A stretch of 64,000 nucleotides of DNA, from positions 372,001 through 436,000 of the forward strand of contig CANMYO010000003.1 of assembly GCA_947502145.1 (NCBI GenBank). Reading direction: 5' to 3'. Numbering within the stretch: the stretch's first letter is position 1; each line of letters opens with the position of its first letter. The position numbers and the translations under genes were made by a program. Under the pieces are notes generated by a model that saw nothing but the letters and a program-made list of their open reading frames with translations, was not told the origin of the DNA and ran no database searches. This DNA comes from an uncultured Paracoccaceae bacterium. Its GTDB lineage: Bacteria > Pseudomonadota > Alphaproteobacteria > Rhodobacterales > Rhodobacteraceae. Shown here one piece after another: positions 1 through 64,000 of this stretch.

Positions 1-384
1 GAAAGTTTCCGCTGGATGGGCAACACCGGCTGCGGTCAGAAGAATGGGTTGCAGTCATTCCAGAAGAACTGGCAACGTCCGTTTCAGGCGGCCTTCCATG
101 ACAAGGTCTGCGTCGATGAGGCGCGTCTTTACATGGGGGAGTGGGCTGCGGCTTTTGGCCGGCAAGAGGCGACGCATGGCGGTGAATTCATGGGGGTTCC
201 GGCCACTGGCAAGCGTATCGAAATCCGTTACATGGATTTTTGGAAAGTCGAGGACGGACGCATCACCGACAATTACGTCATGGTCGATTTCCCGCACGTG
301 CTGGCGCAGCTTGGCGTGGACGTCTTTAACGGACATGGCTGGGAAAAATACGACCGGGGCGAAGAAGAGGCACCCGCACCATGA
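1..384 (+). CDS. NTF2/SnoaL-like protein, 5' end cut by window edge
   Basis: The reading frame is open from base 1, so the gene almost certainly begins upstream. An internal ATG at 16 has no ribosome binding site in front. The visible part is about 127 residues and ends in the pattern typical of SnoaL/NTF2-like folds: MDFWKVEDGRITDNY, then a hydrophobic VDFPHVLAQLGVDVF tail. NTF2-like proteins form cone-shaped alpha+beta barrels that act as dehydratases, isomerases, epoxide hydrolases or aldol cyclases, or have no known activity. The stop overlaps the next start (ATGA at 381), so the two are translationally coupled. It is the first of four such proteins in this cluster. The fold assignment is firm; the reaction is unknown. 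Confidence 0.75.
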   Translation, partial: ESFRWMGNTGCGQKNGLQSFQKNWQRPFQAAFHDKVCVDEARLYMGEWAAAFGRQEATHGGEFMGVPATGKRIEIRYMDFWKVEDGRITDNYVMVDFPHVLAQLGVDVFNGHGWEKYDRGEEEAPAP

Positions 385-1397
385 GCCATCTTGCGCATAA
401 GTTGGCGGTGAAGGCCTATGCCGATGCCTATGCACATCCAGGCGAGGCGGCGCGCGCGGCGGCCACGGCGACCCTTTTTGCTGCGGAAGCAAAGATCAAC
501 CTGTGTCATCCCTTTAACACGCTGGACGGGACGGATGCATATCTGACCCAGTTCTTTCGACCGCTGACACAGGCCTTTGACGGGCTGTACCGGCGCGATG
601 ATATCATCATGGGAGGCGCGTTTGAGGGTGCCGACTGGGTGGCTTGCCATGGCAATTATGTTGGCCGCTTCAGCCGCGATCTGTTGAACATCCGCGCGTC
701 TGGGCGGTTGGAGTATCTGCGGTTTGGTGAGTTTCACCGGTTCGAAGCCGGACAGGTTGTTGAAAGCTATATCTTCCTCGACCTGCCGCAACTGATGATC
801 GCCACGGATCAATGGCCCATCAAGGACAGCCCGGGCAAGGACCGCGGCTATACCGGGATGATCCCCGGACCCAATACGCAGGACGGTCTGTTGTTGTACG
901 ACACGGACCCGGCGGCGGGGCAGGTCTCTTACCAGCTGGTCACGGATATGTTGTCCAAGCTGGCCACCAAGGACGAAGGCTGGCGGCCCTATTGGCATGA
1001 CAACATGGTCTGGTACGGCCCGGCCGCCTTTGGGTCATTCATTGGCGTTGAGGACTTTGCCGGATTCCAGGTGCCGTTTGAAAACGCCTTTTCATACTGG
1101 GGTGGCGGGTCGTCCGGCAACGGGGTCACTGTCCATTTTACCCGGTTTGGTGATGGTGACTACACATGCTCGGGCGGGTGGCCGTCGCTGATGGCTGTGC
1201 GGCGTGACGCCTTCCTCGATCAACCGGCCACGACCGATACGCTGTTGATGCGTGTCTGTGACTGGTGGCGGCGCGAAGGTGACCTGCTTGTCGAAAACTG
1301 GGTCTTCGTCGATATCCCCGATGTGCTTTTGCAGATGGGCTGTGACCTGTTTGAAGGTCACCATCAGGTGGCCCCCGGTCCGCGGTATCAGGGATGA
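381..1397 (+). CDS. Two-domain NTF2/SnoaL-like protein
   Basis: The product is 338 residues, about twice a single NTF2-like domain. The first repeat covers roughly residues 10-145 (motifs CHPFNTLDG and GEFHRFEAGQVVESY). The second covers roughly 200-330 (NMVWYGPAAFG, CDWWRREGDLLVENW, then VDIPDVLLQMGCDLF). Both repeats end in the same acidic-aromatic strand followed by a hydrophobic helix, as in the preceding gene, which points to tandem duplication. The start overlaps the upstream stop (ATGA), and its own stop overlaps the next start. No signal peptide is present, so it should be cytoplasmic. The catalytic role is unknown; a dehydratase, isomerase or hydrolase step in the cluster's pathway is an inference. 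Confidence 0.8.
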   Translation: MSHLAHKLAVKAYADAYAHPGEAARAAATATLFAAEAKINLCHPFNTLDGTDAYLTQFFRPLTQAFDGLYRRDDIIMGGAFEGADWVACHGNYVGRFSRDLLNIRASGRLEYLRFGEFHRFEAGQVVESYIFLDLPQLMIATDQWPIKDSPGKDRGYTGMIPGPNTQDGLLLYDTDPAAGQVSYQLVTDMLSKLATKDEGWRPYWHDNMVWYGPAAFGSFIGVEDFAGFQVPFENAFSYWGGGSSGNGVTVHFTRFGDGDYTCSGGWPSLMAVRRDAFLDQPATTDTLLMRVCDWWRREGDLLVENWVFVDIPDVLLQMGCDLFEGHHQVAPGPRYQG

Positions 1398-2113
1398 ACG
1401 ATTGGGACTCCTCTGCTGCGTCATGGATTACGCAAATCGGACAGGACGGTGACGCAACCCGACGCGACATCCTTGATGCACCGATGGTTGCGGCCCTTCC
1501 GGCGCAGGGCCATGCCCTTGACGTTGGCTGCGGCGAAGGACGGTTTTGCAGAATGATGCAGGCCGCTGGGCTGACCACTGTCGGTCTTGACCCGACAGCG
1601 GCGCTTTTGGATGCGGCCCGCGACCGCGACCCAACGGGCAGCTACACAAAGTCCCGCGCCGAGGCTTTGCCGTTCCCAGCGGCGCATTTTGATGTTGTGG
1701 TGTTTTATCTCACGCTGATTGATATTCCCGACATGCCCGCCGCCATCGCCGAGGCCGCACGTGTGCTCAAGCCCGGCGGGCGGCTGTTGATTGCCAACAT
1801 GCACCCCCATGCGACCGCGCGCCCCCGTGACTGGGGCGGCACGGGGGGCAATTGGGCGCAAGGCCGCCGGTTCTTTGCCATTGATGACATGATGCAGGAC
1901 CGCGCCAACTGGTACGAATGGGCCGGGATCAGGGTGAAAAACCATCATCGCCCGCTGTCCGCCTATATGAATGCCTGTTTGGCCGAAGGACTTGACTTAC
2001 GTCTATTCGACGATCCGCCGTACACAGGGCAAGACCCTGATATTGCAGATAAATTTACCCGTATGCCCTGGGTTTTTCTGATGGCCTGGGACAAACCGCA
2101 GATCTCTGATTGA
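1394..2113 (+). CDS. Class I SAM-dependent methyltransferase
   Basis: This is a 239-residue Rossmann-fold methyltransferase. The SAM-binding motif I, LDVGCGEGRFCRMM, lies near residues 41-54. It is followed by an acidic GLDPT strand end and, around residues 105-135, by a post-motif that includes AARVLKPGGRLLIAN. It resembles the UbiE/MenG-like Methyltransf_11/25 families, which methylate small molecules. The start overlaps the preceding stop by four bases. The substrate cannot be read from the sequence. Its place among NTF2-like proteins and dehydrogenases suggests that it modifies a pathway metabolite, but a repair or detoxification role is equally possible. Confidence 0.85.
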   Translation: MNDWDSSAASWITQIGQDGDATRRDILDAPMVAALPAQGHALDVGCGEGRFCRMMQAAGLTTVGLDPTAALLDAARDRDPTGSYTKSRAEALPFPAAHFDVVVFYLTLIDIPDMPAAIAEAARVLKPGGRLLIANMHPHATARPRDWGGTGGNWAQGRRFFAIDDMMQDRANWYEWAGIRVKNHHRPLSAYMNACLAEGLDLRLFDDPPYTGQDPDIADKFTRMPWVFLMAWDKPQISD

Positions 2114-2125
2114 AAGGACGCCACG

Positions 2126-3454
2126 ATGGCAATCCGCCACCTCAAGAAAGCCCGCTCGGCCGAAGCACGCGCCGAAGATGATGCCAAGACCAGCGCAGTT
2201 GTCGCGGCCACCTTGAAAGATATCGAAACCCGCGGCGATGCGGCGGTCAAAGAACTGGCTGTCAAATTCGACAACTATGACCGCGACAGTTATCGGCTAA
2301 GCGAGGATGAAATCGCGGCGATCATGGCCAAGGTCAGCGACCGCGATATGGCGGATATCAAATTTGCACAGGCGCAGGTGGTGAACTTTGCCCAGGCGCA
2401 ACGTGACTCGATGCTCGACATCGAGGTTGAAACCCTGCCCGGCGTTATCCTTGGCCACAAGAACATCCCCGTTCAATCGGTGGGCTGTTATGTGCCGGGC
2501 GGCAAATTCCCCATGGTTGCCTCTGCGCATATGTCGGTCGCCACGGCGAAGGTTGCAGGCGTGCCGCGCATCATCGCCTGCACCCCGCCATTCAACGGAG
2601 AGCCGAACCCGGCGGTGATTGCGGCGATGCATCTTGGCGGCGCGCATGAGATTTATGTACTGGGCGGCATTCAGGCAGTTGGGGCAATGGCCATTGGCAC
2701 CGAAACGATTGATCCGGTGCATTTGCTTGTTGGTCCCGGCAATGCCTTTGTCGCAGAGGCAAAGCGTCAGTTGTTCGGGCGCGTTGGCATCGACCTGTTT
2801 GCCGGTCCGACCGAAACGATGGTGATTGCTGACGAAACCGTTGATGCAGAAATCTGTGCGACCGACCTGCTGGGGCAGGCAGAGCATGGCTATAACTCGC
2901 CGGCTGTTCTGCTGACCAATTCTGAAAGGCTCGCCAAGGACACGCTGAGCGAAATTGATCGGATTCTGGGCATTCTGCCAACAGCGGGCACAGCCAAGGT
3001 CAGCTGGGATGATTATGGCGAAGTGATCGTGTGCGACACCTACGAGGAAATGTTGGCCGTCGCCGATGACATTGCGTCCGAACATGTGCAGGTGATGACA
3101 GATCGTGATGACTGGTTCCTTGAAAACATGACCTGCTATGGTGCGCTGTTTCTTGGGGCGCGCACCAATGTCGCCAACGGCGACAAGGTCATTGGCACCA
3201 ATCACACGCTGCCAACCAAGAAAGCGGGGCGCTATACCGGCGGATTGTGGGTCGGCAAGTATTTGAAAACGCATAGCTATCAAAAGGTCACCACCGATGA
3301 GGCAGCAGCCGAGATTGGTGCCTATGGGTCACGTCTGTGTTTGCTCGAAGGCTTTGTCGGCCATGCGGAACAGTGCAATCTGCGGGTGCGGCGATATGGC
3401 GGGATCAACGTCCCCTATGGTGCGCCGGCCCCCTACAAGGATGCTGCCGAGTGA
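2126..3454 (+). CDS. HisD-superfamily zinc/NAD dehydrogenase (HpsN-like, probably not histidine biosynthesis)
   Basis: The product is 442 residues and aligns along its length with histidinol dehydrogenase, a zinc enzyme that oxidises a primary alcohol to an acid with two NAD. The expected metal and catalytic residues are visible: Q251 and H254 (LLGQAEHG), E319-H320 (ASEHVQVM), D353 ([10 protein letters not shown]) and H413 ([12 protein letters not shown]). The segment [17 protein letters not shown] is of the kind found in catabolic HisD paralogues such as sulfopropanediol dehydrogenase HpsN, as I recall that family. No other his gene is nearby, and NTF2-like, SDR and LacI genes flank it. A good Shine-Dalgarno (AAAGGA) precedes the ATG. 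I infer oxidation of a hydroxymethyl group to a carboxylate in a catabolic route; true histidinol dehydrogenase is less likely. Confidence 0.85.
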
Positions 3455-4497
3455 GTGACTATGCCGCCCATCGCGCTTTGCTTGACCCTGTCAGATCCGC
3501 CATGCGGGACTGGGATGGCAAGGCCGTGCGGGCGGCACTTCATGCGGTGATGGCGCCGGGCGTGCAGGTGCACATGTGCCACCCATTTGGGGATTTGACC
3601 GGGGCGGATGCCTTCTTTGACGGGGTGATGGCACCGTTGCAGACCGCAATGCCGGACGTGGAACGCCGCGACTGGATCGTAATGGCTGGCCCTGATGATC
3701 ATGGCTATGATTGGATTGGCTGTGCCGGGCATTATGTTGGCACGTTCCTGCGGCCATTCCTCGACATCCCGATGACCGGTCATCTGGCCCATATGCGGTT
3801 TCACGAATTCTATCGCGTTGCTGGGGGCCGTGTGGTTGAAGTGCAGGCGATCTGGGATATCCCCGAGCTGATGATGCAGGCCGGTGCCTGGCCCATGGCA
3901 CCAAGCCTTGGCCGCGAATGCTGGATTCCGGGTCCGGCCAGTCAGGATGGATTGCGTCAGGGTGCCTATGATCAGGCTGCAAGCGAAAGCGCCAAGGCGC
4001 ATGTCCTGGCGATGCTGGCGGCAATGGGCCGCCACCCGCAGGAACCGCCCGAGGCGATGGAGATGCCGAAGTTCTGGCATCCGCAGATGAACTGGTACGG
4101 CCCCGCGGGCATCGGAACTGGCCGTGGCGTGGCAGGGTTTCGCAACTGGCATCAGATTCCATTCCTTGCGGCGATGCCGGACCGGGGCAAGTATCGCGAC
4201 ACCATGGGCTATCACTTTTTTGGCGATGGCCCTTATGTCGCTGTGACCGGCTGGCCCAACATGAAACAGACGCTCTCCCTGGGCGGTTGGCTTGGCCTTG
4301 CGCCCACTGGCACAACCCTGACCATGTGCAGCCTCGACTTCTGGCGGCTCGAAAACGGCAGGATCCGCGAAAACTGGGTGCTGCTTGATATGCTGGATAT
4401 CTATCGGCAGCTGGGCGTCGATGTCCTGGCGCGCATGGGTGAGTTTAACAAGGCGCGGGCCGCGGGGCCGCTGCCGATCGCAAAGGACTACAGCTGA
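3451..4497 (+). CDS. Two-domain NTF2/SnoaL-like protein
   Basis: I chose the GTG at 3451 because it overlaps the upstream TGA (GTGA) and gives 348 residues beginning [11 protein letters not shown]. The longer open frame runs back into the dehydrogenase gene. As in the 381-1397 product there are two NTF2-like repeats. The first is at roughly 10-150 ([31 protein letters not shown]). The second is at roughly 205-330 ([50 protein letters not shown]). The two proteins are clearly paralogues. The stop overlaps the SDR start as TGATG. Function is unknown beyond the fold; soluble, no signal peptide. Confidence 0.8.
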
Positions 4498-5261
4498 TGG
4501 AGCTTCCGCAGACCCCTTCCTTCAATCTCACTGGCAAGCGTGCGCTTGTCGCTGGTGCCTCAAGCGGGATCGGACTGGGCTGTGCTGTGGCACTGGCCAG
4601 GGCAGGGGCCGAGGTGCTGCTTGCCGCGCGCTCTGCCGACAAGTTGCAAACGGCGGTCGACGCAATGACAAAGGCCGGCATGGCCGCCAGCGCGCTGACC
4701 CTGGATGTGGCAGATATTCCCGCAACCGAAGCCGCCGTCGCCGCGCATGGCCCCTTCGACATCCTTGTGAATTCCGCTGGCCTGGCCCGGCACGGCCCCG
4801 CGCTGGACACGACAGAGTCGGATTTTGATGCGGTGTCCGGCCTGAACATCAAAGGCGCCTACTTTCTGACCCGCGCGGTCGCAAAAGGTCTGATCAGCGC
4901 TGGAAAGCCCGGCAGCCTGATCAACATCTCCAGCCAGATGGCCCATGTCGGCGGGATTGACAGGGCTGTCTATTGTGCCACCAAACACGCGGTCGAAGGC
5001 TTCACCAAGGCGATGGCCATCGAATGGGGCAAGCAGGGCATCCGGGTTAACACTGTTTGCCCGACATTCATTGTGACGCCCCTGACCCAAGCGACATTTG
5101 ACAATCCCGAACGCGCGGCCTGGATCATGGACAAGATCAAGCTAGGCCGGGTGGGCGAAGTCAGCGACATCATGGGCCCTGTGGTCTACCTCGCCTCTGA
5201 CGCAAGCGCGCTGATGACAGGCACCCATCTGCTGATTGACGGAGGTTGGACAGCCGACTGA
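4497..5261 (+). CDS. Short-chain dehydrogenase/reductase
   Basis: This is a 254-residue classical SDR. The nucleotide-binding GASSGIG is at residues 20-26, NSAG at 92-95, a catalytic serine near 145, and the YxxxK pair at Y159 and K163. The C terminus ends in the usual DGGW. The residue at the end of the second strand is Arg (AARS), which is compatible with NADP or NAD. Classical SDRs of this size oxidise or reduce secondary alcohols and sugar or polyol derivatives. The gene overlaps both neighbours (TGATG junctions at 4497 and at 5259-5263). The substrate is unknown; it should act with the HisD-like enzyme on the same hydroxylated compound. Confidence 0.9.
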   Translation: MELPQTPSFNLTGKRALVAGASSGIGLGCAVALARAGAEVLLAARSADKLQTAVDAMTKAGMAASALTLDVADIPATEAAVAAHGPFDILVNSAGLARHGPALDTTESDFDAVSGLNIKGAYFLTRAVAKGLISAGKPGSLINISSQMAHVGGIDRAVYCATKHAVEGFTKAMAIEWGKQGIRVNTVCPTFIVTPLTQATFDNPERAAWIMDKIKLGRVGEVSDIMGPVVYLASDASALMTGTHLLIDGGWTAD

Positions 5262-6280
5262 TGGCCCAGGACAAGGTCACATCACTGGATGTTGCCAAGC
5301 GGGCAGGCGTCAGCCAGTCCGCCGTCAGCCGTGTCTTTACCCCCGGCGCGTCAGCCAGCCCCAAAACGGTGGAAAAGGTCAAGGCCGCCGCCTCAGCGCT
5401 TGGCTATCGCCCCAATATGATGGCGCGCGCGATGATCACGGGCAAGAGCCGCATTATCGGACTGATCGTTGCCTACCTGGACAACCAGTTCTACCCGCTG
5501 GCTTTGGAAGGGCTGTCAAACGCATTGCAGGCGCAGGGTTATCACCTGCTGGTCTTTACCGCGTCCAATGCCCAGGACCGCGTGACCGAGATCGTGCAGG
5601 ACCTGATGGATTATCAGGTCGATGGGATCATCACAGCCAGCGTTGGCATGTCCAACGACCTCACGGCAAGATGTGCTGCGGCGGGCATTCCGGTGGTGAT
5701 GTTCAACCGTGGCCAGGACGAAACAGAGATTTCCGCCGTGACCAGCGCCAATGTTGCAGGCGGGCGCAAGGCGGCAGATTTTCTGATGGCGGCCGGGCAT
5801 CGCCATATCGGCCATATCAGCGGCTGGCAGGGATCCTCGACCGGGCGCGACCGCCAACGTGGGTTTCTGGGCGCGCTGGCCGCCGCGGGACATGTGCCAA
5901 CACATGTCATCGACGGCATGTATGACCGCCAGATTGCCGGAGATGCCGCCCTGACGATGATGGACAGTGCGACCCCTCCGGACGCGATCTTTGTCGGCAA
6001 CGATCATATGGCGTTTGCGGTGATGGATGCGCTGCGCAGCCGCGGCATCAGAATTCCTGATGATACGGCAATCATTGGATATGACGACGTGCCTGCCGCG
6101 GCCTGGGCGGCCTATGACCTGACAACGGTGCGCCAGCCTGTGAACCAGATGGTGCAGGCGACGACCGAACTTATTCTGGCTCAGATCACCGACCCCGACG
6201 CCCCGGCGCGCCGGATCGAGATTGACGGCCCCCTGATCACACGCGGCTCTGCGCCGCAAAACCAAAGGACCAAGACATGA
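5261..6280 (+). CDS. LacI-family transcriptional regulator
   Basis: The ATG at 5261 overlaps the SDR stop and has a GGAGG-like site at 5241-5245, giving 339 residues. The N-terminal helix-turn-helix (VTSLDVAKRAGVSQSAVSRV) and the hinge region (GYRPNMMARAMITGKSRIIG) are typical of LacI/GalR repressors. A periplasmic-binding-protein-like sensor domain follows from about residue 60. The regulator is embedded in the operon rather than at its edge, which suggests autoregulation together with the catabolic genes and a sugar-like or polyol-like inducer. Its operator is probably upstream of the window; I could not find a convincing palindrome in the gaps visible here. Confidence 0.92.
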   Translation: MAQDKVTSLDVAKRAGVSQSAVSRVFTPGASASPKTVEKVKAAASALGYRPNMMARAMITGKSRIIGLIVAYLDNQFYPLALEGLSNALQAQGYHLLVFTASNAQDRVTEIVQDLMDYQVDGIITASVGMSNDLTARCAAAGIPVVMFNRGQDETEISAVTSANVAGGRKAADFLMAAGHRHIGHISGWQGSSTGRDRQRGFLGALAAAGHVPTHVIDGMYDRQIAGDAALTMMDSATPPDAIFVGNDHMAFAVMDALRSRGIRIPDDTAIIGYDDVPAAAWAAYDLTTVRQPVNQMVQATTELILAQITDPDAPARRIEIDGPLITRGSAPQNQRTKT

Positions 6281-7257
6281 CCGCCTATATGAACCGATGG
6301 ACGGATTTTCCCGACTATATCATCGGCATCACCAAAGAAATTTGGGAAGATCGCGGGGTGGGGACGCTAGACCATTATTATGCCAAGGACATTCCGGTCC
6401 GCTCACCCATGGGCATAACCATGGGCAACGCAGCGGTGAAGGCCGCCACCATGGCGACGATCAATGAATTTCCCGACCGGCAGCTTTTTGGCGAGGATGT
6501 GATCTGGAGCGAGGATGAAACCGGCCTGCTGTCCTCGCACCGCCTGAATACAGTGGCAACGCATCTGCATGACGGGGCCTTTGGCAAGGCGACCGGCAAG
6601 AAATGGAACGTGCGGGTAATCGCAGATTGCGCCGTGCGTGGTGAGACGATCTTTGATGAATGGCTGATCCGGGATTATGGCGGCATCGTGCGCCAGCTGG
6701 GCATGGATCCAGCGGCCTATGCGGCAGAGCTGATCAAAAAAGAGGGCGGCCCCGACAAGGCCGCGATGCCCTTCACCCCGGCCATTGATGTGGATGGTGG
6801 TTACCACGGCACCGGCAACGACAATGAATGGGGCGCGCGTTATGCCGAAACGCTCACCCGCATCATGGCCATGGATTTTACTCATATTCACCGGACCTAT
6901 GACCGGGCCGTCATTGGCGAATATCCCGGAGCGCAGACGCTGATTTCAGCCGAAGAATGCACGAAATTCTGGGTTGGTCTGCGGTCGTCTTTCCCGAATG
7001 CGACGTTCACGATCCATCATCAAATCGGGATGGATGGCGGGATGTTGTCGCCCAGAGCCGCCATCCGCTGGAGCCTTGACGGCCGTCATGATGGATGGGG
7101 CACCTTTGGTGCGCCAACCGGTGCGCCGGTGCACATTATGGGGATGTGTCACGCCGAATATGGTCCCTTTGGACCCGATGGCGTCGGCCTGCGTCGTGAA
7201 TTTGCGCTTTATGATGAAATCGCGATCTGGAAACAGATCCTGATGCATCAGGGTTAG
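6277..7257 (+). CDS. Two-domain NTF2/SnoaL-like protein
   Basis: The product is 326 residues, and its start overlaps the regulator stop (ATGA). Two NTF2-like repeats can be made out, roughly residues 10-150 and 195-320. Motifs include MGNAAVKAATMATINEFPD and DEWLIRDYGGIVRQLGMD in the first, and RAAIRWSLDGRHDGWG and FALYDEIAIWKQILMH in the second. It is more divergent from the other three than they are from each other. Several exposed His, Asp and Trp residues could form an active-site pocket, but no known catalytic signature is certain. The gene ends the first tightly overlapped block; 112 bases without a recognisable gene follow before the cupin gene. Confidence 0.75.
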   Translation: MTAYMNRWTDFPDYIIGITKEIWEDRGVGTLDHYYAKDIPVRSPMGITMGNAAVKAATMATINEFPDRQLFGEDVIWSEDETGLLSSHRLNTVATHLHDGAFGKATGKKWNVRVIADCAVRGETIFDEWLIRDYGGIVRQLGMDPAAYAAELIKKEGGPDKAAMPFTPAIDVDGGYHGTGNDNEWGARYAETLTRIMAMDFTHIHRTYDRAVIGEYPGAQTLISAEECTKFWVGLRSSFPNATFTIHHQIGMDGGMLSPRAAIRWSLDGRHDGWGTFGAPTGAPVHIMGMCHAEYGPFGPDGVGLRREFALYDEIAIWKQILMHQG

Positions 7258-7369
7258 GGCACGGTGCAAACCCTTCGCAGATCTTTCTTATCCAATGTCG
7301 GGCCCGCGCTGCGCGCCCTCATGCTGGCGGCGATCTTGCCGTCACCCAACCAATCGAAAAGGAAACAAA

Positions 7370-8335
7370 ATGACCCCCGCTGAGATGGAAGCCCGCATCG
7401 TTCGATACGGCGACCTGCAACCCTGCAAGACCGCCTTTATCGACGCGCATACGCCGGGCAGCGACCAGAAAGAGAACTTCACCATTATCGGTGGAGGCGT
7501 CTCGGAAAGCCCGGACCAGCACGTCCATATCGGTATCCCGCATGGGTTCAATATCGGTGCTGCCGGTCAACCGCCCAAATGCCGCAATTCGCTGCACAGC
7601 CATCGCACCGCCGAAGTCTTTTTTGTTCTCAAGGGGCGCTGGCGTTTCTTCTGGGGGCGGTATGGCACCGCAGGCGAGGTTGTTCTGGAAGAAGGCGATA
7701 TTTTCAACATCCCGACCGGGATTTTCCGGGGATTTGAAAACATCGGCACCGACTACGGAATGATCATGGCGATCCTGGGCGGTGACGACGCCGGGGGCGG
7801 TGTCATCTGGGCACCGCAAGTGATCGAGGATGCCACCGACCACGGTCTGGTACTTGGTGAAAACGGCAAACTCTATGACAGTAAGAAGGGACAGTCCCTC
7901 CCCGATGGTGTCGGTCCGATGCCGCTTTTGACCGAAGAGGAACTGAAGACCTATCCCGAGCCGAGCACTGCGGACGTCATTCCGGGCTATGTCGGGCGGT
8001 ATTGGGACATGGTTGCGATGGCCGACAAGACACCGGCCATGGTGATCGGCGAAAATGCGATGCTGAAGGACAAGCCGGGGTTTGAGGTCAGTTTGATCAC
8101 CCGTGAAAGTGCAAGTGACGCGATGCACAGTCACCCCTACCCATCGGTGTTGATGCCGATGTTTGGCCATTGGAAGGTGACATGGGACGGCGGCGCGGCC
8201 ACCTTGGCACCTGGCGACACCATGTCGATGCCGGAAAACATCGCCCATGCGGTCGTCCCTTCCATGACCGGTCATGCCTCGCTTTACCATGTGGTTGCGA
8301 CCAGCGACCCGGCCGGCGCGACCTGGAAAGGTTAA
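7370..8335 (+). CDS. Bicupin domain protein
   Basis: The ATG at 7370 follows an AAAAGGAAAC ribosome site and gives 321 residues. The frame stays open upstream, but those codons lack a site. Cupin motif 1 appears at about residue 78 (SLHSHRTAEVFFVLKGRW), with His residues for metal binding and the EEGDIFNIPTG motif 2 after it. A second, weaker cupin near the C terminus has HSHPYPSVLMPMFGHW and APGDTMSMPENIAHAV. Bicupins of this size include gentisate-type dioxygenases, isomerases and sugar-binding proteins. A metal-dependent oxygenase or isomerase step is plausible; the substrate is unknown. Confidence 0.85.
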   Translation: MTPAEMEARIVRYGDLQPCKTAFIDAHTPGSDQKENFTIIGGGVSESPDQHVHIGIPHGFNIGAAGQPPKCRNSLHSHRTAEVFFVLKGRWRFFWGRYGTAGEVVLEEGDIFNIPTGIFRGFENIGTDYGMIMAILGGDDAGGGVIWAPQVIEDATDHGLVLGENGKLYDSKKGQSLPDGVGPMPLLTEEELKTYPEPSTADVIPGYVGRYWDMVAMADKTPAMVIGENAMLKDKPGFEVSLITRESASDAMHSHPYPSVLMPMFGHWKVTWDGGAATLAPGDTMSMPENIAHAVVPSMTGHASLYHVVATSDPAGATWKG

Positions 8336-8348
8336 TTTTGTTAAGATT

Positions 8349-8373
8349 CCCGGCAGCATGGGTTGTTGCCGGG
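8349..8373 (+). promoter_or_regulatory. Intercistronic hairpin
   Basis: A perfect 7-bp inverted repeat (CCCGGCA / TGCCGGG) with an 11-base loop lies 13 bases after the cupin stop and about 40 bases before the next start. No T run follows, so it is not a classic intrinsic terminator. Related GTTGCC words recur just downstream. It may stabilise or attenuate the mRNA between the upper and lower halves of the cluster. Confidence 0.5.
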
Positions 8374-8411
8374 ATGTTGCCATGATGTTGCTTACCAAAA
8401 AGGACCGTGCG

Positions 8412-9539
8412 ATGCCGAAGATTCTGACCAGCCATGTGGGGTCACTACCCCGGACACAAGAAGTCGTCGATTTCATCTTTGCCCGCGAGCGGGGTCAGGA
8501 TTACGACCCAGCCGCCTTTGACGCCGCGATGACCACGGCAGTTGATGAAACCGTGCGAAAACAGAAGGTTGCGGGTGTCGACATCGTGTCCGACGGGGAG
8601 ACGTCCAAGATCAGCTACGCGACCTACGTCAAGGATCGTTATACCGGGTTTGAAGGCGACAGCCCACGCAACGCGCCTGCTGACCTCAAGAAATTCCCCA
8701 GCTTTCTCAAGCGCTTGTCCGATGATGGTGGAACCGCAGACTACGCCCGCCCGCTTTGCGTTGGCGAGGTGAAATCAAAGGGGCAGGGAGAATTGGAAAA
8801 GGACATTGCCAATCTCAAGGCGGCGATGGCCAAACACGGCGTCAATCGCGGCTTCATGAACGCGGCCTCTCCGGGTGTTATCTCATTGTTCTTGCAGAAT
8901 GAATATTACAAATCGCGCGAGGCGTATCTGGCAGCACTGGCAGATGCGATGAAGGCCGAATACCAAACGATTGTGGGCGCAGGGCTTGATCTTCAACTGG
9001 ATTGTCCCGACCTCGCCCTGTCACGCCATATGCTGTTCAATGACCTGTCGGATGATGAATTCATCAAAATCGCTGCCGGCCATGTTGAAGCACTGAATCA
9101 TGCACTTAGCGACATTCCCGCCGAAAAGGTCCGGGTGCACATCTGCTGGGGCAACTACGAGGGCCCGCACGTGTGCGACATTCCGATGTCCAAGATGTTC
9201 GACACCTTAATGAGCACCAAGGCGCAATATGTTCTGTTCGAAACCTCCAACCCGCGCCACGGGCACGAATGGAGCGTGTTCCGTGACCGCAAGGGGGACA
9301 TTCCAGACAACAAGGTGCTTGTTCCGGGTGTTGTGGATACCACCACCAACTTTGTCGAGCATCCCGAATTGGTCGCGCAACGTCTTGAAAGGTTTAAGGA
9401 TATTGTCGGGGCAGAGCGTGTTGTCGCAGGCTCTGACTGTGGTTTTGGAACCTTTGCGGGCTACGGCGCGGTTGATCCAGAAATCGCCTATGCCAAACTC
9501 GGCGCGCTGGTCGAGGGAGCGGCGCTCGCCTCATCATGA
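8412..9539 (+). CDS. Stand-alone MetE C-terminal-domain-like zinc protein
   Basis: The ATG at 8412 sits 8 bases after AAAAAGGA and gives 375 residues. The product starts MPKILTSHVGSLPR, as in proteins of the cobalamin-independent methionine synthase II family. The zinc ligands of that fold are visible as H243 and C245 (VRVHICWGN), probably E277 (VLFETSN) and C343 (AGSDCGFGT). At about 375 residues it lacks the N-terminal half of true MetE (about 750 residues). Family members activate a thiol on zinc for alkyl transfer; epoxyalkane:coenzyme M transferase is one example. In this setting it may demethylate or dealkylate a pathway intermediate. Methionine synthesis itself is unlikely. Confidence 0.85.
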   Translation: MPKILTSHVGSLPRTQEVVDFIFARERGQDYDPAAFDAAMTTAVDETVRKQKVAGVDIVSDGETSKISYATYVKDRYTGFEGDSPRNAPADLKKFPSFLKRLSDDGGTADYARPLCVGEVKSKGQGELEKDIANLKAAMAKHGVNRGFMNAASPGVISLFLQNEYYKSREAYLAALADAMKAEYQTIVGAGLDLQLDCPDLALSRHMLFNDLSDDEFIKIAAGHVEALNHALSDIPAEKVRVHICWGNYEGPHVCDIPMSKMFDTLMSTKAQYVLFETSNPRHGHEWSVFRDRKGDIPDNKVLVPGVVDTTTNFVEHPELVAQRLERFKDIVGAERVVAGSDCGFGTFAGYGAVDPEIAYAKLGALVEGAALASS

Positions 9540-10228
9540 CGCCCCTTGTTATGTTGCCGGGCATGATGTGTGATGCGCGGCTCTTTGAACCACAGATTGC
9601 GGCGTTCTCAACGCAGCGCGCGGTGCATGTCGCACCGATTGGCGGGCATGACAGCGTTGCCGGAATTGCGGCTGAGGTGCTGCAGAACGCCCCGCCGCGC
9701 TTTGCCCTGATGGGTTTGTCCATGGGTGGGATTGTGGCGATGGAAATATTGCGGCAGGCACCTCAGCGTGTCGCGCGGATCGCGCTGCTTGATACCAATC
9801 CCAAGGCGGAACATCCTGATGTGGCCGCGGGGCGCGACCCCCAGATTGCCAAGGTCATGTCCGGTGAGCTGATCGCTGTCATGCGCGATGAAATGAAGCC
9901 GAATTATCTGACTGATGGCCCAACGCGCTCCGCGATCCTTGATTTGTGCATGGCGATGGCCCGCGATCTTGGTCCTGACGTTTTTGTGCGCCAATCCCGC
10001 GCGTTGCAGCAACGGCCCGACCAGCAGGATACCTTGCGGGACTGCACCGTGCCGGCACTGATCCTGTGCGGGCGCGATGATGCGTTATGCCCCGTGCACC
10101 GCCATACGTTGATGCAAGCGCTTATCCCGCATAGCGAACTCTACATCGTTGACAATGCGGGACATTTGCCGACGCTGGAGCAACCCCAAGAAACAACGGC
10201 GATCTTGCAACGCTGGCTGGAGAAATGA
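9536..10228 (+). CDS. Alpha/beta hydrolase
   Basis: This is a 230-residue alpha/beta hydrolase with a nucleophile elbow GLSMGG (Ser62), a probable acid at D181 or D182 (LCGRDDALCP) and the catalytic histidine H210 (DNAGHLPTLEQP). It is close to the minimal size of the fold, with a short cap. The start overlaps the previous stop (ATGA) and the stop overlaps the RraA-like start. Such enzymes cleave esters, lactones, thioesters or C-C bonds of beta-diketones. A lactone or ester hydrolysis step within the pathway is a reasonable inference; the substrate cannot be deduced. Confidence 0.88.
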   Translation: MTPLVMLPGMMCDARLFEPQIAAFSTQRAVHVAPIGGHDSVAGIAAEVLQNAPPRFALMGLSMGGIVAMEILRQAPQRVARIALLDTNPKAEHPDVAAGRDPQIAKVMSGELIAVMRDEMKPNYLTDGPTRSAILDLCMAMARDLGPDVFVRQSRALQQRPDQQDTLRDCTVPALILCGRDDALCPVHRHTLMQALIPHSELYIVDNAGHLPTLEQPQETTAILQRWLEK

Positions 10229-10923
10229 TGGAAACGAACCTGTTGGAACTGCTGCGCGCAGTAGATACGCCCACCGTTTGCAATGCGATTGAAGTCGCGC
10301 AGGGCCAGCGCGGATTTAACGACTTCACCCGCGGCACGATGATTTGCAGCGCGCCCGACGGTCCTGCCGCTGTCGGGTATGCGGTGACCGCCAAGATCGC
10401 CGCCCTGCGCCCGCCAAACGAACCGCCCGAAGTAATCCGCGCCCGCCGCATGGCCTACTACAAGGCTATGGCTGAGGCCACTCAACCCAGCCTCTGCGTG
10501 ATCGAGGATGAAGATTTTCCCAATGCCATCGGGGCCTTTTGGGGAGAGGTCAATACGACGATCCACAAGGGCTTTGGCCTGTCGGGAACCTTGACAAATG
10601 GGGTGATGCGCGACCTGGGCGATATGGCGCCGGGCTATCCGGTGATTGCCGGATCAATTGGTCCCAGTCACGGCTTTGTTCATGTCACGGCCCTGGACAC
10701 GCCGGTTAACGTCTTTGGCTTAACGGTGCGGCCCGGTGATTTGGTGCATGCCGACCGCCATGGGGCGGTTGTTGTCCCACCAGACGTGATTACCCGGCTC
10801 GCCGGGGCAATAGAGAAAATGCAGCAAACCGAACAGCTTGTCCTTGCGCCCGCGCGGGAACCGGGATTTGACTTTGCAAAGTTCGAGGCGGCGTGGACAG
10901 CCTTTGAAAAGGCACGCACCTGA
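10225..10923 (+). CDS. RraA / HMG-aldolase family protein
   Basis: The product is 232 residues. It carries the RraA-fold core GTLTNGVMRDLGDM, in which the Arg and Asp correspond to the substrate-binding and metal-binding pair of 4-hydroxy-4-methyl-2-oxoglutarate/oxaloacetate aldolases. The usual TDG is TNG here. DLVHADRHGAVVVPPD matches the family's C-terminal GD..H.D..G motif. ATG at 10225 and ATG at 10228 are both possible starts. Enzymatic family members release pyruvate from 4-hydroxy-2-oxoacids; others bind RNase E. Its position next to a D-2-hydroxyacid dehydrogenase favours an aldolase at the end of the pathway. Older databases call such proteins demethylmenaquinone methyltransferase, which is misleading. 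Confidence 0.88.
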   Translation: MMETNLLELLRAVDTPTVCNAIEVAQGQRGFNDFTRGTMICSAPDGPAAVGYAVTAKIAALRPPNEPPEVIRARRMAYYKAMAEATQPSLCVIEDEDFPNAIGAFWGEVNTTIHKGFGLSGTLTNGVMRDLGDMAPGYPVIAGSIGPSHGFVHVTALDTPVNVFGLTVRPGDLVHADRHGAVVVPPDVITRLAGAIEKMQQTEQLVLAPAREPGFDFAKFEAAWTAFEKART

Positions 10924-10977
10924 CGCGCATTGCCAGTCCAGGCGCTGCATGTTTCAAAGGCGCAAAGGAGCGCTGTC

Positions 10978-12387
10978 ATGCTGAACCCGGTCACCGCAGA
11001 ATTTGAAGCGCTGTTGCGCCAACATCTTTCGCCCGCTGCGTTCAAGGACGACACCGCACCTTACATGCGGGAACCGCGCAAGCGCTGGACAGGGCAGGGG
11101 ATCGTTGTGGCCCCGGCTGATACCCAGGAGGTCGCGACCGTTGTCAGGCTCTGCCATGACGCGCGGATCGGCGTGGTGCCCTATGGCGGCGGCACCGGGC
11201 TGGTGGGCGGCCAGTTGCAGCCAGAGGGGCCCGCCCCGGTTGTGCTGTCGCTTGAGCGGATGTCACGTATTCGCGATATCCATGTCGCAGAGAATGTCCT
11301 GATTGCTGAAGCGGGTGCGATCCTCGCGGATGTGCAGACCGCCGCACGTGATCATGACCGCCTGTTCCCGCTCTCGCTCGCCTCCGAAGGGTCGGCGCGT
11401 ATCGGGGGGTTGCTTTCGACCAATGCGGGAGGCGTGAACGTGTTGCGCTATGGCAATGCCCGCGCCCAATGCCTTGGCCTAGAGTTAGTCCGGCCTGACG
11501 GAACAATCTGGAATGGTTTGTCACGACTGCGCAAAGACAACACCGGGTACGATCTGCGCAATCTGGTGATCGGGGCAGAGGGCACATTGGGGATCATCAC
11601 GGCCGCAGCGCTGCGCCTTGTGCCCCAACCCGGTGACATTGGTGCGATGATGTTGGCCGTGCCTTCGCCAGAGGCGGCGCTTGACCTGCTGGCGTTGACG
11701 CAGGCCGAGGTGGGCGAAGGTCTGTCTGCGTTCGAACTGATCCACCGGCAGGGTCTCGCATTTCTGACCGAAACCGGGCTGGAGTTACGCGCGCCTTTTG
11801 AGCAGCCGCCGGAATGGATGGTGCTTGTCGACGTTGGCCTACCTGCAGGCGGTCATTCCGAGGCCGCGCTGGAACGCATATTCGAACAGGGTGCCGCACG
11901 TGACCTGACCACGGACGGAGTGATCGCCCAGTCATTTGCAGACCGCGATGCCCTGTGGGCAATCCGCGAAACGATCCCAGAGGCGAACCGCCGGGTCGGG
12001 TCGATCAGCTCGCACGATATCGCGCTGCCGCTAAGCGAAATCCCGGCATTCATTGTAGAGGGCGGTCGGCGGCTGACTGCGCTGGCTGACATCCGCATCA
12101 ATTGTTTTGGCCATCTGGGTGACGGGAACCTGCATTACAATGTGTTTCCCGCCATTGGCAAATCGCGTGACGATTATGGAGCCCTAGGGGATGAGGTCAA
12201 GAAAGTCGTACATGACCTGACCCATGAGATGGGCGGCTCCGTCAGTGCGGAGCACGGAATAGGCCGATTGAAAGTCACCGATCTTGAGACCTATGGCGAT
12301 CCGGCAAAGCTTGCGATGATGCGGGCCATCAAGGCGGCGCTTGATCCGCGCGGGATCATGAATCCCGGCGCGGTTCTGCGCGACTGA
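10978..12387 (+). CDS. FAD-binding D-2-hydroxyacid dehydrogenase (GlcD/DLD family)
   Basis: The ATG at 10978 follows AAAGGAG and gives 469 residues. The N-terminal PCMH-type FAD domain shows PYGGGTGLVGGQ, TNAGGVNVLRYGNARAQCLG and GAEGTLGIITAAALRL. The C-terminal FAD-oxidase domain shows NCFGHLGDGNLHYNVF and SAEHGIGRLK, ending LDPRGIMNPGAVL. These are hallmarks of glycolate oxidase GlcD, D-lactate and D-2-hydroxyglutarate dehydrogenases. The single-subunit form, without GlcE or GlcF nearby, is closer to D-2-hydroxyglutarate or D-lactate dehydrogenases. I infer that it oxidises a D-2-hydroxyacid to the 2-oxoacid that the RraA-like protein could then cleave. It is the last gene of the cluster and converges with apt. 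Confidence 0.9.
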   Translation: MLNPVTAEFEALLRQHLSPAAFKDDTAPYMREPRKRWTGQGIVVAPADTQEVATVVRLCHDARIGVVPYGGGTGLVGGQLQPEGPAPVVLSLERMSRIRDIHVAENVLIAEAGAILADVQTAARDHDRLFPLSLASEGSARIGGLLSTNAGGVNVLRYGNARAQCLGLELVRPDGTIWNGLSRLRKDNTGYDLRNLVIGAEGTLGIITAAALRLVPQPGDIGAMMLAVPSPEAALDLLALTQAEVGEGLSAFELIHRQGLAFLTETGLELRAPFEQPPEWMVLVDVGLPAGGHSEAALERIFEQGAARDLTTDGVIAQSFADRDALWAIRETIPEANRRVGSISSHDIALPLSEIPAFIVEGGRRLTALADIRINCFGHLGDGNLHYNVFPAIGKSRDDYGALGDEVKKVVHDLTHEMGGSVSAEHGIGRLKVTDLETYGDPAKLAMMRAIKAALDPRGIMNPGAVLRD

Positions 12388-12461
12388 CCCAAAGGAGCGG
12401 CTGCGCCGCACACCATGTCAGGCGCGGATGGCAGGCGCGAGCCCACACCGGCAGCGCTGCG

Positions 12462-13001
12462 TCAGTCGCCATCGAATGCGCAGAGGGCATGAACATCCAT
12501 GCCTAGCGCCTCAAGCCGTTTGCGACCGCCAAGATCGGGCAGGTCGATGACAAAGGCGCAGCCCACCACCTCGGCCCCCATCCTCTCGATCAGTTTGATG
12601 CCTGCCTCGGCTGTGCCGCCGGTCGCCAGCAGGTCATCAACCAGAAGCACCTTTTCACCCGGTTTCAGCGCGTCGTCGTGCACTTCCATGATCGCCTCGC
12701 CATATTCGAGCGTATAGGATTGTTCGATCGTGTTGCCGGGCAGTTTTCCCTTCTTGCGGATCGGGACAAACCCAAGCGACAATTGATGCGCGATGGCGCC
12801 GCCAAGGATGAACCCGCGTGCTTCGAGCCCGATGACCCGGTCGATCGGCAAGCCGGCATAGGGGTGCAGAAGTTGGTCAATGGCAATGCGAAAGCCGCGC
12901 GGATCGGCGAAGAGCGTGGTGACATCGCGAAACATGATGCCGGGCTTGGGAAAGTCGGGAATGGTGCGGATGTAGTCCTGAACTGATTTCATCGGGGTCA
13001 C
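12462..13001 (-). CDS. apt: Adenine phosphoribosyltransferase
   Basis: This 179-residue enzyme converts adenine and PRPP to AMP in purine salvage. Family features are the N-terminal [20 protein letters not shown], the [10 protein letters not shown] segment and the PRPP-binding motif [17 protein letters not shown]. The GTG at 13001 gives an N terminus ([11 protein letters not shown]) of the length usual in relatives; the ATG at 12992 would shorten it by three residues, and neither has a strong ribosome site. It lies three bases downstream of mtnP on the same strand. The adenine released by methylthioadenosine phosphorylase would be its substrate, so the pair forms a salvage unit. Confidence 0.96.
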
Positions 13002-13004
13002 TTT

Positions 13005-13868
13005 CTAAAGGACGCGGCCAGCGACGGCGTCAAGTCTGGCCAATAGGTCGGGGTCACGCTTTTCGGGGGCGGTCATGATGGCGTGATCCAGGGCACAGTC
13101 GCAGCCCATCGGGCAGGGGTGGTGCGGTGCAAACGCCTGGGCGAGCGCCAAGATCATGTCACGCGCCTTTGTGCCGTTGCCTTGCAGTGTTGCGATGACA
13201 TCGCTGACGGCAACTGCGCCATGATCCGGGTGCCAACAGTCAAAATCAGTGATCATCGCAACCGAGGCATAGCAAAGCTCTGCTTCGCGGGCGAGTTTGG
13301 CTTCGGGCATGTTGGTCATGCCAATCACGTCGCAGCCCCATGATTTGTACAATTCGCTTTCGGCCCGCGTTGAAAACTGCGGACCTTCCATCGCCAGATA
13401 GGTGCCACCTTTGTGGGCCGTTACCCGGGCCGCGCGGGCAGCTGTCAAGCAGGCCTCAGAGAGACGTTCACATGTTGGTTGGGCGATGCTGACATGGGCG
13501 ACGCAACCGGTCCCAAAGAAAGACTTTTCACGGGCAAAGGTGCGGTCGATGAACTGATCGACAATGACAAAATCACCCGGCGGCCGATCATCGCGGAATG
13601 ATCCACAGGCGCTGACGCTGACCACATCGGTGCAGCCCAGCCGTTTGAGCGCATCTATGTTCGCGCGATAAGGCACAGTTGTCGGACTGTGCACATGCCC
13701 GCGCCCGTGACGCGGCAGAAAGGCAACAGCAGTGCCGTGCAACACACCCGTCAGGATTGCATCAGACGGTTCACCCCAGGGGGTATCAACATTCTGCCAG
13801 GCGGCGTCTGTGAGGCCGGGAACGTCATAAAGACCTGACCCGCCGATAATCCCAAGTCTGTCCGGCAT
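13005..13868 (-). CDS. mtnP: S-methyl-5'-thioadenosine phosphorylase
   Basis: The ATG at 13868, preceded by GGGGGC, gives 287 residues starting MPDRLGIIGGSGLYDVPG, the conserved phosphate-binding N terminus of MTAP. Further family motifs are FLPRHGRGHVHSPTTVPYRAN, GTYLAMEGPQFSTRAES and GMTNMPEAKLAREAELCYA. The enzyme splits methylthioadenosine, a by-product of polyamine synthesis and quorum-signal synthesis, into adenine and methylthioribose-1-phosphate. The adenine feeds apt just downstream. The much longer open frame upstream is rejected because it overlaps the promoter region shared with the divergent transporter gene. Cytoplasmic. Confidence 0.95.
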   Translation of the reverse strand: MPDRLGIIGGSGLYDVPGLTDAAWQNVDTPWGEPSDAILTGVLHGTAVAFLPRHGRGHVHSPTTVPYRANIDALKRLGCTDVVSVSACGSFRDDRPPGDFVIVDQFIDRTFAREKSFFGTGCVAHVSIAQPTCERLSEACLTAARAARVTAHKGGTYLAMEGPQFSTRAESELYKSWGCDVIGMTNMPEAKLAREAELCYASVAMITDFDCWHPDHGAVAVSDVIATLQGNGTKARDMILALAQAFAPHHPCPMGCDCALDHAIMTAPEKRDPDLLARLDAVAGRVL

Positions 13869-14011
13869 TTTGCCCCCATGGGTTGCACACCGAACCTTTG
13901 TCGCGGCAGCCGGGCTGCGGTGCAAGTGATTTGTGGCCCCACGGGGGGTGACAATTGCCGCTGCCCGCGCTAGGTGCCGGATCAACGCATCACATCCATA
14001 ACAGGTTCCCC

Positions 14012-15634
14012 ATGGCACGTGCCCTTCTGGCGACTTTCGCCGACAGCCTCGCATTGACTGATCCCAGCGCCCCGCTGACACCGTCGCGGTGGAAAACCGA
14101 GGTTCTGTCGGGATTGACCGTTGCCCTTGCGCTGGTGCCCGAAGCCGTCGCATTTGCTTTTGTCGCAGGGGTACACCCGCTGGTGGGACTTTATGCGGCC
14201 TTTATCGTCGGGCTGATCACTGCCGTGATCGGGGGGCGCCCGGGGATGATTTCGGGCGCAACTGGCGCTTTGGCCGTTGTCATGGTCAGCCTCGTTGCGG
14301 TGCATGGCGTTGAATATCTGTTTGCGACCGTGGTCCTGATGGGGCTGATCCAGATTTTTGTCGGAATAATGCGCTGGGGCAAGTTTATCCGATTGGTGCC
14401 GCACCCGGTCATGCTGGGTTTTGTGAATGGCCTCGCAATCGTTATTTTCCTGGCGCAACTTGGCCAGTTTCAGGTGCCCGGCTCAGCAGAAAGTGCGGGC
14501 CACGGCATGGCCAATGGCGAATGGCTGTCGGGTCTGCCGCTGATGTTGATGCTGTCGCTAACGGCCGTCACTATGGCGATCATCTGGGTCATGCCAAAGG
14601 TTACCAACGCCATTCCGGCCCCCCTTGCCGGGATCGCGATTGTCGCGGCCATCGTAATTGGGTTTGGCCTTGATGTACCACGTGTGGGTGATCTTGCCTC
14701 GATCGAGGGCGGGCTGCCCGCGTTCCATATTCCGATGGTTCCACTGAACTGGGAAACGATCGAAATCATCCTGCCCTATGCTCTGATCCTGGCGGCGATC
14801 GGCCTGATTGAAAGCCTGCTGACGCTGAACCTTGTCGGGGAGATGACCGGCCAGCGTGGCGGGGCAAGCCAGGAATGCATCGCCCAGGGGACGGCCAATA
14901 CCGTGACCGGGTTCTTTGGTGGCATGGGGGGCTGCGCGATGATTGGTCAGTCGATGATCAATGTAAAATCCGGCGGGCGCACCCGGATTGCGGGAATCGC
15001 GGCAGCACTTTTCCTGCTGGCATTTATCCTTTTTGCCTCTGGCCTGATTGAACAGATCCCATTGGCCGCCCTTGTTGGCGTGATGTTCATGGTGGTGATC
15101 GGAACCTTTGCATGGAACAGTCTGACAATCCTGCGCAAGGTGCCGCGCACCGATGCCTTTGTCACAATTCTGGTGACAATCGTCACCGTTGCCACTGATC
15201 TCGCCACCGCCGTAGTAGTTGGGGTGATTGTGTCAGCGCTGGCCTATGCCTGGCAAAATGCGAGCCGAATCCACGCCGTAAAACGTGAATCAATGACGGA
15301 AAAGGGCGCGCAGGTTTACGAAATTCAGGGTCCGCTGTTCTTTGGATCTGCCGATGGCTTTGTTGAAATATTCGACATCGAATCCGACCCCGACAACGTG
15401 ATTGTTGATTTTGCAGCGAGCCGCGTGGCTGATCAATCTGCCCTGCAGGCAATTGAGAATGTTGCCGCGAAATACGAGGCGGCAGGCAAGAAAATTCAAT
15501 TGCGCCACCTTAGCCGAGATTGCCACAAGCTTTTGTCCAAAGCGGGCCATCTGATGATTGATAGCGACGATGACCCGGACTACGAAATCGCTGTTGATTA
15601 CAGTGTCCGCACGGGGATTATCGGAGGCCATTGA
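14012..15634 (+). CDS. SulP-family anion transporter with STAS domain
   Basis: The ATG at 14012 gives 540 residues. The membrane part (about residues 25-420) has around a dozen hydrophobic segments, beginning with the SulP signature LTVALALVPEAVAFAFVAGV and including GLIESLLTLNLVGEMTGQRG and GGMGGCAMIGQSMINVKSGG. The C-terminal hydrophilic STAS domain (about 440-535, VYEIQGPLFFGSADGF) is the regulatory module of the family. SulP proteins move sulfate, bicarbonate or dicarboxylates; no carbonic anhydrase or sulfur-assimilation gene adjoins to decide between them. The start faces mtnP across 143 bases. The 3' end overlaps the convergent desaturase gene by 17 bases. Confidence 0.92.
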   Translation: MARALLATFADSLALTDPSAPLTPSRWKTEVLSGLTVALALVPEAVAFAFVAGVHPLVGLYAAFIVGLITAVIGGRPGMISGATGALAVVMVSLVAVHGVEYLFATVVLMGLIQIFVGIMRWGKFIRLVPHPVMLGFVNGLAIVIFLAQLGQFQVPGSAESAGHGMANGEWLSGLPLMLMLSLTAVTMAIIWVMPKVTNAIPAPLAGIAIVAAIVIGFGLDVPRVGDLASIEGGLPAFHIPMVPLNWETIEIILPYALILAAIGLIESLLTLNLVGEMTGQRGGASQECIAQGTANTVTGFFGGMGGCAMIGQSMINVKSGGRTRIAGIAAALFLLAFILFASGLIEQIPLAALVGVMFMVVIGTFAWNSLTILRKVPRTDAFVTILVTIVTVATDLATAVVVGVIVSALAYAWQNASRIHAVKRESMTEKGAQVYEIQGPLFFGSADGFVEIFDIESDPDNVIVDFAASRVADQSALQAIENVAAKYEAAGKKIQLRHLSRDCHKLLSKAGHLMIDSDDDPDYEIAVDYSVRTGIIGGH

Positions 15635-16586
15635 TCCGGCGCGCCGCGCGTTCGGAAAGCGGTGAGATCCGCTGATCGCCACGCCAAAGCGGGTGGGCCA
15701 CGGGGTCTTTTGTGCGCAACAGATAGCGCCGCAAGATGCTGAGGTAGGACGCGTAATAATATCCATGGTTGCGCCGCAGGTACTTGTCCCGATTGGCGCG
15801 GAACAGCGCTGGTAACTGAAACCAGGGCACACCGGGGTGCATGTGATGGACCACGTGGTAGTTATTGTTCAGAAATAAGAGCGCGAATAGGCCGCGATCC
15901 TCGATCACAACCGTGCGGCCACGAGCGCTGCCGTGGGCCTGATGTTCCAGATAGGTTCGCAATTTGAGGATCGACAGGCCGATGTAAGCGGCGATCAGAT
16001 AGGCCCACAGCGGGATTTGCGCCACCCAGACAACCCAGATCAGAACCAAGGCCGTTGCCGGGATATGCGCCAGCCAGCCGACCAGTGCAGGGCGATCCCC
16101 GTCTGCGATAAGTTGGGTTTCGCGCTGCATGAATGTGACCTGACCGATCAGCGGACCAATCAAAAGCCGCCCCAGCAGCGTGTTGTTTGCCCGTAATGCA
16201 AGGCACGCGAGCATTGGAAGGCGTTCCCAAATCACCGGGTCCACATAGTTGGTTTCCGGATCGTCATATGGGTCTGTCAGGATGCTGTCCTTGTGATGCT
16301 CCATATGGGTGTCACGGAACCGCAGATAGGGGATTGCCAGGTTCAGACTGGGAAACACGAGCGCGGCATTCAGCCATTGTGCCCGGAAAGGATGGCCATG
16401 GATAACTTCGTGCTGTAGCGAGGCATGCAGCGCTACAAAAAGACCGGTCGCCGGAATGGCGAGCGCCAGCGATACATCCGCCAGCCAGCCCGTGCAAATC
16501 ACCCAACCGGCATAACAGATCAGCAAAAGGACCAGCGTTGGCCAGTCCCGCGAAATTCCTGTTATCTCAATGTTTTTTCTTGTCAC
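15618..16586 (-). CDS. Membrane fatty acid desaturase-family protein
   Basis: This 322-residue integral membrane protein has the di-iron histidine boxes of the desaturase/hydroxylase superfamily: HEVIHGH near residue 58, HMEHH near residue 94, and HVVHH near 245. Hydrophobic segments lie near residues 17-50, 170-215 and 228-240. It could desaturate or hydroxylate fatty acids, or act on carotenoid-like lipids; the sequence alone does not fix the substrate. It is read toward the SulP gene and overlaps it at the 3' end. No electron-transfer partner is encoded next to it, although a flavin reductase lies just upstream on the same strand. Confidence 0.88.
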   Translation of the reverse strand: MTRKNIEITGISRDWPTLVLLLICYAGWVICTGWLADVSLALAIPATGLFVALHASLQHEVIHGHPFRAQWLNAALVFPSLNLAIPYLRFRDTHMEHHKDSILTDPYDDPETNYVDPVIWERLPMLACLALRANNTLLGRLLIGPLIGQVTFMQRETQLIADGDRPALVGWLAHIPATALVLIWVVWVAQIPLWAYLIAAYIGLSILKLRTYLEHQAHGSARGRTVVIEDRGLFALLFLNNNYHVVHHMHPGVPWFQLPALFRANRDKYLRRNHGYYYASYLSILRRYLLRTKDPVAHPLWRGDQRISPLSERAARRINGLR

Positions 16587-16658
16587 GGCGTCATTGTAAC
16601 GGGTTCGTGAGCGACAACTTGCCCGTTTTCGCCCATTTCGTGCCGTTTTTGGCGAAGT

Positions 16659-17267
16659 TCAGCCTTCGCCGGGGCGCTTCAGCGTGAACACGTCCCGCAC
16701 GACGGTGTAGTCGCGATAACCCATGCGGGCCAGCGGGTGGTATTTGCCGACGTCCAAGAGGCCCCCAGAAAGGCATTCATCGCGAATATGTACACCTGTC
16801 ACTTCCCCCAGAACCAGAGTGTTTGCCGCACCTGGGAGTGTCACGAACTGTGTCAGCTTACATTCCAGAACGGCAGGGGCATCGGCAACATAAGAACAGG
16901 CAATGGTTTGGCACTCCGCTTTGTCCAGTCCGGTCAGTTGAAATTCGTCGGTGTCCTTGTCCCAGGGACCCGAGGTCTTGGTCATCACGTCCTTCATCGC
17001 GTAGCCAACGACATTGACGGCAAAGACTCCGGTTTCGCGGATATTGCTGACACTGTCCTTGGTGCCGTCACGATCCGGCTTTGCCCCGGTTGATGAAAAC
17101 ATCACCTGTGGCGGGACATATGCGACGGCGTTAAAGAAGGAATAGGGCGCGAGGTTTTCGGACCCATCGGCCCCACGGGACGATATCCAGCCGATCGGGC
17201 GTGGCGTCACGATGGCGTTGAACGGATTATGTGGCAACCCATGGCCATCCTCGGGGCGATAGAACAT
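16659..17267 (-). CDS. Flavin reductase-like domain protein
   Basis: The ATG at 17267 follows AAGGGAAAG and gives 202 residues beginning MFYRPEDGHGLPHNPFNAIV. The FMN-binding split-barrel pattern is visible as TPRPIGWISS, LAPYSFFNAVAYVPPQVMF, and DGTKDSVSNIRETGVFAVNV. The family includes NAD(P)H:flavin oxidoreductases that supply reduced flavin to monooxygenases. The partner oxygenase is not evident; the downstream desaturase is di-iron, not flavin-dependent. Its start is 72 bases from a divergently read acetyltransferase gene, so they share a promoter region. Function beyond the fold is unknown. Confidence 0.88.
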   Translation of the reverse strand: MFYRPEDGHGLPHNPFNAIVTPRPIGWISSRGADGSENLAPYSFFNAVAYVPPQVMFSSTGAKPDRDGTKDSVSNIRETGVFAVNVVGYAMKDVMTKTSGPWDKDTDEFQLTGLDKAECQTIACSYVADAPAVLECKLTQFVTLPGAANTLVLGEVTGVHIRDECLSGGLLDVGKYHPLARMGYRDYTVVRDVFTLKRPGEG

Positions 17268-17339
17268 GCGACTTTCCCTTTCAAGCAGGTCTGACAACAG
17301 GTAGCGTAGCCCCGGGCAGGCGACCAGTCGAAAGTGAAG

Positions 17340-17840
17340 ATGCAGGCGCAATCAGTTGAAATGGTTCAGGAAGTGGCTGAAGACCATTGGGAGGTCGAAG
17401 CGCTTTACGATTTGTGCTTTGCGCCGGGGCGAACCGCTCTGTCGTCATACCGCCTGCGCAATGACATTGACCCTGTTGCAACGCTTTGTCTGACCGCGCG
17501 GGATCAAGAGGGGACGCTGGCTGGTGCGGTTCGCAACTGGCCGGTTCGCATTGCCGACAAGGTCGCCATTCTGCTGGGACCCGTGGCTGTTCATCCTACG
17601 CGACAGGGCGAGGGGATCGCCGCGCTGCTGATGTGGCGCAGTGTCGAACTGGCCCGCGCACTGGGATGGGAGCGGATGCTGTTGGTCGGCGATGCGCCGT
17701 ATTACGGCCGGTTCGGATTTTCACGGCTTGAGGGCGTGATCATGCCGCCGCCCACAAACCCCGACCGAGTCCTTGGCATTGCATTGCAACCGCGCGCCTG
17801 GGACGGCGTGACCGGGCCGGTACGACGCTTTGATGATTGA
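17340..17840 (+). CDS. GNAT-family N-acetyltransferase
   Basis: This is a 166-residue GNAT protein, taking the ATG at 17340; a GTG two codons earlier is the alternative. The acetyl-CoA-binding core is LLGPVAVHPTRQGEGIAALL, with the R/QxxGxG/A signature, followed by ERMLLVGDAPYYGRFGF. This second motif is characteristic of the YhbS-like subgroup. Substrates of that subgroup are mostly unknown. It is followed by an EcsC-like gene after 31 bases, possibly co-transcribed. Confidence 0.88.
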   Translation: MQAQSVEMVQEVAEDHWEVEALYDLCFAPGRTALSSYRLRNDIDPVATLCLTARDQEGTLAGAVRNWPVRIADKVAILLGPVAVHPTRQGEGIAALLMWRSVELARALGWERMLLVGDAPYYGRFGFSRLEGVIMPPPTNPDRVLGIALQPRAWDGVTGPVRRFDD

Positions 17841-17871
17841 AAAATCTGGCTGGCGGCATATTTAGGTTATC

Positions 17872-18684
17872 ATGACAAAGTCTGACCTGCCGATGAAAAC
17901 CGACAATCCTGAAAGCGGCTTCGCCCCCCTGACAGCCGCGCAGAAGGCGCAGGTTGCTGCCTTGGCGCAGCGCCAGCAGCGGGCCAATGGGATATTGATG
18001 AAAGCAATCAGTTTTGTTGGCGGTCAGGTCGACGATACGCTCAAACTCTTGCCCGCATCTGCCCGTGACCAGATCGATTCCGCAGCCCGGGTTGCCCTGC
18101 GCCAAAGCTATGAGCTGGCCACAAAAAGCCGCTCTGGGCCCTTGGCGCGGATTGGTGACAGCGATGCGGGTCACAAAGTTATGGCCACGATATCCGGGGC
18201 CCTTGGCGGTGTTGGCGGATTGCCAACCGCCCTCGCTGAACTGCCTGTTGCAACGACGATGATTTTTCGCGCCGTACAGGGTGTCGCCCGCCAATATGGA
18301 GAGGACACAACGTCAGAGGAAACCCGGATGGAATGCCTCGCCGTTTTTGGCGCAGGCGGTCCGGGTAACGATGATGATGCCGTTGATACATCATTCATTG
18401 GTGCGCGATTGGGCATCACCGGTGCTGCGTTGAACGGATTGATTGGAAAGGTTGCGCCGCGGTTTGCGGCTGTGCTGAGCCAGAAACTCGCAACACAGGC
18501 GGTTCCGGTTTTGGGCGCTGCCGCGGGGGCCGGGACCAACTACGCGTTCACCGATTATTACGTGGAAATGGCCCACGTTCATTTTGGCCTCAGGCAACTG
18601 GCGCGCGCGCATGGCGAAGACGTGGTGCTCGACGCCTTTCACGCCGCGCTTGTCGATCCAAAGCCGCCGGTCAAGACCGCCTAA
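17872..18684 (+). CDS. EcsC-family protein
   Basis: The product is 270 residues and matches the EcsC family by overall architecture: a Gly/Ala-rich centre (SGALGGVGGLPTALAELPVA), the acidic RMECLAVFGAGG segment, and a C-terminal AAAGAGTNYAFTDYYVEMAH. In Bacillus the EcsC name comes from a gene next to the EcsAB transporter; a biochemical role is not established. No transporter adjoins here. Several hydrophobic helices suggest membrane association. An AGG site precedes the ATG. It ends overlapping the convergent ptsP gene by four bases. Confidence 0.85.
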   Translation: MTKSDLPMKTDNPESGFAPLTAAQKAQVAALAQRQQRANGILMKAISFVGGQVDDTLKLLPASARDQIDSAARVALRQSYELATKSRSGPLARIGDSDAGHKVMATISGALGGVGGLPTALAELPVATTMIFRAVQGVARQYGEDTTSEETRMECLAVFGAGGPGNDDDAVDTSFIGARLGITGAALNGLIGKVAPRFAAVLSQKLATQAVPVLGAAAGAGTNYAFTDYYVEMAHVHFGLRQLARAHGEDVVLDAFHAALVDPKPPVKTA

Positions 18685-20924
18685 ACCTGTCCCTGCAGCC
18701 AGGTCATCACAGCACCGCGCACTGATTGATCGCCATCCGCGCGGCTTTTGTCGATCACCGCCTTGACCTCAGCCAGATCAACCCGCCGCAGCAGGTGCTT
18801 GACTGGCCCTACCGAGGCGGGACGCATCGACAGGCTGCGGAACCCGATCGCCGCAAAGCACAGCGCTTCAACCGGGCGACCCGCGTCTTCGCCGCAGAAT
18901 GACAGGGGCGTATCTGATATTTCGCACCTTTGCACGACCTGTTCCAGAAACGCCAGAAAACCAACATTCAGCGTGTCATAGCGGCGGCGAACGCGTTCAT
19001 TTTCACGATCGGCGGCATAGAAGAACTGCTTGAGGTCATTGCCACCAACAGAGATGAAATCGACCTCATCGAAAAAGCTCTGTGGCGCGAAACCCAAAGA
19101 CGGTGTTTCCAGCATCGCGCCGACGTCCAACGCAGAGGGCAAGGGATTGCCAAGCCGCCGTTCACGGGCAAGGACCTTATCAAGTTCGGATTTCGCAGCG
19201 CGGAATTCAGAGCGCAGAGTGATAAACGGGAACATGACCGACAACGGGCCACCATTGGCCGCGCGGACAAGCGCCTGCAACTGCATGCGCAGCACGCCGG
19301 GCTTGTCCAGACCAACGCGGATGGCCCGCCAGCCCATCGCCGGATTGGGTTCATCATTGGGCTTCATATAGGTCAGCACCTTGTCCGACCCGATGTCGAG
19401 CGTACGGAACACCACGCGCTTGCCGCCTGCCGCGCGCAAGACCCGCGCATAAAGGGCGGACAGTTCGGCACGGCGGGGCATTTGACTGCGGATCAGGAAC
19501 TGCAATTCAGTTCGGAACAACCCGACGCCTTCCGCACCGGACCCTTCGAGCGAAGGCAAATCTGCAATTAGCCCCGCGTTCATTTGCAAGGACACCACGG
19601 TTCCGCATTTGGTCTGGGCCGGCAGGTCGCGAATGCTGGCATATCGTTCCTGCGCCCGTGTCTGCATCGCGATCTTGTCGGAGAAGGCGGTTTGCACAGT
19701 ATCGTCGGGTCGCAGGTGGACAATGCCCTGTTCGCCATCAACGAGGACGGTGTCACCGTTCAAGGCTTCGGTCGTGATGCCCTTGGCGTTGATCACAAGT
19801 GGAATCGCCCACGCCCGCGCGACAATCGTTGCATGGCTGCCGACGGATCCTTCTTCAAGGACGATGCCTTTGATTTTCTTGCCATAATCCATCAGCTCGC
19901 CCGGACCGATATTGCGGGCGACCAGAATGGGATGTGGGGGCATTTCTGCGCCGGTGTCGCTGCCCTGTCCGGTCAGGATGCGCAACAGCCGATTGGACAG
20001 ATCATCCAGATCGTGCAGCCGCTCGCGCATGTAGGCATCGTTGGATTGGCCCAGCCGGGTGCGGGCAAGGGATTGTTCCTTTTCGACGGCGGCCTCGGCA
20101 GACAGGCCGTTTTCAACGTCGGATTCCATTCGTCGCATCCAGCTGCGCGAATTTGCGAACATGCGGTAGGCCTCAAAAACCTGTTTTTGGTCGGCGCTCG
20201 CGGTTTTCTGATCCGACAGCATTTCGTCAACGGTCATGCGTAATTGGTCAACCGCGCCGCGCAGCCTCTCAAGCTCGGTGTCGGGGTCGTCTGCAATTGG
20301 GTTGGTTACGACCACGCGCGGTTCGTGCAAATAGACCTGACCCGCACTTGCACCTTCCTGCGCAATTGATCCTTTGAACATGACCGGGTTCTGGTGACGC
20401 GCGGACAGGGCGGCACCTTCCCCAATAAATGCGCCGAGTTCGGTCATCTCAGCCAGCACCATCGCGACGACTTCGAGGGCATAAACCTCGTCCGTAGTAA
20501 ATTTGCGCGCTTCTTTTGACTGCACAACGATGACGCCAAGGGATTCACCCAAACGCTGGATCGGCACACCGCAGAACGAGGAATAGCGTTCCTCACCGGT
20601 TTCCGGCATGTAACGGAAGCCCTTTGACGACGGTGCATCCGCGGTGTTGACGACTTCTCGGGTGCGGGCGGTGCGACCCACCAGACCTTCACCCAGACGC
20701 ATCCGGGTCTGGTGAACGGATTCCGGGTCAAGACCCTGAGTCGCACAAAGTTCCAGTGTTTCAGGGTCCCGAAACAGGTAGATCGAACACACCTCGGTGT
20801 TCATCGACGACGCGATCAGCTCGACAATCTTGTCGAGCCGTTCCTGCCCTGCGCCATCTTCGGCCAAGGCCCGCCGCAGCCGCCCCAGCAACTTGCGGCT
20901 TTCGGTTTCGGTCCGCTCAGCCAT
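18681..20924 (-). CDS. ptsP: Nitrogen-PTS enzyme I (phosphoenolpyruvate-protein phosphotransferase PtsP)
   Basis: The product is 747 residues, and a strong GGGGGAG site precedes the ATG. An N-terminal GAF domain (about 20-160) distinguishes it from sugar PtsI. The phosphohistidine swivel domain shows GSVGSHATIVARAWAIP, with the active His in SHATIVAR. The C-terminal PEP-binding barrel shows GLFRTELQFLIRSQ, LDIGSDKVLTYMK, DFISVGGNDLKQFF and SFCGEDAGRPVEAL. EI-Ntr transfers phosphate from PEP to NPr and then EIIA-Ntr; in Proteobacteria the GAF domain senses glutamine or 2-oxoglutarate status. The chain controls potassium and carbon/nitrogen balance. It lies downstream of lysC on the same strand, 150 bases apart. 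Confidence 0.96.
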   Translation of the reverse strand: MAERTETESRKLLGRLRRALAEDGAGQERLDKIVELIASSMNTEVCSIYLFRDPETLELCATQGLDPESVHQTRMRLGEGLVGRTARTREVVNTADAPSSKGFRYMPETGEERYSSFCGVPIQRLGESLGVIVVQSKEARKFTTDEVYALEVVAMVLAEMTELGAFIGEGAALSARHQNPVMFKGSIAQEGASAGQVYLHEPRVVVTNPIADDPDTELERLRGAVDQLRMTVDEMLSDQKTASADQKQVFEAYRMFANSRSWMRRMESDVENGLSAEAAVEKEQSLARTRLGQSNDAYMRERLHDLDDLSNRLLRILTGQGSDTGAEMPPHPILVARNIGPGELMDYGKKIKGIVLEEGSVGSHATIVARAWAIPLVINAKGITTEALNGDTVLVDGEQGIVHLRPDDTVQTAFSDKIAMQTRAQERYASIRDLPAQTKCGTVVSLQMNAGLIADLPSLEGSGAEGVGLFRTELQFLIRSQMPRRAELSALYARVLRAAGGKRVVFRTLDIGSDKVLTYMKPNDEPNPAMGWRAIRVGLDKPGVLRMQLQALVRAANGGPLSVMFPFITLRSEFRAAKSELDKVLARERRLGNPLPSALDVGAMLETPSLGFAPQSFFDEVDFISVGGNDLKQFFYAADRENERVRRRYDTLNVGFLAFLEQVVQRCEISDTPLSFCGEDAGRPVEALCFAAIGFRSLSMRPASVGPVKHLLRRVDLAEVKAVIDKSRADGDQSVRGAVMTWLQGQV

Positions 20925-21018
20925 GTGTCTCCCCCAAACAGCTGTCAGATCACCTATATGCGAATTGCCCGGCGATTGGGAGAGGAGAAAACCAATCGGT
21001 CAATGTCATAACTGACTG

Positions 21019-21072
21019 AATTTTACGCATCTTTGAGCCGACTGCGCCGCAATGCCCAACACGGCGTAAATT
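21019..21072 (-). repeat. Inverted repeat between lysC and ptsP
   Basis: Arms AATTTTACGC (21019-21028) and GCGTAAATT (21064-21072) are complementary apart from one extra T, and enclose about 35 bases. On the minus strand this lies directly after the lysC stop. No U tract of the usual kind follows. It may slow or partly terminate transcription between lysC and ptsP. Confidence 0.4.
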
Positions 21073-21074
21073 GA

Positions 21075-22313
21075 CTAGGCGGCCTTTTCCAATTCAAAGG
21101 CGTCATGCAGAGCCTGTACCGCAAGTTCCATATACTTGCGGTCAATCAACACGCTGACTTTGATCTCAGAAGTAGTGATGACCTTGATGTTCACACCCTC
21201 GTCGCGCAGCGTTTCAAACATTTTTGCAGCGACCCCGGCATGGGATCGCATACCGATGCCCACGATGCTGACCTTTGCGACGGCTTCGTCAGCGACCAGA
21301 TCATGATAGTTGATCTCGCCCGCATCCTTGGCCGTCTGCATGGCTTTTTCGGCGCGCATCACCTGATCAACCGGACAAGAGAACGTCATGTCGGTGCGCC
21401 CATCTTCCGAGATGTTCTGCACGATCATGTCGACGTTGACGCCAGCTTCGGCCAGGGGGCCGAAGATCGCTGCGGCGATGCCGGGGCGGTCAGCGACGGA
21501 AATCAAGGTCATCTTCGCTTCATCGCGGCTATAGGCCACGCCGTTGACTGCATTGCTTTCCATGATTTCCTCCTCTGCGCAGACCAGTGTACCTGCGTCA
21601 TCTGATGGTTCTTCGAACGAAGATAGCACCCGCAGGCGCACGTTGTACCGCATCGCCAATTCGACGGATCTGGTCTGCAGAACCTTGGCCCCAAGCGAAG
21701 CCAGTTCCAGCATTTCCTCGAATGCGATCTTGTCGAGTTTGCGGGCCTTGCCTGTAATTCGCGGATCGGTGGTGTAGACACCGTCGACGTCCGTAAAGAT
21801 GTCACAGCGTTCCGCGCCAAAGGCGGCGGCAAAGGCGACGGCGGTTGTGTCCGAACCGCCGCGCCCCAGCGTTGTGATCCGGCCTTCGGGGCTGACCCCC
21901 TGAAATCCAGCGACAACGGCAACGCGCATCCCCTCGCCAAACTTTGAATTGATATTCTCTGTCGGGATTTCTTCGATCCGGGCGGATGAATGGGCCGAGG
22001 TTGTCTTGACCGGCACCTGCCAGCCTTGCCAACTCCGGGCGGGGATGTCCATTTCCTGCAATCGCAATGCCATCAGGCCCGCGGTCACGTTTTCGCCGCT
22101 TGAAACAACCGCGTCATATTCGCGCGCGTCATAAAGTGGTGCGGTTTCGTTGACCCAGCCGACAAGCTCGTTGGTCTTGCCCGACATGGCCGAAACGATG
22201 ACGATTACGTCATAGCCTTTGGCCACTTCCAATGCGACCCGTTTAGCGGCACGCGCGATCCGGTCGAGGTTCGCGACCGAGGTGCCGCCGAATTTCATGA
22301 CAAGTGTTGGCAT
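21075..22313 (-). CDS. lysC: Aspartate kinase
   Basis: This 412-residue enzyme phosphorylates aspartate at the head of lysine, threonine and methionine synthesis. The start MPTLVMKFGGTSVANLDRIA is the canonical kinase N terminus, and TLGRGGSDTTAVAFAAA and FTDVDGVYTTDPRI are kinase motifs. Two C-terminal ACT domains (about 265-405) provide feedback control. The ATG follows AAGGGA. The 213 bases upstream, before the next gene on the same strand, hold no gene that I can support. The product feeds the homoserine dehydrogenase encoded at 34458-35744. Confidence 0.97.
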   Translation of the reverse strand: MPTLVMKFGGTSVANLDRIARAAKRVALEVAKGYDVIVIVSAMSGKTNELVGWVNETAPLYDAREYDAVVSSGENVTAGLMALRLQEMDIPARSWQGWQVPVKTTSAHSSARIEEIPTENINSKFGEGMRVAVVAGFQGVSPEGRITTLGRGGSDTTAVAFAAAFGAERCDIFTDVDGVYTTDPRITGKARKLDKIAFEEMLELASLGAKVLQTRSVELAMRYNVRLRVLSSFEEPSDDAGTLVCAEEEIMESNAVNGVAYSRDEAKMTLISVADRPGIAAAIFGPLAEAGVNVDMIVQNISEDGRTDMTFSCPVDQVMRAEKAMQTAKDAGEINYHDLVADEAVAKVSIVGIGMRSHAGVAAKMFETLRDEGVNIKVITTSEIKVSVLIDRKYMELAVQALHDAFELEKAA

Positions 22314-22527
22314 GACAGTCCCTTTGCAATCGCAGTTCCCCTAAACTGTCGTCACGGCAAGGGCAATGCGGAATGCCTTGCAAATATGGGTCTGCGTTGG
22401 ATTTGTGGCCGTTGGCGCGCAACACGGAATTCCGAATGTCTCATGGCGGGGCAGAGCAAGCGGCCAAGGCACTGCCTGCAGATCGCGGCACAGGGTTACA
22501 GAGTTGCCTCAGCCAAGACGCGAGTCG

Positions 22528-22929
22528 CTAGTTGGCCTTTTTCTTGGGCACAAAAGGCAGCGGCAGGACCGGCACACCATCTTCGACCAACTTCCTGGCC
22601 TCTTGCGCATTCGCCTCACCATAGATCGCGCGTTCGGGGATCAGCCCGTCATGCATATCGCGCGCCTCCTGAGCGAACGACAGCCCCACATAGTCAGAGT
22701 TCTTTTCGACCTCTTCACGGATTTTCTCGATCGGATTTTTGGCCCTGGGGGCGACAATCCCGCCCTTCTTGGGAACAGAAGGGGCCATCAGGGATTTTGC
22801 GACATCGGCAGAGCCACAACTGGTGCAAACCACCATCCCGGCCTTACGCAATTTGTCGTAGGCCTCAGCATTCTGGAACCAGCTCTCGAATTGGTGGTCC
22901 TTTTCGCAGGTCAAGGTATAGCGGATCAC
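22528..22929 (-). CDS. DUF1178 family zinc-ribbon-like protein
   Basis: A GTG at 22929 with GAAAGG upstream gives 133 residues starting VIRYTLTCEKDHQFESWFQN, the conserved opening of DUF1178 proteins. CTSCGS (with an earlier Cys in LTCEKDH) suggests a metal-binding knuckle. The middle is basic and Pro-rich, and the C terminus ends VPKKKAN. The longer frame upstream is not conserved-looking and overlaps the NUDIX gene's terminus region. The family is widespread in Alphaproteobacteria and uncharacterised. Confidence 0.85.
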   Translation of the reverse strand: MIRYTLTCEKDHQFESWFQNAEAYDKLRKAGMVVCTSCGSADVAKSLMAPSVPKKGGIVAPRAKNPIEKIREEVEKNSDYVGLSFAQEARDMHDGLIPERAIYGEANAQEARKLVEDGVPVLPLPFVPKKKAN

Positions 22930-22995
22930 GCGTTGGCCTTTCGGGGGGCGATTTGTCCATGAATTAGTGCTGATTTTTATAGCTTCAAGCCGCAC

Positions 22996-23505
22996 TTACG
23001 GCAATGTGCTTGGGTCGAATTGTGCCACGATCCGGCGCAATTCCGGCTCTGCGAGGCGTTTTGCCGCCTTCTTGGGAGATATCCATTTGCGTTTGCGCTG
23101 TTTGCGTTCGGGCCATTTGTCGTGTTCGCACGTCACTTCAAGCGGGTAGACCATGACAATCACCGGGGCGAGTTTCTTGCTCATTGTTTTGACGTAGGCA
23201 AAAACGCCGAGGCAGTGATCAATGGGCCGACCTGTCAATCCTGCTTCCTCCCAGGCTTCGGTGGCGGCGGCGCTGGCGGGGGTTTCTTTGTGTATCGGCC
23301 AGCCTTTGGGCAGGATCCACCGTTTTGATCGGCGGCTGGTGATGAGACATACCTGCAATTTGCCATCTTTGTAGCGATAGCAAAGCGCGGCAAACTGGGT
23401 GCGCACATCGGTTTTGCCGCCGGTTCGCAATCTTATTGGCAGCTGGCCGCGGCGCGACGAAAAGGTTGGTGGCGTGGCACTTTTGTTCAAATGCGTTAAG
23501 TCCAA
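22996..23505 (-). CDS. NUDIX hydrolase
   Basis: The 169-residue product contains the NUDIX box from about residue 68: GWPIHKETPASAAATEAWEEAGL. The central EAWEEAG is intact, and Thr replaces the usual Arg before it, as occurs in diphosphoinositol-polyphosphate-type members. The most upstream start is a TTG at 23505 with an AGGA site; later starts would remove residues before the conserved VRTQFAALCYR strand. It likely hydrolyses a nucleoside diphosphate-linked or polyphosphate substrate. The start is only 17 bases from the divergent deacetylase ORF, an unusually tight arrangement. Confidence 0.9.
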   Translation of the reverse strand: MDLTHLNKSATPPTFSSRRGQLPIRLRTGGKTDVRTQFAALCYRYKDGKLQVCLITSRRSKRWILPKGWPIHKETPASAAATEAWEEAGLTGRPIDHCLGVFAYVKTMSKKLAPVIVMVYPLEVTCEHDKWPERKQRKRKWISPKKAAKRLAEPELRRIVAQFDPSTLP

Positions 23506-23522
23506 GCTAGTCCTGATTTTTC

Positions 23523-24668
23523 ATGCATAGCGTTTTGGCCCCTCATATGACCATCCCCCGTTTCATCGGGTCCGAGATTTACCGGAACTCCAGCTATGGT
23601 GGCTACCATCCGCTGCGGGTGCCGCGTGTCTCAACGGTGATGGATCTCAGCCGGGCGCTGGGTTGGCTGCCGGCTGCGCAATACGTCAATTCGCCCCGCG
23701 CAAAACCTGCGGCGTTACACAGCTTTCATACCCCGACATATGTAACAGCGCTGTTAAAGGCCGAGGCAGAACAGCAGGTCAGCGCAGCCACCCGGAAGCG
23801 CCATGGCCTGGGCACGCAAGACAACCCCGTGTTCGCAGAAATGTTCCGGCGTCCGGCGACGTCTGCGGGGGGCGCATTACTCGCGGGTGAGTTGCTGCGC
23901 GGAGGCGGGGTGATTTACCTGCCCGGCGGCGGGACCCATCACGGGTTTCCGGATCGGGCCAATGGGTTCTGCTATCTCAATGACCCGGTGCTGGCGATCC
24001 AGTCCCTGCGGCGCAACGGCGCCCAACGTATCGCTTATGTCGATATTGACGCCCATCATCCCGACGGGGTGGAACATGCATTTGCCGATGATCCCGACAC
24101 TCTGCTGATTTCGACCCATGAGATTGATCGATGGCCGCGCACGGGCGCGCTGCATGATTGCGGTGTCGGGCAGGTGTTCAACCTGCCGCTGCCCAAAGGC
24201 GCACATGACGATGACATGGCGCTGGCGCGGGACGATTTGATTCTGCCCGCGGTTGGGGCGTTTCACCCGGACGCGATTGTCCTGCAATGCGGGGCCGATG
24301 CCGTGCAAGAGGATCCGCAGTCGCAGCTTGCGATGTCCAACCAGTCGCATTGGGCAATTGTCGCGGCGCTGAGGCGGATGGCCCCGCGCTATCTGGTACT
24401 GGGAGGCGGTGGCTATAACCCATGGTCAGTAGGGCGCCTGTGGACGGGTGTCTGGGCGACATTGAACGGAATTGCCATCCCGGATGAGTTGCCACCCGCC
24501 GGGCAAGCCGTCCTGACTGATCTGCGCTGGGAGGGGCAGCGACGGGTCAAGACGCCACCGCCGCATTGGCTAAAGACATTGCGCGACAGGCCCCGCCATG
24601 GGGCAATAGCGGATCAGCTGCGCAATGACGTGGCGCTTCTCGCGGGACGGTTGCGCACCTGGGTCTAG
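23523..24668 (+). CDS. Histone deacetylase superfamily (acetoin-utilisation AcuC-like) hydrolase
   Basis: The product is 381 residues from the first ATG; an ATG at 23547 (MTIPRFIGSEIY) is an equally credible start because neither has a clear ribosome site. Motifs of the zinc deacetylase fold are GGGTHHGFPDRANGFCYLND, the metal-binding DIDAHHPDGVEHAF, LQCGADAVQEDP and LGGGGYNPWSVGRLW. Bacterial members deacetylate acetyl-CoA synthetase lysines, acetylpolyamines or other amides. No acetoin or polyamine genes adjoin. The 3' end overlaps the convergent waaA by four bases. Confidence 0.9.
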   Translation: MHSVLAPHMTIPRFIGSEIYRNSSYGGYHPLRVPRVSTVMDLSRALGWLPAAQYVNSPRAKPAALHSFHTPTYVTALLKAEAEQQVSAATRKRHGLGTQDNPVFAEMFRRPATSAGGALLAGELLRGGGVIYLPGGGTHHGFPDRANGFCYLNDPVLAIQSLRRNGAQRIAYVDIDAHHPDGVEHAFADDPDTLLISTHEIDRWPRTGALHDCGVGQVFNLPLPKGAHDDDMALARDDLILPAVGAFHPDAIVLQCGADAVQEDPQSQLAMSNQSHWAIVAALRRMAPRYLVLGGGGYNPWSVGRLWTGVWATLNGIAIPDELPPAGQAVLTDLRWEGQRRVKTPPPHWLKTLRDRPRHGAIADQLRNDVALLAGRLRTWV

Positions 24669-25861
24669 ATCAGCAGCGCCTTGATCCGGGCGATAATGGG
24701 AGCAAGATCGGCGGGCTGTGCAAGCTGACGTGCCCGCTTTGCCATCGCGTCATCTGCGCCGTGGGCGAGAAACGCCGCAGCCAGATCATTTGCATCCTTG
24801 ATCTGGATCGCGGCCCCGTTTTCCCCAAGACGTTTGTAAATTTCGACAAAGTTGCCGGTGAAGGGGCCATGCAGGATCGGGCAGCCGTAGGCCGCAGGTT
24901 CATAGGGGGAATGACCGCCCTGATCGACAAGCGAACCACCGATAAGAGCGACACCGCTCAGGCGATACCAGAATGACATTTCGTCAAGGGTATCAGCCAG
25001 ATAGACCTGTGCTTCGGGCGCTTCTCCCTTGCTGCGGGTCGCGAATGAAAGGCCGCGACCGGCGATCAGTCGTGCAATGTCCGGTGCGCGGTGCGGGTGC
25101 CGTGGCGCAATGATCAGTTTCAGTTCCGGGTCGGTTTCCAGGGCCGTCGCGAAAGCGTTCAGCGCAATGGCTTCTTCGCCCGCGTGGGTCGCGGCCGCCA
25201 GGATCGTCTTGTCACGCGACGCGGGCCATAGACCTTCGGGCAAGGGGCTGACGTCGGGCGCATATGCTGATTTCAGCGTGACAGGTCCAGTGATGCGGTC
25301 GGGGGGCAGGCCAAGCTGCTGCAGGTGTGCGCCACTTTGCTGATCTTGTGGAACCGCGAGGGCGACCGGCGCGAGCAGCCGGCGGGTCAGGCCGCGGACC
25401 ATGCGCCACCTGTCACGCGCACGCCTGGACATGCGCGCCGACAGCAAGATGACGGGCACGTTTGCCCTATGGGCGGTCGCGATCCGATTGGGCCAAAGTT
25501 CATTTTCCAGAATAATCAAGCCGGACAGCGGCGGTGCCATGCGTCTTGCGGACATCGCGAAATCAAGTGGGGCCAGGGTCACGGTGACATTGTCCAACCC
25601 CCAACGCAGCGCGGTGTCGCGACCGGTTGTGGTGTTACTTGTCACCAGCACAGGACCATCCAACCCTTCAATGACGGGGCGGGCGGATTTGAGCTCTCCG
25701 ACGCTGGCCCCATGCACCCAGGTTGTCCCGGGCCCTGGTGTTCTGGGCGACACACGATCACGTAAATCTGCGGTTGTTTCCACGCCGCGCAGCACCCGCC
25801 AAAGCGCACTGATGGCAAGGAATGGCAACAAGACCAGGCTGATAAGGCGATAAATCCACAC
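24665..25861 (-). CDS. waaA: 3-deoxy-D-manno-octulosonic acid (Kdo) transferase
   Basis: I chose the GTG at 25861 (VWIYRLISLVLLPFL), which gives 398 residues and leaves room for the divergent modA promoter; the longer frame would run to 25966 and overlap modA. An N-terminal membrane anchor is followed by the GT-B glycosyltransferase pattern WVHGASVGELKSARPVI, ILENELWPNRIA and VALIGGSLVDQGGHSPYEP. The enzyme adds Kdo from CMP-Kdo to lipid IVA at the cytoplasmic face of the inner membrane during lipopolysaccharide synthesis. The capsule genes kpsC and kpsS in this window also use Kdo. Confidence 0.93.
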   Translation of the reverse strand: MWIYRLISLVLLPFLAISALWRVLRGVETTADLRDRVSPRTPGPGTTWVHGASVGELKSARPVIEGLDGPVLVTSNTTTGRDTALRWGLDNVTVTLAPLDFAMSARRMAPPLSGLIILENELWPNRIATAHRANVPVILLSARMSRRARDRWRMVRGLTRRLLAPVALAVPQDQQSGAHLQQLGLPPDRITGPVTLKSAYAPDVSPLPEGLWPASRDKTILAAATHAGEEAIALNAFATALETDPELKLIIAPRHPHRAPDIARLIAGRGLSFATRSKGEAPEAQVYLADTLDEMSFWYRLSGVALIGGSLVDQGGHSPYEPAAYGCPILHGPFTGNFVEIYKRLGENGAAIQIKDANDLAAAFLAHGADDAMAKRARQLAQPADLAPIIARIKALLI

Positions 25862-25926
25862 GCGCGGAGACCTAGCAGCAAGGGTGCCCCCTTGCCACCC
25901 CCGGCACAAGCCGGGATAGTCCCGCC

Positions 25927-26661
25927 ATGTTGACTTGTCGCCTGATCCTGACGGTTTTCCTGACACTTAGCCTGCAACCGCTGCGGGCTGAGCCATTGGT
26001 TGTTTTCGCTGCAGCCAGCCTCAAGGGGCCGCTGGATGAGATTGCGTCAGCCGTGGATGATGTCGTGATTAGCTATGACGGCAGCGGTGCGATTGCACGG
26101 CAGGTGCTGCATGGTGCCCCGGCTGATATTGTTGTGTTGGCCCACCCGAAATGGATGGATGTCCTGCAAGACGCACAGGCGATCCGTATTGATACGCGAA
26201 CTGATTTGCTGGGCAATCGACTTGTGTTGGTTAGGGATGATGCTACTGCGGTCGCCCTGACTACAGACGGTCTGCAAGCGGCATTGGGCGAGGGGCGCCT
26301 TGCCATCGGGCTGACCAAGGCGGTGCCGGCAGGGCAATACGGGCGCGCGGCATTGGAATCCTTGGGATTGTGGGACGCGGTCAAGGATCAATTGGCAGAG
26401 GTCACAAACGTCCGCGCGGCGCTGGCTCTGGTGGCCCGGGGTGAGGCACCACTTGGGCTGGTCTACGCCAGCGACGCGCAGATTGTGCCGGGTATTGCAG
26501 TGGTTGCCGAAATCCCGGCAGAGGCGCATGAACCGATCCGCTATGTCACGGCAGCAACCAGCGATGACCCCAGGTCGGCGGCTTTTCTTGCACGATTGGT
26601 CGGTCCGGATGCGCAGGCTATTTTTGCGGCTGCGGGTTTTATCCCGCTGACCAACCAATGA
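25927..26661 (+). CDS. modA: Molybdate ABC transporter substrate-binding protein
   Basis: The product is 244 residues with a signal peptide of about 21 residues (LILTVFLTLSLQPLRA). The mature part begins EPLVVFAAASLKGPLDEI, the ModA phosphate-like-oxyanion binding signature, and continues YDGSGAIARQVLHGAPADIV. It captures molybdate or tungstate in the periplasm. It is the first gene of modABC, and its stop overlaps modB by four bases (ATGA). No ModE-type regulator gene lies alongside. Confidence 0.95.
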   Translation: MLTCRLILTVFLTLSLQPLRAEPLVVFAAASLKGPLDEIASAVDDVVISYDGSGAIARQVLHGAPADIVVLAHPKWMDVLQDAQAIRIDTRTDLLGNRLVLVRDDATAVALTTDGLQAALGEGRLAIGLTKAVPAGQYGRAALESLGLWDAVKDQLAEVTNVRAALALVARGEAPLGLVYASDAQIVPGIAVVAEIPAEAHEPIRYVTAATSDDPRSAAFLARLVGPDAQAIFAAAGFIPLTNQ

Positions 26662-27350
26662 TGTTGGGTCAGGCCGCATGGGCTGCGGTTTTTCTATCCC
26701 TGCAGGTCGCTGTTGTTGCGACCATTCTTGCCTTGCCATTTGCAATCTGGGTCGCACTGCTACTGGCGCGGCGACAATTTCGCGGCAAACAAGTGCTGAA
26801 CGGCCTTGTGCATTTGCCGCTGGTTCTGCCGCCTGTCGTGACAGGTTTCCTTTTGCTGGTGCTTTTCGGTGCCAATGGCTGGATCGGCAGCTGGTTGAAC
26901 GCGGTCTTTGGCATTACGTTGGCCTTTCGCTGGACCGGAGCCGCGCTTGCCGCCGCGGTCATGGCGTTTCCACTAATGGTGCGCGCGATCCGCCTTGCGA
27001 TTGAGGCGGTCGACCCTGGGCTGGATGAGGCAGCAACGACCTTGGGTGCTTCGCGCTTTCGCATTTTCAGAACGATAACATTGCCATTGATTGCCCCGGG
27101 CATCCTTGCCGGCGCCGTCCTGGGGTTTGCCAAAGCGCTGGGCGAGTTTGGCGCAACGATCACTTTTGTCGCGGCGATCCCCGGGCAGACCCAAACCATT
27201 CCATCTGCGATCTACGGCCTGCTGCAGGTTCCGGGACAAGAGCCAGCCGTCTGGGGGCTGGTATTGATCTCAATACTGCTGGCAATGGGGGCGTTGATTG
27301 CCAGTGAATGGCTGGCGGCACGAATGAAACGGCGGCAGGATGATGCTTGA
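26658..27350 (+). CDS. modB: Molybdate ABC transporter permease
   Basis: This 230-residue permease has five to six hydrophobic segments. The cytoplasmic EAA-loop reads DEAATTLGASRFRIFRTITL, followed by LIAPGILAGAVLGFAKALGE and FGATITFVAAIPGQTQTI, which are typical ModB sequences. It forms the inner-membrane channel driven by ModC. It overlaps modA at the start and modC at the end. Confidence 0.95.
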   Translation: MMLGQAAWAAVFLSLQVAVVATILALPFAIWVALLLARRQFRGKQVLNGLVHLPLVLPPVVTGFLLLVLFGANGWIGSWLNAVFGITLAFRWTGAALAAAVMAFPLMVRAIRLAIEAVDPGLDEAATTLGASRFRIFRTITLPLIAPGILAGAVLGFAKALGEFGATITFVAAIPGQTQTIPSAIYGLLQVPGQEPAVWGLVLISILLAMGALIASEWLAARMKRRQDDA

Positions 27351-28419
27351 AATCGTGGTCAAACATGCGCTCGGGGCGTTTTTGCTTGATGCCGCATTTA
27401 CTGCACCTGCGGGTGTGACCGCGATCTTTGGCACATCCGGCAGCGGCAAAACCAGCATTTTGCGCAGCGTGGCGGGGCTTTCGCCCATAGATCAAGGCCG
27501 GATCGCTGTCACAAACGATGTGCTTTATGATACGGCCAGTGGCGTGAATGTCGCGCCCCATCAGCGCCGCATCGGGTATGTGTTTCAGGACGCACGCCTG
27601 TTCCCGCACATGAGTGTTCGCCAAAACCTGCGATTTGGTGGCACCTTTGAGGAAGACCGCACCGTCAAACTGTTGGGCTTGGACAATATCCTCGACCGTC
27701 GTCCTGTTAACCTTTCGGGTGGCGAACAGCAGCGCGTAGCGATCGGGCGCGCTTTGATGAGCAACCCGCGGTTGCTGCTGCTCGATGAACCCCTTGCCAG
27801 CCTCGATGCGTTACGCAAAGCAGAGGTGCTGCCGTATCTTGAACGCCTGCGCGATGAGATGCGGCTGCCCATGCTCTATGTCAGTCATGACCTGTCAGAG
27901 GTGGCGCGACTGGCAACAACATTGGTGCTATTGGATCAGGGGCAAGTGCGCTGCGCCGGACCGCTGCAAGCCATGTTATCGGATCCCAAGCTGATGCCGC
28001 AGTTTGGCGTCCGCGCGGCAGGATCGGTCCTGCGGGCGACCGTGGCTGGGGTTGACGCCGATGATGCGCTGACGACATTGGATACAAGCGCGGGGCAGAT
28101 CATTTTGCCCGGCCAGTTGGGGGCGGTTGGACAGAAGCTGCGGTTGCGCATCATCGCGCAGGACGTGATTTTGGCGCAGGAAGCTCCGGCAAAAATCAGC
28201 GCCTTGAACGTATTGCCAGCCACGATTGCGCGGCTTGAAACGGGGCAGGGGCCGGGTGTTGCGGTGGTTCTGCAGGCCGGTGACGAACAAATTCTGGCGC
28301 GGGTGACGCGCCGTTCGGCTAAGGCAATGGGGCTGGCCGTCGGTCAGGACATATTTGCAATCATCAAGGCGACGGCGATTGCGCCGGCTGATGTCGGCCG
28401 CGCACGCAAGATGGATTGA
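27340..28419 (+). CDS. modC: Molybdate ABC transporter ATP-binding protein
   Basis: The product is 359 residues. The Walker A is GTSGSGKTS, the signature is NLSGGEQQRVAIGRAL, and the Walker B is LLLLDEPLASLD, followed by the switch histidine in YVSHDLSEVARLA. The C-terminal part (about 290-350) is the TOBE/Mop oxyanion-binding domain. It overlaps the modB end by 11 bases; a second ATG three bases later is an alternative start. The following CoxG-like gene fits a molybdenum-enzyme context. Confidence 0.96.
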   Translation: MMLEIVVKHALGAFLLDAAFTAPAGVTAIFGTSGSGKTSILRSVAGLSPIDQGRIAVTNDVLYDTASGVNVAPHQRRIGYVFQDARLFPHMSVRQNLRFGGTFEEDRTVKLLGLDNILDRRPVNLSGGEQQRVAIGRALMSNPRLLLLDEPLASLDALRKAEVLPYLERLRDEMRLPMLYVSHDLSEVARLATTLVLLDQGQVRCAGPLQAMLSDPKLMPQFGVRAAGSVLRATVAGVDADDALTTLDTSAGQIILPGQLGAVGQKLRLRIIAQDVILAQEAPAKISALNVLPATIARLETGQGPGVAVVLQAGDEQILARVTRRSAKAMGLAVGQDIFAIIKATAIAPADVGRARKMD

Positions 28420-28482
28420 ATGGATTGCCATTTCGCGCTGGGCAGCTAGGCTGCGCGGCGATGTATTTCAAAGGAAACGGCC

Positions 28483-28992
28483 ATGAAACTGAGCGATAGC
28501 CAAGTCATCAACGCTGATGCGGCGACCGTCTGGGCAGCGCTGCTGGATGCCGAGGTTTTGAAAGCCTGCGTTCCAGGCTGCACCGATATGTCGGGCGATG
28601 CTGACGCGGGTTTCAATGCGACCGTTGTGCAGAAGGTCGGCCCGGTCAAAGCCACGTTCAAAGGTGTGGTGACATTGTCCAATCGGGATGAACCAAATAG
28701 CCTGACCATCACCGGGGAAGGCAAGGGCGGCCCGGCCGGATTTGCCAAGGGGGGCGCTGACGTCCGGCTTGAAGATGCGGGCGACACCACCACCTTGCAC
28801 TATGATGTGGAGGCGAAAGTGGGTGGGAAGCTCGCCCAGCTTGGCAGCCGGATCATTGACGGGTTTGCCAAGAAGATGGCCGACGAATTCTTTACCAACT
28901 TCAAGACCGCGGTTGAGGGTCCTGCGGAGCCAGATGAAGATTCGGGTGACGACGCGCCCAAGGAAGGCTGGTTCAAGCGAATTACTGGCTAA
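28483..28992 (+). CDS. CoxG-like SRPBCC protein
   Basis: This 169-residue protein has AAAGGA before the ATG. It has the CoxG (CO dehydrogenase subunit G) pattern of the START/SRPBCC fold: VINADAATVWAALLDAEVLK, CVPGCTDM and VKATFKGVVTLS. A helix-rich tail follows (SRIIDGFAKKMADEFFTNF), then an acidic linker and a short basic end. CoxG proteins anchor or mature molybdenum hydroxylases at the membrane. No coxLMS genes are in the window, but it follows modABC, so a link to molybdenum enzymes is plausible. The substrate enzyme is unknown. Confidence 0.85.
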   Translation: MKLSDSQVINADAATVWAALLDAEVLKACVPGCTDMSGDADAGFNATVVQKVGPVKATFKGVVTLSNRDEPNSLTITGEGKGGPAGFAKGGADVRLEDAGDTTTLHYDVEAKVGGKLAQLGSRIIDGFAKKMADEFFTNFKTAVEGPAEPDEDSGDDAPKEGWFKRITG

Positions 28993-28998
28993 TACGAC

Positions 28999-30519
28999 AT
29001 GGCAAACCATCTTTATGACACATTGTTTGCGCCGCACGACTCCAGTGATGCGCCATTCTTCTATTGTCCCGGTCAGTCGACGCTAACCTACCGTGGGTTT
29101 CTGGCCCGTGCCGCCCAGTTCGCAGCGGCATTTGTGGACATGGGGTTGCTGCCCGGCGATCGGGTTGCTGCACAAATTGACAAATCAACGGATGCCGTCG
29201 CCGTCTATGTCGCCTGTGTCCGGGCCGGATTGATTTTCTTGCCGCTGAATGTCGGATATACGCCGACCGAGGTGTCGTATTTCCTGAATGACAGCGGCGC
29301 AAAGGTCTTTCTTTGCCCTGATACTGCACAAGCAGCGTTGTCGGCTGTCGCCGCCGCGACCGACGCGCAGCTTGTGACATTGAACAGGGATGGCACCGGC
29401 GAATTCGCCGACCGGGCGCGGACGATGGAAAGTGTTCCACCGGTTGCAAATCGTGGTCCTGATGATCTTGCGGCATTCCTTTACACCTCTGGCACGACAG
29501 GTCGCTCAAAAGGCGCAATGTTGAGCCACAAGAACCTGCTGTCCAATGCCGTTCTGCTGGCGAAAGAATGGCACTTTGAACCGCGCGACGTCTTGCTGCA
29601 CGCCTTGCCGATCTTCCACACGCATGGGCTGTTTGTAGCGATAAATACAGCAGCGACCGTTGGCAGTGCGCTGATATTTCATGAGAAATTCGATTCCGAC
29701 GCCTTGATCGGAGACATGCCGCAAGCAACCGTTATGATGGGAGTGCCAACGTTCTATTCCCGCTTGCTCGACAACCCTGATTTTACATCAGACGTGTCCC
29801 GCAACATGCGGTTGTTCATATCGGGCAGCGCGCCGATGTTGCCGGAAACGCATCGTCAGTTTGCCAAACGCACCGGCCATCGCATCCTTGAACGCTATGG
29901 CATGACCGAAACAAACATGAGCACATCCAACCCCTACAACGGCGAACGAAAGATTGGCACCGTTGGCCCCGCATTGCCCGGGGTAGAGTTGAAAATCACC
30001 GACCCCAAGACCGGGGCGGCGCTGCCACTGGGTGATATTGGCGTCATTGAAGTACGCGGAGACAATGTCTTTCAGGGCTATTGGCAGATGCCGGAGAAGA
30101 CAGCGGCAGAGCTCCGTGCGGATGGCTTCTTTATCACCGGTGATCTTGGTCATATGGATGCAGACGGGTACGTCACGATCGTTGGGCGCGACAAGGACCT
30201 TATTATTTCAGGCGGCTACAACGTTTACCCGAAAGAGGTCGAAAGCCTGATTGACGCGCAGCCCGATGTGCTTGAAAGCGCGGTCATTGGCGTACCAGAT
30301 TCCGATCTGGGCGAGGTACCGCTGGCGCTTATCGTCGCACGAGAGGGTATTACTCTCGATCTGGCCGGTTTGGCCGAGGCGATTGGCTCTGGGCTCGCGC
30401 GGTTCAAACAGCCCCGACAGTTCTTGCAGATCCCTGCACTGCCCCGCAACGCGATGGGTAAGGTGCAAAAGAATGTTTTGCGGGACAACTATGCCCGTCT
30501 GGCTGAAACTGTCAGCTGA
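28999..30519 (+). CDS. matB: Malonyl-CoA synthetase-like AMP-forming ligase
   Basis: The product is 506 residues of the ANL superfamily. The P-loop motif is LYTSGTTGRSKGAMLSHKN, A5 is ERYGMTETNMSTSNPYNGER, and A8 and A10 are GYVTIVGRDKDLIISGGYNV and RNAMGKVQKNVLR. The overall pattern, including the HALPIFHTHGLFVA and MGVPTFYSRLL segments, is that of bacterial malonyl-CoA synthetases, which activate malonate with ATP and CoA. No malonyl-CoA decarboxylase gene is visible here, so the fate of malonyl-CoA (fatty acid synthesis or decarboxylation elsewhere) is open. It starts six bases after the CoxG stop. Confidence 0.88.
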   Translation: MANHLYDTLFAPHDSSDAPFFYCPGQSTLTYRGFLARAAQFAAAFVDMGLLPGDRVAAQIDKSTDAVAVYVACVRAGLIFLPLNVGYTPTEVSYFLNDSGAKVFLCPDTAQAALSAVAAATDAQLVTLNRDGTGEFADRARTMESVPPVANRGPDDLAAFLYTSGTTGRSKGAMLSHKNLLSNAVLLAKEWHFEPRDVLLHALPIFHTHGLFVAINTAATVGSALIFHEKFDSDALIGDMPQATVMMGVPTFYSRLLDNPDFTSDVSRNMRLFISGSAPMLPETHRQFAKRTGHRILERYGMTETNMSTSNPYNGERKIGTVGPALPGVELKITDPKTGAALPLGDIGVIEVRGDNVFQGYWQMPEKTAAELRADGFFITGDLGHMDADGYVTIVGRDKDLIISGGYNVYPKEVESLIDAQPDVLESAVIGVPDSDLGEVPLALIVAREGITLDLAGLAEAIGSGLARFKQPRQFLQIPALPRNAMGKVQKNVLRDNYARLAETVS

Positions 30520-30522
30520 CCC

Positions 30523-31356
30523 ATGTCCCCCATACATTCAATTGACCCAACCCGCGATTGGGACGACGCTTTTGCCAATTCCGCCTATATTCCCGGCTCA
30601 GATGCTCTGCCCGAATCCTGGGCCTGTCGGGCTGCGGCTTACCGCGCGGCGCAAAACGTCACATGTGACCTGCCGTATGGCGACGGGGCGCGCGAAAGGT
30701 TTGATCTGGTCTGGCCAGCAGCACAGCCAAAGGGCTTGGCTGTCTTTGTGCATGGCGGTTATTGGCTGGACTTTGACAAGTCATACTGGACGCATTTTGC
30801 CGAAGGTGCCCGCGCCAATGGGTGGGCGGTCGCGGTGCCAAGCTACACGCTGGCGCCAGAGGCAGGGATTTCAACTATGGTGGTTCAGATCGGGCAGGCG
30901 ATCGGACAAGCCGCGCAGCAGGTCGCTGGTCCCATTCGGTTGTCCGGCCACTCTGCCGGGGGTCATTTGGTCAGCCGCATGATTTGCGATGATTCACCGC
31001 TCGATTTAAAGGTGCATGACCGCCTCGCGGAGGTCGTTGCGATTTCTGGCATTTACGATCTGCGCCCGCTGTTATTCACCCGCATGAACGACGCGCTGCA
31101 ACTTGATGCGGAGGCGGCAGCGGCGGAAAGCCCGGCACTGCAAAACCCGCAGGGATCACCGCGGCTAACCTGCTGGGTTGGCGGCGCTGAACGACCGGAA
31201 TTCATCAGGCAAGCCCGGCTGATGACCGATTCCTGGGTGAAAACAAGCGCGACGGTGAGCTGCGAGATTGACCCCGCGCGCCACCACTTTGATGTGATCG
31301 ACGCGCTGACTGATCCACATAGTGCCCTGACACAGCGGTTTGTCGGTAAAGAGTAG
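30523..31356 (+). CDS. Alpha/beta hydrolase, kynurenine-formamidase-like
   Basis: This 277-residue hydrolase starts three bases after matB. The HGGYW oxyanion motif (VFVHGGYWLDFDKSYWTHF) and the nucleophile elbow SGHSAGGHL are those of the carboxylesterase/kynurenine formamidase branch. The catalytic His is likely in DPARHHFDVID. The family hydrolyses N-formylkynurenine or esters. No kynurenine pathway genes adjoin. The product may act with the upstream acyl-CoA ligase on the same substrate pool, which is speculative. Confidence 0.85.
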   Translation: MSPIHSIDPTRDWDDAFANSAYIPGSDALPESWACRAAAYRAAQNVTCDLPYGDGARERFDLVWPAAQPKGLAVFVHGGYWLDFDKSYWTHFAEGARANGWAVAVPSYTLAPEAGISTMVVQIGQAIGQAAQQVAGPIRLSGHSAGGHLVSRMICDDSPLDLKVHDRLAEVVAISGIYDLRPLLFTRMNDALQLDAEAAAAESPALQNPQGSPRLTCWVGGAERPEFIRQARLMTDSWVKTSATVSCEIDPARHHFDVIDALTDPHSALTQRFVGKE

Positions 31357-31420
31357 ACCGGTGCCCACAAATCGCGCCCAAGGGACCGAAGACTTGATCA
31401 ACATATCAGGAGGATACCAA

Positions 31421-31495
31421 TGGCAGTCCCTAGGGGAATCGAACCCCTCTTTCCAGGTTGAAAACCTGGCGTCCTAACCGATAGACGAAGGGACC
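31421..31495 (-). tRNA. tRNA-Glu (anticodon UUC)
   Basis: The minus strand folds into a complete cloverleaf of 75 bases including an encoded CCA. The anticodon stem CCAGG/CCTGG holds the loop TTTTCAA with anticodon TTC, and the T arm AGGGG/CCCCT holds TTCGATT. The acceptor stem pairs GGTCCCT with AGGGACT, so position 1-72 is a G-U wobble, followed by discriminator G. The sequence agrees with bacterial glutamate tRNA. Confidence 0.97.
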
Positions 31496-31567
31496 GCACT
31501 TGGTGAGGCGCTTTTAGGCAAGCTGACACGCAAGGGCAAGAGGATTTTTGCACTGAAATTGCGAAAA

Positions 31568-33313
31568 TTAATTTGCCGGGGCTGCGTCTTCCAGTCGCAG
31601 TTGCGGGCGTTGGCGTCCTTGCCAGGTGTTCACCTCCAACCGGCCGGCCAAATGGAAACGCGCGCCGCCATGCTGGGTCAGCAGTGGCCCCATCGGCCCG
31701 TCCATCGCGCCAAACGCGATGGCGTCGATTCGCGCGCCCATGCCGTCCCCAAAGGTTACTTTCAGGTGGCCCTTGCCCACTTCCTTGGCAAAATGGATCT
31801 GACAATCGGGAAAGGCAAACCGCGGGGCAGGGGCACCGGCCCCAAAGGGGCCTGCGCGTTCGATCATTTCGATCAGTTCGACCGTGGCCGCGCCCGGCAT
31901 GAGAACGCCATCCAGGCGCAGGTCTGACGGGCCAAGTGCGCCAGCCCCCTGTTTGTCCAACAATTCCGCCAGTCGCGCCATGGCGGGCTCAAGCTTTTCG
32001 CGGCTGACCGTCAGGCCTGCGGCCATCTTGTGCCCGCCGCCCTTGATCAGCAGTCCTTCGGCGGCACATTTCTGAATCGCTGCACCCAGATCAATTCCGC
32101 TGACTGATCGGCCCGATCCCTTGCCGATGTCTTCGTCAAACCCGATCACAACTGCGGGTCGGTTGGTTGCTTCCTTCAGGCGGGCCGCGACGATTCCAAC
32201 AACACCGGGGTGCCAGCCGTCTGCGGCGGCCCAGACCAGCGGCGCATCCATGCCGCGTTCCTCGGCCTGTGCCAGTGCCAGATCACGCACCTCGGCCTCG
32301 ACCTCGCGCCGTTCGGTATTCAGCATGTCCAGCTTGTCGGCCAGATCGCGGGCTTCCTGGGCGTTGTCGGTCGCAAGCAGACGTGCGCCAAGGTCCGCCT
32401 TGCCAATTCGCCCGCCCGCATTAACGCGGGGGCCAAGCAGAAAGCCCAGATGGTAGGATGTCGGTTGCGTATCCAGCCCCGCAACGTCAGCCAGGGCCGT
32501 CAGCCCGACGCGGTCGCGTCGCGCCATCACTGCCAGGCCCTGCCGCACAAGGGCGCGGTTCACGCCAATCAACGGTGCCACGTCGGCGACAGTGGCAAGA
32601 CCGACAAGGTCAAGCATCGCCATCAGGTCAGGGCCTTTGACCCCATCGCCCTTCAGTTGCCGCCCCGCTTCGACCAGCATCAAAAAGACCACCGCCGCAG
32701 CACAAAGATGCGCCAATTCTCCGGTTTCGTCCTGCCGATTGGGATTCACGATTGCCAGTGCCGCGGGCAATGTTTCGCCGCCAAGGTGGTGATCCAGCAC
32801 GACGACATCTGCACCTTTCGCGGCTGCGATGGGCCCGTGGGACAGGGTGCCGCAATCGACACAAATGATCAGGTCATGATCCGCGGCCAGCTTGGCCATT
32901 GCCGTCTCATTGGGGCCATATCCCTCGTCGATACGGTCGGGTACGTAAAGTGTTGCGTGGCGTCCCATGTCGCGCAGCCAGACGATCAGCAGCGCGGCGG
33001 AGCTGCCGCCATCAACGTCGTAGTCGGCAAAAACGGCAATGCGTTGCCGGCTCCTGACGGCGAGGAGAAATCGCGCGGCGGCGGCTTCCATGTCGCGCAG
33101 GCTGCGCGGATCGGGCAGCAATTCGCGCAGCGTTGGCGACAGGAAACTTTCAGCGTTTTCAGGCGCGACGCCGCGCCGTACCAGCGTTCGGCACAGCGGT
33201 GCGGGTAATCCGGTGGCCTGTTCCATCGCTTCTGACAGGCGGCCCTCTTCGCCGGAGGGCCCAACCCAACGGCGCCCTGTCGCAGAGGCGTCCACTTTCA
33301 AGAATGATGGCAT
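31568..33313 (-). CDS. recJ: Single-stranded-DNA-specific exonuclease RecJ
   Basis: The ATG at 33313 has AAGGA upstream and is preferred to a GTG six codons earlier, giving 581 residues. DHH-phosphodiesterase motifs are visible: AVFADYDVDGGSSAALL, ICVDCGTLSHGPI, VVLDHHLGG and NPNRQDETGEL. The C-terminal DHHA1 motif is GGGHKMAAGLTV, followed by an OB fold. RecJ degrades single-stranded DNA 5' to 3' in recombination, base-excision and mismatch repair. It is the last gene of the hom-glpX-recJ series, an order I know from Rhodobacterales. Confidence 0.96.
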   Translation of the reverse strand: MPSFLKVDASATGRRWVGPSGEEGRLSEAMEQATGLPAPLCRTLVRRGVAPENAESFLSPTLRELLPDPRSLRDMEAAAARFLLAVRSRQRIAVFADYDVDGGSSAALLIVWLRDMGRHATLYVPDRIDEGYGPNETAMAKLAADHDLIICVDCGTLSHGPIAAAKGADVVVLDHHLGGETLPAALAIVNPNRQDETGELAHLCAAAVVFLMLVEAGRQLKGDGVKGPDLMAMLDLVGLATVADVAPLIGVNRALVRQGLAVMARRDRVGLTALADVAGLDTQPTSYHLGFLLGPRVNAGGRIGKADLGARLLATDNAQEARDLADKLDMLNTERREVEAEVRDLALAQAEERGMDAPLVWAAADGWHPGVVGIVAARLKEATNRPAVVIGFDEDIGKGSGRSVSGIDLGAAIQKCAAEGLLIKGGGHKMAAGLTVSREKLEPAMARLAELLDKQGAGALGPSDLRLDGVLMPGAATVELIEMIERAGPFGAGAPAPRFAFPDCQIHFAKEVGKGHLKVTFGDGMGARIDAIAFGAMDGPMGPLLTQHGGARFHLAGRLEVNTWQGRQRPQLRLEDAAPAN

Positions 33314-33403
33314 ATCTGGCGTGTCCTTCACTGACAGCCACTATATCGGGTGGGGTGCGGACTGACCACACCCCATTCATTCATCATTGCACGCCCGTCT
33401 GAC

Positions 33404-34369
33404 CTAGCTGACCGGATTGCGATACCGCATGTGCCGGACAGAGCCGGTCTTTGAGCGCATCAGGATGGTTTCCGCTGTCACAAAGCCAATTTCGCGTTTG
33501 ATGCCGGGCAAGAGCGACCCGTCGGTAACGCCGGTCGCGGCGAAAATAACGTCGCCGGTGACCATGTCGTCGCGCGTGTAGACCCGATCAAAATTGGTGA
33601 TCCCGGCTTTGCTGGCGCGGCCTTTTTCATCTTCGTTGCGGAAGATCAACTTGCCAAAGATCTGCCCGCCCATACACTTTAGCGCCGCTGCGGCCAGCAC
33701 ACCCTCGGGCGCGCCGCCAGACCCCATGTACATGTCGATGCCGGTTTTGGTCGGCTCTGCGCAATGCATGACCCCGGCGACATCGCCGTCGGTAATCATC
33801 CGGATCGCAGCCCCGGTCGAGCGCAGTTCCGCAATCATGTCTTCGTGGCGGGGACGTTCCAGCACGCAGACAGTGATGTCCTCGGTTGAACAGCCCTTTG
33901 CGGCCGCAAGGGCCGAGACCCGCTCCGACGGGGACATGGTCAGCGTGACAACTCCAGCCTTGTAGCCGGGGCCAATCGCCAGTTTGTCCATGTAGACGTC
34001 AGGGGCATGCAACATCGACCCGCGCGGGCCCATAGCGATCACCGCAAGTGCGTTTGGCATGTCCTTGGCGGTCAGTGTTGTGCCTTCCAGCGGATCCAGG
34101 GCGATATCCACACCGGGGCCGCTGCCAGTGCCGACTTCTTCGCCGATATAGAGCATCGGGGCTTCGTCGCGCTCGCCTTCTCCGATCACAACCGTACCAG
34201 CAATGTCGAGCTTGTTGAGCTGTGTGCGCATTGCGTCAACGGCGGCCTGATCGGCGGCCTTTTCGTCACCGCGTCCGATCAGCGGGGCGCAGGCAATGGC
34301 CGCCGCCTCAGATACGCGGGCAAGGCCCAAGGACAGATTGCGGTCGTTGAAATCAGGTGCTTTGGGCAT
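33404..34369 (-). CDS. glpX: Class II fructose-1,6-bisphosphatase
   Basis: The ATG at 34369 has an AAGGA site and gives 321 residues. GlpX signatures are visible: RNLSLGLARVSEAAAIA, VVIGEGERDEAPMLYIGE, DIALDPLEGTTL and the GSGGAPEGVLAAAALKCMGG segment. It hydrolyses fructose-1,6-bisphosphate in gluconeogenesis; some homologues also use sedoheptulose bisphosphate. It sits between hom and recJ on the same strand. Confidence 0.96.
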   Translation of the reverse strand: MPKAPDFNDRNLSLGLARVSEAAAIACAPLIGRGDEKAADQAAVDAMRTQLNKLDIAGTVVIGEGERDEAPMLYIGEEVGTGSGPGVDIALDPLEGTTLTAKDMPNALAVIAMGPRGSMLHAPDVYMDKLAIGPGYKAGVVTLTMSPSERVSALAAAKGCSTEDITVCVLERPRHEDMIAELRSTGAAIRMITDGDVAGVMHCAEPTKTGIDMYMGSGGAPEGVLAAAALKCMGGQIFGKLIFRNEDEKGRASKAGITNFDRVYTRDDMVTGDVIFAATGVTDGSLLPGIKREIGFVTAETILMRSKTGSVRHMRYRNPVS

Positions 34370-34457
34370 TGGGAATCCTTGCAATGTTTGTCCGACCTAA
34401 ACCCTGCAAACCAAGTCATGACAAGGCTGTTAGCGCTAATATGTCAGTGTCTTCGCC

Positions 34458-35744
34458 TCAAACCGCTTCGATTCGAATGGCGACAGGGGCGCTGGCTACG
34501 ACGCGGGTGTCGTCAAATCCGGCGATGGCTTCGTCCAGTGCCGCGCGGGTGGTCTTGTGGGTGACGATCAGGACGGGGGCCGCCGTTTCGGCGTGGTCAT
34601 ATTGGCGCATCCGGTCGATTGAAATCCCGGCATCGCCAAGGACGGCGGCGACCTTGGCCAATGCCCCCGGTTTATCCAAAAGCTCCATGCGCAGATAATA
34701 GGGGGCCGGAACGGCTGCGCGCGCAGCACGCGCCTTGCGCAAACTGACGGCAGGCTGACCAAAGACCGGGCCACGGGTGCCCCGCGCCAGATCCATCACA
34801 TCGCCCATCACCGCGCTTGCAGTGGGGCCCTCGCCAGCACCGGGGCCGCGCAAAACGATCTGATTGATCGCGTCACCTTCGAGCACAACCATGTTGGTTC
34901 CACCTTCAAGCTGCCCAAGCGGCGAATGATCCGGAACAAGGCAAGGCGACATGCGTTGTTCCAAACCACGGCCGGTCATCTGCGCGACGCCCAACAGTTT
35001 GATTTTGAACCCCATATCCGCAGCACGCTTGATGTCTTCGATCGTGACCGACCCGATACCTTCAAGTTCGACATTGGGGAAATCAACCTGGGTGCCAAAG
35101 GCAATTGCCGACAACAGCGCCAGTTTATGCCCCGCATCGATACCGCCAACATCAAGCTCCGGGTCCGCCTCAAGATAGCCAAGTTGGTTGGCTTCCTCAA
35201 AGACCTCTTCGTAGGACAGCCCGGCATCTTCCATCCGGGTCAGGATATAATTGCAGCTGCCATTCATTACCCCAATCACGCGAGAGATCTCGTTTCCGGC
35301 GAGACCCTCAGTCAGGCTTTTGATCACTGGAATGCCACCGGCGACGGCAGCCTCGAACCGAATTGCGCAGCCTTTGGCCTCGGCGGCTTCGGCGAGGGAT
35401 TGACCATGAATGGCCAAAAGGGCCTTGTTGGCGCTGACGACATCCTTACCTGCCGCAATTGCGGCTTCGGTTGCGGATTTGGCCGGACCAGACTCACCAC
35501 CCATCAGTTCGACAAATACATCGACGTCCGCGCGCTTGGCCAATGCGACGGGATCGTCTTCCCAGTCATAGCCGGACAGGTCGACATCGCGGTTTTTCGT
35601 TCGCGACCGCGCTGAGACGGCAGTGATGGTGATAGGGCGGCCTGCGCGGGTCGCAAGGAGATCGCCGTGTTGCTGGACAATCTTGACCACGCCGGTGCCA
35701 ACGGTCCCCAGTCCGGCAATGCCAAGGCGCAGTGGATCAGTCAT
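34458..35744 (-). CDS. hom: Homoserine dehydrogenase
   Basis: The ATG at 35744, with GGAG seven bases upstream, gives 428 residues. The N-terminal NAD(P) motif is GIAGLGTVGTGVV. The family signature follows as VAGGIPVIKSLTEGLAGNEI and GVMNGSCNYIL. The C-terminal ACT domain (about 350-425, GALAKVAAVLGDAGISIDRM) confers feedback regulation. It reduces aspartate semialdehyde to homoserine for threonine and methionine. It is first in the hom-glpX-recJ series; the aspartate kinase is encoded at 21075-22313. Confidence 0.97.
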   Translation of the reverse strand: MTDPLRLGIAGLGTVGTGVVKIVQQHGDLLATRAGRPITITAVSARSRTKNRDVDLSGYDWEDDPVALAKRADVDVFVELMGGESGPAKSATEAAIAAGKDVVSANKALLAIHGQSLAEAAEAKGCAIRFEAAVAGGIPVIKSLTEGLAGNEISRVIGVMNGSCNYILTRMEDAGLSYEEVFEEANQLGYLEADPELDVGGIDAGHKLALLSAIAFGTQVDFPNVELEGIGSVTIEDIKRAADMGFKIKLLGVAQMTGRGLEQRMSPCLVPDHSPLGQLEGGTNMVVLEGDAINQIVLRGPGAGEGPTASAVMGDVMDLARGTRGPVFGQPAVSLRKARAARAAVPAPYYLRMELLDKPGALAKVAAVLGDAGISIDRMRQYDHAETAAPVLIVTHKTTRAALDEAIAGFDDTRVVASAPVAIRIEAV

Positions 35745-35800
35745 GGGGTGGCTCCGCAATCTGTGTGAATCTTCGTGGGTCTGTTAGCGAAATCGTGCAC

Positions 35801-36097
35801 CTACCGCAACGGCGCAACCGCAACACCGGTTCGCATGCGCGCGCGTGATGCGGAATTGATCACCGGTTGGCGCAGTCGCGCAGCGCGCGCATTCAGGGCC
35901 GCAACACGCGCGTCGATCTCGGCCAGATTGACCGCAGTGATCGGGTCAGAAGCGGTCGCCCGTGCCAACAAGGGCCCCAAAGGCACCAGATCGGGGTAGG
36001 GGGCAGCGGCAGCGGCGGCACTTATACGGTTGTCGAGTACGGGAAACGCGGTGCAGGCGCTGAGGCAAAACAGGGCAAGGATGGTGATGCGGGCCAC
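35801..36097 (-). CDS. Small putative lipoprotein
   Basis: A GTG at 36097 gives 98 residues starting VARITILALFCLSACTAF. This is a short lipoprotein signal with the lipobox LSAC at the cleavage Cys (residue 15). The mature part is Ala-rich, with PYPDLVPLGPLL and a helical AEIDARVAALNARAARLR stretch. No domain is recognised. It lies between hom and the divergent TetR gene. A longer frame to 36217 exists but would bury the signal peptide, so I prefer the short form. Presumably envelope-attached; function unknown. Confidence 0.65.
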   Translation of the reverse strand: MARITILALFCLSACTAFPVLDNRISAAAAAAPYPDLVPLGPLLARATASDPITAVNLAEIDARVAALNARAARLRQPVINSASRARMRTGVAVAPLR

Positions 36098-36202
36098 GGC
36101 GCTATCCGAAAAAGTGTCTTTGGCACCATACGCGCACGCGATTGCCCTGCACAAGCCAGCATGGGGCTTTCCAAATGAACACCCGTTCAGTAACGCTAAG
36201 CC

Positions 36203-36796
36203 ATGGCACGTAAACAAGGTTCACACTCTGAAATCACCGGCCCACGGGTCCGCGACGCCGCTTTAAGACTGATCGCCCAGCACGGCTTTGCCGCTGTGTC
36301 GATGCGCCAGATCGCGGCCGAGGTCGGGGTCCAGGCAGGCGCGCTGTATAATTACATCGCCGACAAGCAAAGCCTGCTATTCGAGCTGATGAAAAGCCAC
36401 ATGGACGAACTGCTTGCCGCCTATGGGGCGGAAAGTCTGCCACACGATCCGACCGAGCGGCTTGACCATTTTACCCGGTTTCACATTCGTTTTCATTTGC
36501 CGCGCCGGGATCAGGTGTTTGTATCCTACATGGAACTGCGCAATCTGAGCGCGGACAACTTCGCACGTATCGAAGGACTTCGCCGCCAGTATGAAAACGC
36601 ACTGGAAGCGATTCTGCGGGACGGGATCGCCTCTGGCGCATTCCGCGTGACCGATAGCCGCATTGCAACCCGCGCGGTCATCGCAATGCTGACCGGGATC
36701 ACCAATTGGTATGATCCTGCGGGCCCCATCACGCAGGACCAGGTCGAGGACATCTACAAAGAGATGGTCCGCAATAGCGTCGCTGCAGCCATCTGA
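36203..36796 (+). CDS. TetR/AcrR-family transcriptional regulator
   Basis: This 197-residue protein has a TetR-type N-terminal helix-turn-helix, ALRLIAQHGFAAVSMRQIAA then GVQAGALYNYIADKQSL. The C-terminal ligand domain begins around residue 75 and contains LRNLSADNFARIEGLR. Its C-terminal pattern resembles regulators of acyl-CoA or fatty-acid catabolism, but that is weak. It precedes the hydroxyacid dehydrogenase by 81 bases on the same strand and may regulate it. Confidence 0.92.
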   Translation: MARKQGSHSEITGPRVRDAALRLIAQHGFAAVSMRQIAAEVGVQAGALYNYIADKQSLLFELMKSHMDELLAAYGAESLPHDPTERLDHFTRFHIRFHLPRRDQVFVSYMELRNLSADNFARIEGLRRQYENALEAILRDGIASGAFRVTDSRIATRAVIAMLTGITNWYDPAGPITQDQVEDIYKEMVRNSVAAAI

Positions 36797-36877
36797 CGCC
36801 CCGCATCGGGTCGGAAACAGACCAGACGCCACTACATGCCCTTGCGACCCTTGCCCAAATTGCAGGGAGGATTGCGC

Positions 36878-37822
36878 ATGAAAGTTGGCTTTATCGGACT
36901 TGGTAACGTCGGCGGCAAACTGGCGGGCAGCTTGCTGCGCAATGGCCATGACCTGACCGTTCATGACCTTGATCCTGATCTGGTCGCCACATTTGTCGAC
37001 CGTGGGGCGGTCGCCGGGCAATCGCCGGCACAGATGATGGCCACCTGTGAGGCGGTGATCACCTGCCTGCCTTCGCCTGCGGCCTGTGATGTGGTGGTCA
37101 GCGAAATGATCCCCAAGGTCATACCGGGCAAGATCTGGATGGAAATGTCGACAACAGACGCGCGCGAAGTCGCGCGTCTGGGGGCGCTCGTGCTGGCGGC
37201 CGGTGGCGCGGCTGTGGAATGCCCGGTGTCGGGCGGATGCCACCGTGCGGCAACCGGCAATATCAGCATTTTTGCCGGCTGCGACCGGGCCACGTTTGAG
37301 CGGGTCCTGCCGCTTTTGACGACCCTGGGGCGGCGTGTTTTGCATACAGGGCCGCTTGGGTCCGCCTCTCAGTTGAAGGTGATGACCAACTACCTTGCGA
37401 CCGCGAACCTGCTGTCCATTTGTGAGGCGCTGGTCACAATGAAGGCCGCCGGGTTGGATCTTGCCACCACCTATGAAGCGATCAAGATCAGTTCTGGCAC
37501 CTCGTTCGTGCATGAAACAGAGAGCCAGATGATCCTGAACGGCTGTCGCGATATCAACTTTACGATGGACCTTGTGAAAAAGGACATCGGTCTGTTTCAG
37601 GACATTGCAGCCGCACATGATGTCCCGCTTGAGATCAGCCCGCTCATGGTTCGGATTTTTGAAGATGGGATCAAACGCTATGGCCCGCGTGCGCAGTCGG
37701 ACGACATCATCCGCAGGCTAGAAGAGGCAACGGGTCTTGATGTTACCAGTCCAGGATTTCCGGCAGAGATGCTGGATGACGAACCCGAAGCGCCGGGCTA
37801 TGAGGTTGTGCCGTACCGCTAA
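36878..37822 (+). CDS. NAD(P)-dependent beta-hydroxyacid dehydrogenase family oxidoreductase
   Basis: The ATG at 36878 follows GGGAGG and gives 314 residues. The Rossmann motif is GFIGLGNVGGKLAGSLLRNG. A family substrate segment, VECPVSGGCHRAATGNISIF, replaces the usual DAPVSGG, and the catalytic Lys lies in QLKVMTNYLATANL. Relatives oxidise 3-hydroxyisobutyrate, tartronate semialdehyde or similar C3-C4 hydroxyacids. The substrate is not determined. Confidence 0.9.
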   Translation: MKVGFIGLGNVGGKLAGSLLRNGHDLTVHDLDPDLVATFVDRGAVAGQSPAQMMATCEAVITCLPSPAACDVVVSEMIPKVIPGKIWMEMSTTDAREVARLGALVLAAGGAAVECPVSGGCHRAATGNISIFAGCDRATFERVLPLLTTLGRRVLHTGPLGSASQLKVMTNYLATANLLSICEALVTMKAAGLDLATTYEAIKISSGTSFVHETESQMILNGCRDINFTMDLVKKDIGLFQDIAAAHDVPLEISPLMVRIFEDGIKRYGPRAQSDDIIRRLEEATGLDVTSPGFPAEMLDDEPEAPGYEVVPYR

Positions 37823-37892
37823 GGCTGGTCAAGAGGGCATCAGCGGGCTATCCGCATGACATCGAAACTTGCAGCAATCTTTGGGGGCAGCA

Positions 37893-38375
37893 GTGTTTTC
37901 ACCTGATGAGGATGGCGTCTTTGCGCGCATAACCGTAAGCCCGGGCCGGCGGTTGATGGCGCTTGTTGTGCTTTATGGATTTGGCGCATTGCTGATCTAC
38001 ATGGCATTTTCCAGTCTTGCAGGGGCTTTTGGCACGGTCATTCTCATTGCCTTGGGGATCGCTGTGCTTGTCGGGGCAGAGGCGATGCGCCGTAACGCAA
38101 ATGCCGAATTGTTGCTGACCGCTGCGGGTTTGGAAGACCAGACCGGCCTGCTGCTGGCGCCGATAGACCAGATCCAATCGGTGTCGCGCGGTGCCTTTGC
38201 GGCCAAACCGTCCAACGGGTTCACGCTGGTGATGAAAACCAAGCAGCCCCGGGGCTGGAAACCGGGGCTGTGGTGGCGCATCGGCCGCCGTGTCGGCGTT
38301 GGTGGTGTTGTGTCTGCCGGTGCGGCCAAATTCATGGCCGAGCAGATTGCATTCCGGATCGCGGAGAAACCTTAG
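37893..38375 (+). CDS. Small two-helix membrane protein of unknown function
   Basis: The GTG at 37893 with GGGGG five bases upstream is preferred over a TTG at 37869, giving 160 residues. Two adjacent hydrophobic segments (about 22-65: LMALVVLYGFGALLIYMAF and TVILIALGIAVLVGAEAM) are followed by a cytoplasmic or soluble C-terminal domain with DQIQSVSRGAFAAK. That domain resembles a PH-like fold of bacterial membrane proteins, but I cannot name a family with confidence. It converges with the Tad-like genes, overlapping by four bases. Confidence 0.7.
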   Translation: MFSPDEDGVFARITVSPGRRLMALVVLYGFGALLIYMAFSSLAGAFGTVILIALGIAVLVGAEAMRRNANAELLLTAAGLEDQTGLLLAPIDQIQSVSRGAFAAKPSNGFTLVMKTKQPRGWKPGLWWRIGRRVGVGGVVSAGAAKFMAEQIAFRIAEKP

Positions 38376-38992
38376 CAGACCTCGGTCGCAGCCCCGCTGT
38401 TAGGGGTTTCGTTCCAGCACAACCGCGAGGTAAAGCGCGGACTGATCACTGTAAATGTGTCCATTTCAACGTCATTGGATAGCGCTGGCGTCCAGGACGG
38501 GTTGTAAGGTGGCGAATAATCAACCCAGGTCTCGACCAGGATCGCCTGCTCTCCATCTGACATGACCGGCAAGCGGTTCGCCATGCCACGAACATCCGCA
38601 GTGGTCAGCTCAGGGCGGGTGTTCGACCCCTCCACCTTGGACCAAACACGATGATAGTGGCCCGTGGCTGAGGCGCTGTGCTGGTGCCACTTGAAAACAG
38701 TGACGCGCAGTTCGGGTGAATCGTCATGCAGCGTCAGGAACCCCATCAGATCTTTGGCACCTTCCATATAACTCGGCGTCACATAGCCGGTCTCCCGGCT
38801 GAACATGTCCGCAATCGTCAGGTTGGCCTTTTCGTTAATCGCTTCGGCGCGATAGGCGTCAAAATAGACAAGGGTCGCAAGAAAAGCCCAGACCAGGATC
38901 GGGACCATCATCAGCGTTTCAACCGCGATGCTGCCCTCTTCGTCGGCGCGCCAACGCCGCAGCGCCAGTGCAAGATTGCGGGGACGGATCAT
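38372..38992 (-). CDS. TadE/TadF-like pseudopilin protein
   Basis: The 206-residue product begins with a basic segment, then EEGSIAVETLMMVPILVWAF. This is the Gly-x4-Glu processing motif followed by a hydrophobic helix, as in Flp-pilus pseudopilins. The rest is periplasmic with Cys residues at the C terminus. It overlaps the preceding gene by four bases and is the last of three coupled genes. TadE/F proteins are minor pilins of tight-adherence pili. Confidence 0.82.
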   Translation of the reverse strand: MIRPRNLALALRRWRADEEGSIAVETLMMVPILVWAFLATLVYFDAYRAEAINEKANLTIADMFSRETGYVTPSYMEGAKDLMGFLTLHDDSPELRVTVFKWHQHSASATGHYHRVWSKVEGSNTRPELTTADVRGMANRLPVMSDGEQAILVETWVDYSPPYNPSWTPALSNDVEMDTFTVISPRFTSRLCWNETPNSGAATEVC

Positions 38993-39537
38993 TGGAACGG
39001 CTCCATCACATATGACGAGGTCGCAACAAGGGCATAAGACCCTTGGCTCTTTTTGGGGATATGTTTCCCAAGACCTGTTGACGGGATCATTGGTTCAAAC
39101 AGAACGCAAGCGCGCAGCACCATCAGTTCGTTATTGCCGCCGGTATTGGAAAACGTGATTACAGGCTGGTTTGGCTCGTCCAGATCAACACAGTCGATGT
39201 CGCCCATCGGGACCCAATTGCGCATGTCGCGGCGCTTCATTTCTAACCGGATATTCGTCAGGCAGTCAGGGATGATGCTGGCATATTCGCAAATCCGCGC
39301 CGACAGGACGTCGTTCGTCGGATTTGGAATCCGCCCGATGCGGACTTCGCGGACGGTCTGATCCATGCCGCGTTCCAGCATGACGTGCCGGGTAGACATC
39401 ACACCCCCTTCGTAAGCGGATGTGAACAAGAGCATAAAGCCGGGCAGTACCAACATCAGTTCAAGCGTGCCGTTGCCGCTATCATCCGCGCGGAAGGCGC
39501 GTAGGCGCTGGGCCAGCTTGGTAATCATACCAATCAT
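38989..39537 (-). CDS. TadE-like pseudopilin protein
   Basis: This 182-residue protein carries SGNGTLELMLVLPGFMLLF near residues 19-38: a processing-type Gly, Glu five residues on, and a hydrophobic helix. Short Cys-containing segments (ICEYASIIPDCL, DIDCVDL) follow in the exported part. It overlaps both neighbouring genes by four bases. By family it would be a minor subunit of a Flp/Tad pilus or a related secretion structure in the envelope. Confidence 0.82.
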   Translation of the reverse strand: MIGMITKLAQRLRAFRADDSGNGTLELMLVLPGFMLLFTSAYEGGVMSTRHVMLERGMDQTVREVRIGRIPNPTNDVLSARICEYASIIPDCLTNIRLEMKRRDMRNWVPMGDIDCVDLDEPNQPVITFSNTGGNNELMVLRACVLFEPMIPSTGLGKHIPKKSQGSYALVATSSYVMEPFQ

Positions 39538-41060
39538 TGAGTCAACCTCAGGTCCGTAATCTGCTTGGCGATATCTTCAAAGATCTGCACCAGCTCGGCA
39601 CCGCTGGTTTCGTAATAGAATCCAGGCCCGGACGAACAGGCAGACAATTGTCCCTTGCCGCGTGCATCCTCAATCGCGTCGTTGTCCGTCCCCATTGCGA
39701 TCGCATAAATAATGATGTCGCGACCCGGCGCCTTCGCAGCGTTGCACATTGCTGTCATGTAGGTATCGCCAATATCAGCGTCATACTTGCGATAGCGCCA
39801 GTTTGAATAGCTGCTGTAGTAGAGGTTGGACTGACGGAAGTAGGGCAGGTTGGTTTGCGCCCACTGCGCCCGCTCGCTTGGTGAATCGTAGTGCCAGCTA
39901 TGCAAGCGGTTGGAATTGTCATTCTGTCCATCGCTCATCAGCACGACATATTTCTTGGTCGCGCCAGAGGCTGCCTGATTCTGATAGGCCACAGGGCGAT
40001 TGATAAACGCAGGATCCTGCATCGCCGCCGGCAGGCTGGTGTAGGTGGCATTGAACGATGGATCCAACAGCGCGACGCCCCACTTCAGACCCAGAAAGAT
40101 CGACGTACCCGAGCGGGGGTGAAACTTCGCAATATTGTCGGTCAAAGTCGTGGCATTCTGCGTCAGCGGAACGATCGCCTCAAACTCTTGTTGCGGGCAA
40201 ACAGGTTGGTTGATGACCGGCAGATAGGTGATGCCGCTATACCAACTGACACCTTCGTCCACGAGACCATCGCCATTCGTGTCATATGCGCCGTTCGACT
40301 GAAAGTGCTGAACCTGTTCCAATGGAGTGCTGTCATCCAGATCAGTGGATGAATATGCAGTCGCGGGGAACTCCAGGCAGTGCGAATAGTTGTGCTGCTG
40401 GCTGGTGTTGAGCACATCAAACAGCTCCTGCCCCACGTTCACATGTTCTGAGTAGGGCACAAGCGACAATGACACTTTGTCAGCGTAAATCGGGTCAAGA
40501 AGTGTATCTACAAATGCTGTTGACGCTTGGATCAGCCGATCAATCCGCTTTACACCACCGGTGCCGGGAATTTCTTCGCGCATCGAACCTGAAACGTCCA
40601 CGACCAGCGACACTTCGATATTGCCAACGCCTTCAACGGCGGTCGAGGTAGAGGTCGCGGTCAGCGTGTCCATGCCAATCAGGCGCAGGAAGTAGGTATT
40701 CAACACCAACTCGCCGTTCGCGGTTACTTCCCGATAGTCATTGCTGGCCGGTGAAACGATCGGGTCGCCCTTAAGATGGTCGGCCATCCCGGCCTTCTCA
40801 AAGTAGTCACGCACCACATCATCAGCATCAAGCGACTGGTCAAGATCCGCTGCGGCCAGCACGGCGCGGTCGGTCAGGCCCTGCAGCGTGGCGCGCCGGG
40901 ATTCAAACCGCATGAAATCAACTGCCATCCCGCCAAGGATCAGCATTAAAACAAGAAGGAAAAGCGTCAATACGATTACGCTACCGTCCTCTTCCTTTCG
41001 AAAGCGCGACAGTAGGCCCCGAAATGCGCGGGCGTGCATACGTGTTTTCAACATCATCAT
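39534..41060 (-). CDS. TadG-like protein with von Willebrand factor A domain
   Basis: I use the first of three consecutive ATGs at 41060, giving 508 residues. An N-terminal helix (GSVIVLTLFLLVLMLILGGM) is followed from about residue 135 by a vWA domain. Its MIDAS motif DVSGSM sits in VSLVVDVSGSMREEIPG, and DGQN lies in VLMSDGQNDNSN. TadG proteins combine a pilin-like N terminus with a vWA adhesion or assembly domain. It is the first gene of the three-gene Tad-like unit; pilin, prepilin peptidase and motor genes are not in the window. Confidence 0.88.
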   Translation of the reverse strand: MMMLKTRMHARAFRGLLSRFRKEEDGSVIVLTLFLLVLMLILGGMAVDFMRFESRRATLQGLTDRAVLAAADLDQSLDADDVVRDYFEKAGMADHLKGDPIVSPASNDYREVTANGELVLNTYFLRLIGMDTLTATSTSTAVEGVGNIEVSLVVDVSGSMREEIPGTGGVKRIDRLIQASTAFVDTLLDPIYADKVSLSLVPYSEHVNVGQELFDVLNTSQQHNYSHCLEFPATAYSSTDLDDSTPLEQVQHFQSNGAYDTNGDGLVDEGVSWYSGITYLPVINQPVCPQQEFEAIVPLTQNATTLTDNIAKFHPRSGTSIFLGLKWGVALLDPSFNATYTSLPAAMQDPAFINRPVAYQNQAASGATKKYVVLMSDGQNDNSNRLHSWHYDSPSERAQWAQTNLPYFRQSNLYYSSYSNWRYRKYDADIGDTYMTAMCNAAKAPGRDIIIYAIAMGTDNDAIEDARGKGQLSACSSGPGFYYETSGAELVQIFEDIAKQITDLRLTQ

Positions 41061-41411
41061 CGTTCCGTTCCCATCTACATGGTCGATCCTTCCCACAGCG
41101 CCCACATCGCAGGGTCGGATTTCACCAACGCCGGTTAAACCACTGGCCTGTGACCGAATTGGGGCGAAAGCGGGGCGTTATGACTTCAATTTGCGTTAGG
41201 TTTGATGACAATGCCGGTGAACCACCCAAAGTGTTCACCAGGGCCCAACAATCGGCAGGCGGTCGAATTGGCTGACAAAGCGCGGCTCAGAAGCGATTTG
41301 AACTCAATTTTCGAAAGTTGATGAATATTTAAGCGAAACCCGCGAATCACGGTTACGATAGGGCAGGCGCAGGATGCGCCAGCTCAGTCTTGCGCTATAA
41401 AGGATAGATAC
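41061..41411. other. Divergent intergenic region between tadG-like and gdh
   Basis: These 351 bases hold no supported gene. An AT-rich stretch near 41290-41335 contains TTGAAC at 41298-41303 and TGAATATT at 41322-41329, a possible promoter toward gdh with imperfect spacing. A perfect 6-bp hairpin, GGCGCA-GGA-TGCGCC, lies at 41366-41380 in the presumed gdh leader. One GAATC (GANTC methylation) site is at 41344-41348. The gdh ribosome site is AAAGGAT at 41400-41406. Confidence 0.5.
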
Positions 41412-42854
41412 ATGGCCCCTAAAGACGCCGCACTGCCAGAACCAAGCTTTCGCGAATCCGTAGACATTATGTTCAATCGGGCCGTTGCCCTGATGGACCT
41501 CAGTCCAGGTCTGGAAGAAAAAATCAGGGTTTGTAATGCCACTTATACGGTCCGCTTTGGTGTGCGGTTGCGTGGGGCGATCCATACCTTTGTTGGCTAT
41601 CGTTCCGTCCATTCGGAACATATGGAACCGGTCAAAGGCGGGATTCGCTATGCCACCGGCGTCAATCAGGACGAGGTGGAGGCGCTGGCCGCGTTGATGA
41701 CCTATAAATGCGCGCTGGTCGAAGCGCCGTTTGGCGGATCAAAGGGCGGGCTCTGTATTGACCCGCGGGACTGGGAAGAACACGAGCTTGAGCAAATCAC
41801 CCGGCGCTTTGCCTATGAACTGGCCAAACGTGACCTGATCAATCCCAGCCAGAACGTTCCTGCCCCCGACATGGGCACGGGAGAGCGCGAGATGGCATGG
41901 ATTGCCGACCAGTATCGCCGGATGAACACCACCGACATCAACTCGGCCGCTTGTGTGACCGGCAAGCCGGTGAACGCGGGCGGCATTCAGGGCCGGACCG
42001 AAGCAACCGGGCGGGGCGTGCAATATGCCCTACAGGAATTTTTCCGCCACGAGGAAGACAAGAAAGCCGCCGGTCTTTCGGGCACGCTTGCGGGCAAGCG
42101 CGTTGTCGTGCAGGGCCTCGGCAACGTGGGTTACCACGCCGCCAAGTTCCTGTCGCAGGAAGACGGCAGCAAGATTACCGGCATCATCGAACGCGATGGC
42201 GCGCTGCATGACGAGGACGGGATCGACGTTGACGCAGTGCGCGACTGGATTGTGAAACACGGCGGTGTTGCCGGCTATCCGGATGCAAGCCACCGTGTAA
42301 ATGGCGCCGAACTGCTTGAGATTGACTGCGACATCCTGATTCCCGCAGCACTTGAGGGGGTGATCAACATGTCTAACGCAGAACGCATCAAGGCCCCCCT
42401 GATCATTGAGGCTGCGAACGGGCCGGTGACAGCGGGTGCCGATGAAATTCTGCAAAAGAAGGGCTGCGTGATTATTCCCGATATGTATGCCAATGCGGGC
42501 GGTGTCACGGTCAGCTATTTTGAGTGGGTCAAGAATCTGTCCCACATCCGGTTTGGCCGGATGCAGCGCCGCGCCGAAGAAGCACGGCACGAGTTGATCG
42601 TTTCAGAGCTTGAGCGTCTGGACGATATGCTTGAACACCGCTGGTCAATGACGCCCGATTTCAAGCAGAAATACCTGCGTGGTGCGGGTGAACTTGAACT
42701 TGTCCGCTCTGGCTTGGACGACACGATGCGTTCAGCCTATCAGGCGATGCGTGAAGTCTGGCACAGCCGTGCGGACGTCAAGGATTTGCGCACCGCTGCC
42801 TATCTGGTGTCGATCCGCAAGGTCGCTGACAGCTATCGCGCCAAGGGTCTTTAG
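41412..42854 (+). CDS. NAD-type glutamate dehydrogenase (Glu/Leu/Phe/Val family)
   Basis: The 480-residue product shows the dehydrogenase family motifs VKGGIRYATGVNQDEVEALA, APFGGSKGGLCIDPRDW with the catalytic Lys region, QNVPAPDMGTGEREMAW and GRTEATGRGVQYAL. The nucleotide-binding fold is GLGNVGYHAAKFL. It interconverts glutamate and 2-oxoglutarate with ammonia. Length and pattern fit the catabolic type rather than the 450-residue NADP type. An AAAGGAT site precedes the ATG. A strong inverted repeat follows 59 bases after the stop. Confidence 0.95.
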   Translation: MAPKDAALPEPSFRESVDIMFNRAVALMDLSPGLEEKIRVCNATYTVRFGVRLRGAIHTFVGYRSVHSEHMEPVKGGIRYATGVNQDEVEALAALMTYKCALVEAPFGGSKGGLCIDPRDWEEHELEQITRRFAYELAKRDLINPSQNVPAPDMGTGEREMAWIADQYRRMNTTDINSAACVTGKPVNAGGIQGRTEATGRGVQYALQEFFRHEEDKKAAGLSGTLAGKRVVVQGLGNVGYHAAKFLSQEDGSKITGIIERDGALHDEDGIDVDAVRDWIVKHGGVAGYPDASHRVNGAELLEIDCDILIPAALEGVINMSNAERIKAPLIIEAANGPVTAGADEILQKKGCVIIPDMYANAGGVTVSYFEWVKNLSHIRFGRMQRRAEEARHELIVSELERLDDMLEHRWSMTPDFKQKYLRGAGELELVRSGLDDTMRSAYQAMREVWHSRADVKDLRTAAYLVSIRKVADSYRAKGL

Positions 42855-42883
42855 GCCCATCCGACAGCGTAGTCGAACTGACC

Positions 42884-43438
42884 ATGCGGCCAGATGATCC
42901 GCCGCTTGACCAAGCAGAACCGGGTGCAATGCAGCCGGTTCTGCTACACTTTCGACTGAGCGAGGGGCAGTTTATCTCTGCCTGTAATGCGCTTTGGGCG
43001 CATCGCGCCATTGGTCCTGTCGGCAATATCATTGGCGGAACATTCGTCACGGTTATCGGCGCGTTCATGCTCTGGCAAGCGGTGCCCGGAGTATTCCCCT
43101 GGATTGTTTCGCTGATCGGTTTGATTGTCCTGTGCCTGAATTTTGCCCGCGACAGGGTGTGGCGTCACTATTACCGCCTGTCAGCCAAGTACAGTGATGT
43201 GATTGCTGTCAGCTTTTCCCAAAGCGGTCTGCGCGTCACGTCGGCAGAAGGGCATAACCAGTTGGTGTGGTCGGAATTCTCGTCCTACGTGGTGAATGAC
43301 CGTTACTTTTATCTGATTGTGGATCAGCGCAATTTTTCAATTATCCCGCAAGATCAGTTCGAAAATCCGACTGACCGTGCGGCCGCAGAGCGACTGATCA
43401 CCAAAAATGTCAAACCACTGACGCGCCGCTACGTCTAA
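42884..43438 (+). CDS. YcxB-like membrane protein
   Basis: The product is 184 residues from the ATG at 42884, or 169 residues from an ATG at 42929. Neither start has a good ribosome site, and the second lies inside the loop of a hairpin. Two hydrophobic segments (IGPVGNIIGGTFVTVIGAFM and WIVSLIGLIVLCLNF) are followed by a C-terminal domain with VSFSQSGLRVTSAEGH and FYLIVDQRNFSIIP, the YcxB pattern. The family is of unknown function. Confidence 0.78.
   Translation: MRPDDPPLDQAEPGAMQPVLLHFRLSEGQFISACNALWAHRAIGPVGNIIGGTFVTVIGAFMLWQAVPGVFPWIVSLIGLIVLCLNFARDRVWRHYYRLSAKYSDVIAVSFSQSGLRVTSAEGHNQLVWSEFSSYVVNDRYFYLIVDQRNFSIIPQDQFENPTDRAAAERLITKNVKPLTRRYV
42913..42945 (+). terminator. Strong hairpin after gdh, overlapping the ycxB-like 5' end
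   Basis: Arms AGCAGAACCGG (42913-42923) and CCGGTTCTGCT (42935-42945) are perfectly complementary over 11 bp with an 11-base loop. No proper T run follows (ACACTTTCG). The position, about 60 bases after the gdh stop, suggests a terminator or mRNA-end stabiliser. The loop contains the alternative ATG (42929) of the next ORF, so the fold could also control that start. Confidence 0.55.
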
Positions 43439-43529
43439 GGCTGGCGTCCATCCGCGACATGACATGCCGGTTTTCCACTGCTCTGGCCCGGATACCTTGC
43501 TAAGGTGAGGCAAGCTCAGGGATGCGCAA

Positions 43530-44783
43530 ATGGGATATTCAGGGTTCAAGGTTATCAAGGAGGGTCTGTTTGGGCAGCGTGGCTGGAAACCTGTCTGGCG
43601 CGACCCCGACCCCAAACCTGAATATGACGTCATCATCATCGGCGGCGGTGGTCACGGATTGTCCACGGCATTTTATCTGGCCAAAGAGCACGGGATCACC
43701 AATGTCGCGGTATTGGAGAAAGGATACCTTGGCGGCGGCAACGTCGGGCGCAACACCACGATCGTCCGGGCCAATTACATGCTGCCGGGCAACTCCGAAT
43801 TCTACTCCCATTCGCTGAAACTCTGGGAAGGGATGGAGCAAGAGCTGAACTATAATACGATGATGTCCCAGCGTGGGGTCATCATGCTTTGCCATTCCGA
43901 CGGGCAGCGTGATCTTTTTGCGCGCCGCGGTAATGCGATGATCAATCAAGGGGATGATGCCGAATTGCTCGACCCGGCAGGGGTGCGGCGCGAACTGCCC
44001 TATCTTGATTTCGACAATATCCGATTCCCGATATACGGCGGCCTTTTGCACCGGCGCGGTGGCACCGCGCGCCATGATGCAGTCGCTTGGGGATATGCCC
44101 GTGGGGCTGACCAACGCGGTGTCGATCTGATCCAGAATTGCGAAGTCACGGGGATCGACATCAAGGGTGGCGTCGTCACAGGCGTGCAAACCACCCGGGG
44201 TGCAATCCGGGCCAATAAAGTTGGTATCGTTGTTGCCGGCCGTTCGGGACAGGTAGCGGCAATGGCAGGCCTGCGCCTGCCGATCGAAAGCCACGTCTTG
44301 CAAGCGTTTGTGTCAGAGGGACTAAAACCCTGCATCAACCATGTCGTTAGTTTTGGCATGGGGCATTTCTATATCAGCCAGTCTGACAAGGGGGGGCTGG
44401 TCTTTGGCGGCGATCTTGATTTTTACGCCTCCTACGCTGCGCGGGGCAACCTGCCGATGAAAGAACATGTTATGGAAGCTGCCATGACGCTGATGCCAAT
44501 GATAGGCAAAGCGCGGGTCTTGCGATCCTGGGGCGGGATCATGGATATGACCCCTGACGGTAGCCCGATCATCGACAAGACCCCGACCGAGGGACTCTTT
44601 ATCGACTGCGGCTGGTGTTATGGTGGCTTCAAGGCCGTACCGGGATCCGGCTATAGCTTTGCGCATCTGATGGCGACTGGAAACCTTCATGAACCTGCGG
44701 CGCGGTATCGACTGGACCGGTTCCGCACAGGCGCCGGGCTGATGGACGAAGAGGGCACCGGCTCTCAACACAATTTGCACTAA
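43530..44783 (+). CDS. soxB: Heterotetrameric sarcosine oxidase, beta subunit
   Basis: The product is 417 residues and begins MGYSGFKVIKEGLFGQRGWK, as in SoxB. The FAD-binding motif is VIIIGGGGHGLSTAFYLAKE, followed by KGYLGGGNVGRNTTIVR. The histidine in GTARHDAVAWGYARG is at the position that covalently binds FMN in this family. The subunit oxidises sarcosine to glycine and passes the methylene group to folate on the alpha subunit. It is the first of four adjacent sox genes in the order soxBDAG. Confidence 0.96.
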   Translation: MGYSGFKVIKEGLFGQRGWKPVWRDPDPKPEYDVIIIGGGGHGLSTAFYLAKEHGITNVAVLEKGYLGGGNVGRNTTIVRANYMLPGNSEFYSHSLKLWEGMEQELNYNTMMSQRGVIMLCHSDGQRDLFARRGNAMINQGDDAELLDPAGVRRELPYLDFDNIRFPIYGGLLHRRGGTARHDAVAWGYARGADQRGVDLIQNCEVTGIDIKGGVVTGVQTTRGAIRANKVGIVVAGRSGQVAAMAGLRLPIESHVLQAFVSEGLKPCINHVVSFGMGHFYISQSDKGGLVFGGDLDFYASYAARGNLPMKEHVMEAAMTLMPMIGKARVLRSWGGIMDMTPDGSPIIDKTPTEGLFIDCGWCYGGFKAVPGSGYSFAHLMATGNLHEPAARYRLDRFRTGAGLMDEEGTGSQHNLH

Positions 44784-44792
44784 GGGGGGGCG

Positions 44793-45053
44793 ATGCGGAT
44801 CACTTGTCCTCATTGCGGCGAACGTGACGGGCGGGAATTTACCTATCGGGGCCATGCCCTTGCATTGCGGCGACCGGCCCCCGATGCGGGAGAGGCGGCC
44901 TGGGATGATTATCTGCACAACCGCGAAAACCCGGCGGGCGATACATCTGACCTTTGGTATCATGGCCCGTGCGGCGCATGGATCAAGGTTGATCGCAATA
45001 CCCTGACCCATACCGTTTCTGGCAGCACGCTTGCTGCAAAGGTGGCCCGATGA
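44793..45053 (+). CDS. soxD: Sarcosine oxidase, delta subunit
   Basis: This 86-residue protein starts MRITCPHCGERDGREFTYRG. CPHC and the later WYHGPCGAW supply Cys and His ligands for the zinc site of SoxD. Length and residues fit the delta subunit. It starts nine bases after the soxB stop, and its end overlaps soxA (ATGA). Confidence 0.95.
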   Translation: MRITCPHCGERDGREFTYRGHALALRRPAPDAGEAAWDDYLHNRENPAGDTSDLWYHGPCGAWIKVDRNTLTHTVSGSTLAAKVAR

Positions 45054-47965
45054 GGCTTGATGGCAAGGGCCTCATAGACCGCAGCACCCCGGTCGCGTTC
45101 ACGTTTGATGGCGAAAGCTATCAGGGGTTTGCCGGTGACACAGTTGCCTCTGCGCTGCTGGCCAATGGTGTCAAACTGATGGGGCGGTCATTTAAGTATC
45201 ACCGGCCGCGCGGCGTGATGACTGCAGGGTCCGAAGAGCCCAACGCGCTTGTGACGGTGGGGGTCGGCGCACAGTCAGAGCCGAACACCCGAGCCACCTG
45301 TCAGGAAATCTATCCTGGTCTTGTGGTGCGCAGCCAGAACGCCTGGCCGTCGCTGCAAAATGATTTCATGGCTGTGAACGACCTGATCTCGCCCTTCCTT
45401 GGCGCAGGGTTCTATTACAAGACCTTCATGTGGCCAAAGTCGTTTTGGGAACGGATCTATGAACCGATTATCCGGCGTGCCGCCGGGCTTGGCGCATTGC
45501 CGGGCGAAAGCAACCCCGACCCATACGAAAAGGCCTTCGCCTTTTGTGATGTGCTGATCATTGGTGGTGGGCCAGCAGGCCTGATGGCGGCGCTGACAGC
45601 GGCAGAGGCCGGTGCAGATGTTATTCTGGCAGACGAAAACCCTCGCCTTGGCGGACGTCTGTTGTCAGAGAATGAACAGATCGATGGCCAATCCTGCGCG
45701 GATTGGGCTGGCGACACTGTTGCCAGGTTGTCAGCCATGCCAAACGTCCGGATTATGCCCCGCACCACGGTGACAGGGGCCTACGATCAGGGGACATACG
45801 GCGCGCTGGAGCGGGTGTCGCACCACCGCCCGCAAACTGAACAGGCTCCACGCGAATGCTTCTGGCGCATTGTTGCGAAACACGCAGTCCTTTGTGCGGG
45901 TGCAATTGAACGTCCAATTGCCTTTCCCAACAATGACCGCCCCGGGATCATGATGGCCAGTGCTGTACGCACCTATCTCAACCAATATGGCGTGGCTCCG
46001 GGACGGGCTGTGGCTGTCTTTGGCAACAATGACGACGCCCATCGCACGGCGCATGATCTCGCTAACGCCGGGGTGAATGTCGTTGCCGTGATCGACAGCC
46101 GCTCAGGTGTGACATTTAGCGGTGCGGCGCGTTGCTATGCCGAAGGCCGCATAATCGCGACAAAGGGGCGGCGGGCGCTGGAAAGCATCACCATAGATCA
46201 TGTGGATGGCACCCGCATGTTGCAAGTCGACTGCCTTGCGGTTTCCGGTGGTTGGAATCCCTCGGTTCACTTAACGTGTCACATGAATGTAAGACCGGAG
46301 TGGTCTGATAATATTGCATCTTTTGTACCCGCCGCGGGATCAGTTCCCGGCTTGGAAACGGCTGGTGCTTGCAACGGTGCATTTGATACCGCCGCGTGCC
46401 TGCGCGAGGGTGCCACCACTGTTGCGACCATGCTTGGCTGCGACTTGCCATCTTTGCCGTCAGCCGATGAAACACCTTACGTGATCTCTCCATTTTGGGT
46501 GGTTGAGGGGGCGGGACGCAAATGGCTCGACTTCCAGAACGACGTGCACGTGAAGGATATTCGGCTGGCAGCGCAGGAAAATTTCCGATCTGTCGAACAT
46601 ATGAAGCGGTATACCACGCAAGGCATGGCGACCGATCAGGGAAAGGTGTCAAACGTCGCTGCCCTAGCGGTTCTGGCGGATGCGACGGGCCGCGGAATTC
46701 CTGAAACCGGCACAACGACATTTCGCCCGCCCTATGTGCCTGTGGCGATTGCGGCCATGGGGGCCGGGTCGCAGGGCTCCGGTTTTGCGCCGCAACGCTT
46801 GACGACCAGCCATGGCGCGACAATGGCCCGCAATGCCCCGATGATCGAAGCGGGATTGTGGTATCGTCCCAGCTTTTTTCCGACCTTGGGCGAAACGACC
46901 TGGCAGCAAACCTGTAACCGGGAGGTGCGCATGGTGCGCAGCTCAGTTGGCATTTGCGATGTCACGACCCTGGGCAAGATCGACGTGCAAGGCCCTGATG
47001 CCGCAGCATTTTTGGATTTCGTCTATGCAAATACGATGTCGACCCTGAAGGTCGGCAAGATCCGTTATGGGCTGATGCTGCGCGAGGACGGGCACGTCAT
47101 GGACGACGGCACCGCCGCACGATTTGGTGACAAGCATTACGTTATCACCACGACCACCGCCGCAGCCGGGGCCGTCATGCAGCATCTTGATTTTGTGCGC
47201 CAGGGACTTCGGCCGGATCTTGACGTGCAGATCGCCAGCGTCACCGAGCAATGGGCTCAGTTTGCAGTGGCCGGACCACGATCGCGCGCGCTCTTGAACA
47301 GTCTTCTGGATCAGCCGATTGATGATGCGGCCTTTCCGTTCATGCAATGCGGCGCCGTTACGCTTGGCGGTGTTGACGCGCGCCTTTTCCGGATCTCTTT
47401 TTCCGGGGAACACGCTTATGAAATCGCGGTGCCGTCCCGATACGGCGCGTCACTGTTCCGCTGGTTGTTGGCTCAGGCCGAAAGCATGGGTGGTGGCGCC
47501 TACGGGATGGAGGCGCTGAACGTGCTGCGCATTGAAAAGGGCTTTGTCACCCACGCAGAGATCCATGGTCGGGTCACGGCCTTTGACATTGGCATGGACA
47601 GGATGATCAGCCGCAAAAAGGATTGCATCGGGCAAGCGGCGGCCAACCGACCGGGGCTGCAGGGTGAGCGGCGTCAACAGCTTGTCGGTCTTGCGTCGGT
47701 TATGCCCACTGACCCGCTGACCGGGGGTGCCCATCTGTTCAAGGCAAACGATACGCCGGTGCGCACAAATGATCAGGGCTATGTGACGTCGGTTGGATGG
47801 TCGCCAACCTGCGAAGGCTATATCGGCCTGGGGTTCCTGCAAAACGGGCGCGCGCGGCATGGTGAAGTCATTCAAATGGTTGACCACCTGCGCGGGATAA
47901 CGACCGCCTGCAGGGTCTGTGATCCGGTATTTGTAGATCCCGACGGGGGGCGACTACGTGGCTAG
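45050..47965 (+). CDS. soxA: Sarcosine oxidase, alpha subunit
   Basis: The product is 971 residues. The N-terminal 2Fe-2S-like fold (VAFTFDGESYQGFAGDTVAS) lacks cluster cysteines, as usual in SoxA. A dinucleotide-binding domain follows (LIIGGGPAGLMAALTAAEAG, near 165), which holds NAD. The C-terminal part from about 600 is an aminomethyltransferase (GcvT-like) folate domain, with RSSVGICDVTTLGKIDVQG and GMEALNVLRIEKGFVTHAE. It receives the methyl-derived C1 unit on tetrahydrofolate as 5,10-methylene-THF. It overlaps soxD and soxG. Confidence 0.96.
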   Translation: MRLDGKGLIDRSTPVAFTFDGESYQGFAGDTVASALLANGVKLMGRSFKYHRPRGVMTAGSEEPNALVTVGVGAQSEPNTRATCQEIYPGLVVRSQNAWPSLQNDFMAVNDLISPFLGAGFYYKTFMWPKSFWERIYEPIIRRAAGLGALPGESNPDPYEKAFAFCDVLIIGGGPAGLMAALTAAEAGADVILADENPRLGGRLLSENEQIDGQSCADWAGDTVARLSAMPNVRIMPRTTVTGAYDQGTYGALERVSHHRPQTEQAPRECFWRIVAKHAVLCAGAIERPIAFPNNDRPGIMMASAVRTYLNQYGVAPGRAVAVFGNNDDAHRTAHDLANAGVNVVAVIDSRSGVTFSGAARCYAEGRIIATKGRRALESITIDHVDGTRMLQVDCLAVSGGWNPSVHLTCHMNVRPEWSDNIASFVPAAGSVPGLETAGACNGAFDTAACLREGATTVATMLGCDLPSLPSADETPYVISPFWVVEGAGRKWLDFQNDVHVKDIRLAAQENFRSVEHMKRYTTQGMATDQGKVSNVAALAVLADATGRGIPETGTTTFRPPYVPVAIAAMGAGSQGSGFAPQRLTTSHGATMARNAPMIEAGLWYRPSFFPTLGETTWQQTCNREVRMVRSSVGICDVTTLGKIDVQGPDAAAFLDFVYANTMSTLKVGKIRYGLMLREDGHVMDDGTAARFGDKHYVITTTTAAAGAVMQHLDFVRQGLRPDLDVQIASVTEQWAQFAVAGPRSRALLNSLLDQPIDDAAFPFMQCGAVTLGGVDARLFRISFSGEHAYEIAVPSRYGASLFRWLLAQAESMGGGAYGMEALNVLRIEKGFVTHAEIHGRVTAFDIGMDRMISRKKDCIGQAAANRPGLQGERRQQLVGLASVMPTDPLTGGAHLFKANDTPVRTNDQGYVTSVGWSPTCEGYIGLGFLQNGRARHGEVIQMVDHLRGITTACRVCDPVFVDPDGGRLRG

Positions 47966-48497
47966 ATTGCTTTCACAGACCCCCTGCGGCGATCAATTGC
48001 CGCGCACGATCGGGCAGGTCGCTTTGACCGAGGTGACGATCACCCGGATGGTCTCTGTCGCACCGTTTCAGGGGCAGCAGAAGCAGGTGTCAGATGCAAT
48101 GAAATCAGCGCTTGGCCTGCGCTTTCCCGGTGCCAATCGGGTCACGGCCAGCGAAAGCGCGCGGGCGATCTGGGCCGGGGCCGGGATTGCGTTGGTGATG
48201 GATGGTAAGATGCCGGATCTTGCCGGACAGGCAGCTGTCACCGACCAATCGGATGCATGGACCATCGTGGCAATCAACGGTGCGGGGACAGAGGACGTTC
48301 TGGCGCGGCTGGTTCCGATTGATTTGCGCCGCTCCACCTTCAAGACGGGCCACACGGCCCGCACGCTTATTGGGCATATGACCGGCAGCGTCAGTCGCAC
48401 CGGTGCGCAGGGTTTCGAGATCATGGTTATGCGGTCGATGGCAAAGACCCTCGTGCACGACTTGACCCGAGCTGCAACCCTTTTGGCGGGACGTTAA
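47958..48497 (+). CDS. soxG: Sarcosine oxidase, gamma subunit
   Basis: The 179-residue product starts at a GTG that overlaps the soxA stop by eight bases. Typical SoxG segments are ALTEVTITRMVSVAPF, GLRFPGANRVTASESARAIW and RLVPIDLRRSTFKTGHTA. It completes the heterotetramer and helps the alpha-beta interface. No glyA or folate gene follows, although such genes accompany some sox operons; dnaG comes next. Confidence 0.94.
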   Translation: MARLLSQTPCGDQLPRTIGQVALTEVTITRMVSVAPFQGQQKQVSDAMKSALGLRFPGANRVTASESARAIWAGAGIALVMDGKMPDLAGQAAVTDQSDAWTIVAINGAGTEDVLARLVPIDLRRSTFKTGHTARTLIGHMTGSVSRTGAQGFEIMVMRSMAKTLVHDLTRAATLLAGR

Positions 48498-48545
48498 CGC
48501 CTTCTGCGCATGGACTCTGCCCGATGGCACGCGGATAATGCCGGG

Positions 48546-50513
48546 ATGAGTCTGCCGCCCGGTTTCCTTGATGAATTGCGCACCCGCCTGTCGCTTGGGC
48601 AGGTTGTCGGGCGCAAAGTGATGTGGGACCAGCGGAAATCCAATCAGGGCAAGGGCGATCTTTGGGCGCCGTGCCCGTTTCATCAGGAAAAGACCGCCAG
48701 CTTTCACGTCGATGACCGCAAGGGGTTTTACTACTGCTTTGGATGCCACGCCAAAGGCGATGCGATCAGCTTTGTGCGCGAAACCGAAAATGTCGGTTTT
48801 ATGGAAGCAATCCAGATCCTCGCAGGCGAGGCGGGGATGCCCATGCCCGAACGCGATCCGGCCGCGCAGCAAAAGGCTGATGAAAGCGGTGAATTGGCCG
48901 AGGTGATGGAACAGGCAGTTCAGCACTTTCGCCTCAACCTGCAAACTGCCGCAGCGGGCGAGGCGCGCGACTACCTTGAACGCCGGGGTCTCAGCACGGC
49001 GGCTCAGGCGCGCTGGGATATTGGCTTTGCCCCTGACAACGGTGGCGTTCTGGCCGCATTGACCGGAAAAGGTGTGGCGCAAAGCTTGGTGATTGATGCC
49101 GGTCTGGCTGCCAAAAGCGATCGTGGCGGCAGCCCCTATGATCGGTTTCGTGGGCGCATCATCTTTCCCATTCGCGATGCACGGGGGCGGGCGATTGCTC
49201 TTGGTGGCCGCGCCATGGACCCAAATGCCCGCGCCAAATACCTGAACTCGCCCGAGACGCTGCTTTTTGACAAATCGCGCACGCTTTACAATGTGCGAAA
49301 CGCACGCGAGGCGGCTGGCAAAGGGCAGCCCTTGATTGTCGCCGAAGGTTATATGGATGTCATCGCGCTAAGCGAGGCGGGGTTTCAGGCCACGGTCGCG
49401 CCGCTGGGGACGGCCGTGACCGAACACCATCTGCGTATGTTATGGCGGATTTCTGATGAACCGATCATTGCACTTGATGGGGATGTTGCAGGGCTGCGCG
49501 CGGCCATGCGCACGATTGATATTGCCTTGCCACTGTTGGAAGCAGGGAAAAGCCTGCGGTTTGCATTGATGCCCGACGGGATGGACCCGGATGACGTCCT
49601 GAAATCCAAAGGCCGCGGTGCCATGCAAAAATTGCTCGATGCGGCAATACCAATGGTGCAACTGCTGTGGCAGCGCGAAACAGAGGGCAAGACCTTTGAT
49701 AGCCCCGAACGTAAGGCGGCGTTGGACAAGGCGTTGCGCGAAAAGATCAAATTGATCGAGGATCCTTCAATCCGGGCCCACTACGGACAGGCGATCAAGG
49801 ATCTGCGGTGGGGCCTGTTCAGTACGCGGAAATCAACGAAACCACGGCAGGCGCGCGCCACATATGGTGGTAGAAATCAGTCCGCCTGGGAGCGTGATCT
49901 GCATCCGGTCGCCACCAGCAAATCCTCCGCGCTGGGCACCGGGGCCGCGGCCGAAGATGATCTGCGGATCAGTGCCATTCTGGCGACGATCTTTGCCACA
50001 CCGGCGATCCTGGCGGAATTTGACGGTGCGTTGGAACAGATGGACACCAGCAACCCGGATCATCTGCTTTTGCGGGATGCTTTGCTGCGTCACGTCGATG
50101 CAGATGACATTACCGCGGCGATAACCGCCGAAATCGGTGAGGGGCCCCTTGAAAACCTGATGCGACAGAAGCATCTGACGGTAATACCCTCGATCAGGCG
50201 TGCCGGGGATGTTGATCTTGCGCGGGCCTGCCTGGCTGAAGAATTTGCCAAACTGGCCGCCCGGCGCGGCCACCCAGCCGAAATCAGAGAGGGCGAAGAA
50301 GAAATCACCGGCGTGACGGATGAGAACCTGACCTGGCGTTTGGCACGCGCGGCAGAGTCGGTGGACACGACGACCAAGAAGGCTGGAAAATCCGACGACG
50401 GCGACTTTGAAACAGCGCAGAATGGCGCAAAACTCAGCCGCGAGGAACGCGGGTCATTCAGCGAACTTCTTTCGCAGATCAAGATTGAAAAGCCGAACAA
50501 ACGCTCTAGCTGA
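48546..50513 (+). CDS. dnaG: DNA primase
   Basis: The ATG at 48546 (MSLPPGFLDELRTRLSLGQV) gives 655 residues and is the usual family N terminus; a start 12 codons upstream is rejected. The zinc-finger domain is CPFHQEKTASFHVDDRKGFYY followed by CFGCHAKGD. The TOPRIM core is LIVAEGYMDVIALSEAGFQA and IALDGDVAGLRAAMR. The C-terminal third binds helicase DnaB. It makes RNA primers for replication. It precedes rpoD, an order common in bacteria. Confidence 0.96.
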   Translation: MSLPPGFLDELRTRLSLGQVVGRKVMWDQRKSNQGKGDLWAPCPFHQEKTASFHVDDRKGFYYCFGCHAKGDAISFVRETENVGFMEAIQILAGEAGMPMPERDPAAQQKADESGELAEVMEQAVQHFRLNLQTAAAGEARDYLERRGLSTAAQARWDIGFAPDNGGVLAALTGKGVAQSLVIDAGLAAKSDRGGSPYDRFRGRIIFPIRDARGRAIALGGRAMDPNARAKYLNSPETLLFDKSRTLYNVRNAREAAGKGQPLIVAEGYMDVIALSEAGFQATVAPLGTAVTEHHLRMLWRISDEPIIALDGDVAGLRAAMRTIDIALPLLEAGKSLRFALMPDGMDPDDVLKSKGRGAMQKLLDAAIPMVQLLWQRETEGKTFDSPERKAALDKALREKIKLIEDPSIRAHYGQAIKDLRWGLFSTRKSTKPRQARATYGGRNQSAWERDLHPVATSKSSALGTGAAAEDDLRISAILATIFATPAILAEFDGALEQMDTSNPDHLLLRDALLRHVDADDITAAITAEIGEGPLENLMRQKHLTVIPSIRRAGDVDLARACLAEEFAKLAARRGHPAEIREGEEEITGVTDENLTWRLARAAESVDTTTKKAGKSDDGDFETAQNGAKLSREERGSFSELLSQIKIEKPNKRSS

Positions 50514-50514
50514 C

Positions 50515-50620
50515 GAATCAGCGAAGCATTCTGAGCAACATCGCCTTAAAAACAGGTGCCAACTGCTTGCGAATCACCGTGATCCCGCGTTGATTCGATC
50601 TTAACCGAATCACCCGAATC
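50515..50620. promoter_or_regulatory. Cluster of five GANTC sites in front of rpoD
   Basis: GAATC or GATTC occurs at 50515, 50571, 50592, 50607 and 50616, all between the dnaG stop and the rpoD ATG. A GANTC word is expected about once in 256 bases of random sequence. In Alphaproteobacteria CcrM methylates GANTC and the methylation state can alter transcription through the cell cycle. The segment also holds the probable rpoD promoter. A regulatory effect is an inference. Confidence 0.55.
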
Positions 50621-50656
50621 AGTCGGGCTGTTACAGACTATCGAACAGGAGCCAGC

Positions 50657-52639
50657 ATGGCCGCCAAAGACAACGATGACCGCAAAGACGATCAGGACGG
50701 TGACATCAGCTTGGACATGTCCCAAGCCGCCGTGAAAAAGATGATCGCCGACGCGCGCGAGCGTGGCTACATTACCTACGATCAGCTTAATCAGGTTTTG
50801 CCCCCTGATCAGGTCTCCTCGGACCAGATCGAAGACGTGATGTCGATGTTGTCGGAAATGGGCATTCAGGTCACCGAAGAGGAAGAAAGCGAAGAATCTG
50901 AAGAACCCAAAGGGTCAACCGAAGTTGCCACAGTTGGCGGTACGCGCGACGTGGCTCTGTCCTCGGGTGATACAGAGAAACTGGATCGCACCGATGATCC
51001 AGTTCGTATGTACCTGCGCGAAATGGGTTCGGTCGAACTCTTGTCCCGCGAGGGTGAAATTGCCATTGCCAAACGGATCGAGGCAGGCCGCAACACGATG
51101 ATCCTGGGGCTTTGCGAAAGCCCCCTGACATTCCAGGCGATCACGATCTGGCGCGACGAATTGCTGTCCGAAGACATTCTTCTGCGCGACGTCATCGACC
51201 TTGAAACCACGTTCGGCAATCAGCTTGGCGAAGACGACAGCGAAGAAACGGTTGTCGCTGCCCCGGTTGCCTCAGCGACCACCGAAAAGCCGGAAGAAAA
51301 GCAAGAGCTTGACGCGGATGGCAATCCGATTGCCAAAGACGACGATGATGACGACGAAGATCAGGCCAACATGTCGCTTGCCGCGATGGAGGCCGCGCTG
51401 AAACCGCGGGTGCTCGAAACGCTTGAAGTTATCGCGCGCGATTTTGCCAAGCTTAGCGATATGCAAGACGCTCGGATGTCGGCAACGCTCAACGAAGACA
51501 GCTCTTTTTCTGATAAAGAAGAAAATAAATACCAAAAGCTGCGGTCGGAAATTGTTGAGCTGGTGAACTCGCTTCACCTGCATAACAACCGGATCGAAGC
51601 CCTGATCGACCAGCTTTATGGCATCAACCGGCGGATCATGCAGATCGACTCTGCGATGGTAAAACTGGCGGATCAGGCACGGATCAACCGGCGCGAATTT
51701 ATTGACGCATATCGTGGTCGCGAGCTGGACCCGAACTGGCTTGAAGATATTGCCGAAAAGTCCGGTCGCGGCTGGCAGATGCTGATCGAACGCTCCACCG
51801 ACAAGATCGAAGACCTGCGTGGCGATATGGCGCAGGTGGGTCAGTATGTTGGTGTTGATATCACCGAGTTCCGCCGCATCGTGCAACAGGTCCAGAAGGG
51901 CGAGAAAGAGGCGCGCCAGGCCAAGAAGGAAATGGTCGAAGCAAACCTGCGCCTGGTGATCTCGATTGCAAAAAAATACACCAACCGTGGGCTTCAGTTC
52001 CTGGATCTTATTCAGGAAGGGAACATCGGTCTGATGAAGGCGGTCGACAAATTCGAATATCGCCGCGGTTATAAATTCAGCACCTATGCGACATGGTGGA
52101 TTCGGCAAGCGATCACCCGTTCGATCGCCGATCAGGCGCGCACGATTCGTATCCCTGTGCACATGATCGAAACGATCAATAAACTCGTGCGGACCGGTCG
52201 CCAGATGCTGCACGAAATTGGCCGCGAACCAACACCCGAAGAACTGGCCGAAAAGCTGCAGATGCCGCTTGAGAAGGTCCGCAAGGTGATGAAAATCGCC
52301 AAAGAGCCGATCAGCCTTGAAACGCCGATCGGCGATGAAGAGGACAGCCAACTTGGCGACTTCATCGAAGACAAGAATGCGATCTTGCCGCTCGACTCTG
52401 CGATTCAGGAAAATCTGAAAGAAACAACCACCCGCGTCCTCGCGTCGCTCACTCCGCGTGAGGAACGTGTTTTGCGGATGCGCTTTGGGATTGGCATGAA
52501 CACCGACCACACGCTCGAGGAAGTTGGCCAGCAGTTCAGCGTGACCCGCGAACGTATCCGTCAGATCGAAGCCAAGGCATTGCGCAAACTCAAGCACCCC
52601 AGCCGGTCGCGCAAGCTGCGTTCATTCCTGGATCAGTAA
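50657..52639 (+). CDS. rpoD: RNA polymerase primary sigma factor (sigma-70)
   Basis: This 660-residue protein has an AGGAGC-like site before the ATG. Region 1.1 covers the first 100 residues, ending in an acidic [12 protein letters not shown] run. Region 1.2 is [20 protein letters not shown]. The non-conserved region contains an acidic Asp run. Region 2 is [20 protein letters not shown] and [20 protein letters not shown]; region 4 is [20 protein letters not shown]. It directs RNA polymerase to housekeeping promoters. The stop overlaps the next start (TAATG). Confidence 0.98.
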
Positions 52640-52914
52640 TGGTTTTCGGTCGCCTCTTTGGAAAAAAACCCGCCACCTCAGAGCAAGAGGTGGCGATTGA
52701 CTACAAAGACCACAGGATCTTTGTTGCGCCTCTCAAAGAGGGCAAAGAATATCGCATCGCAGCGCGGATCGAAAAGGATGTGGATGGTGAAACCAAGGTG
52801 CATCAGCTGATCCGGGCTGACACCATGGCTGACAAAACAGCGGCCGAGGATGCGTCGCTGGCCAAGGCGAAACAGGTCATTGATCAGCAGGCGCGCTGGC
52901 TCTTCGACGACTAG
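52639..52914 (+). CDS. HlyU-family protein
   Basis: The 91-residue product has the HlyU-family layout: VAIDYKDHRIFVAPLKEGKE, then YRIAARIEKDVDGETKVHQL and a C-terminal LAKAKQVIDQQARWLF helix. Vibrio HlyU proper is an ArsR-type regulator; this small alphaproteobacterial family carries the name by annotation, and its role is not established. The start overlaps the rpoD stop by one base, so it is translated with the sigma factor. Confidence 0.82.
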   Translation: MVFGRLFGKKPATSEQEVAIDYKDHRIFVAPLKEGKEYRIAARIEKDVDGETKVHQLIRADTMADKTAAEDASLAKAKQVIDQQARWLFDD

Positions 52915-52915
52915 G

Positions 52916-52962
52916 GTTTGTGCCTGTGACGCGCCCGAAGATATTTCGGTGCAATCACAAAC
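52916..52962 (+). repeat. Nested inverted repeats after the hlyU-like gene
   Basis: An outer pair GTTTGTG (52916-52922) and CACAAAC (52956-52962) encloses an inner pair CCGAA (52935-52939) and TTCGG (52945-52949). No T run follows. It starts two bases after the hlyU-like stop and could mark the end of the rpoD transcript. Confidence 0.4.
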
Positions 52963-53035
52963 AGCGGCGGTGTGTTTCAGCGCTATTGCCACTGCGTCAA
53001 CTTGTCCCCATCTGTCCATCACGAAAGGACAGACC

Positions 53036-53272
53036 ATGACCCGCCTTACAATCACATCCGCCGTCGCCGCGCTCAGCGTCTCACTTGCCCCCGCAGCGCA
53101 GGCCTATACGACAGCGCCGGAATCGTCGGTGACCTCCAGCACATCCACACTCGCGCTCGCGGGCAGCGTTTGCACCGTGACTCCAACCCAGCAACTTGCG
53201 CGTTTGTTGAACCTCCCACTGGATGTCGCAGATCGGGTGCAGGCGACACGTTTGGCTTGCGCCACCAACTGA
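53036..53272 (+). CDS. Small secreted peptide, unknown function
   Basis: The ATG at 53036 has a good GAAAGGAC site and encodes 78 residues. A signal peptide (LTITSAVAALSVSLAPAAQA) with AxA cleavage before YTTAPE leaves a mature form of about 55 residues. The mature part is Ser/Thr-rich (SSVTSSTSTLALAG) with two cysteines, at about residues 46 and 75, able to form one disulfide. No family is recognised. A longer open frame begins at 52850 but crosses the hlyU-like gene. Confidence 0.65.
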   Translation: MTRLTITSAVAALSVSLAPAAQAYTTAPESSVTSSTSTLALAGSVCTVTPTQQLARLLNLPLDVADRVQATRLACATN

Positions 53273-53291
53273 TCCGGACCAGTTTGCGGGG

Positions 53292-53699
53292 ATGAAGACA
53301 TTTTCAATCCCCACCCGTGGTCCGGGTCTTTACGAATTTACCCGCCCGGTTGCAGAGTGGATCAAAGGGCAGGGCAGCGGTTTGCTAACGCTCTTTATCC
53401 GGCACACATCTGCCAGTCTGCTCATTCAGGAAAACGCCGATCCCGAAGTGCAGACGGACCTGCAGAATTTCTTTGCCCGACTTGTACCGCCGACGACTGA
53501 CCCGGCGATGTCCTATCTCACACATACCTATGAAGGCCCCGATGACATGCCCGCGCATATCAAGGCCGCACTGATGCCGACCCATCTGTCAATTCCGGTC
53601 GAAGACGGACAGATGGCATTGGGAACATGGCAGGGCATCTATGTCTTTGAACACCGCGATGCCGCCCATGTGCGGGAAGTGGTGGTTAACCTGCGTTAA
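53292..53699 (+). CDS. YjbQ-family protein (UPF0047)
   Basis: The ATG at 53292 after TGCGGGG gives 135 residues. Conserved family parts are LTLFIRHTSASLLIQENADP, followed by SYLTHTYEGPDDMPAHIK and LGTWQGIYVFEHRD. YjbQ of E. coli has weak thiamine-phosphate synthase activity; the physiological role is unclear. It is cytoplasmic and lies 19 bases after the small peptide gene. Confidence 0.92.
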   Translation: MKTFSIPTRGPGLYEFTRPVAEWIKGQGSGLLTLFIRHTSASLLIQENADPEVQTDLQNFFARLVPPTTDPAMSYLTHTYEGPDDMPAHIKAALMPTHLSIPVEDGQMALGTWQGIYVFEHRDAAHVREVVVNLR

Positions 53700-53714
53700 C
53701 ATCTGCGTCTGCAT

Positions 53715-53746
53715 GGGTTGTGCACGGGATGTTGCCGGGTTGTGCA
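53715..53746. repeat. Direct repeat GGGTTGTGCA with 22-base period
   Basis: GGGTTGTGCA occurs at 53715-53724 and 53737-53746, exactly two helical turns apart, in the gap between yjbQ-like and nrdR. It may be a tandem binding site, but the repeat is short and could be chance. No matching NrdR box is recognisable. Confidence 0.4.
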
Positions 53747-53828
53747 TGTGCCGAATTTGACCGTTCGATCCAGATAAAGGGGCAGAAATTCCGGGCTACC
53801 CAAAACCTAGCGAAGGGCCTATAGTGCC

Positions 53829-53837
53829 TGTGGATAA
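53829..53837. promoter_or_regulatory. Perfect DnaA box in front of nrdR
   Basis: TGTGGATAA is the exact complement of the DnaA consensus TTATCCACA. It lies 41 bases before the nrdR ATG and is followed immediately by a 6-bp hairpin CTTGGG/CCCAAG (53838-53855). A role linking replication initiation to nrdR is inference; one box alone is weak evidence. Confidence 0.5.
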
Positions 53838-53878
53838 CTTGGGGACACACCCAAGAGGCAGCAAGACGAGGACAGGAT

Positions 53879-54346
53879 ATGCGTTGCCCCTTCTGCGGAA
53901 ACGTCGACACACAAGTCAAAGATTCCCGGCCCGCCGAGGATCATGTAGCCATCCGGCGTCGGCGCTTCTGCCCGGCCTGTGGTGGTCGTTTCACGACCTA
54001 TGAACGCGTGCAGCTACGTGATCTGGTTGTGATCAAATCCAATGGCCGGCGCGAAGATTTTGATCGGGACAAGCTTGAACGGTCGATCCGAATTGCCTTG
54101 CAAAAACGCCCGGTTGAGCCGGAGCGGATGGACCAGATGATTTCCGGCATCGTGCGGCGTCTGGAAAGCATGGGGGAAACCGATATCCCCTCTGGCACTA
54201 TTGGTGAGATCGTGATGGAGAGTCTGGCCCGTATCGACACCGTGGCCTATGTCCGTTTTGCCAGTGTTTACAAGAACTTCCAAGCAGCCGATGATTTTGA
54301 AAAGTTCATGCAGGAACTGCGGCCCGATACCAAGCCGGACGAGTGA
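53879..54346 (+). CDS. nrdR: Transcriptional repressor NrdR
   Basis: This 155-residue protein starts [20 protein letters not shown], with zinc-ribbon cysteines CPFC and later CPACG. The ATP-cone domain follows ([20 protein letters not shown]). NrdR senses ATP/dATP and represses ribonucleotide reductase operons. It overlaps ribD (GTG at 54343), an arrangement common in bacteria. A DnaA box and a direct repeat lie upstream. Confidence 0.97.
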
Positions 54347-55431
54347 TCACCGCCCAGGATCGTCGATACATGACGTTGGCCCTGTCACTGGGCCGGCGCG
54401 GTTTGGGTCGCGTATGGCCGAACCCGGCGGTTGGCTGTGTGATTGTCCAGAATGGCAGGATCATCGGGCGCGGTCGCACCGCTGATGGTGGACGCCCCCA
54501 TGCGGAGGTGGTCGCGCTCAGGCAGGCTGGCGATGCAGCGAAGGGGGCAACGGCTTATGTAACGCTGGAACCCTGCGCGCATCACGGCCAAACACCGCCC
54601 TGCGCGCAGGCGCTCATTTCAGCTGGCATTTCACGCTGCGTCATTGCAACGGGCGACCCCGACCCCCGCGTCAGCGGAAAAGGCATCGAGATGCTGCAAG
54701 CCGCTAAAATCATTGTGGAAACCGGCGTTCTGAAAGATCAGGCTGACGCCGATCATGCGGGATTTTTCAACCGCGAAACAAAGGGGCGTCCTTTTCTGAC
54801 ACTGAAGCTGGCCACAACCCTTGATGGCCGGATTGCAACGGCAAGTGGCGACAGCCAGTGGATCACGGGTCCACAAGCGCGGCGCAAGGTGCATGCCATG
54901 CGGGCCAGTCACGATGCGGTGATGGTTGGTGCTGGCACCGTCCGGGCCGATAATCCATCGCTGAACGTGCGCGGCATGGGTGCGGTGCCACAGCCAGTGC
55001 GCGTCGTCGTTTCACGGGCCTTGGACCTGCCATTGGACAGTGTTCTTGGCAATTCGGCCAACGATCAACCGGTTTGGCTCTGCCATGCTGCGGGGGCCCC
55101 GGTTGGCGTCTGGCAGGACAGGGGCGCAAACACGCTGCTGTGTGATGAATCCGGCAACACACTTGATCTGATATCCGTCATGCAATCACTTGCCGGGCGG
55201 GGCATCACGCGGGTTTTTTGCGAAGGTGGCGGCAGGCTGGCCGCGGCGCTGATCAAGGCCGGTCTGGTCGATGAATTGGTGATTTTTCACGGTGGCGTGT
55301 TGACAGGGGCAGATGGTCTGCCGGCAGTGGCGCCTCTGGGGCTGTCTGTATTGTCGGATGCGCCCCGCTTTACCCTGATCGAAACCCAATCCATTGGCGG
55401 GGATACGTTACAGCGCTGGCGTCCGGCCTAG
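54343..55431 (+). CDS. ribD: Bifunctional riboflavin deaminase/reductase RibD
   Basis: The product is 362 residues from a GTG overlapping the nrdR stop. The deaminase half has the zinc motifs HAEVVAL and [11 protein letters not shown]. The reductase half starts near residue 145 with [20 protein letters not shown], contains [18 protein letters not shown], and ends with [20 protein letters not shown]. It carries out the second and third steps of riboflavin synthesis. It is separated from ribE by three capsule genes on the other strand and overlaps kpsC by four bases. Confidence 0.96.
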
Positions 55432-57437
55432 CGCCACAGGTGGGCGTAGCTGGCAAAGGCGCCCTGAAGCTTGGCAAGGACACGATTAAGCGTCCCTTGA
55501 TCAGGGGCATCACCAGTTTCAAGCCGGTCCACAACAACCTCAACCGGGCAGGGTAACCCTGTCACCGGATCAAAGTAGCGGGGATAGTCAATCAACACGG
55601 CATGCGTCAGTGCAATCTGATCGGGCGTGGCGCTGCGCCGGGTAATGGGCATGGCCCGATCATCGGTCAGACCCCAACCGGCATAGAAGGGTGACCCAAG
55701 GCAGGTCACCGGAATACCACGCAGCAGTGCCTCAAACCCCAGCAAAGACGTCATCGTCCAGACCTCATCCACCTGATCAAGCGCTGCAATCGGGTGTGTA
55801 TCGGACAGAATGGCATCGGCCAGTTCTGCAGCGTTGGGCACGACGCCTTCGCGCAGGCCAGCCTCAACATCGGGGTGGGGTTTGTAGATGATCACCGCGG
55901 CAGGATTGATCCGCCGCACTTCGGCCAGAAGGGCCGCATTGGTGTTGATGTCAGACGCGCCAAGCCGGATCGAAGCATCGTCTTCGACCTGACCGGGCAC
56001 CAGAATGCGGCGGCCCTTTGGAATGGGTGAGGTTGGCGTGTTGCCAATGTTGTATTTTGATAACCCCGCCTTCGTGATGCGCGAAATCAGCCTTTCGGCA
56101 CGTGCGCGCGCACCCTCTGGCAGTGACCCGCTGGCATTGATCAGCCGTTCCAGGCGGCTCTCACGGGTCGGATCGTAATAGATACCAAGATCGTCCAGCA
56201 CCAGTGACATAGGGGGGACCAGCGCCGCGCCCAGTCCGTTTGATCGCAGAAATCCGTCTTCGACCCTGACGATGCCTGCAGCGTCCGTTTCTGCCGTGGC
56301 CTTGCTGGCCCAGATCATTTCCCGGCGGCCATTTGCGCCACCCCGGAACGTGACTCGCTTTTCGCGGCCAAAAACCTTTTGCAGCGGCCCGCGTTTCCAT
56401 AATCGCATCCCGTGCGCGCGCCAGCCGCGGTTATCTTCGCGCCAGGCCCGGGCATTGGCGGACAAGGCGGCAATGACATCCTCTAGCTGGCAAAGACGAT
56501 CGCGGTAAGGATCGTACCAGGTCGGATACAGGATCATTGCCGCCGCAAACAATTGCGCGCGCGTCAGTTTGCGCTGACGCCGGTCGAGCGGTTTGCGGTC
56601 ATCGGTAAGACCCCAGCCGATGTAAAACGGTTGTCCAAAGACGACCGGCCGATGCCCGGTCAAGATGGCCTCAAATCCCATCTGCGACGAGACGGTATAA
56701 ACAGCGATAGCGCCCTCAAACAGGTCATAGGGGGACATCGGATCATCATTCAGGCTGATCCGTGCGTTGCAGTCGTCTTCGGTGAAATAACCTTCGCGAT
56801 GGCCCGCGCGCGTTTCGGGATGGGTCTTGATGATGATCTTCGCGCCCGGATGATCGGTTTGCGCGTAGTATAACATCTCTTTGAAGGTGTTGAGGTCGCA
56901 GCCGCTTGCCTTGATGCTGGCATCCCCGCGGGTCTGATCAATCACCAGCACATAGCCAGGGTCAGGCTGGGGCAGGGCGGTGTCAACGGCGTTATACTTG
57001 GACAAATGGAGCCGCTTGATATCCGCAATCGCGTTCTTGGCGCGCGCCAGCAATTGCGCATCGTCCAACGGGTCTTCGCTCAGCAGCACTTCCAAATCAG
57101 ACCGTGTCGCCGGGTCAAAGTGCACGCCGCGTTTGTCAATATGGAGACCCATCGGCGCATCGCCCTCCCGACCGGTCTTGACGGAGCGCAGAAAGGCGTC
57201 TTCCACCCGGATCACCGGTGTATCTGTCCGCGCGGCAACGGCCTCGCCCCTTGGAGCGGTGGGGCTTTGCCCCCAGACGCCCACAGCATCGCCGTTTCCC
57301 GGTTTGCCAAGCCGGATGTCATAGCCGGCAAGCGTCAGGATCCGGCGAATGCGGCTCTGGGTCAGAAATCCACCGTTATAAACGTAAAGCCGCCGCGAGG
57401 TTTCCCCCGCGGCGGCGGTTTCGGGCGTGTTGGCCAT
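55428..57437 (-). CDS. kpsC: Capsular polysaccharide biosynthesis protein KpsC
   Basis: The product is 669 residues, matching KpsC length. Two related halves are visible, each with a motif of the form RVEDGFLRSNG or RVEDAFLRSVK and a later segment such as GRRILVPGQVEDDASI or YVLVIDQTRGDASI. Both halves end in the FGQPFYIGWGLTDDR or LGSPFYAGWGLTDDR sequence. KpsC adds the alternating Kdo linker to the lysophosphatidylglycerol terminus of group 2/3 capsules in the cytoplasm. It is third in a kpsS-wza-kpsC order and ends against ribD. Confidence 0.93.
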   Translation of the reverse strand: MANTPETAAAGETSRRLYVYNGGFLTQSRIRRILTLAGYDIRLGKPGNGDAVGVWGQSPTAPRGEAVAARTDTPVIRVEDAFLRSVKTGREGDAPMGLHIDKRGVHFDPATRSDLEVLLSEDPLDDAQLLARAKNAIADIKRLHLSKYNAVDTALPQPDPGYVLVIDQTRGDASIKASGCDLNTFKEMLYYAQTDHPGAKIIIKTHPETRAGHREGYFTEDDCNARISLNDDPMSPYDLFEGAIAVYTVSSQMGFEAILTGHRPVVFGQPFYIGWGLTDDRKPLDRRQRKLTRAQLFAAAMILYPTWYDPYRDRLCQLEDVIAALSANARAWREDNRGWRAHGMRLWKRGPLQKVFGREKRVTFRGGANGRREMIWASKATAETDAAGIVRVEDGFLRSNGLGAALVPPMSLVLDDLGIYYDPTRESRLERLINASGSLPEGARARAERLISRITKAGLSKYNIGNTPTSPIPKGRRILVPGQVEDDASIRLGASDINTNAALLAEVRRINPAAVIIYKPHPDVEAGLREGVVPNAAELADAILSDTHPIAALDQVDEVWTMTSLLGFEALLRGIPVTCLGSPFYAGWGLTDDRAMPITRRSATPDQIALTHAVLIDYPRYFDPVTGLPCPVEVVVDRLETGDAPDQGTLNRVLAKLQGAFASYAHLWR

Positions 57438-57440
57438 CAG

Positions 57441-58571
57441 TTAGTTGCCAGCTGCCGTGTTCAACCCGTTGACTGCGTTCAGTGACCCGGTTGCTGCCGC
57501 GATGGTCTTGTTGAACTGCACAAATGGGGCTTCGGTGACATAGACGGTATCGCCATCACGAATGGCAAAATCGCGGGCCATGAACACGCCGTTTGGCTGT
57601 GTCAGGTCCAACACGTAAACGACGCGCTGGGTGCCGATCAGGTCCTGCCCGACAAGCTGCTCTGCAATCGCTTCAGGTTCGTTGCGGAATACAAAAACAC
57701 CGGTGGGGTCAGCAATCGCTGATGACAGACCGCCGACCTGCGCAATCGCCTCGATGGCCGAGATGCTTTGGTCAAAGAACTGCACGCGGTTTTGCGTACC
57801 AGTCGCGCCAAGGGCGGTGAAGAACCGGGTGTCTTCTTCAACAACAATCTGGTCACCACTGCGCAGAGCGATGTCATTGCTTGGATTCTTGAAAAGGTCT
57901 TCATACCAGATTGATCCGCGATGGTTGCCGCGGATCACGGTGACCCGTGCAGTTTCGGGGGCAACGGTAATGCCTCCGGCTGCTGAAATCATTGACGACA
58001 GGGTCCGAGTCGGACGTTCAATCGGGAACACGCCGGAACCGGCAACGCCACCCGTTACGGCAACTGTTGATCCATCCCCTGCAAGGCGACGCACCTGCAC
58101 TTGCGGGTCCGGCGTCTGGTCGGCCAGCTTCTCGCTGATGATCCTGCGGATGGCCTCGGGGGTATTGCCTGCGGCTTTGACCCGTCCCGCATAGGGAACA
58201 AAGATAAAGCCTTGCCCGTCGACCTGTACTTCTTCCAGCAAGGTCGCGTTCTGCCCGGCGGGGACCAGCAGGCCGTCATCGACGTTCTCCCAGATTGTCA
58301 GTCCCAGCACGTCGCCGGCGCTGATCGTGTCAGAGCCCAGCGTCGCCGCATTCAGGAAGCCGGATGAGAAACCCAGGGCGGGGGCGACGGCGGCAATTGC
58401 ATTCACCCGGTCATCCACGGTCAGCACAAAGGCGTCACCTTCGCGCAAAACGGAGCCGGAAAAGATTTCTGCTTTGTTCGGACCAGAGCGCGGCAGACCA
58501 CAGCTGGCCACAAGGCCAAGAGTCACCACGAGGGCCACGCCTTTTGACAGGCGTAATGTCAGGGATAGCAC
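57441..58571 (-). CDS. Polysaccharide export lipoprotein (Wza/KpsD-like)
   Basis: The GTG at 58571 after GAGGAG gives 376 residues, about the length of Wza. The signal ends at the lipobox VASC (about residue 24). The Poly_export domain begins TISAGDVLGLTIWENVDDGL, followed by SLBB-type repeats (TVAVTGGVAGSGVFPIERPT, VYVLDLTQPNGVFMARDF). It would form the outer-membrane export channel for capsule. No inner-membrane KpsM/T or KpsE partner is in the window, so they must be elsewhere if the system works. Confidence 0.93.
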   Translation of the reverse strand: MLSLTLRLSKGVALVVTLGLVASCGLPRSGPNKAEIFSGSVLREGDAFVLTVDDRVNAIAAVAPALGFSSGFLNAATLGSDTISAGDVLGLTIWENVDDGLLVPAGQNATLLEEVQVDGQGFIFVPYAGRVKAAGNTPEAIRRIISEKLADQTPDPQVQVRRLAGDGSTVAVTGGVAGSGVFPIERPTRTLSSMISAAGGITVAPETARVTVIRGNHRGSIWYEDLFKNPSNDIALRSGDQIVVEEDTRFFTALGATGTQNRVQFFDQSISAIEAIAQVGGLSSAIADPTGVFVFRNEPEAIAEQLVGQDLIGTQRVVYVLDLTQPNGVFMARDFAIRDGDTVYVTEAPFVQFNKTIAAATGSLNAVNGLNTAAGN

Positions 58572-58735
58572 TGCTCGGTCTCCTCGACCTGTTATTGTTG
58601 CCTCAAGTTTTTCTTTTAAGTTACCGGAATCCCCCGTCAAAAGCTAGTTGCGGGCGCGGCTGTCTTCTGATCAGCGACAAAGGGTGTTGCGACAATGCCG
58701 CGTTTCACGACCCGCAGCGCAAGGTGTTGTGGTCG

Positions 58736-60016
58736 TCAGTTCACGATCCGCAATGGCTGGCGCGGCGGCGTCTTGCCCGCCAGCAGATTGTCGTAAGGGT
58801 CACGGTCCGCGAGCATCATATCGACCACTTGCCGCATCAATTGGCGGCGTCCGCGTGCAGAGTAGAACCCACCAGGCACCTGGCTGGTTTCAAGCAAATA
58901 GCGGCGATAATCCTTGTAAGCGCGACTATCCGGCCGGTCGGGCGCCCGAAAGAAATCCTCAAGCGGTTGGGCTGTGACAAATTCAGGCTTGGCATAAACG
59001 GCATCGCCGAAAACCTTCAGCGGAATGCCCCGCCAAAGCACCTGCTGGGCTGCGGTTGAGTTGACCGTCACAGCGGTGCGGGATTGATCCAGAAGCCGGG
59101 CGAGTTTTCCGCCCCGGACATAGTGGACCCGGCCCTTGAGGCCGTGTTTCTGGATCAGTTGGCGAATGATCCGCTTAATCGGAGAACGGCCATTTTCAAG
59201 CGGATGGGCTTTAAAAACAAGATGATGGTGTTGCGGGGCACCCTCGGCAAACCCTGCAATGACCTTGGTGATGAACTCCTCCATCCGCGTGAACGGAGAG
59301 TGCATCTGAAAACTGCTGTCATGCTCCAACTGCATCAGCACAAGGTGATATGGAAACCCGCCATATCGGATACGCATTGTGGCAATGCGACGATCTAGCG
59401 CGATGAACGGCATCAGCAAAAGGCGCTTGGTATAAAGCAATGCCTCTGTGGTGACGGGCAATTCACGGTGTCGTGCCAGTTTGCGGTAGTCGCCGTTCCT
59501 GAACATCACAAACCAGTGGTAAAGGGCCCCATAAAAGACGTGATGGCGCATGTCGCCCCAGTGTGCTGGCGGTGTGGGAACTTCAAGATCGGACAATTCC
59601 AACGCCCGGCGCATGTCCTCAATGCTCAGGTCCATCAGGCGCGAATTGCCGTTTGATCCGCCGCGTTCGTAGGTCACCCAGAAAGGGCGCATGTAGCCTT
59701 CTTCGAAGACATGTACACGCAGACCCATCGCCTCTGCCCGCTGGATCGCAACGGCATGAATCGGACGGGTATCGCCATAAAGCACAATGTCGGTGATGTC
59801 GTGATCTGTAACAATGGTTCCGAATGTTTCGGACCAGTCATTCAGCGTGCCGCGAAAGGGCAGGTAGCCCAGGCTTCCAAACCAAAACGCCCGATCCCCG
59901 GCATTGAACCCAACCCGCCAGACCTCTGCGCCCGCAGCGCGCAACATCTTGGCGAGCCGGTGAAAATACGGGCCGTGCGGACCCTGCAGAAATAGAAATT
60001 TGCGCGTCTCTGTCAC
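58736..60016 (-). CDS. kpsS: Capsular polysaccharide biosynthesis protein KpsS
   Basis: A GTG at 60016 gives 426 residues starting VTETRKFLFLQGPHGPYFHR, the family's opening; an upstream ATG at 60058 is possible and the ribosome site is weak either way. Other segments are DIVLYGDTRPIHAVAIQRAE, VFEEGYMRPFWVTYE and TAVTVNSTAAQQVLWRGIPL. KpsS transfers the first Kdo to the lysophosphatidylglycerol anchor before KpsC extends it. It is read away from ribE, with a 144-base shared promoter region. Confidence 0.92.
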   Translation of the reverse strand: MTETRKFLFLQGPHGPYFHRLAKMLRAAGAEVWRVGFNAGDRAFWFGSLGYLPFRGTLNDWSETFGTIVTDHDITDIVLYGDTRPIHAVAIQRAEAMGLRVHVFEEGYMRPFWVTYERGGSNGNSRLMDLSIEDMRRALELSDLEVPTPPAHWGDMRHHVFYGALYHWFVMFRNGDYRKLARHRELPVTTEALLYTKRLLLMPFIALDRRIATMRIRYGGFPYHLVLMQLEHDSSFQMHSPFTRMEEFITKVIAGFAEGAPQHHHLVFKAHPLENGRSPIKRIIRQLIQKHGLKGRVHYVRGGKLARLLDQSRTAVTVNSTAAQQVLWRGIPLKVFGDAVYAKPEFVTAQPLEDFFRAPDRPDSRAYKDYRRYLLETSQVPGGFYSARGRRQLMRQVVDMMLADRDPYDNLLAGKTPPRQPLRIVN

Positions 60017-60160
60017 GGAATTGCTTACTCTTTCAACGTCGGGGCACCCTAACATCATGGGTCAGGCAGAATTATGGCGTCTTGTCCGTTTGGGCAAGCA
60101 GCGTGGCTTGCCTGCATCCTGACCAATGGTTAGGTCTAAAATGCAACGAAAGGGTTCACG

Positions 60161-60757
60161 ATGTTCACAGGGATCGTTACGGATATTGGCAAAGTGCTTG
60201 AGCTTGAGCAGCGCGGAGACTTACGCGCCCGTATCGGCACGGCCTATGATGTTGCGGGGATCGATATCGGCGCATCTATCGCCTGCAACGGTGTCTGCCT
60301 GACGGTTATCGCATTGGGGCGCGCGCCGCAGAACTGGTTTGATGTCGAAATTTCTTCCGAAACCATCGGGGCGACAAATGTCGGGGGCTGGGCATTGGGC
60401 ACGGCTTTGAACCTTGAACGGGCGCTGAAGGTTGGTGACGAATTGGGCGGTCATATCGTCTCTGGCCATGTAGATGGCGTCACAGAAGTCATTGATATCA
60501 AGGAAGTAGGCGACAGCACCCGCGTCACATTCCGCGCGCCTGAGCCGCTGGCCAGATTTATTGCACCGAAGGGGTCGGTTGCTTTGAATGGCACGTCTTT
60601 GACGGTGAACGCCGTCGCGGGTTGCGATTTCGGGATCAATTTCATTCCGCATACCAAATCCGCCACCACATGGGGCGAAACCAATGTTGGCGATCTGATC
60701 AACCTCGAGATTGATACGATGGCGCGCTACGTCGCGCGGCTCAGAGAGTTTGAATGA
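60161..60757 (+). CDS. ribE: Riboflavin synthase (alpha chain)
   Basis: The 198-residue product consists of two lumazine-binding barrels. The N terminus is MFTGIVTDIGKVLELEQRGD, with the substrate motif IACNGVCLTVIALG. The second barrel has SVALNGTSLTVNAVAGCDFG. It dismutates two lumazine molecules to riboflavin. AAAGGG precedes the ATG. Its stop overlaps the next ORF (ATGA). No FMN riboswitch is recognisable upstream. Confidence 0.96.
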   Translation: MFTGIVTDIGKVLELEQRGDLRARIGTAYDVAGIDIGASIACNGVCLTVIALGRAPQNWFDVEISSETIGATNVGGWALGTALNLERALKVGDELGGHIVSGHVDGVTEVIDIKEVGDSTRVTFRAPEPLARFIAPKGSVALNGTSLTVNAVAGCDFGINFIPHTKSATTWGETNVGDLINLEIDTMARYVARLREFE

Positions 60758-61312
60758 CCGTCGGCATCGGACATAACTCGGGCCGGGTCCGGGCGGCAGG
60801 TCATGGTTGGCGTCGGCACGCGTGGCAGAAAGCCAGGAAAGATCTTTTGCCCCGACTTCCGATTGAGGTTATCCGCCTGCGCGTCAGGCGTGCCGCTGAA
60901 CTGGGACTACCTTACAAGATCTACGCTGGGGTGCGGGCCAGTACGGGCCATGATCTGGTTGGTTTCCTGATTTTTGTCCAACGCCCTGCATGTGGTGAAA
61001 CCTGGACAGCGCGTGCCAAACGTGCGTGCGCGGATACTCACATCGTTGAACAACTGTGACCGGATCGGACTCATGCAAGGGGGCATTTCGCTGCCGGATG
61101 CGCCGCTGGATGCTGAATTTCCCGCGCCGGCCATATGGGCAAGCTGGTCTGACATGCGCGACCATCTCAAGGCTGTCCTACGCCAACACGGCCGCCCGGC
61201 CGACAGATTTCTCTTGGTGGGGGACACCACGACAGAGCGGTCCTGGGCTGAAGCCGCGCAAACCGCGGGTTATATGACCGCGCAGGACTATTTCGGCCAA
61301 AGCTTGCGCTAA
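60754..61312 (+). pseudogene. Frameshifted conserved hypothetical gene between ribE and ribB
   Basis: The first frame (60754-61059, MTVGIGHNSGRVRAAGHGWR) and a second frame that becomes coherent from about 60970 (ILSNALHVVKPGQRVP to LLVGDTTTERSWAEAAQTAG) join into one sensible protein of about 185 residues. The join needs one T of the five-T run at 60971-60975 to be removed. The downstream frame has no start of its own in that region except a TTG, and it is preceded by a TGA. The frame-1 remainder after the run looks like noise. ATGA coupling to ribE and the spacing to ribB fit an operon member. It may be a true mutation, a sequencing error or, less likely, a programmed shift. Function unknown. 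Confidence 0.7.
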
Positions 61313-61383
61313 CGGGGCGCTGCGCGGGCTTTCCAACCTTTGCTGGCTGGGTTATCCCCCCGCCAACATCTAAGGGGATGCCC

Positions 61384-62514
61384 ATGAATCAGCCATTTGA
61401 GACCCCCGGCCCGGTAGAGCAGGACTGGTCGGACGCGATCAGCAAGATCGAAGACATCATCGAGGATGCGCGCAATGGGCGCATGTTTGTATTGGTTGAT
61501 CATGAGGATCGCGAAAACGAAGGCGATCTGGTGATCCCGGCGCAAATGGCGACACCGGATGCGATCAACTTCATGGCCAAACATGGTCGCGGGTTGATCT
61601 GTTTGTCGATGCCGGGCAGCCGCATTGACGCGCTGGGCCTGCCCCTGATGAGCACGTACAATTCGTCACGGCATGAAACCGCGTTTACCGTCAGCATCGA
61701 GGCGCGCGACGGTGTGAGCACTGGCATTTCCGCACATGATCGGGCGCGCACGGTCTCTGTTGCGATTGATGCCAGCAAGGGTGCGGCCGATATCGCGACA
61801 CCGGGACATGTCTTTCCGTTGCGCGCGCGTGAGGGTGGCGTTCTGGTCCGGGCCGGGCACACAGAGGCGGCGGTGGATATTTCGCGCCTTGCCGGGCTGA
61901 ACCCTTCCGGTGTGATCTGCGAAATCATGAAAGAAGATGGCAGCATGGCGCGGCTGCCTGATCTTGTGGCCTTTGCACAGTTGCATAACCTCAAAATCGG
62001 GACGATCAGCGATTTGATCGCTTATCGCCGCCGCCATGACAATCTTGTGCGGATGCGCGATGAACAGACCGTCACGTCTGAATTTGGCGGCGAATGGCGG
62101 ATGCGGATTTACGCGGATGAAACCCAGGGTGCAGAGCATATCGTTTTGATCAAGGGCGATATTTCAGGCGACGACCCGGTGCTGGTGCGGATGCATGCGA
62201 TGGATCCAATGTTGGATGTTGTTGGAGTCGGCCCTGTTGGGCGGCGCAACGAATTTGGGGATGCGATGACGCTTATTGCGCAAGAAGGACGTGGCGCACT
62301 GGTATTGCTCCGGGATGTGCATATGAAACTCGACCCCACCGAAGATTCTTCGCCCCAGACGCTGCGCCAATATGGGTTGGGCGCACAGATTCTGTCGTCG
62401 CTTGGGCTGCATGAGATTGTTTTGCTGACCAATTCACCACAGCCCAAAGTTGTTGGCCTTGATGCCTATGGATTGGAAATTGTCGGCACACGCAAAATTT
62501 CGGAGATAGGCTGA
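61384..62514 (+). CDS. ribB: 3,4-dihydroxy-2-butanone-4-phosphate synthase with degenerate GTP cyclohydrolase II-like domain
   Basis: The ATG at 61384 has AAGGGG six bases upstream (an ATG at 61378 has none) and gives 376 residues. The synthase half shows VLVDHEDRENEGDLVIPAQ, STGISAHDRARTV and RAREGGVLVRAGHTEAAVD. The C-terminal half (from about 215) resembles RibA but lacks the three zinc cysteines; the corresponding segment reads RMHAMDPMLDVVGVG. It therefore should not be a working cyclohydrolase, as in known alphaproteobacterial RibBX-type proteins. It overlaps ribH by one base. Confidence 0.94.
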   Translation: MNQPFETPGPVEQDWSDAISKIEDIIEDARNGRMFVLVDHEDRENEGDLVIPAQMATPDAINFMAKHGRGLICLSMPGSRIDALGLPLMSTYNSSRHETAFTVSIEARDGVSTGISAHDRARTVSVAIDASKGAADIATPGHVFPLRAREGGVLVRAGHTEAAVDISRLAGLNPSGVICEIMKEDGSMARLPDLVAFAQLHNLKIGTISDLIAYRRRHDNLVRMRDEQTVTSEFGGEWRMRIYADETQGAEHIVLIKGDISGDDPVLVRMHAMDPMLDVVGVGPVGRRNEFGDAMTLIAQEGRGALVLLRDVHMKLDPTEDSSPQTLRQYGLGAQILSSLGLHEIVLLTNSPQPKVVGLDAYGLEIVGTRKISEIG

Positions 62515-63044
62515 TGGCGGGACATTCTGACAACACCCTGACGTTGCCGCAATTTGACGAGCCCACAAAGGTCGGCATCGTCATTGCGCCTTACTATACG
62601 GCAATTTCAGAGGCGCAGCTTGCCTCGGCCCGTGCCAAGATCGAAGCCACCGGTGCAACGCATGAAACGATTGAGGTGCCCGGTTCGCTTGAAATCCCAA
62701 CGGCGATTGGCATCGCAAATCGGTTGGGGGAATACGATGGCTTTGTCGCCCTCGGCTGCGTTATTCGGGGTCGCACCAGCCATTATGACGTGGTCGTCGA
62801 TCAAAGCGCCAATGGCATCATGCTGCTGGGCTTGCAGGGGCTGTGCATCGGCAACGGGATCATCACGGTGGAAGACAAGGCGCAAGCGGAAGAACGGGCT
62901 GACGCAAAGCGGCTGGATACGGCGGGGGCAGCGGCCGAGGCTGCCGTGCACTTGATTGCGCTGGCCCGTGGCCTGAAGGCCAAGCAAGGCAAGGGAATCG
63001 GATTTGCACCGTCGCATTTGGCAAAGGGCGGTGAAACCGTATGA
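62514..63044 (+). CDS. ribH: 6,7-dimethyl-8-ribityllumazine synthase
   Basis: This 176-residue enzyme condenses the RibB and RibD products. Family motifs are VPGSLEIPTAIGIANRLGEY, then ALGCVIRGRTSHYD, with the catalytic His within GRTSHYD, and GIITVEDKAQAEERAD. It forms capsid-like or pentameric assemblies in relatives. It overlaps ribB by one base and nusB by four, so riboflavin synthesis and NusB are co-translated. Confidence 0.96.
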   Translation: MAGHSDNTLTLPQFDEPTKVGIVIAPYYTAISEAQLASARAKIEATGATHETIEVPGSLEIPTAIGIANRLGEYDGFVALGCVIRGRTSHYDVVVDQSANGIMLLGLQGLCIGNGIITVEDKAQAEERADAKRLDTAGAAAEAAVHLIALARGLKAKQGKGIGFAPSHLAKGGETV

Positions 63045-63508
63045 CAATCTCTAACAATCAACGGCGCAAAATGCGCTCCGCAGCAAGACTTTACGCGGTC
63101 CAAGCGCTGTTTCAAATGGAATCCTCGGGGCAGACCGTTGATGCGGTGATTGTGGAATTTGAAGATCACCGTTTTGGCGCCGTCTACGATGAGGCGGAGA
63201 TGAACGAAGGCGATATCGATACATTTCGCAAGCTGATGGAACGCGCGGTTGATGATCAGGCCGCGATTGACCAGGCGACGGATCGGGCCCTTGTCGCGAA
63301 ATGGCCCTTGGGGCGTATTGACCCGACATTGCGGGCCCTGTTCCGGGCGGCTGGTGCGGAAATGCAGGAAAAATCAACGCCGCCGAAAGTTATCATCACG
63401 GAATTCGTCGACATCGCCGGTGCGTTTTTCCCAGAGGGAAAAGAGCCACGTTTCGTGAATGCCGTGCTGGATCACATGGCACATGAGATCATGCCCGAGA
63501 AATTCTGA
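63041..63508 (+). CDS. nusB: Transcription antitermination factor NusB
   Basis: This 155-residue all-helical protein begins with MTISNNQRRKMRSAARLYAV, has the family RSAARLYAVQALFQME helix, and ends PPKVIITEFVDIAGAFFPEG and VNAVLDHMAHEI. NusB binds boxA RNA with NusE to antiterminate rRNA operons. It is the last gene of the rib operon, an arrangement frequent in Proteobacteria. Confidence 0.97.
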   Translation: MTISNNQRRKMRSAARLYAVQALFQMESSGQTVDAVIVEFEDHRFGAVYDEAEMNEGDIDTFRKLMERAVDDQAAIDQATDRALVAKWPLGRIDPTLRALFRAAGAEMQEKSTPPKVIITEFVDIAGAFFPEGKEPRFVNAVLDHMAHEIMPEKF

Positions 63509-63556
63509 TTGGTCGCTTCGCCCGGCAGGGGTAATATGCCCTGAAAGGAGAATGTC

Positions 63557-63916
63557 ATGCCGCCGGTCTTTCGTTTCTATTTTCGACATGTTGCAATCGG
63601 GTTCGGGCTGGCTGCGATCTTTGTTGCGGCGCTGTTGTGGCTGAACATTGCCAATCTCAACCATTTGATTTTCAGTTCTGATGTCGCTTTTCTGGCGCTG
63701 TTTCTTCTTTGGTTTTTCAATGGGTTGGTCTTTGCCGGCGTGCAAAGTTCCGTCGCCGTGATGCTGATGGCGGATCGCGACGACAAAGGACCGGGCGGCG
63801 GTATGCCGGTGCCGGTCCATGTTGAAAACGCGAAAGACGAAGTGGCGGGAACCGCAGCGACCGTTGGGGGCTTATTCCCGAGGACCTGTATATACAGGTG
63901 GGCGCCAGATAACTGA
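63557..63916 (+). CDS. Small two-helix membrane protein
   Basis: The product is 119 residues, with AAAGGAG well placed before the ATG. Two hydrophobic segments, about 12-32 (GFGLAAIFVAALLWLNIANL) and 45-75 (FLALFLLWFFNGLVFAGVQ), are followed by a hydrophilic Gly/Pro-rich tail. The last residues (FPRTCIYRWAPDN) run over a perfect 16-bp palindrome and look unlike the rest, so the natural end may have been altered. No family function is known to me. It follows nusB by 48 bases. Confidence 0.75.
   Translation: MPPVFRFYFRHVAIGFGLAAIFVAALLWLNIANLNHLIFSSDVAFLALFLLWFFNGLVFAGVQSSVAVMLMADRDDKGPGGGMPVPVHVENAKDEVAGTAATVGGLFPRTCIYRWAPDN
63884..63899. repeat. Perfect 16-bp palindrome at the right edge
   Basis: ACCTGTATATACAGGT is fully self-complementary. 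It lies in the last codons of the small membrane protein gene. The half-site ACCTGTA resembles lux-box halves, but the usual 6-base spacer between halves is 2 bases here. An insertion-element end is another possibility. A short hairpin GGCTC/GAGCC follows at 63922-63936. Confidence 0.5.
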
Positions 63917-64000
63917 ACCAGGGCTCAGACAGAGCCAGCTCCCTCGGATTTGCTTAAGGCCACTGGAATGTAGCCCCGGTTGATACGAGAAGAGCAGAAG

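Follow-up and report, generated by a model that had tools for sequence, protein, structure and literature searches.

The window analysed here is a stretch of 64,000 nucleotides, at the beginning of which thirteen co-directional ORFs lie tightly packed on the + strand. The first-pass annotation had recognised the shared orientation but counted twelve genes, while itself listing thirteen, and it took the first to be partial, which is true inside the window only: in the genome this gene is complete and starts approximately 140 bases before the window. The cluster encodes, in order, SnoaL-A, a single-domain SnoaL/NTF2-like protein of which the 3' part lies in the window (1..384); SnoaL-B, an accessory SnoaL protein of double length (381..1397); an accessory class I SAM methyltransferase (1394..2113); HisD1, a zinc alcohol dehydrogenase of the HisD/HpsN fold (2126..3454); the tandem SnoaL protein SnoaL-C (3451..4497); an SDR (4497..5261); a LacI-family regulator (5246..6280); a further tandem SnoaL protein, SnoaL-D (6277..7257); a bicupin (7370..8335; the query sequences began one codon earlier, at 7367); a MetE catalytic-domain protein (8412..9539); a PcaD-like alpha/beta hydrolase (9536..10228); an RraA-like class II aldolase/decarboxylase (10225..10923); and an accessory GlcD-type FAD oxidoreductase (10978..12387). 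Neighbouring ORFs overlap by four bases at 381/384, 1394/1397, 6277/6280, 9536/9539 and 10225/10228, and gaps of ca. 110 and ca. 75 bases precede the cupin and MetE genes, respectively.

Every family assignment is backed by Pfam and NCBIfam (apart from SnoaL: Methyltransf_11, Histidinol_dh, adh_short_C2, LacI, Cupin_2, Meth_synt_2, alpha/beta hydrolase, RraA-like, and FAD_binding_4 with FAD-oxidase_C), in agreement with the families named at first pass, except that the protein called a D-2-hydroxyacid dehydrogenase is a GlcD-type flavoprotein. Upstream of the cluster lie an FAD oxidoreductase and then a divergent CUT1 sugar-type ABC transporter, just where it had been suggested that a transporter be sought.

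Conservation was counted in 54 loci of at least 20 kb, taken from the top 80 of at least 513 relatives of the cupin in the genome collection, so that the counts describe near relatives; the 26 shorter loci were excluded. Each family count uses the best match per place. Joint-presence counts for SnoaL-E, HisD2 and SnoaL-B were inflated through paralogue cross-matches and were left unused. LacI was found in 51 of the 54 loci, SnoaL-D in 50, HisD1 in 49, the SDR in 48, permease-2 in 46 (three of these matches at just 25–26%), MetE in 43, SnoaL-C in 40, RraA in 37 and SnoaL-A in 32. The hydrolase is present in 28 at ≥40% identity, a count of 30 having included two 27%-identity matches (L022 and L024), and an upstream GMC gene in six. 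HisD, SDR, LacI, SnoaL-D and cupin occur all together in 47/54 loci, and these five with hydrolase and aldolase in 17/54; RraA is absent from 17 loci, the hydrolase from 26 and both from seven. The supposition that the genes travel together is therefore upheld for this core and fails for the methyltransferase (0/54), the FAD D-2-hydroxyacid enzyme (4/54) and SnoaL-B (2/54), which are local additions on which a shared route cannot depend. The upstream GMC gene, too, does not travel with the core. A different methyltransferase adjoins the cupin gene in 16 of the 80 loci.

The cupin profile matches 25 of 398 Pseudomonadota genomes (E≤1e-15). SnoaL-D occurs in 23 of the 398 (E≤1e-30), all of them cupin-positive, and HisD1 in 31 (E≤1e-130), among them every genome with SnoaL-D; since eight of the 31 have no cupin match, HisD1 is not restricted to cupin loci. 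Within the window's own family, which to judge by the named relatives is presumably the Rhodobacteraceae, 16 of 27 sampled genomes carry the cupin marker. Rearranged versions of the cluster exist in Rhizobiales and gammaproteobacteria and in Deinococcus and Priestia; Pantoea and Ensifer are among the carriers. Cupin, hydrolase and aldolase occur together in 10 of 12 distant loci (L131–L137, L140–L142); of the remaining two, the short locus L138 (12 kb) contains a cupin gene but no hydrolase or aldolase gene, and L139 a cupin alone. As a universal inner core the trio often fails in Rhodobacterales.

The closest solved relative of HisD1 is HpsN (8v35, E 8e-115). PMC11382572 gives HpsN a GRYA/SH signature containing the sulfonate-binding His126, gives HisD homologues a G-S-A-P-L motif, and describes the oxidation of CH2OH to COOH by HpsN in two steps. 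HisD1 shows neither motif, reading GKFPM at this site in 66 of 68 aligned cluster sequences, although it passes the TIGR00069 hisD domain cut-off (418.8 vs 243.8) and, like HpsN, is an NAD/zinc enzyme of the HisD fold in which Gln, His, Glu-His, Asp-Lys and His positions are conserved. The zinc ligands and Glu-His pair of the fold lie in the conserved segments GQAEH, EHVQ, GDK...GTNH and GHAE, and active-site residues are invariant or nearly so in the alignment. Judged by its motifs, HisD1 is of a new, third type, neither the histidinol nor the sulfopropanediol one. A role in histidine biosynthesis is disfavoured, since two further genes of the HisD family are present in the genome, of which one (copy L002, with GRYSH) is HpsN-like. 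HisD1 genes also stand in neighbourhoods of other kinds, where neither cupin nor SnoaL occurs. The closest solved relatives of the SDR are annotated as 2-deoxy-D-gluconate 3-dehydrogenases, and its best NCBIfam match, KduD, is below cut-off.

Four cluster proteins belong to the SnoaL family. Pfam finds two stretches each in SnoaL-C and SnoaL-D, and one scored stretch in SnoaL-B. D133 and D313 of SnoaL-D, the SnoaL type present in most lineages, are conserved in 84/84 aligned sequences, and D174 and D351 of SnoaL-C in 48/48; we take these residues, in role and place, to be the general-base Asp of the SnoaL fold. The N-terminal domain of the bicupin has an invariant His-x-His-x3-Glu site, and Deinococcus and Priestia have lost the C-terminal domain. 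An Arg stands where the common cupin motif has its last His ligand. In fold the model is weakly similar (TM ~0.5) to quercetinase, oxalate decarboxylase and salicylate dioxygenase, and a search of solved structures with the cupin gave no significant match. Because of the Arg and the low TM value a dioxygenase activity is putative only.

In the MetE-like protein a His, Cys, Glu, Cys set, occupying what we take to be the zinc-ligand positions of MetE, is invariant in 54/54 aligned sequences. This is not a full-length two-domain MetE: Meth_synt_2 is the sole match, the folate-binding N-terminal half is unmatched, and the best NCBIfam match reaches 96 bits where the cut-off is 406. We considered whether MetE and hydrolase might be alternative means of handling a methyl group and dropped the idea, as among the 26 full loci lacking the hydrolase 17 have MetE and nine do not.

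R129 and D130 of the RraA-like protein, its active-site Arg-Asp, are conserved in 53/53 aligned sequences. Family and active site are those of the RraA-like CHA/HMG aldolases ProA and LigK, but the protein scores 30.5 bits against a ligK cut-off of 304.5, and the window cluster has no protocatechuate 4,5-cleavage genes. Among the loci RraA and an HpcH/HpaI aldolase, which matches HpaI and GarL below cut-off, stand in for each other; both families include pyruvate aldolases. In some variants HisD and SDR are replaced, beside the cupin, by 3-oxo-tetronate kinase/decarboxylase. Both replacements are new. With 456 bits against 350, the OtnK of Ensifer clears the curated cut-off for 3-oxo-tetronate kinase, and the decarboxylase and isomerase of that variant are slightly below theirs. 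The likeness to the OtnK/OtnC/OtnI acid-sugar pathway is limited in that the Otn genes, next to the cupin, were seen in variants lacking HisD and beside one HisD-type cluster (L060) but nowhere else, and the window has none. Meta-cleavage aromatic pathways employ a dioxygenase, a C-C hydrolase and an HpaI-type aldolase, and the cluster offers a possible ring opener, an alpha/beta hydrolase and a class II pyruvate aldolase in similar sequence; it differs from them in that the cupin activity is putative, no hydratase was identified among its genes, and transporter and regulator are of sugar type.

Transporter, LacI and enzymes form one unit. In some relatives the CUT1 transporter is replaced by MFS or TRAP; the substrate-binding protein falls within the general CUT1 sugar-binder family, with no particular sugar indicated. 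A new finding is a conserved LacI-type operator, TTGCATACGTATGCAA, which the LacI regulator probably binds. Four exact matches occur in the 4.03 Mb genome, two of which lie in the cluster's own divergent promoter. The exact site is present in 24/80 loci; many others have one or two mismatches or lack a site. Also new is an amidase gene with the same operator: another contig of a gamma genome carries the exact sequence ~100 bases ahead of this gene.

We consider it fairly probable that the cluster is a self-contained, probably LacI-controlled catabolic island for a polyhydroxylated, probably cyclic small molecule, which is cleaved to pyruvate. The reactions, and their order, we infer as follows. 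The inducible CUT1 transporter (or MFS or TRAP) would import the substrate, and the SnoaL-type enzymes, with their conserved Asp probably as acid/base, would first remove or rearrange one of its substituents. For HisD1 we envisage oxidation of a primary alcohol adjoining a hydroxyl group, up to the carboxylate level, and for the SDR that of a secondary alcohol. The cupin would open or isomerise the ring, the PcaD-like hydrolase would hydrolyse its product, and RraA (or HpcH/HpaI), to go by its family, could catalyse a retro-aldol split that yields pyruvate together with another acid. The MetE-like zinc protein may transfer a methyl group to a thiol. Variants without HisD and SDR have 3-oxo-tetronate kinase and decarboxylase beside the cupin, which makes a four-carbon oxo-acid the probable second fragment; its CH2OH would otherwise be oxidised by HisD. 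Against this overall reading stand the absence of RraA or hydrolase from many full loci, just 17/54 having the whole set, the HisD1 genomes without a cupin, the Arg and the weak fold match of the cupin, and the low share of loci with an exact operator site.

A route to pyruvate had been proposed at first pass, and a catabolic unit with transporter, LacI, operator and a pyruvate-type aldolase family is supported by the data; the proposal loses the methyltransferase, the FAD enzyme and SnoaL-B. That annotation knew of no described pathway with this gene set, and we found none in the open-access literature, with most subscription journals outside coverage. To our knowledge none of the lignin-dimer (LdpA, PhcF/G), pantothenate, vitamin B6, rhizopine and apiose pathways seems to fit it.

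The frequency of the cupin marker in the family and its at least 513 relatives suggest that the substrate is probably common at sea and is also met on leaves and in soil. The cluster, common to many marine and some land bacteria, may throw light on the recycling of a common natural product. Identifying the substrate would give a function to a new class of HisD-fold dehydrogenases and a catabolic role to the tandem SnoaL proteins and the MetE-like zinc protein, and it would possibly reveal what becomes of a large dissolved organic matter pool; operator and transporter provide a direct handle for finding the inducer.

Two special cases of this catabolic island can be named. The first, possible though doubtful, is a non-phosphorylative sugar-acid pathway, in which HisD1 would form an aldarate, SnoaL would be a dehydratase, the cupin a KduI-like isomerase, the hydrolase a lactonase, the SDR a KduD-like dehydrogenase and RraA/HpcH a GarL-like aldolase. 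The CUT1 transporter and LacI, the affinities of SDR and HpcH given above, and the apparent Gfo/Idh, TIM-barrel and sugar ABC genes (named by eye) that HisD1 adjoins elsewhere are consistent with it. However, the usual sugar-acid dehydratase families are not named among the conserved genes, KduI is absent among the matches listed by Foldseek for the cupin (50 of 1960), and amidase and MetE are left unexplained.

The second, which we rate as unlikely, is catabolism of mycosporines, mycosporine-like amino acids and gadusols, the sunscreen compounds found in algae, cyanobacteria, fungi and fish eggs, from whose structures this proposal derives. Tandem SnoaL proteins would release the amino acids, HisD1 would oxidise the C5 hydroxymethyl, borne on a tertiary carbinol, the cupin would cleave the methoxy-enolone ring, hydrolase and MetE would handle the methyl ester or ether, and RraA or HpcH would cleave a 4-carboxy-4-hydroxy-2-oxoadipate-type acid, yielding pyruvate and oxaloacetate. 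In the HisD-less OtnK variant gadusol would give pyruvate and 3-oxo-tetronate, and amidase and HisD2 would process the side chains of fungal mycosporine-glutaminol. An aldolase for tertiary carbinols, the replacement of HisD by OtnK/OtnC, and the amidase with the same operator would all be explained, as would a Vibrio pelagius locus showing only transporter and SnoaL genes, which is in line with the suggestion, cited in a review (PMC3083659), that Vibrio harveyi strips amino acids from shinorine and porphyra-334. The apparently sugar-type neighbourhoods of HisD1 speak against so specific a substrate, and among 14 plasmid loci compared MetE occurs in Octadecabacter and Ruegeria only, even though methoxy groups would be expected on the compounds of the remaining loci as well. 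We also know of no SnoaL enzyme that hydrolyses enaminones, and the open-access literature, most subscription journals being outside coverage, yielded no gene cluster for mycosporine catabolism. If true, this would be the missing bacterial pathway for these compounds.

A biosynthetic cluster, with SnoaL proteins as polyketide cyclases and the methyltransferase as a tailoring enzyme, is very improbable: the SnoaL family names and the polyketide and polyether enzymes that are the Foldseek neighbours of SnoaL-D favour it, but the identified cluster genes include no synthase, the annotated products in the plasmid stretches examined show no polyketide synthase context, the ABC transporter is of import type and is accompanied by LacI and aldolases, and the methyltransferase is not conserved. 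Least credible is sulfonate (DHPS) degradation with HisD1 as HpsN, rejected, despite HpsN being the closest solved relative, on the signature (GKFPM instead of GRYA/SH), as the cluster lacks a sulfonate lyase and adds SnoaL, cupin and aldolase relative to HpsN clusters, and the genome carries its GRYSH protein as a separate copy.

The cluster at the start of the window is real and conserved, and its most likely function is a catabolic route to pyruvate, since a LacI gene and a conserved LacI-type operator are found together with an importer, a pair of oxidising enzymes, an enzyme that may open a ring, a hydrolase and one of two interchangeable pyruvate-aldolase families. No description of this cluster was found in the open-access literature searched. 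By ORF reading it forms an operon of 13 co-directional genes, inside which the window begins; the first-pass annotation had counted twelve, one fewer than its own list. Pfam and NCBIfam back each of the gene families it named, and the last gene, which it had called a D-2-hydroxyacid dehydrogenase, is a GlcD-type flavoprotein. It had also proposed extending the locus upstream in search of a transporter, and CUT1 genes were found in the 20 kb preceding the window on contig C3. There, forward-strand genes for an ABC ATPase and a FAD oxidoreductase of the GMC type lead into the window; the genes divergent from them encode the CUT1 substrate-binding protein, a pair of permeases and one more SnoaL protein, the fifth (all named from sequence and annotated relatives). 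These 20 kb complete the catabolic unit. The genes past the cluster on the opposite strand (12462–14153), which we take to be adenine phosphoribosyltransferase-like and methylthioadenosine phosphorylase-like, were not counted in it. The cupin is single-copy in this genome.

A cupin profile recovered at least 513 relatives in one genome collection, the best 80 of which were kept with their flanks. These are all titled alphaproteobacteria save L068, whose Flavobacteriia title looks like contamination or misassignment; its contig and that of L067, titled Roseobacter, are equal in length (16,242) and carry the same cupin match. Counts of gene families, taking the best match at each place, cover the 54 loci of ≥20 kb within these best 80 of at least 513. 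LacI was present in 51 of the 54, SnoaL-D in 50, HisD in 49, SDR in 48, MetE in 43, permease-1 in 41, SnoaL-C in 40, the substrate-binding protein in 38, RraA in 37, SnoaL-A in 32, the hydrolase in 28 and GMC in 6. Neighbourhood comparison, another check suggested at first pass, has the core genes travelling together: these five (HisD, SDR, LacI, SnoaL-D and cupin) are jointly present in 47/54 loci, and some CUT1 component in 48/54. The five core genes together with hydrolase and aldolase occur in only 17/54. RraA is absent from 17/54 loci, the hydrolase from 26/54 and both from 7/54; the lower pathway is thus not fixed in near relatives. The route originally envisaged, ending in pyruvate or similar, was right in kind, but three of the genes named for it, the window's methyltransferase (0/54), GlcD (4/54) and SnoaL-B (2/54), are local passengers. 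A different methyltransferase lies close to the end of the cupin in 16/80 loci. After the cluster, 9/80 loci have a gene for a CIA30-family protein (family checked for L022, 13425–13898), and one is annotated a few kilobases past the cluster of Deinococcus sp. QL22 (L020).

Plasmid versions, several of them rearranged, were found in Octadecabacter, Ruegeria, Paracoccus, Alloyangia, Martelella, Labrenzia, Sinorhizobium medicae, Ensifer, Pantoea dispersa, Deinococcus and Priestia filamentosa. The plasmid-borne cluster of Octadecabacter arcticus (L007, 1–20520) is flanked by transposase genes of IS5 and IS6 and contains a short one of DDE type, a context consistent with mobility. An HpcH/HpaI aldolase takes the place of RraA in Pantoea, Priestia, Deinococcus and Ensifer NER9 (a family assignment that was checked in the first and last of these), and an MFS transporter that of the ABC system in Pantoea, Priestia and the related gamma loci L131–L134; TRAP-type genes lie within or beside some loci. 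Deinococcus and Priestia retain the N-terminal cupin domain alone, and the HxHx3E site of the cupin is invariant in 12/12 aligned sequences. Some lineages carry an extra module, which joins an amidase or carbon-nitrogen hydrolase with a second HisD and a further SnoaL.

Ensifer NER9 and the second copies of two relatives of the window's genus (L140, L141) are without HisD and SDR, and have in their stead genes for 3-oxo-tetronate kinase and 3-oxo-tetronate-4-phosphate decarboxylase. The kinase of Ensifer scores above the curated cut-off (456 vs 350 bits), the decarboxylase falls narrowly below (240.8 vs 250), and the L140 isomerase is below (291.7 vs 325). Because of this exchange, the non-pyruvate fragment is suggested to be a four-carbon oxo-acid which retains its CH2OH where HisD is absent. 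Retro-aldol cleavage to such a four-carbon ketone would require a tertiary alcohol in the substrate; RraA-like CHA/HMG aldolases cleave tertiary alcohols. In Primorskyibacter flagellatus (L060, 1–20739) a HisD-type cluster adjoins a divergent cupin-OtnK-OtnC-SnoaL set, as if both versions handled related compounds.

The distribution of HisD1, the HisD of this cluster, bears on what that substrate may be. Among 398 Pseudomonadota genomes from a single even draw, the cupin profile matched 25 (16/27 in the window's family and 9/371 outside it), SnoaL-D matched 23, every one of them cupin-positive, and HisD1 matched 31, including all 23 with SnoaL-D. Eight of the 398 have HisD1 without a cupin match. 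Around HisD1 in these (L155–L162) an SDR of ≥50% identity adjoins in 4/8, a LacI relative is found in 4/8 and the same operator in 2/8, and several have neighbours that resemble, by eye, ABC sugar transporters, Gfo/Idh and TIM-barrel sugar enzymes. These neighbourhoods favour a broader sugar acid or polyol as the HisD1 substrate, and we put a sugar-acid pathway above a mycosporine pathway. The latter, as chemical reasoning rather than evidence, would take a C7 cyclitol of the mycosporine/gadusol kind, which has such a tertiary-alcohol carbon, a methoxy group and, in mycosporines, an amino-acid substituent; cleavage starting from gadusol is predicted to leave 3-oxo-tetronate itself as the second fragment. 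A review (PMC3083659) relates a suggestion that Vibrio harveyi removes the amino acids of shinorine and porphyra-334. This would fit the Vibrio locus read here, that of V. pelagius, where within 31 kb around the match the system was represented by transporter and SnoaL genes alone. Against the mycosporine pathway stand the surroundings of HisD1 where the cupin is missing, several of them sugar-type by eye, and the variable lower pathway of near relatives.

The catabolic cluster is apparently regulated. The palindrome TTGCATACGTATGCAA recurs upstream of transporter, HisD or cupin operons, and we infer that LacI is the protein binding it. Two exact sites, TTGCATACGCTTGCAA (L004 17150) and TTGCAAACGTATGCAA (L004 17274), lie in the divergent promoter of the window's cluster. 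Across the 80 loci there are 101 sites at ≤2 mismatches vs 37–49 in three mononucleotide shuffles, and 31 exact TTGCANNCGNNTGCAA sites in 24 loci vs none for the reversed-order control. The window's own genome has four exact TTGCAWNCGNWTGCAA matches, two of them in this promoter; another, TTGCATCCGCTTGCAA (C5), falls within an ORF whose product resembles an AsnC/Lrp regulator, and TTGCAACCGGTTGCAA (C1) differs at its centre. Sites at C1:122662, C1:127256 and C1:449207 equal TTGCAACCGGTTGCAA or are one mismatch off. The C1 sites suggest that there is a further LacI-family regulon, whose operator is related to this one. Pantoea-type gammas, Deinococcus and Priestia have sites similar to TTGCATACGTATGCAA. 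In the gamma genome G199 an exact operator about 100 bases upstream of an amidase gene, on a contig other than the cluster's, ties the amidase to this regulon.

As modelled by AlphaFold2, the cupin (pLDDT 82; residues 20–48 poor) is similar to quercetin 2,3-dioxygenase, oxalate decarboxylase and salicylate 1,2-dioxygenase, with a TM of ~0.5, and SnoaL-D (pLDDT 95) to polyketide cyclases and to tandem epoxide hydrolases of the Lsd19/MonB kind; these models place predicted folds, not reactions. The MetE-like protein has His, Cys, Glu and Cys in 54/54 sequences at the MetE zinc-ligand positions. Asp is present in both halves of SnoaL-C (48/48) and SnoaL-D (84/84), and Arg-Asp in 53/53 RraA sequences. 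The closest solved structure to HisD1 is the sulfopropanediol dehydrogenase HpsN, for which PMC11382572 gives the signature G-R-Y-A/S-H. That position reads GKFPM in 66/68 cluster HisD1 sequences, and the zinc and catalytic positions are retained, so HisD1 looks, from its motifs, like a third specificity type. Ten HisD2 sequences have GRYPL, GRYPI or GRFPL, and a separate HisD paralogue of the window's genome (L002, C1:437200–438426), with GRYSH, is probably a true HpsN.
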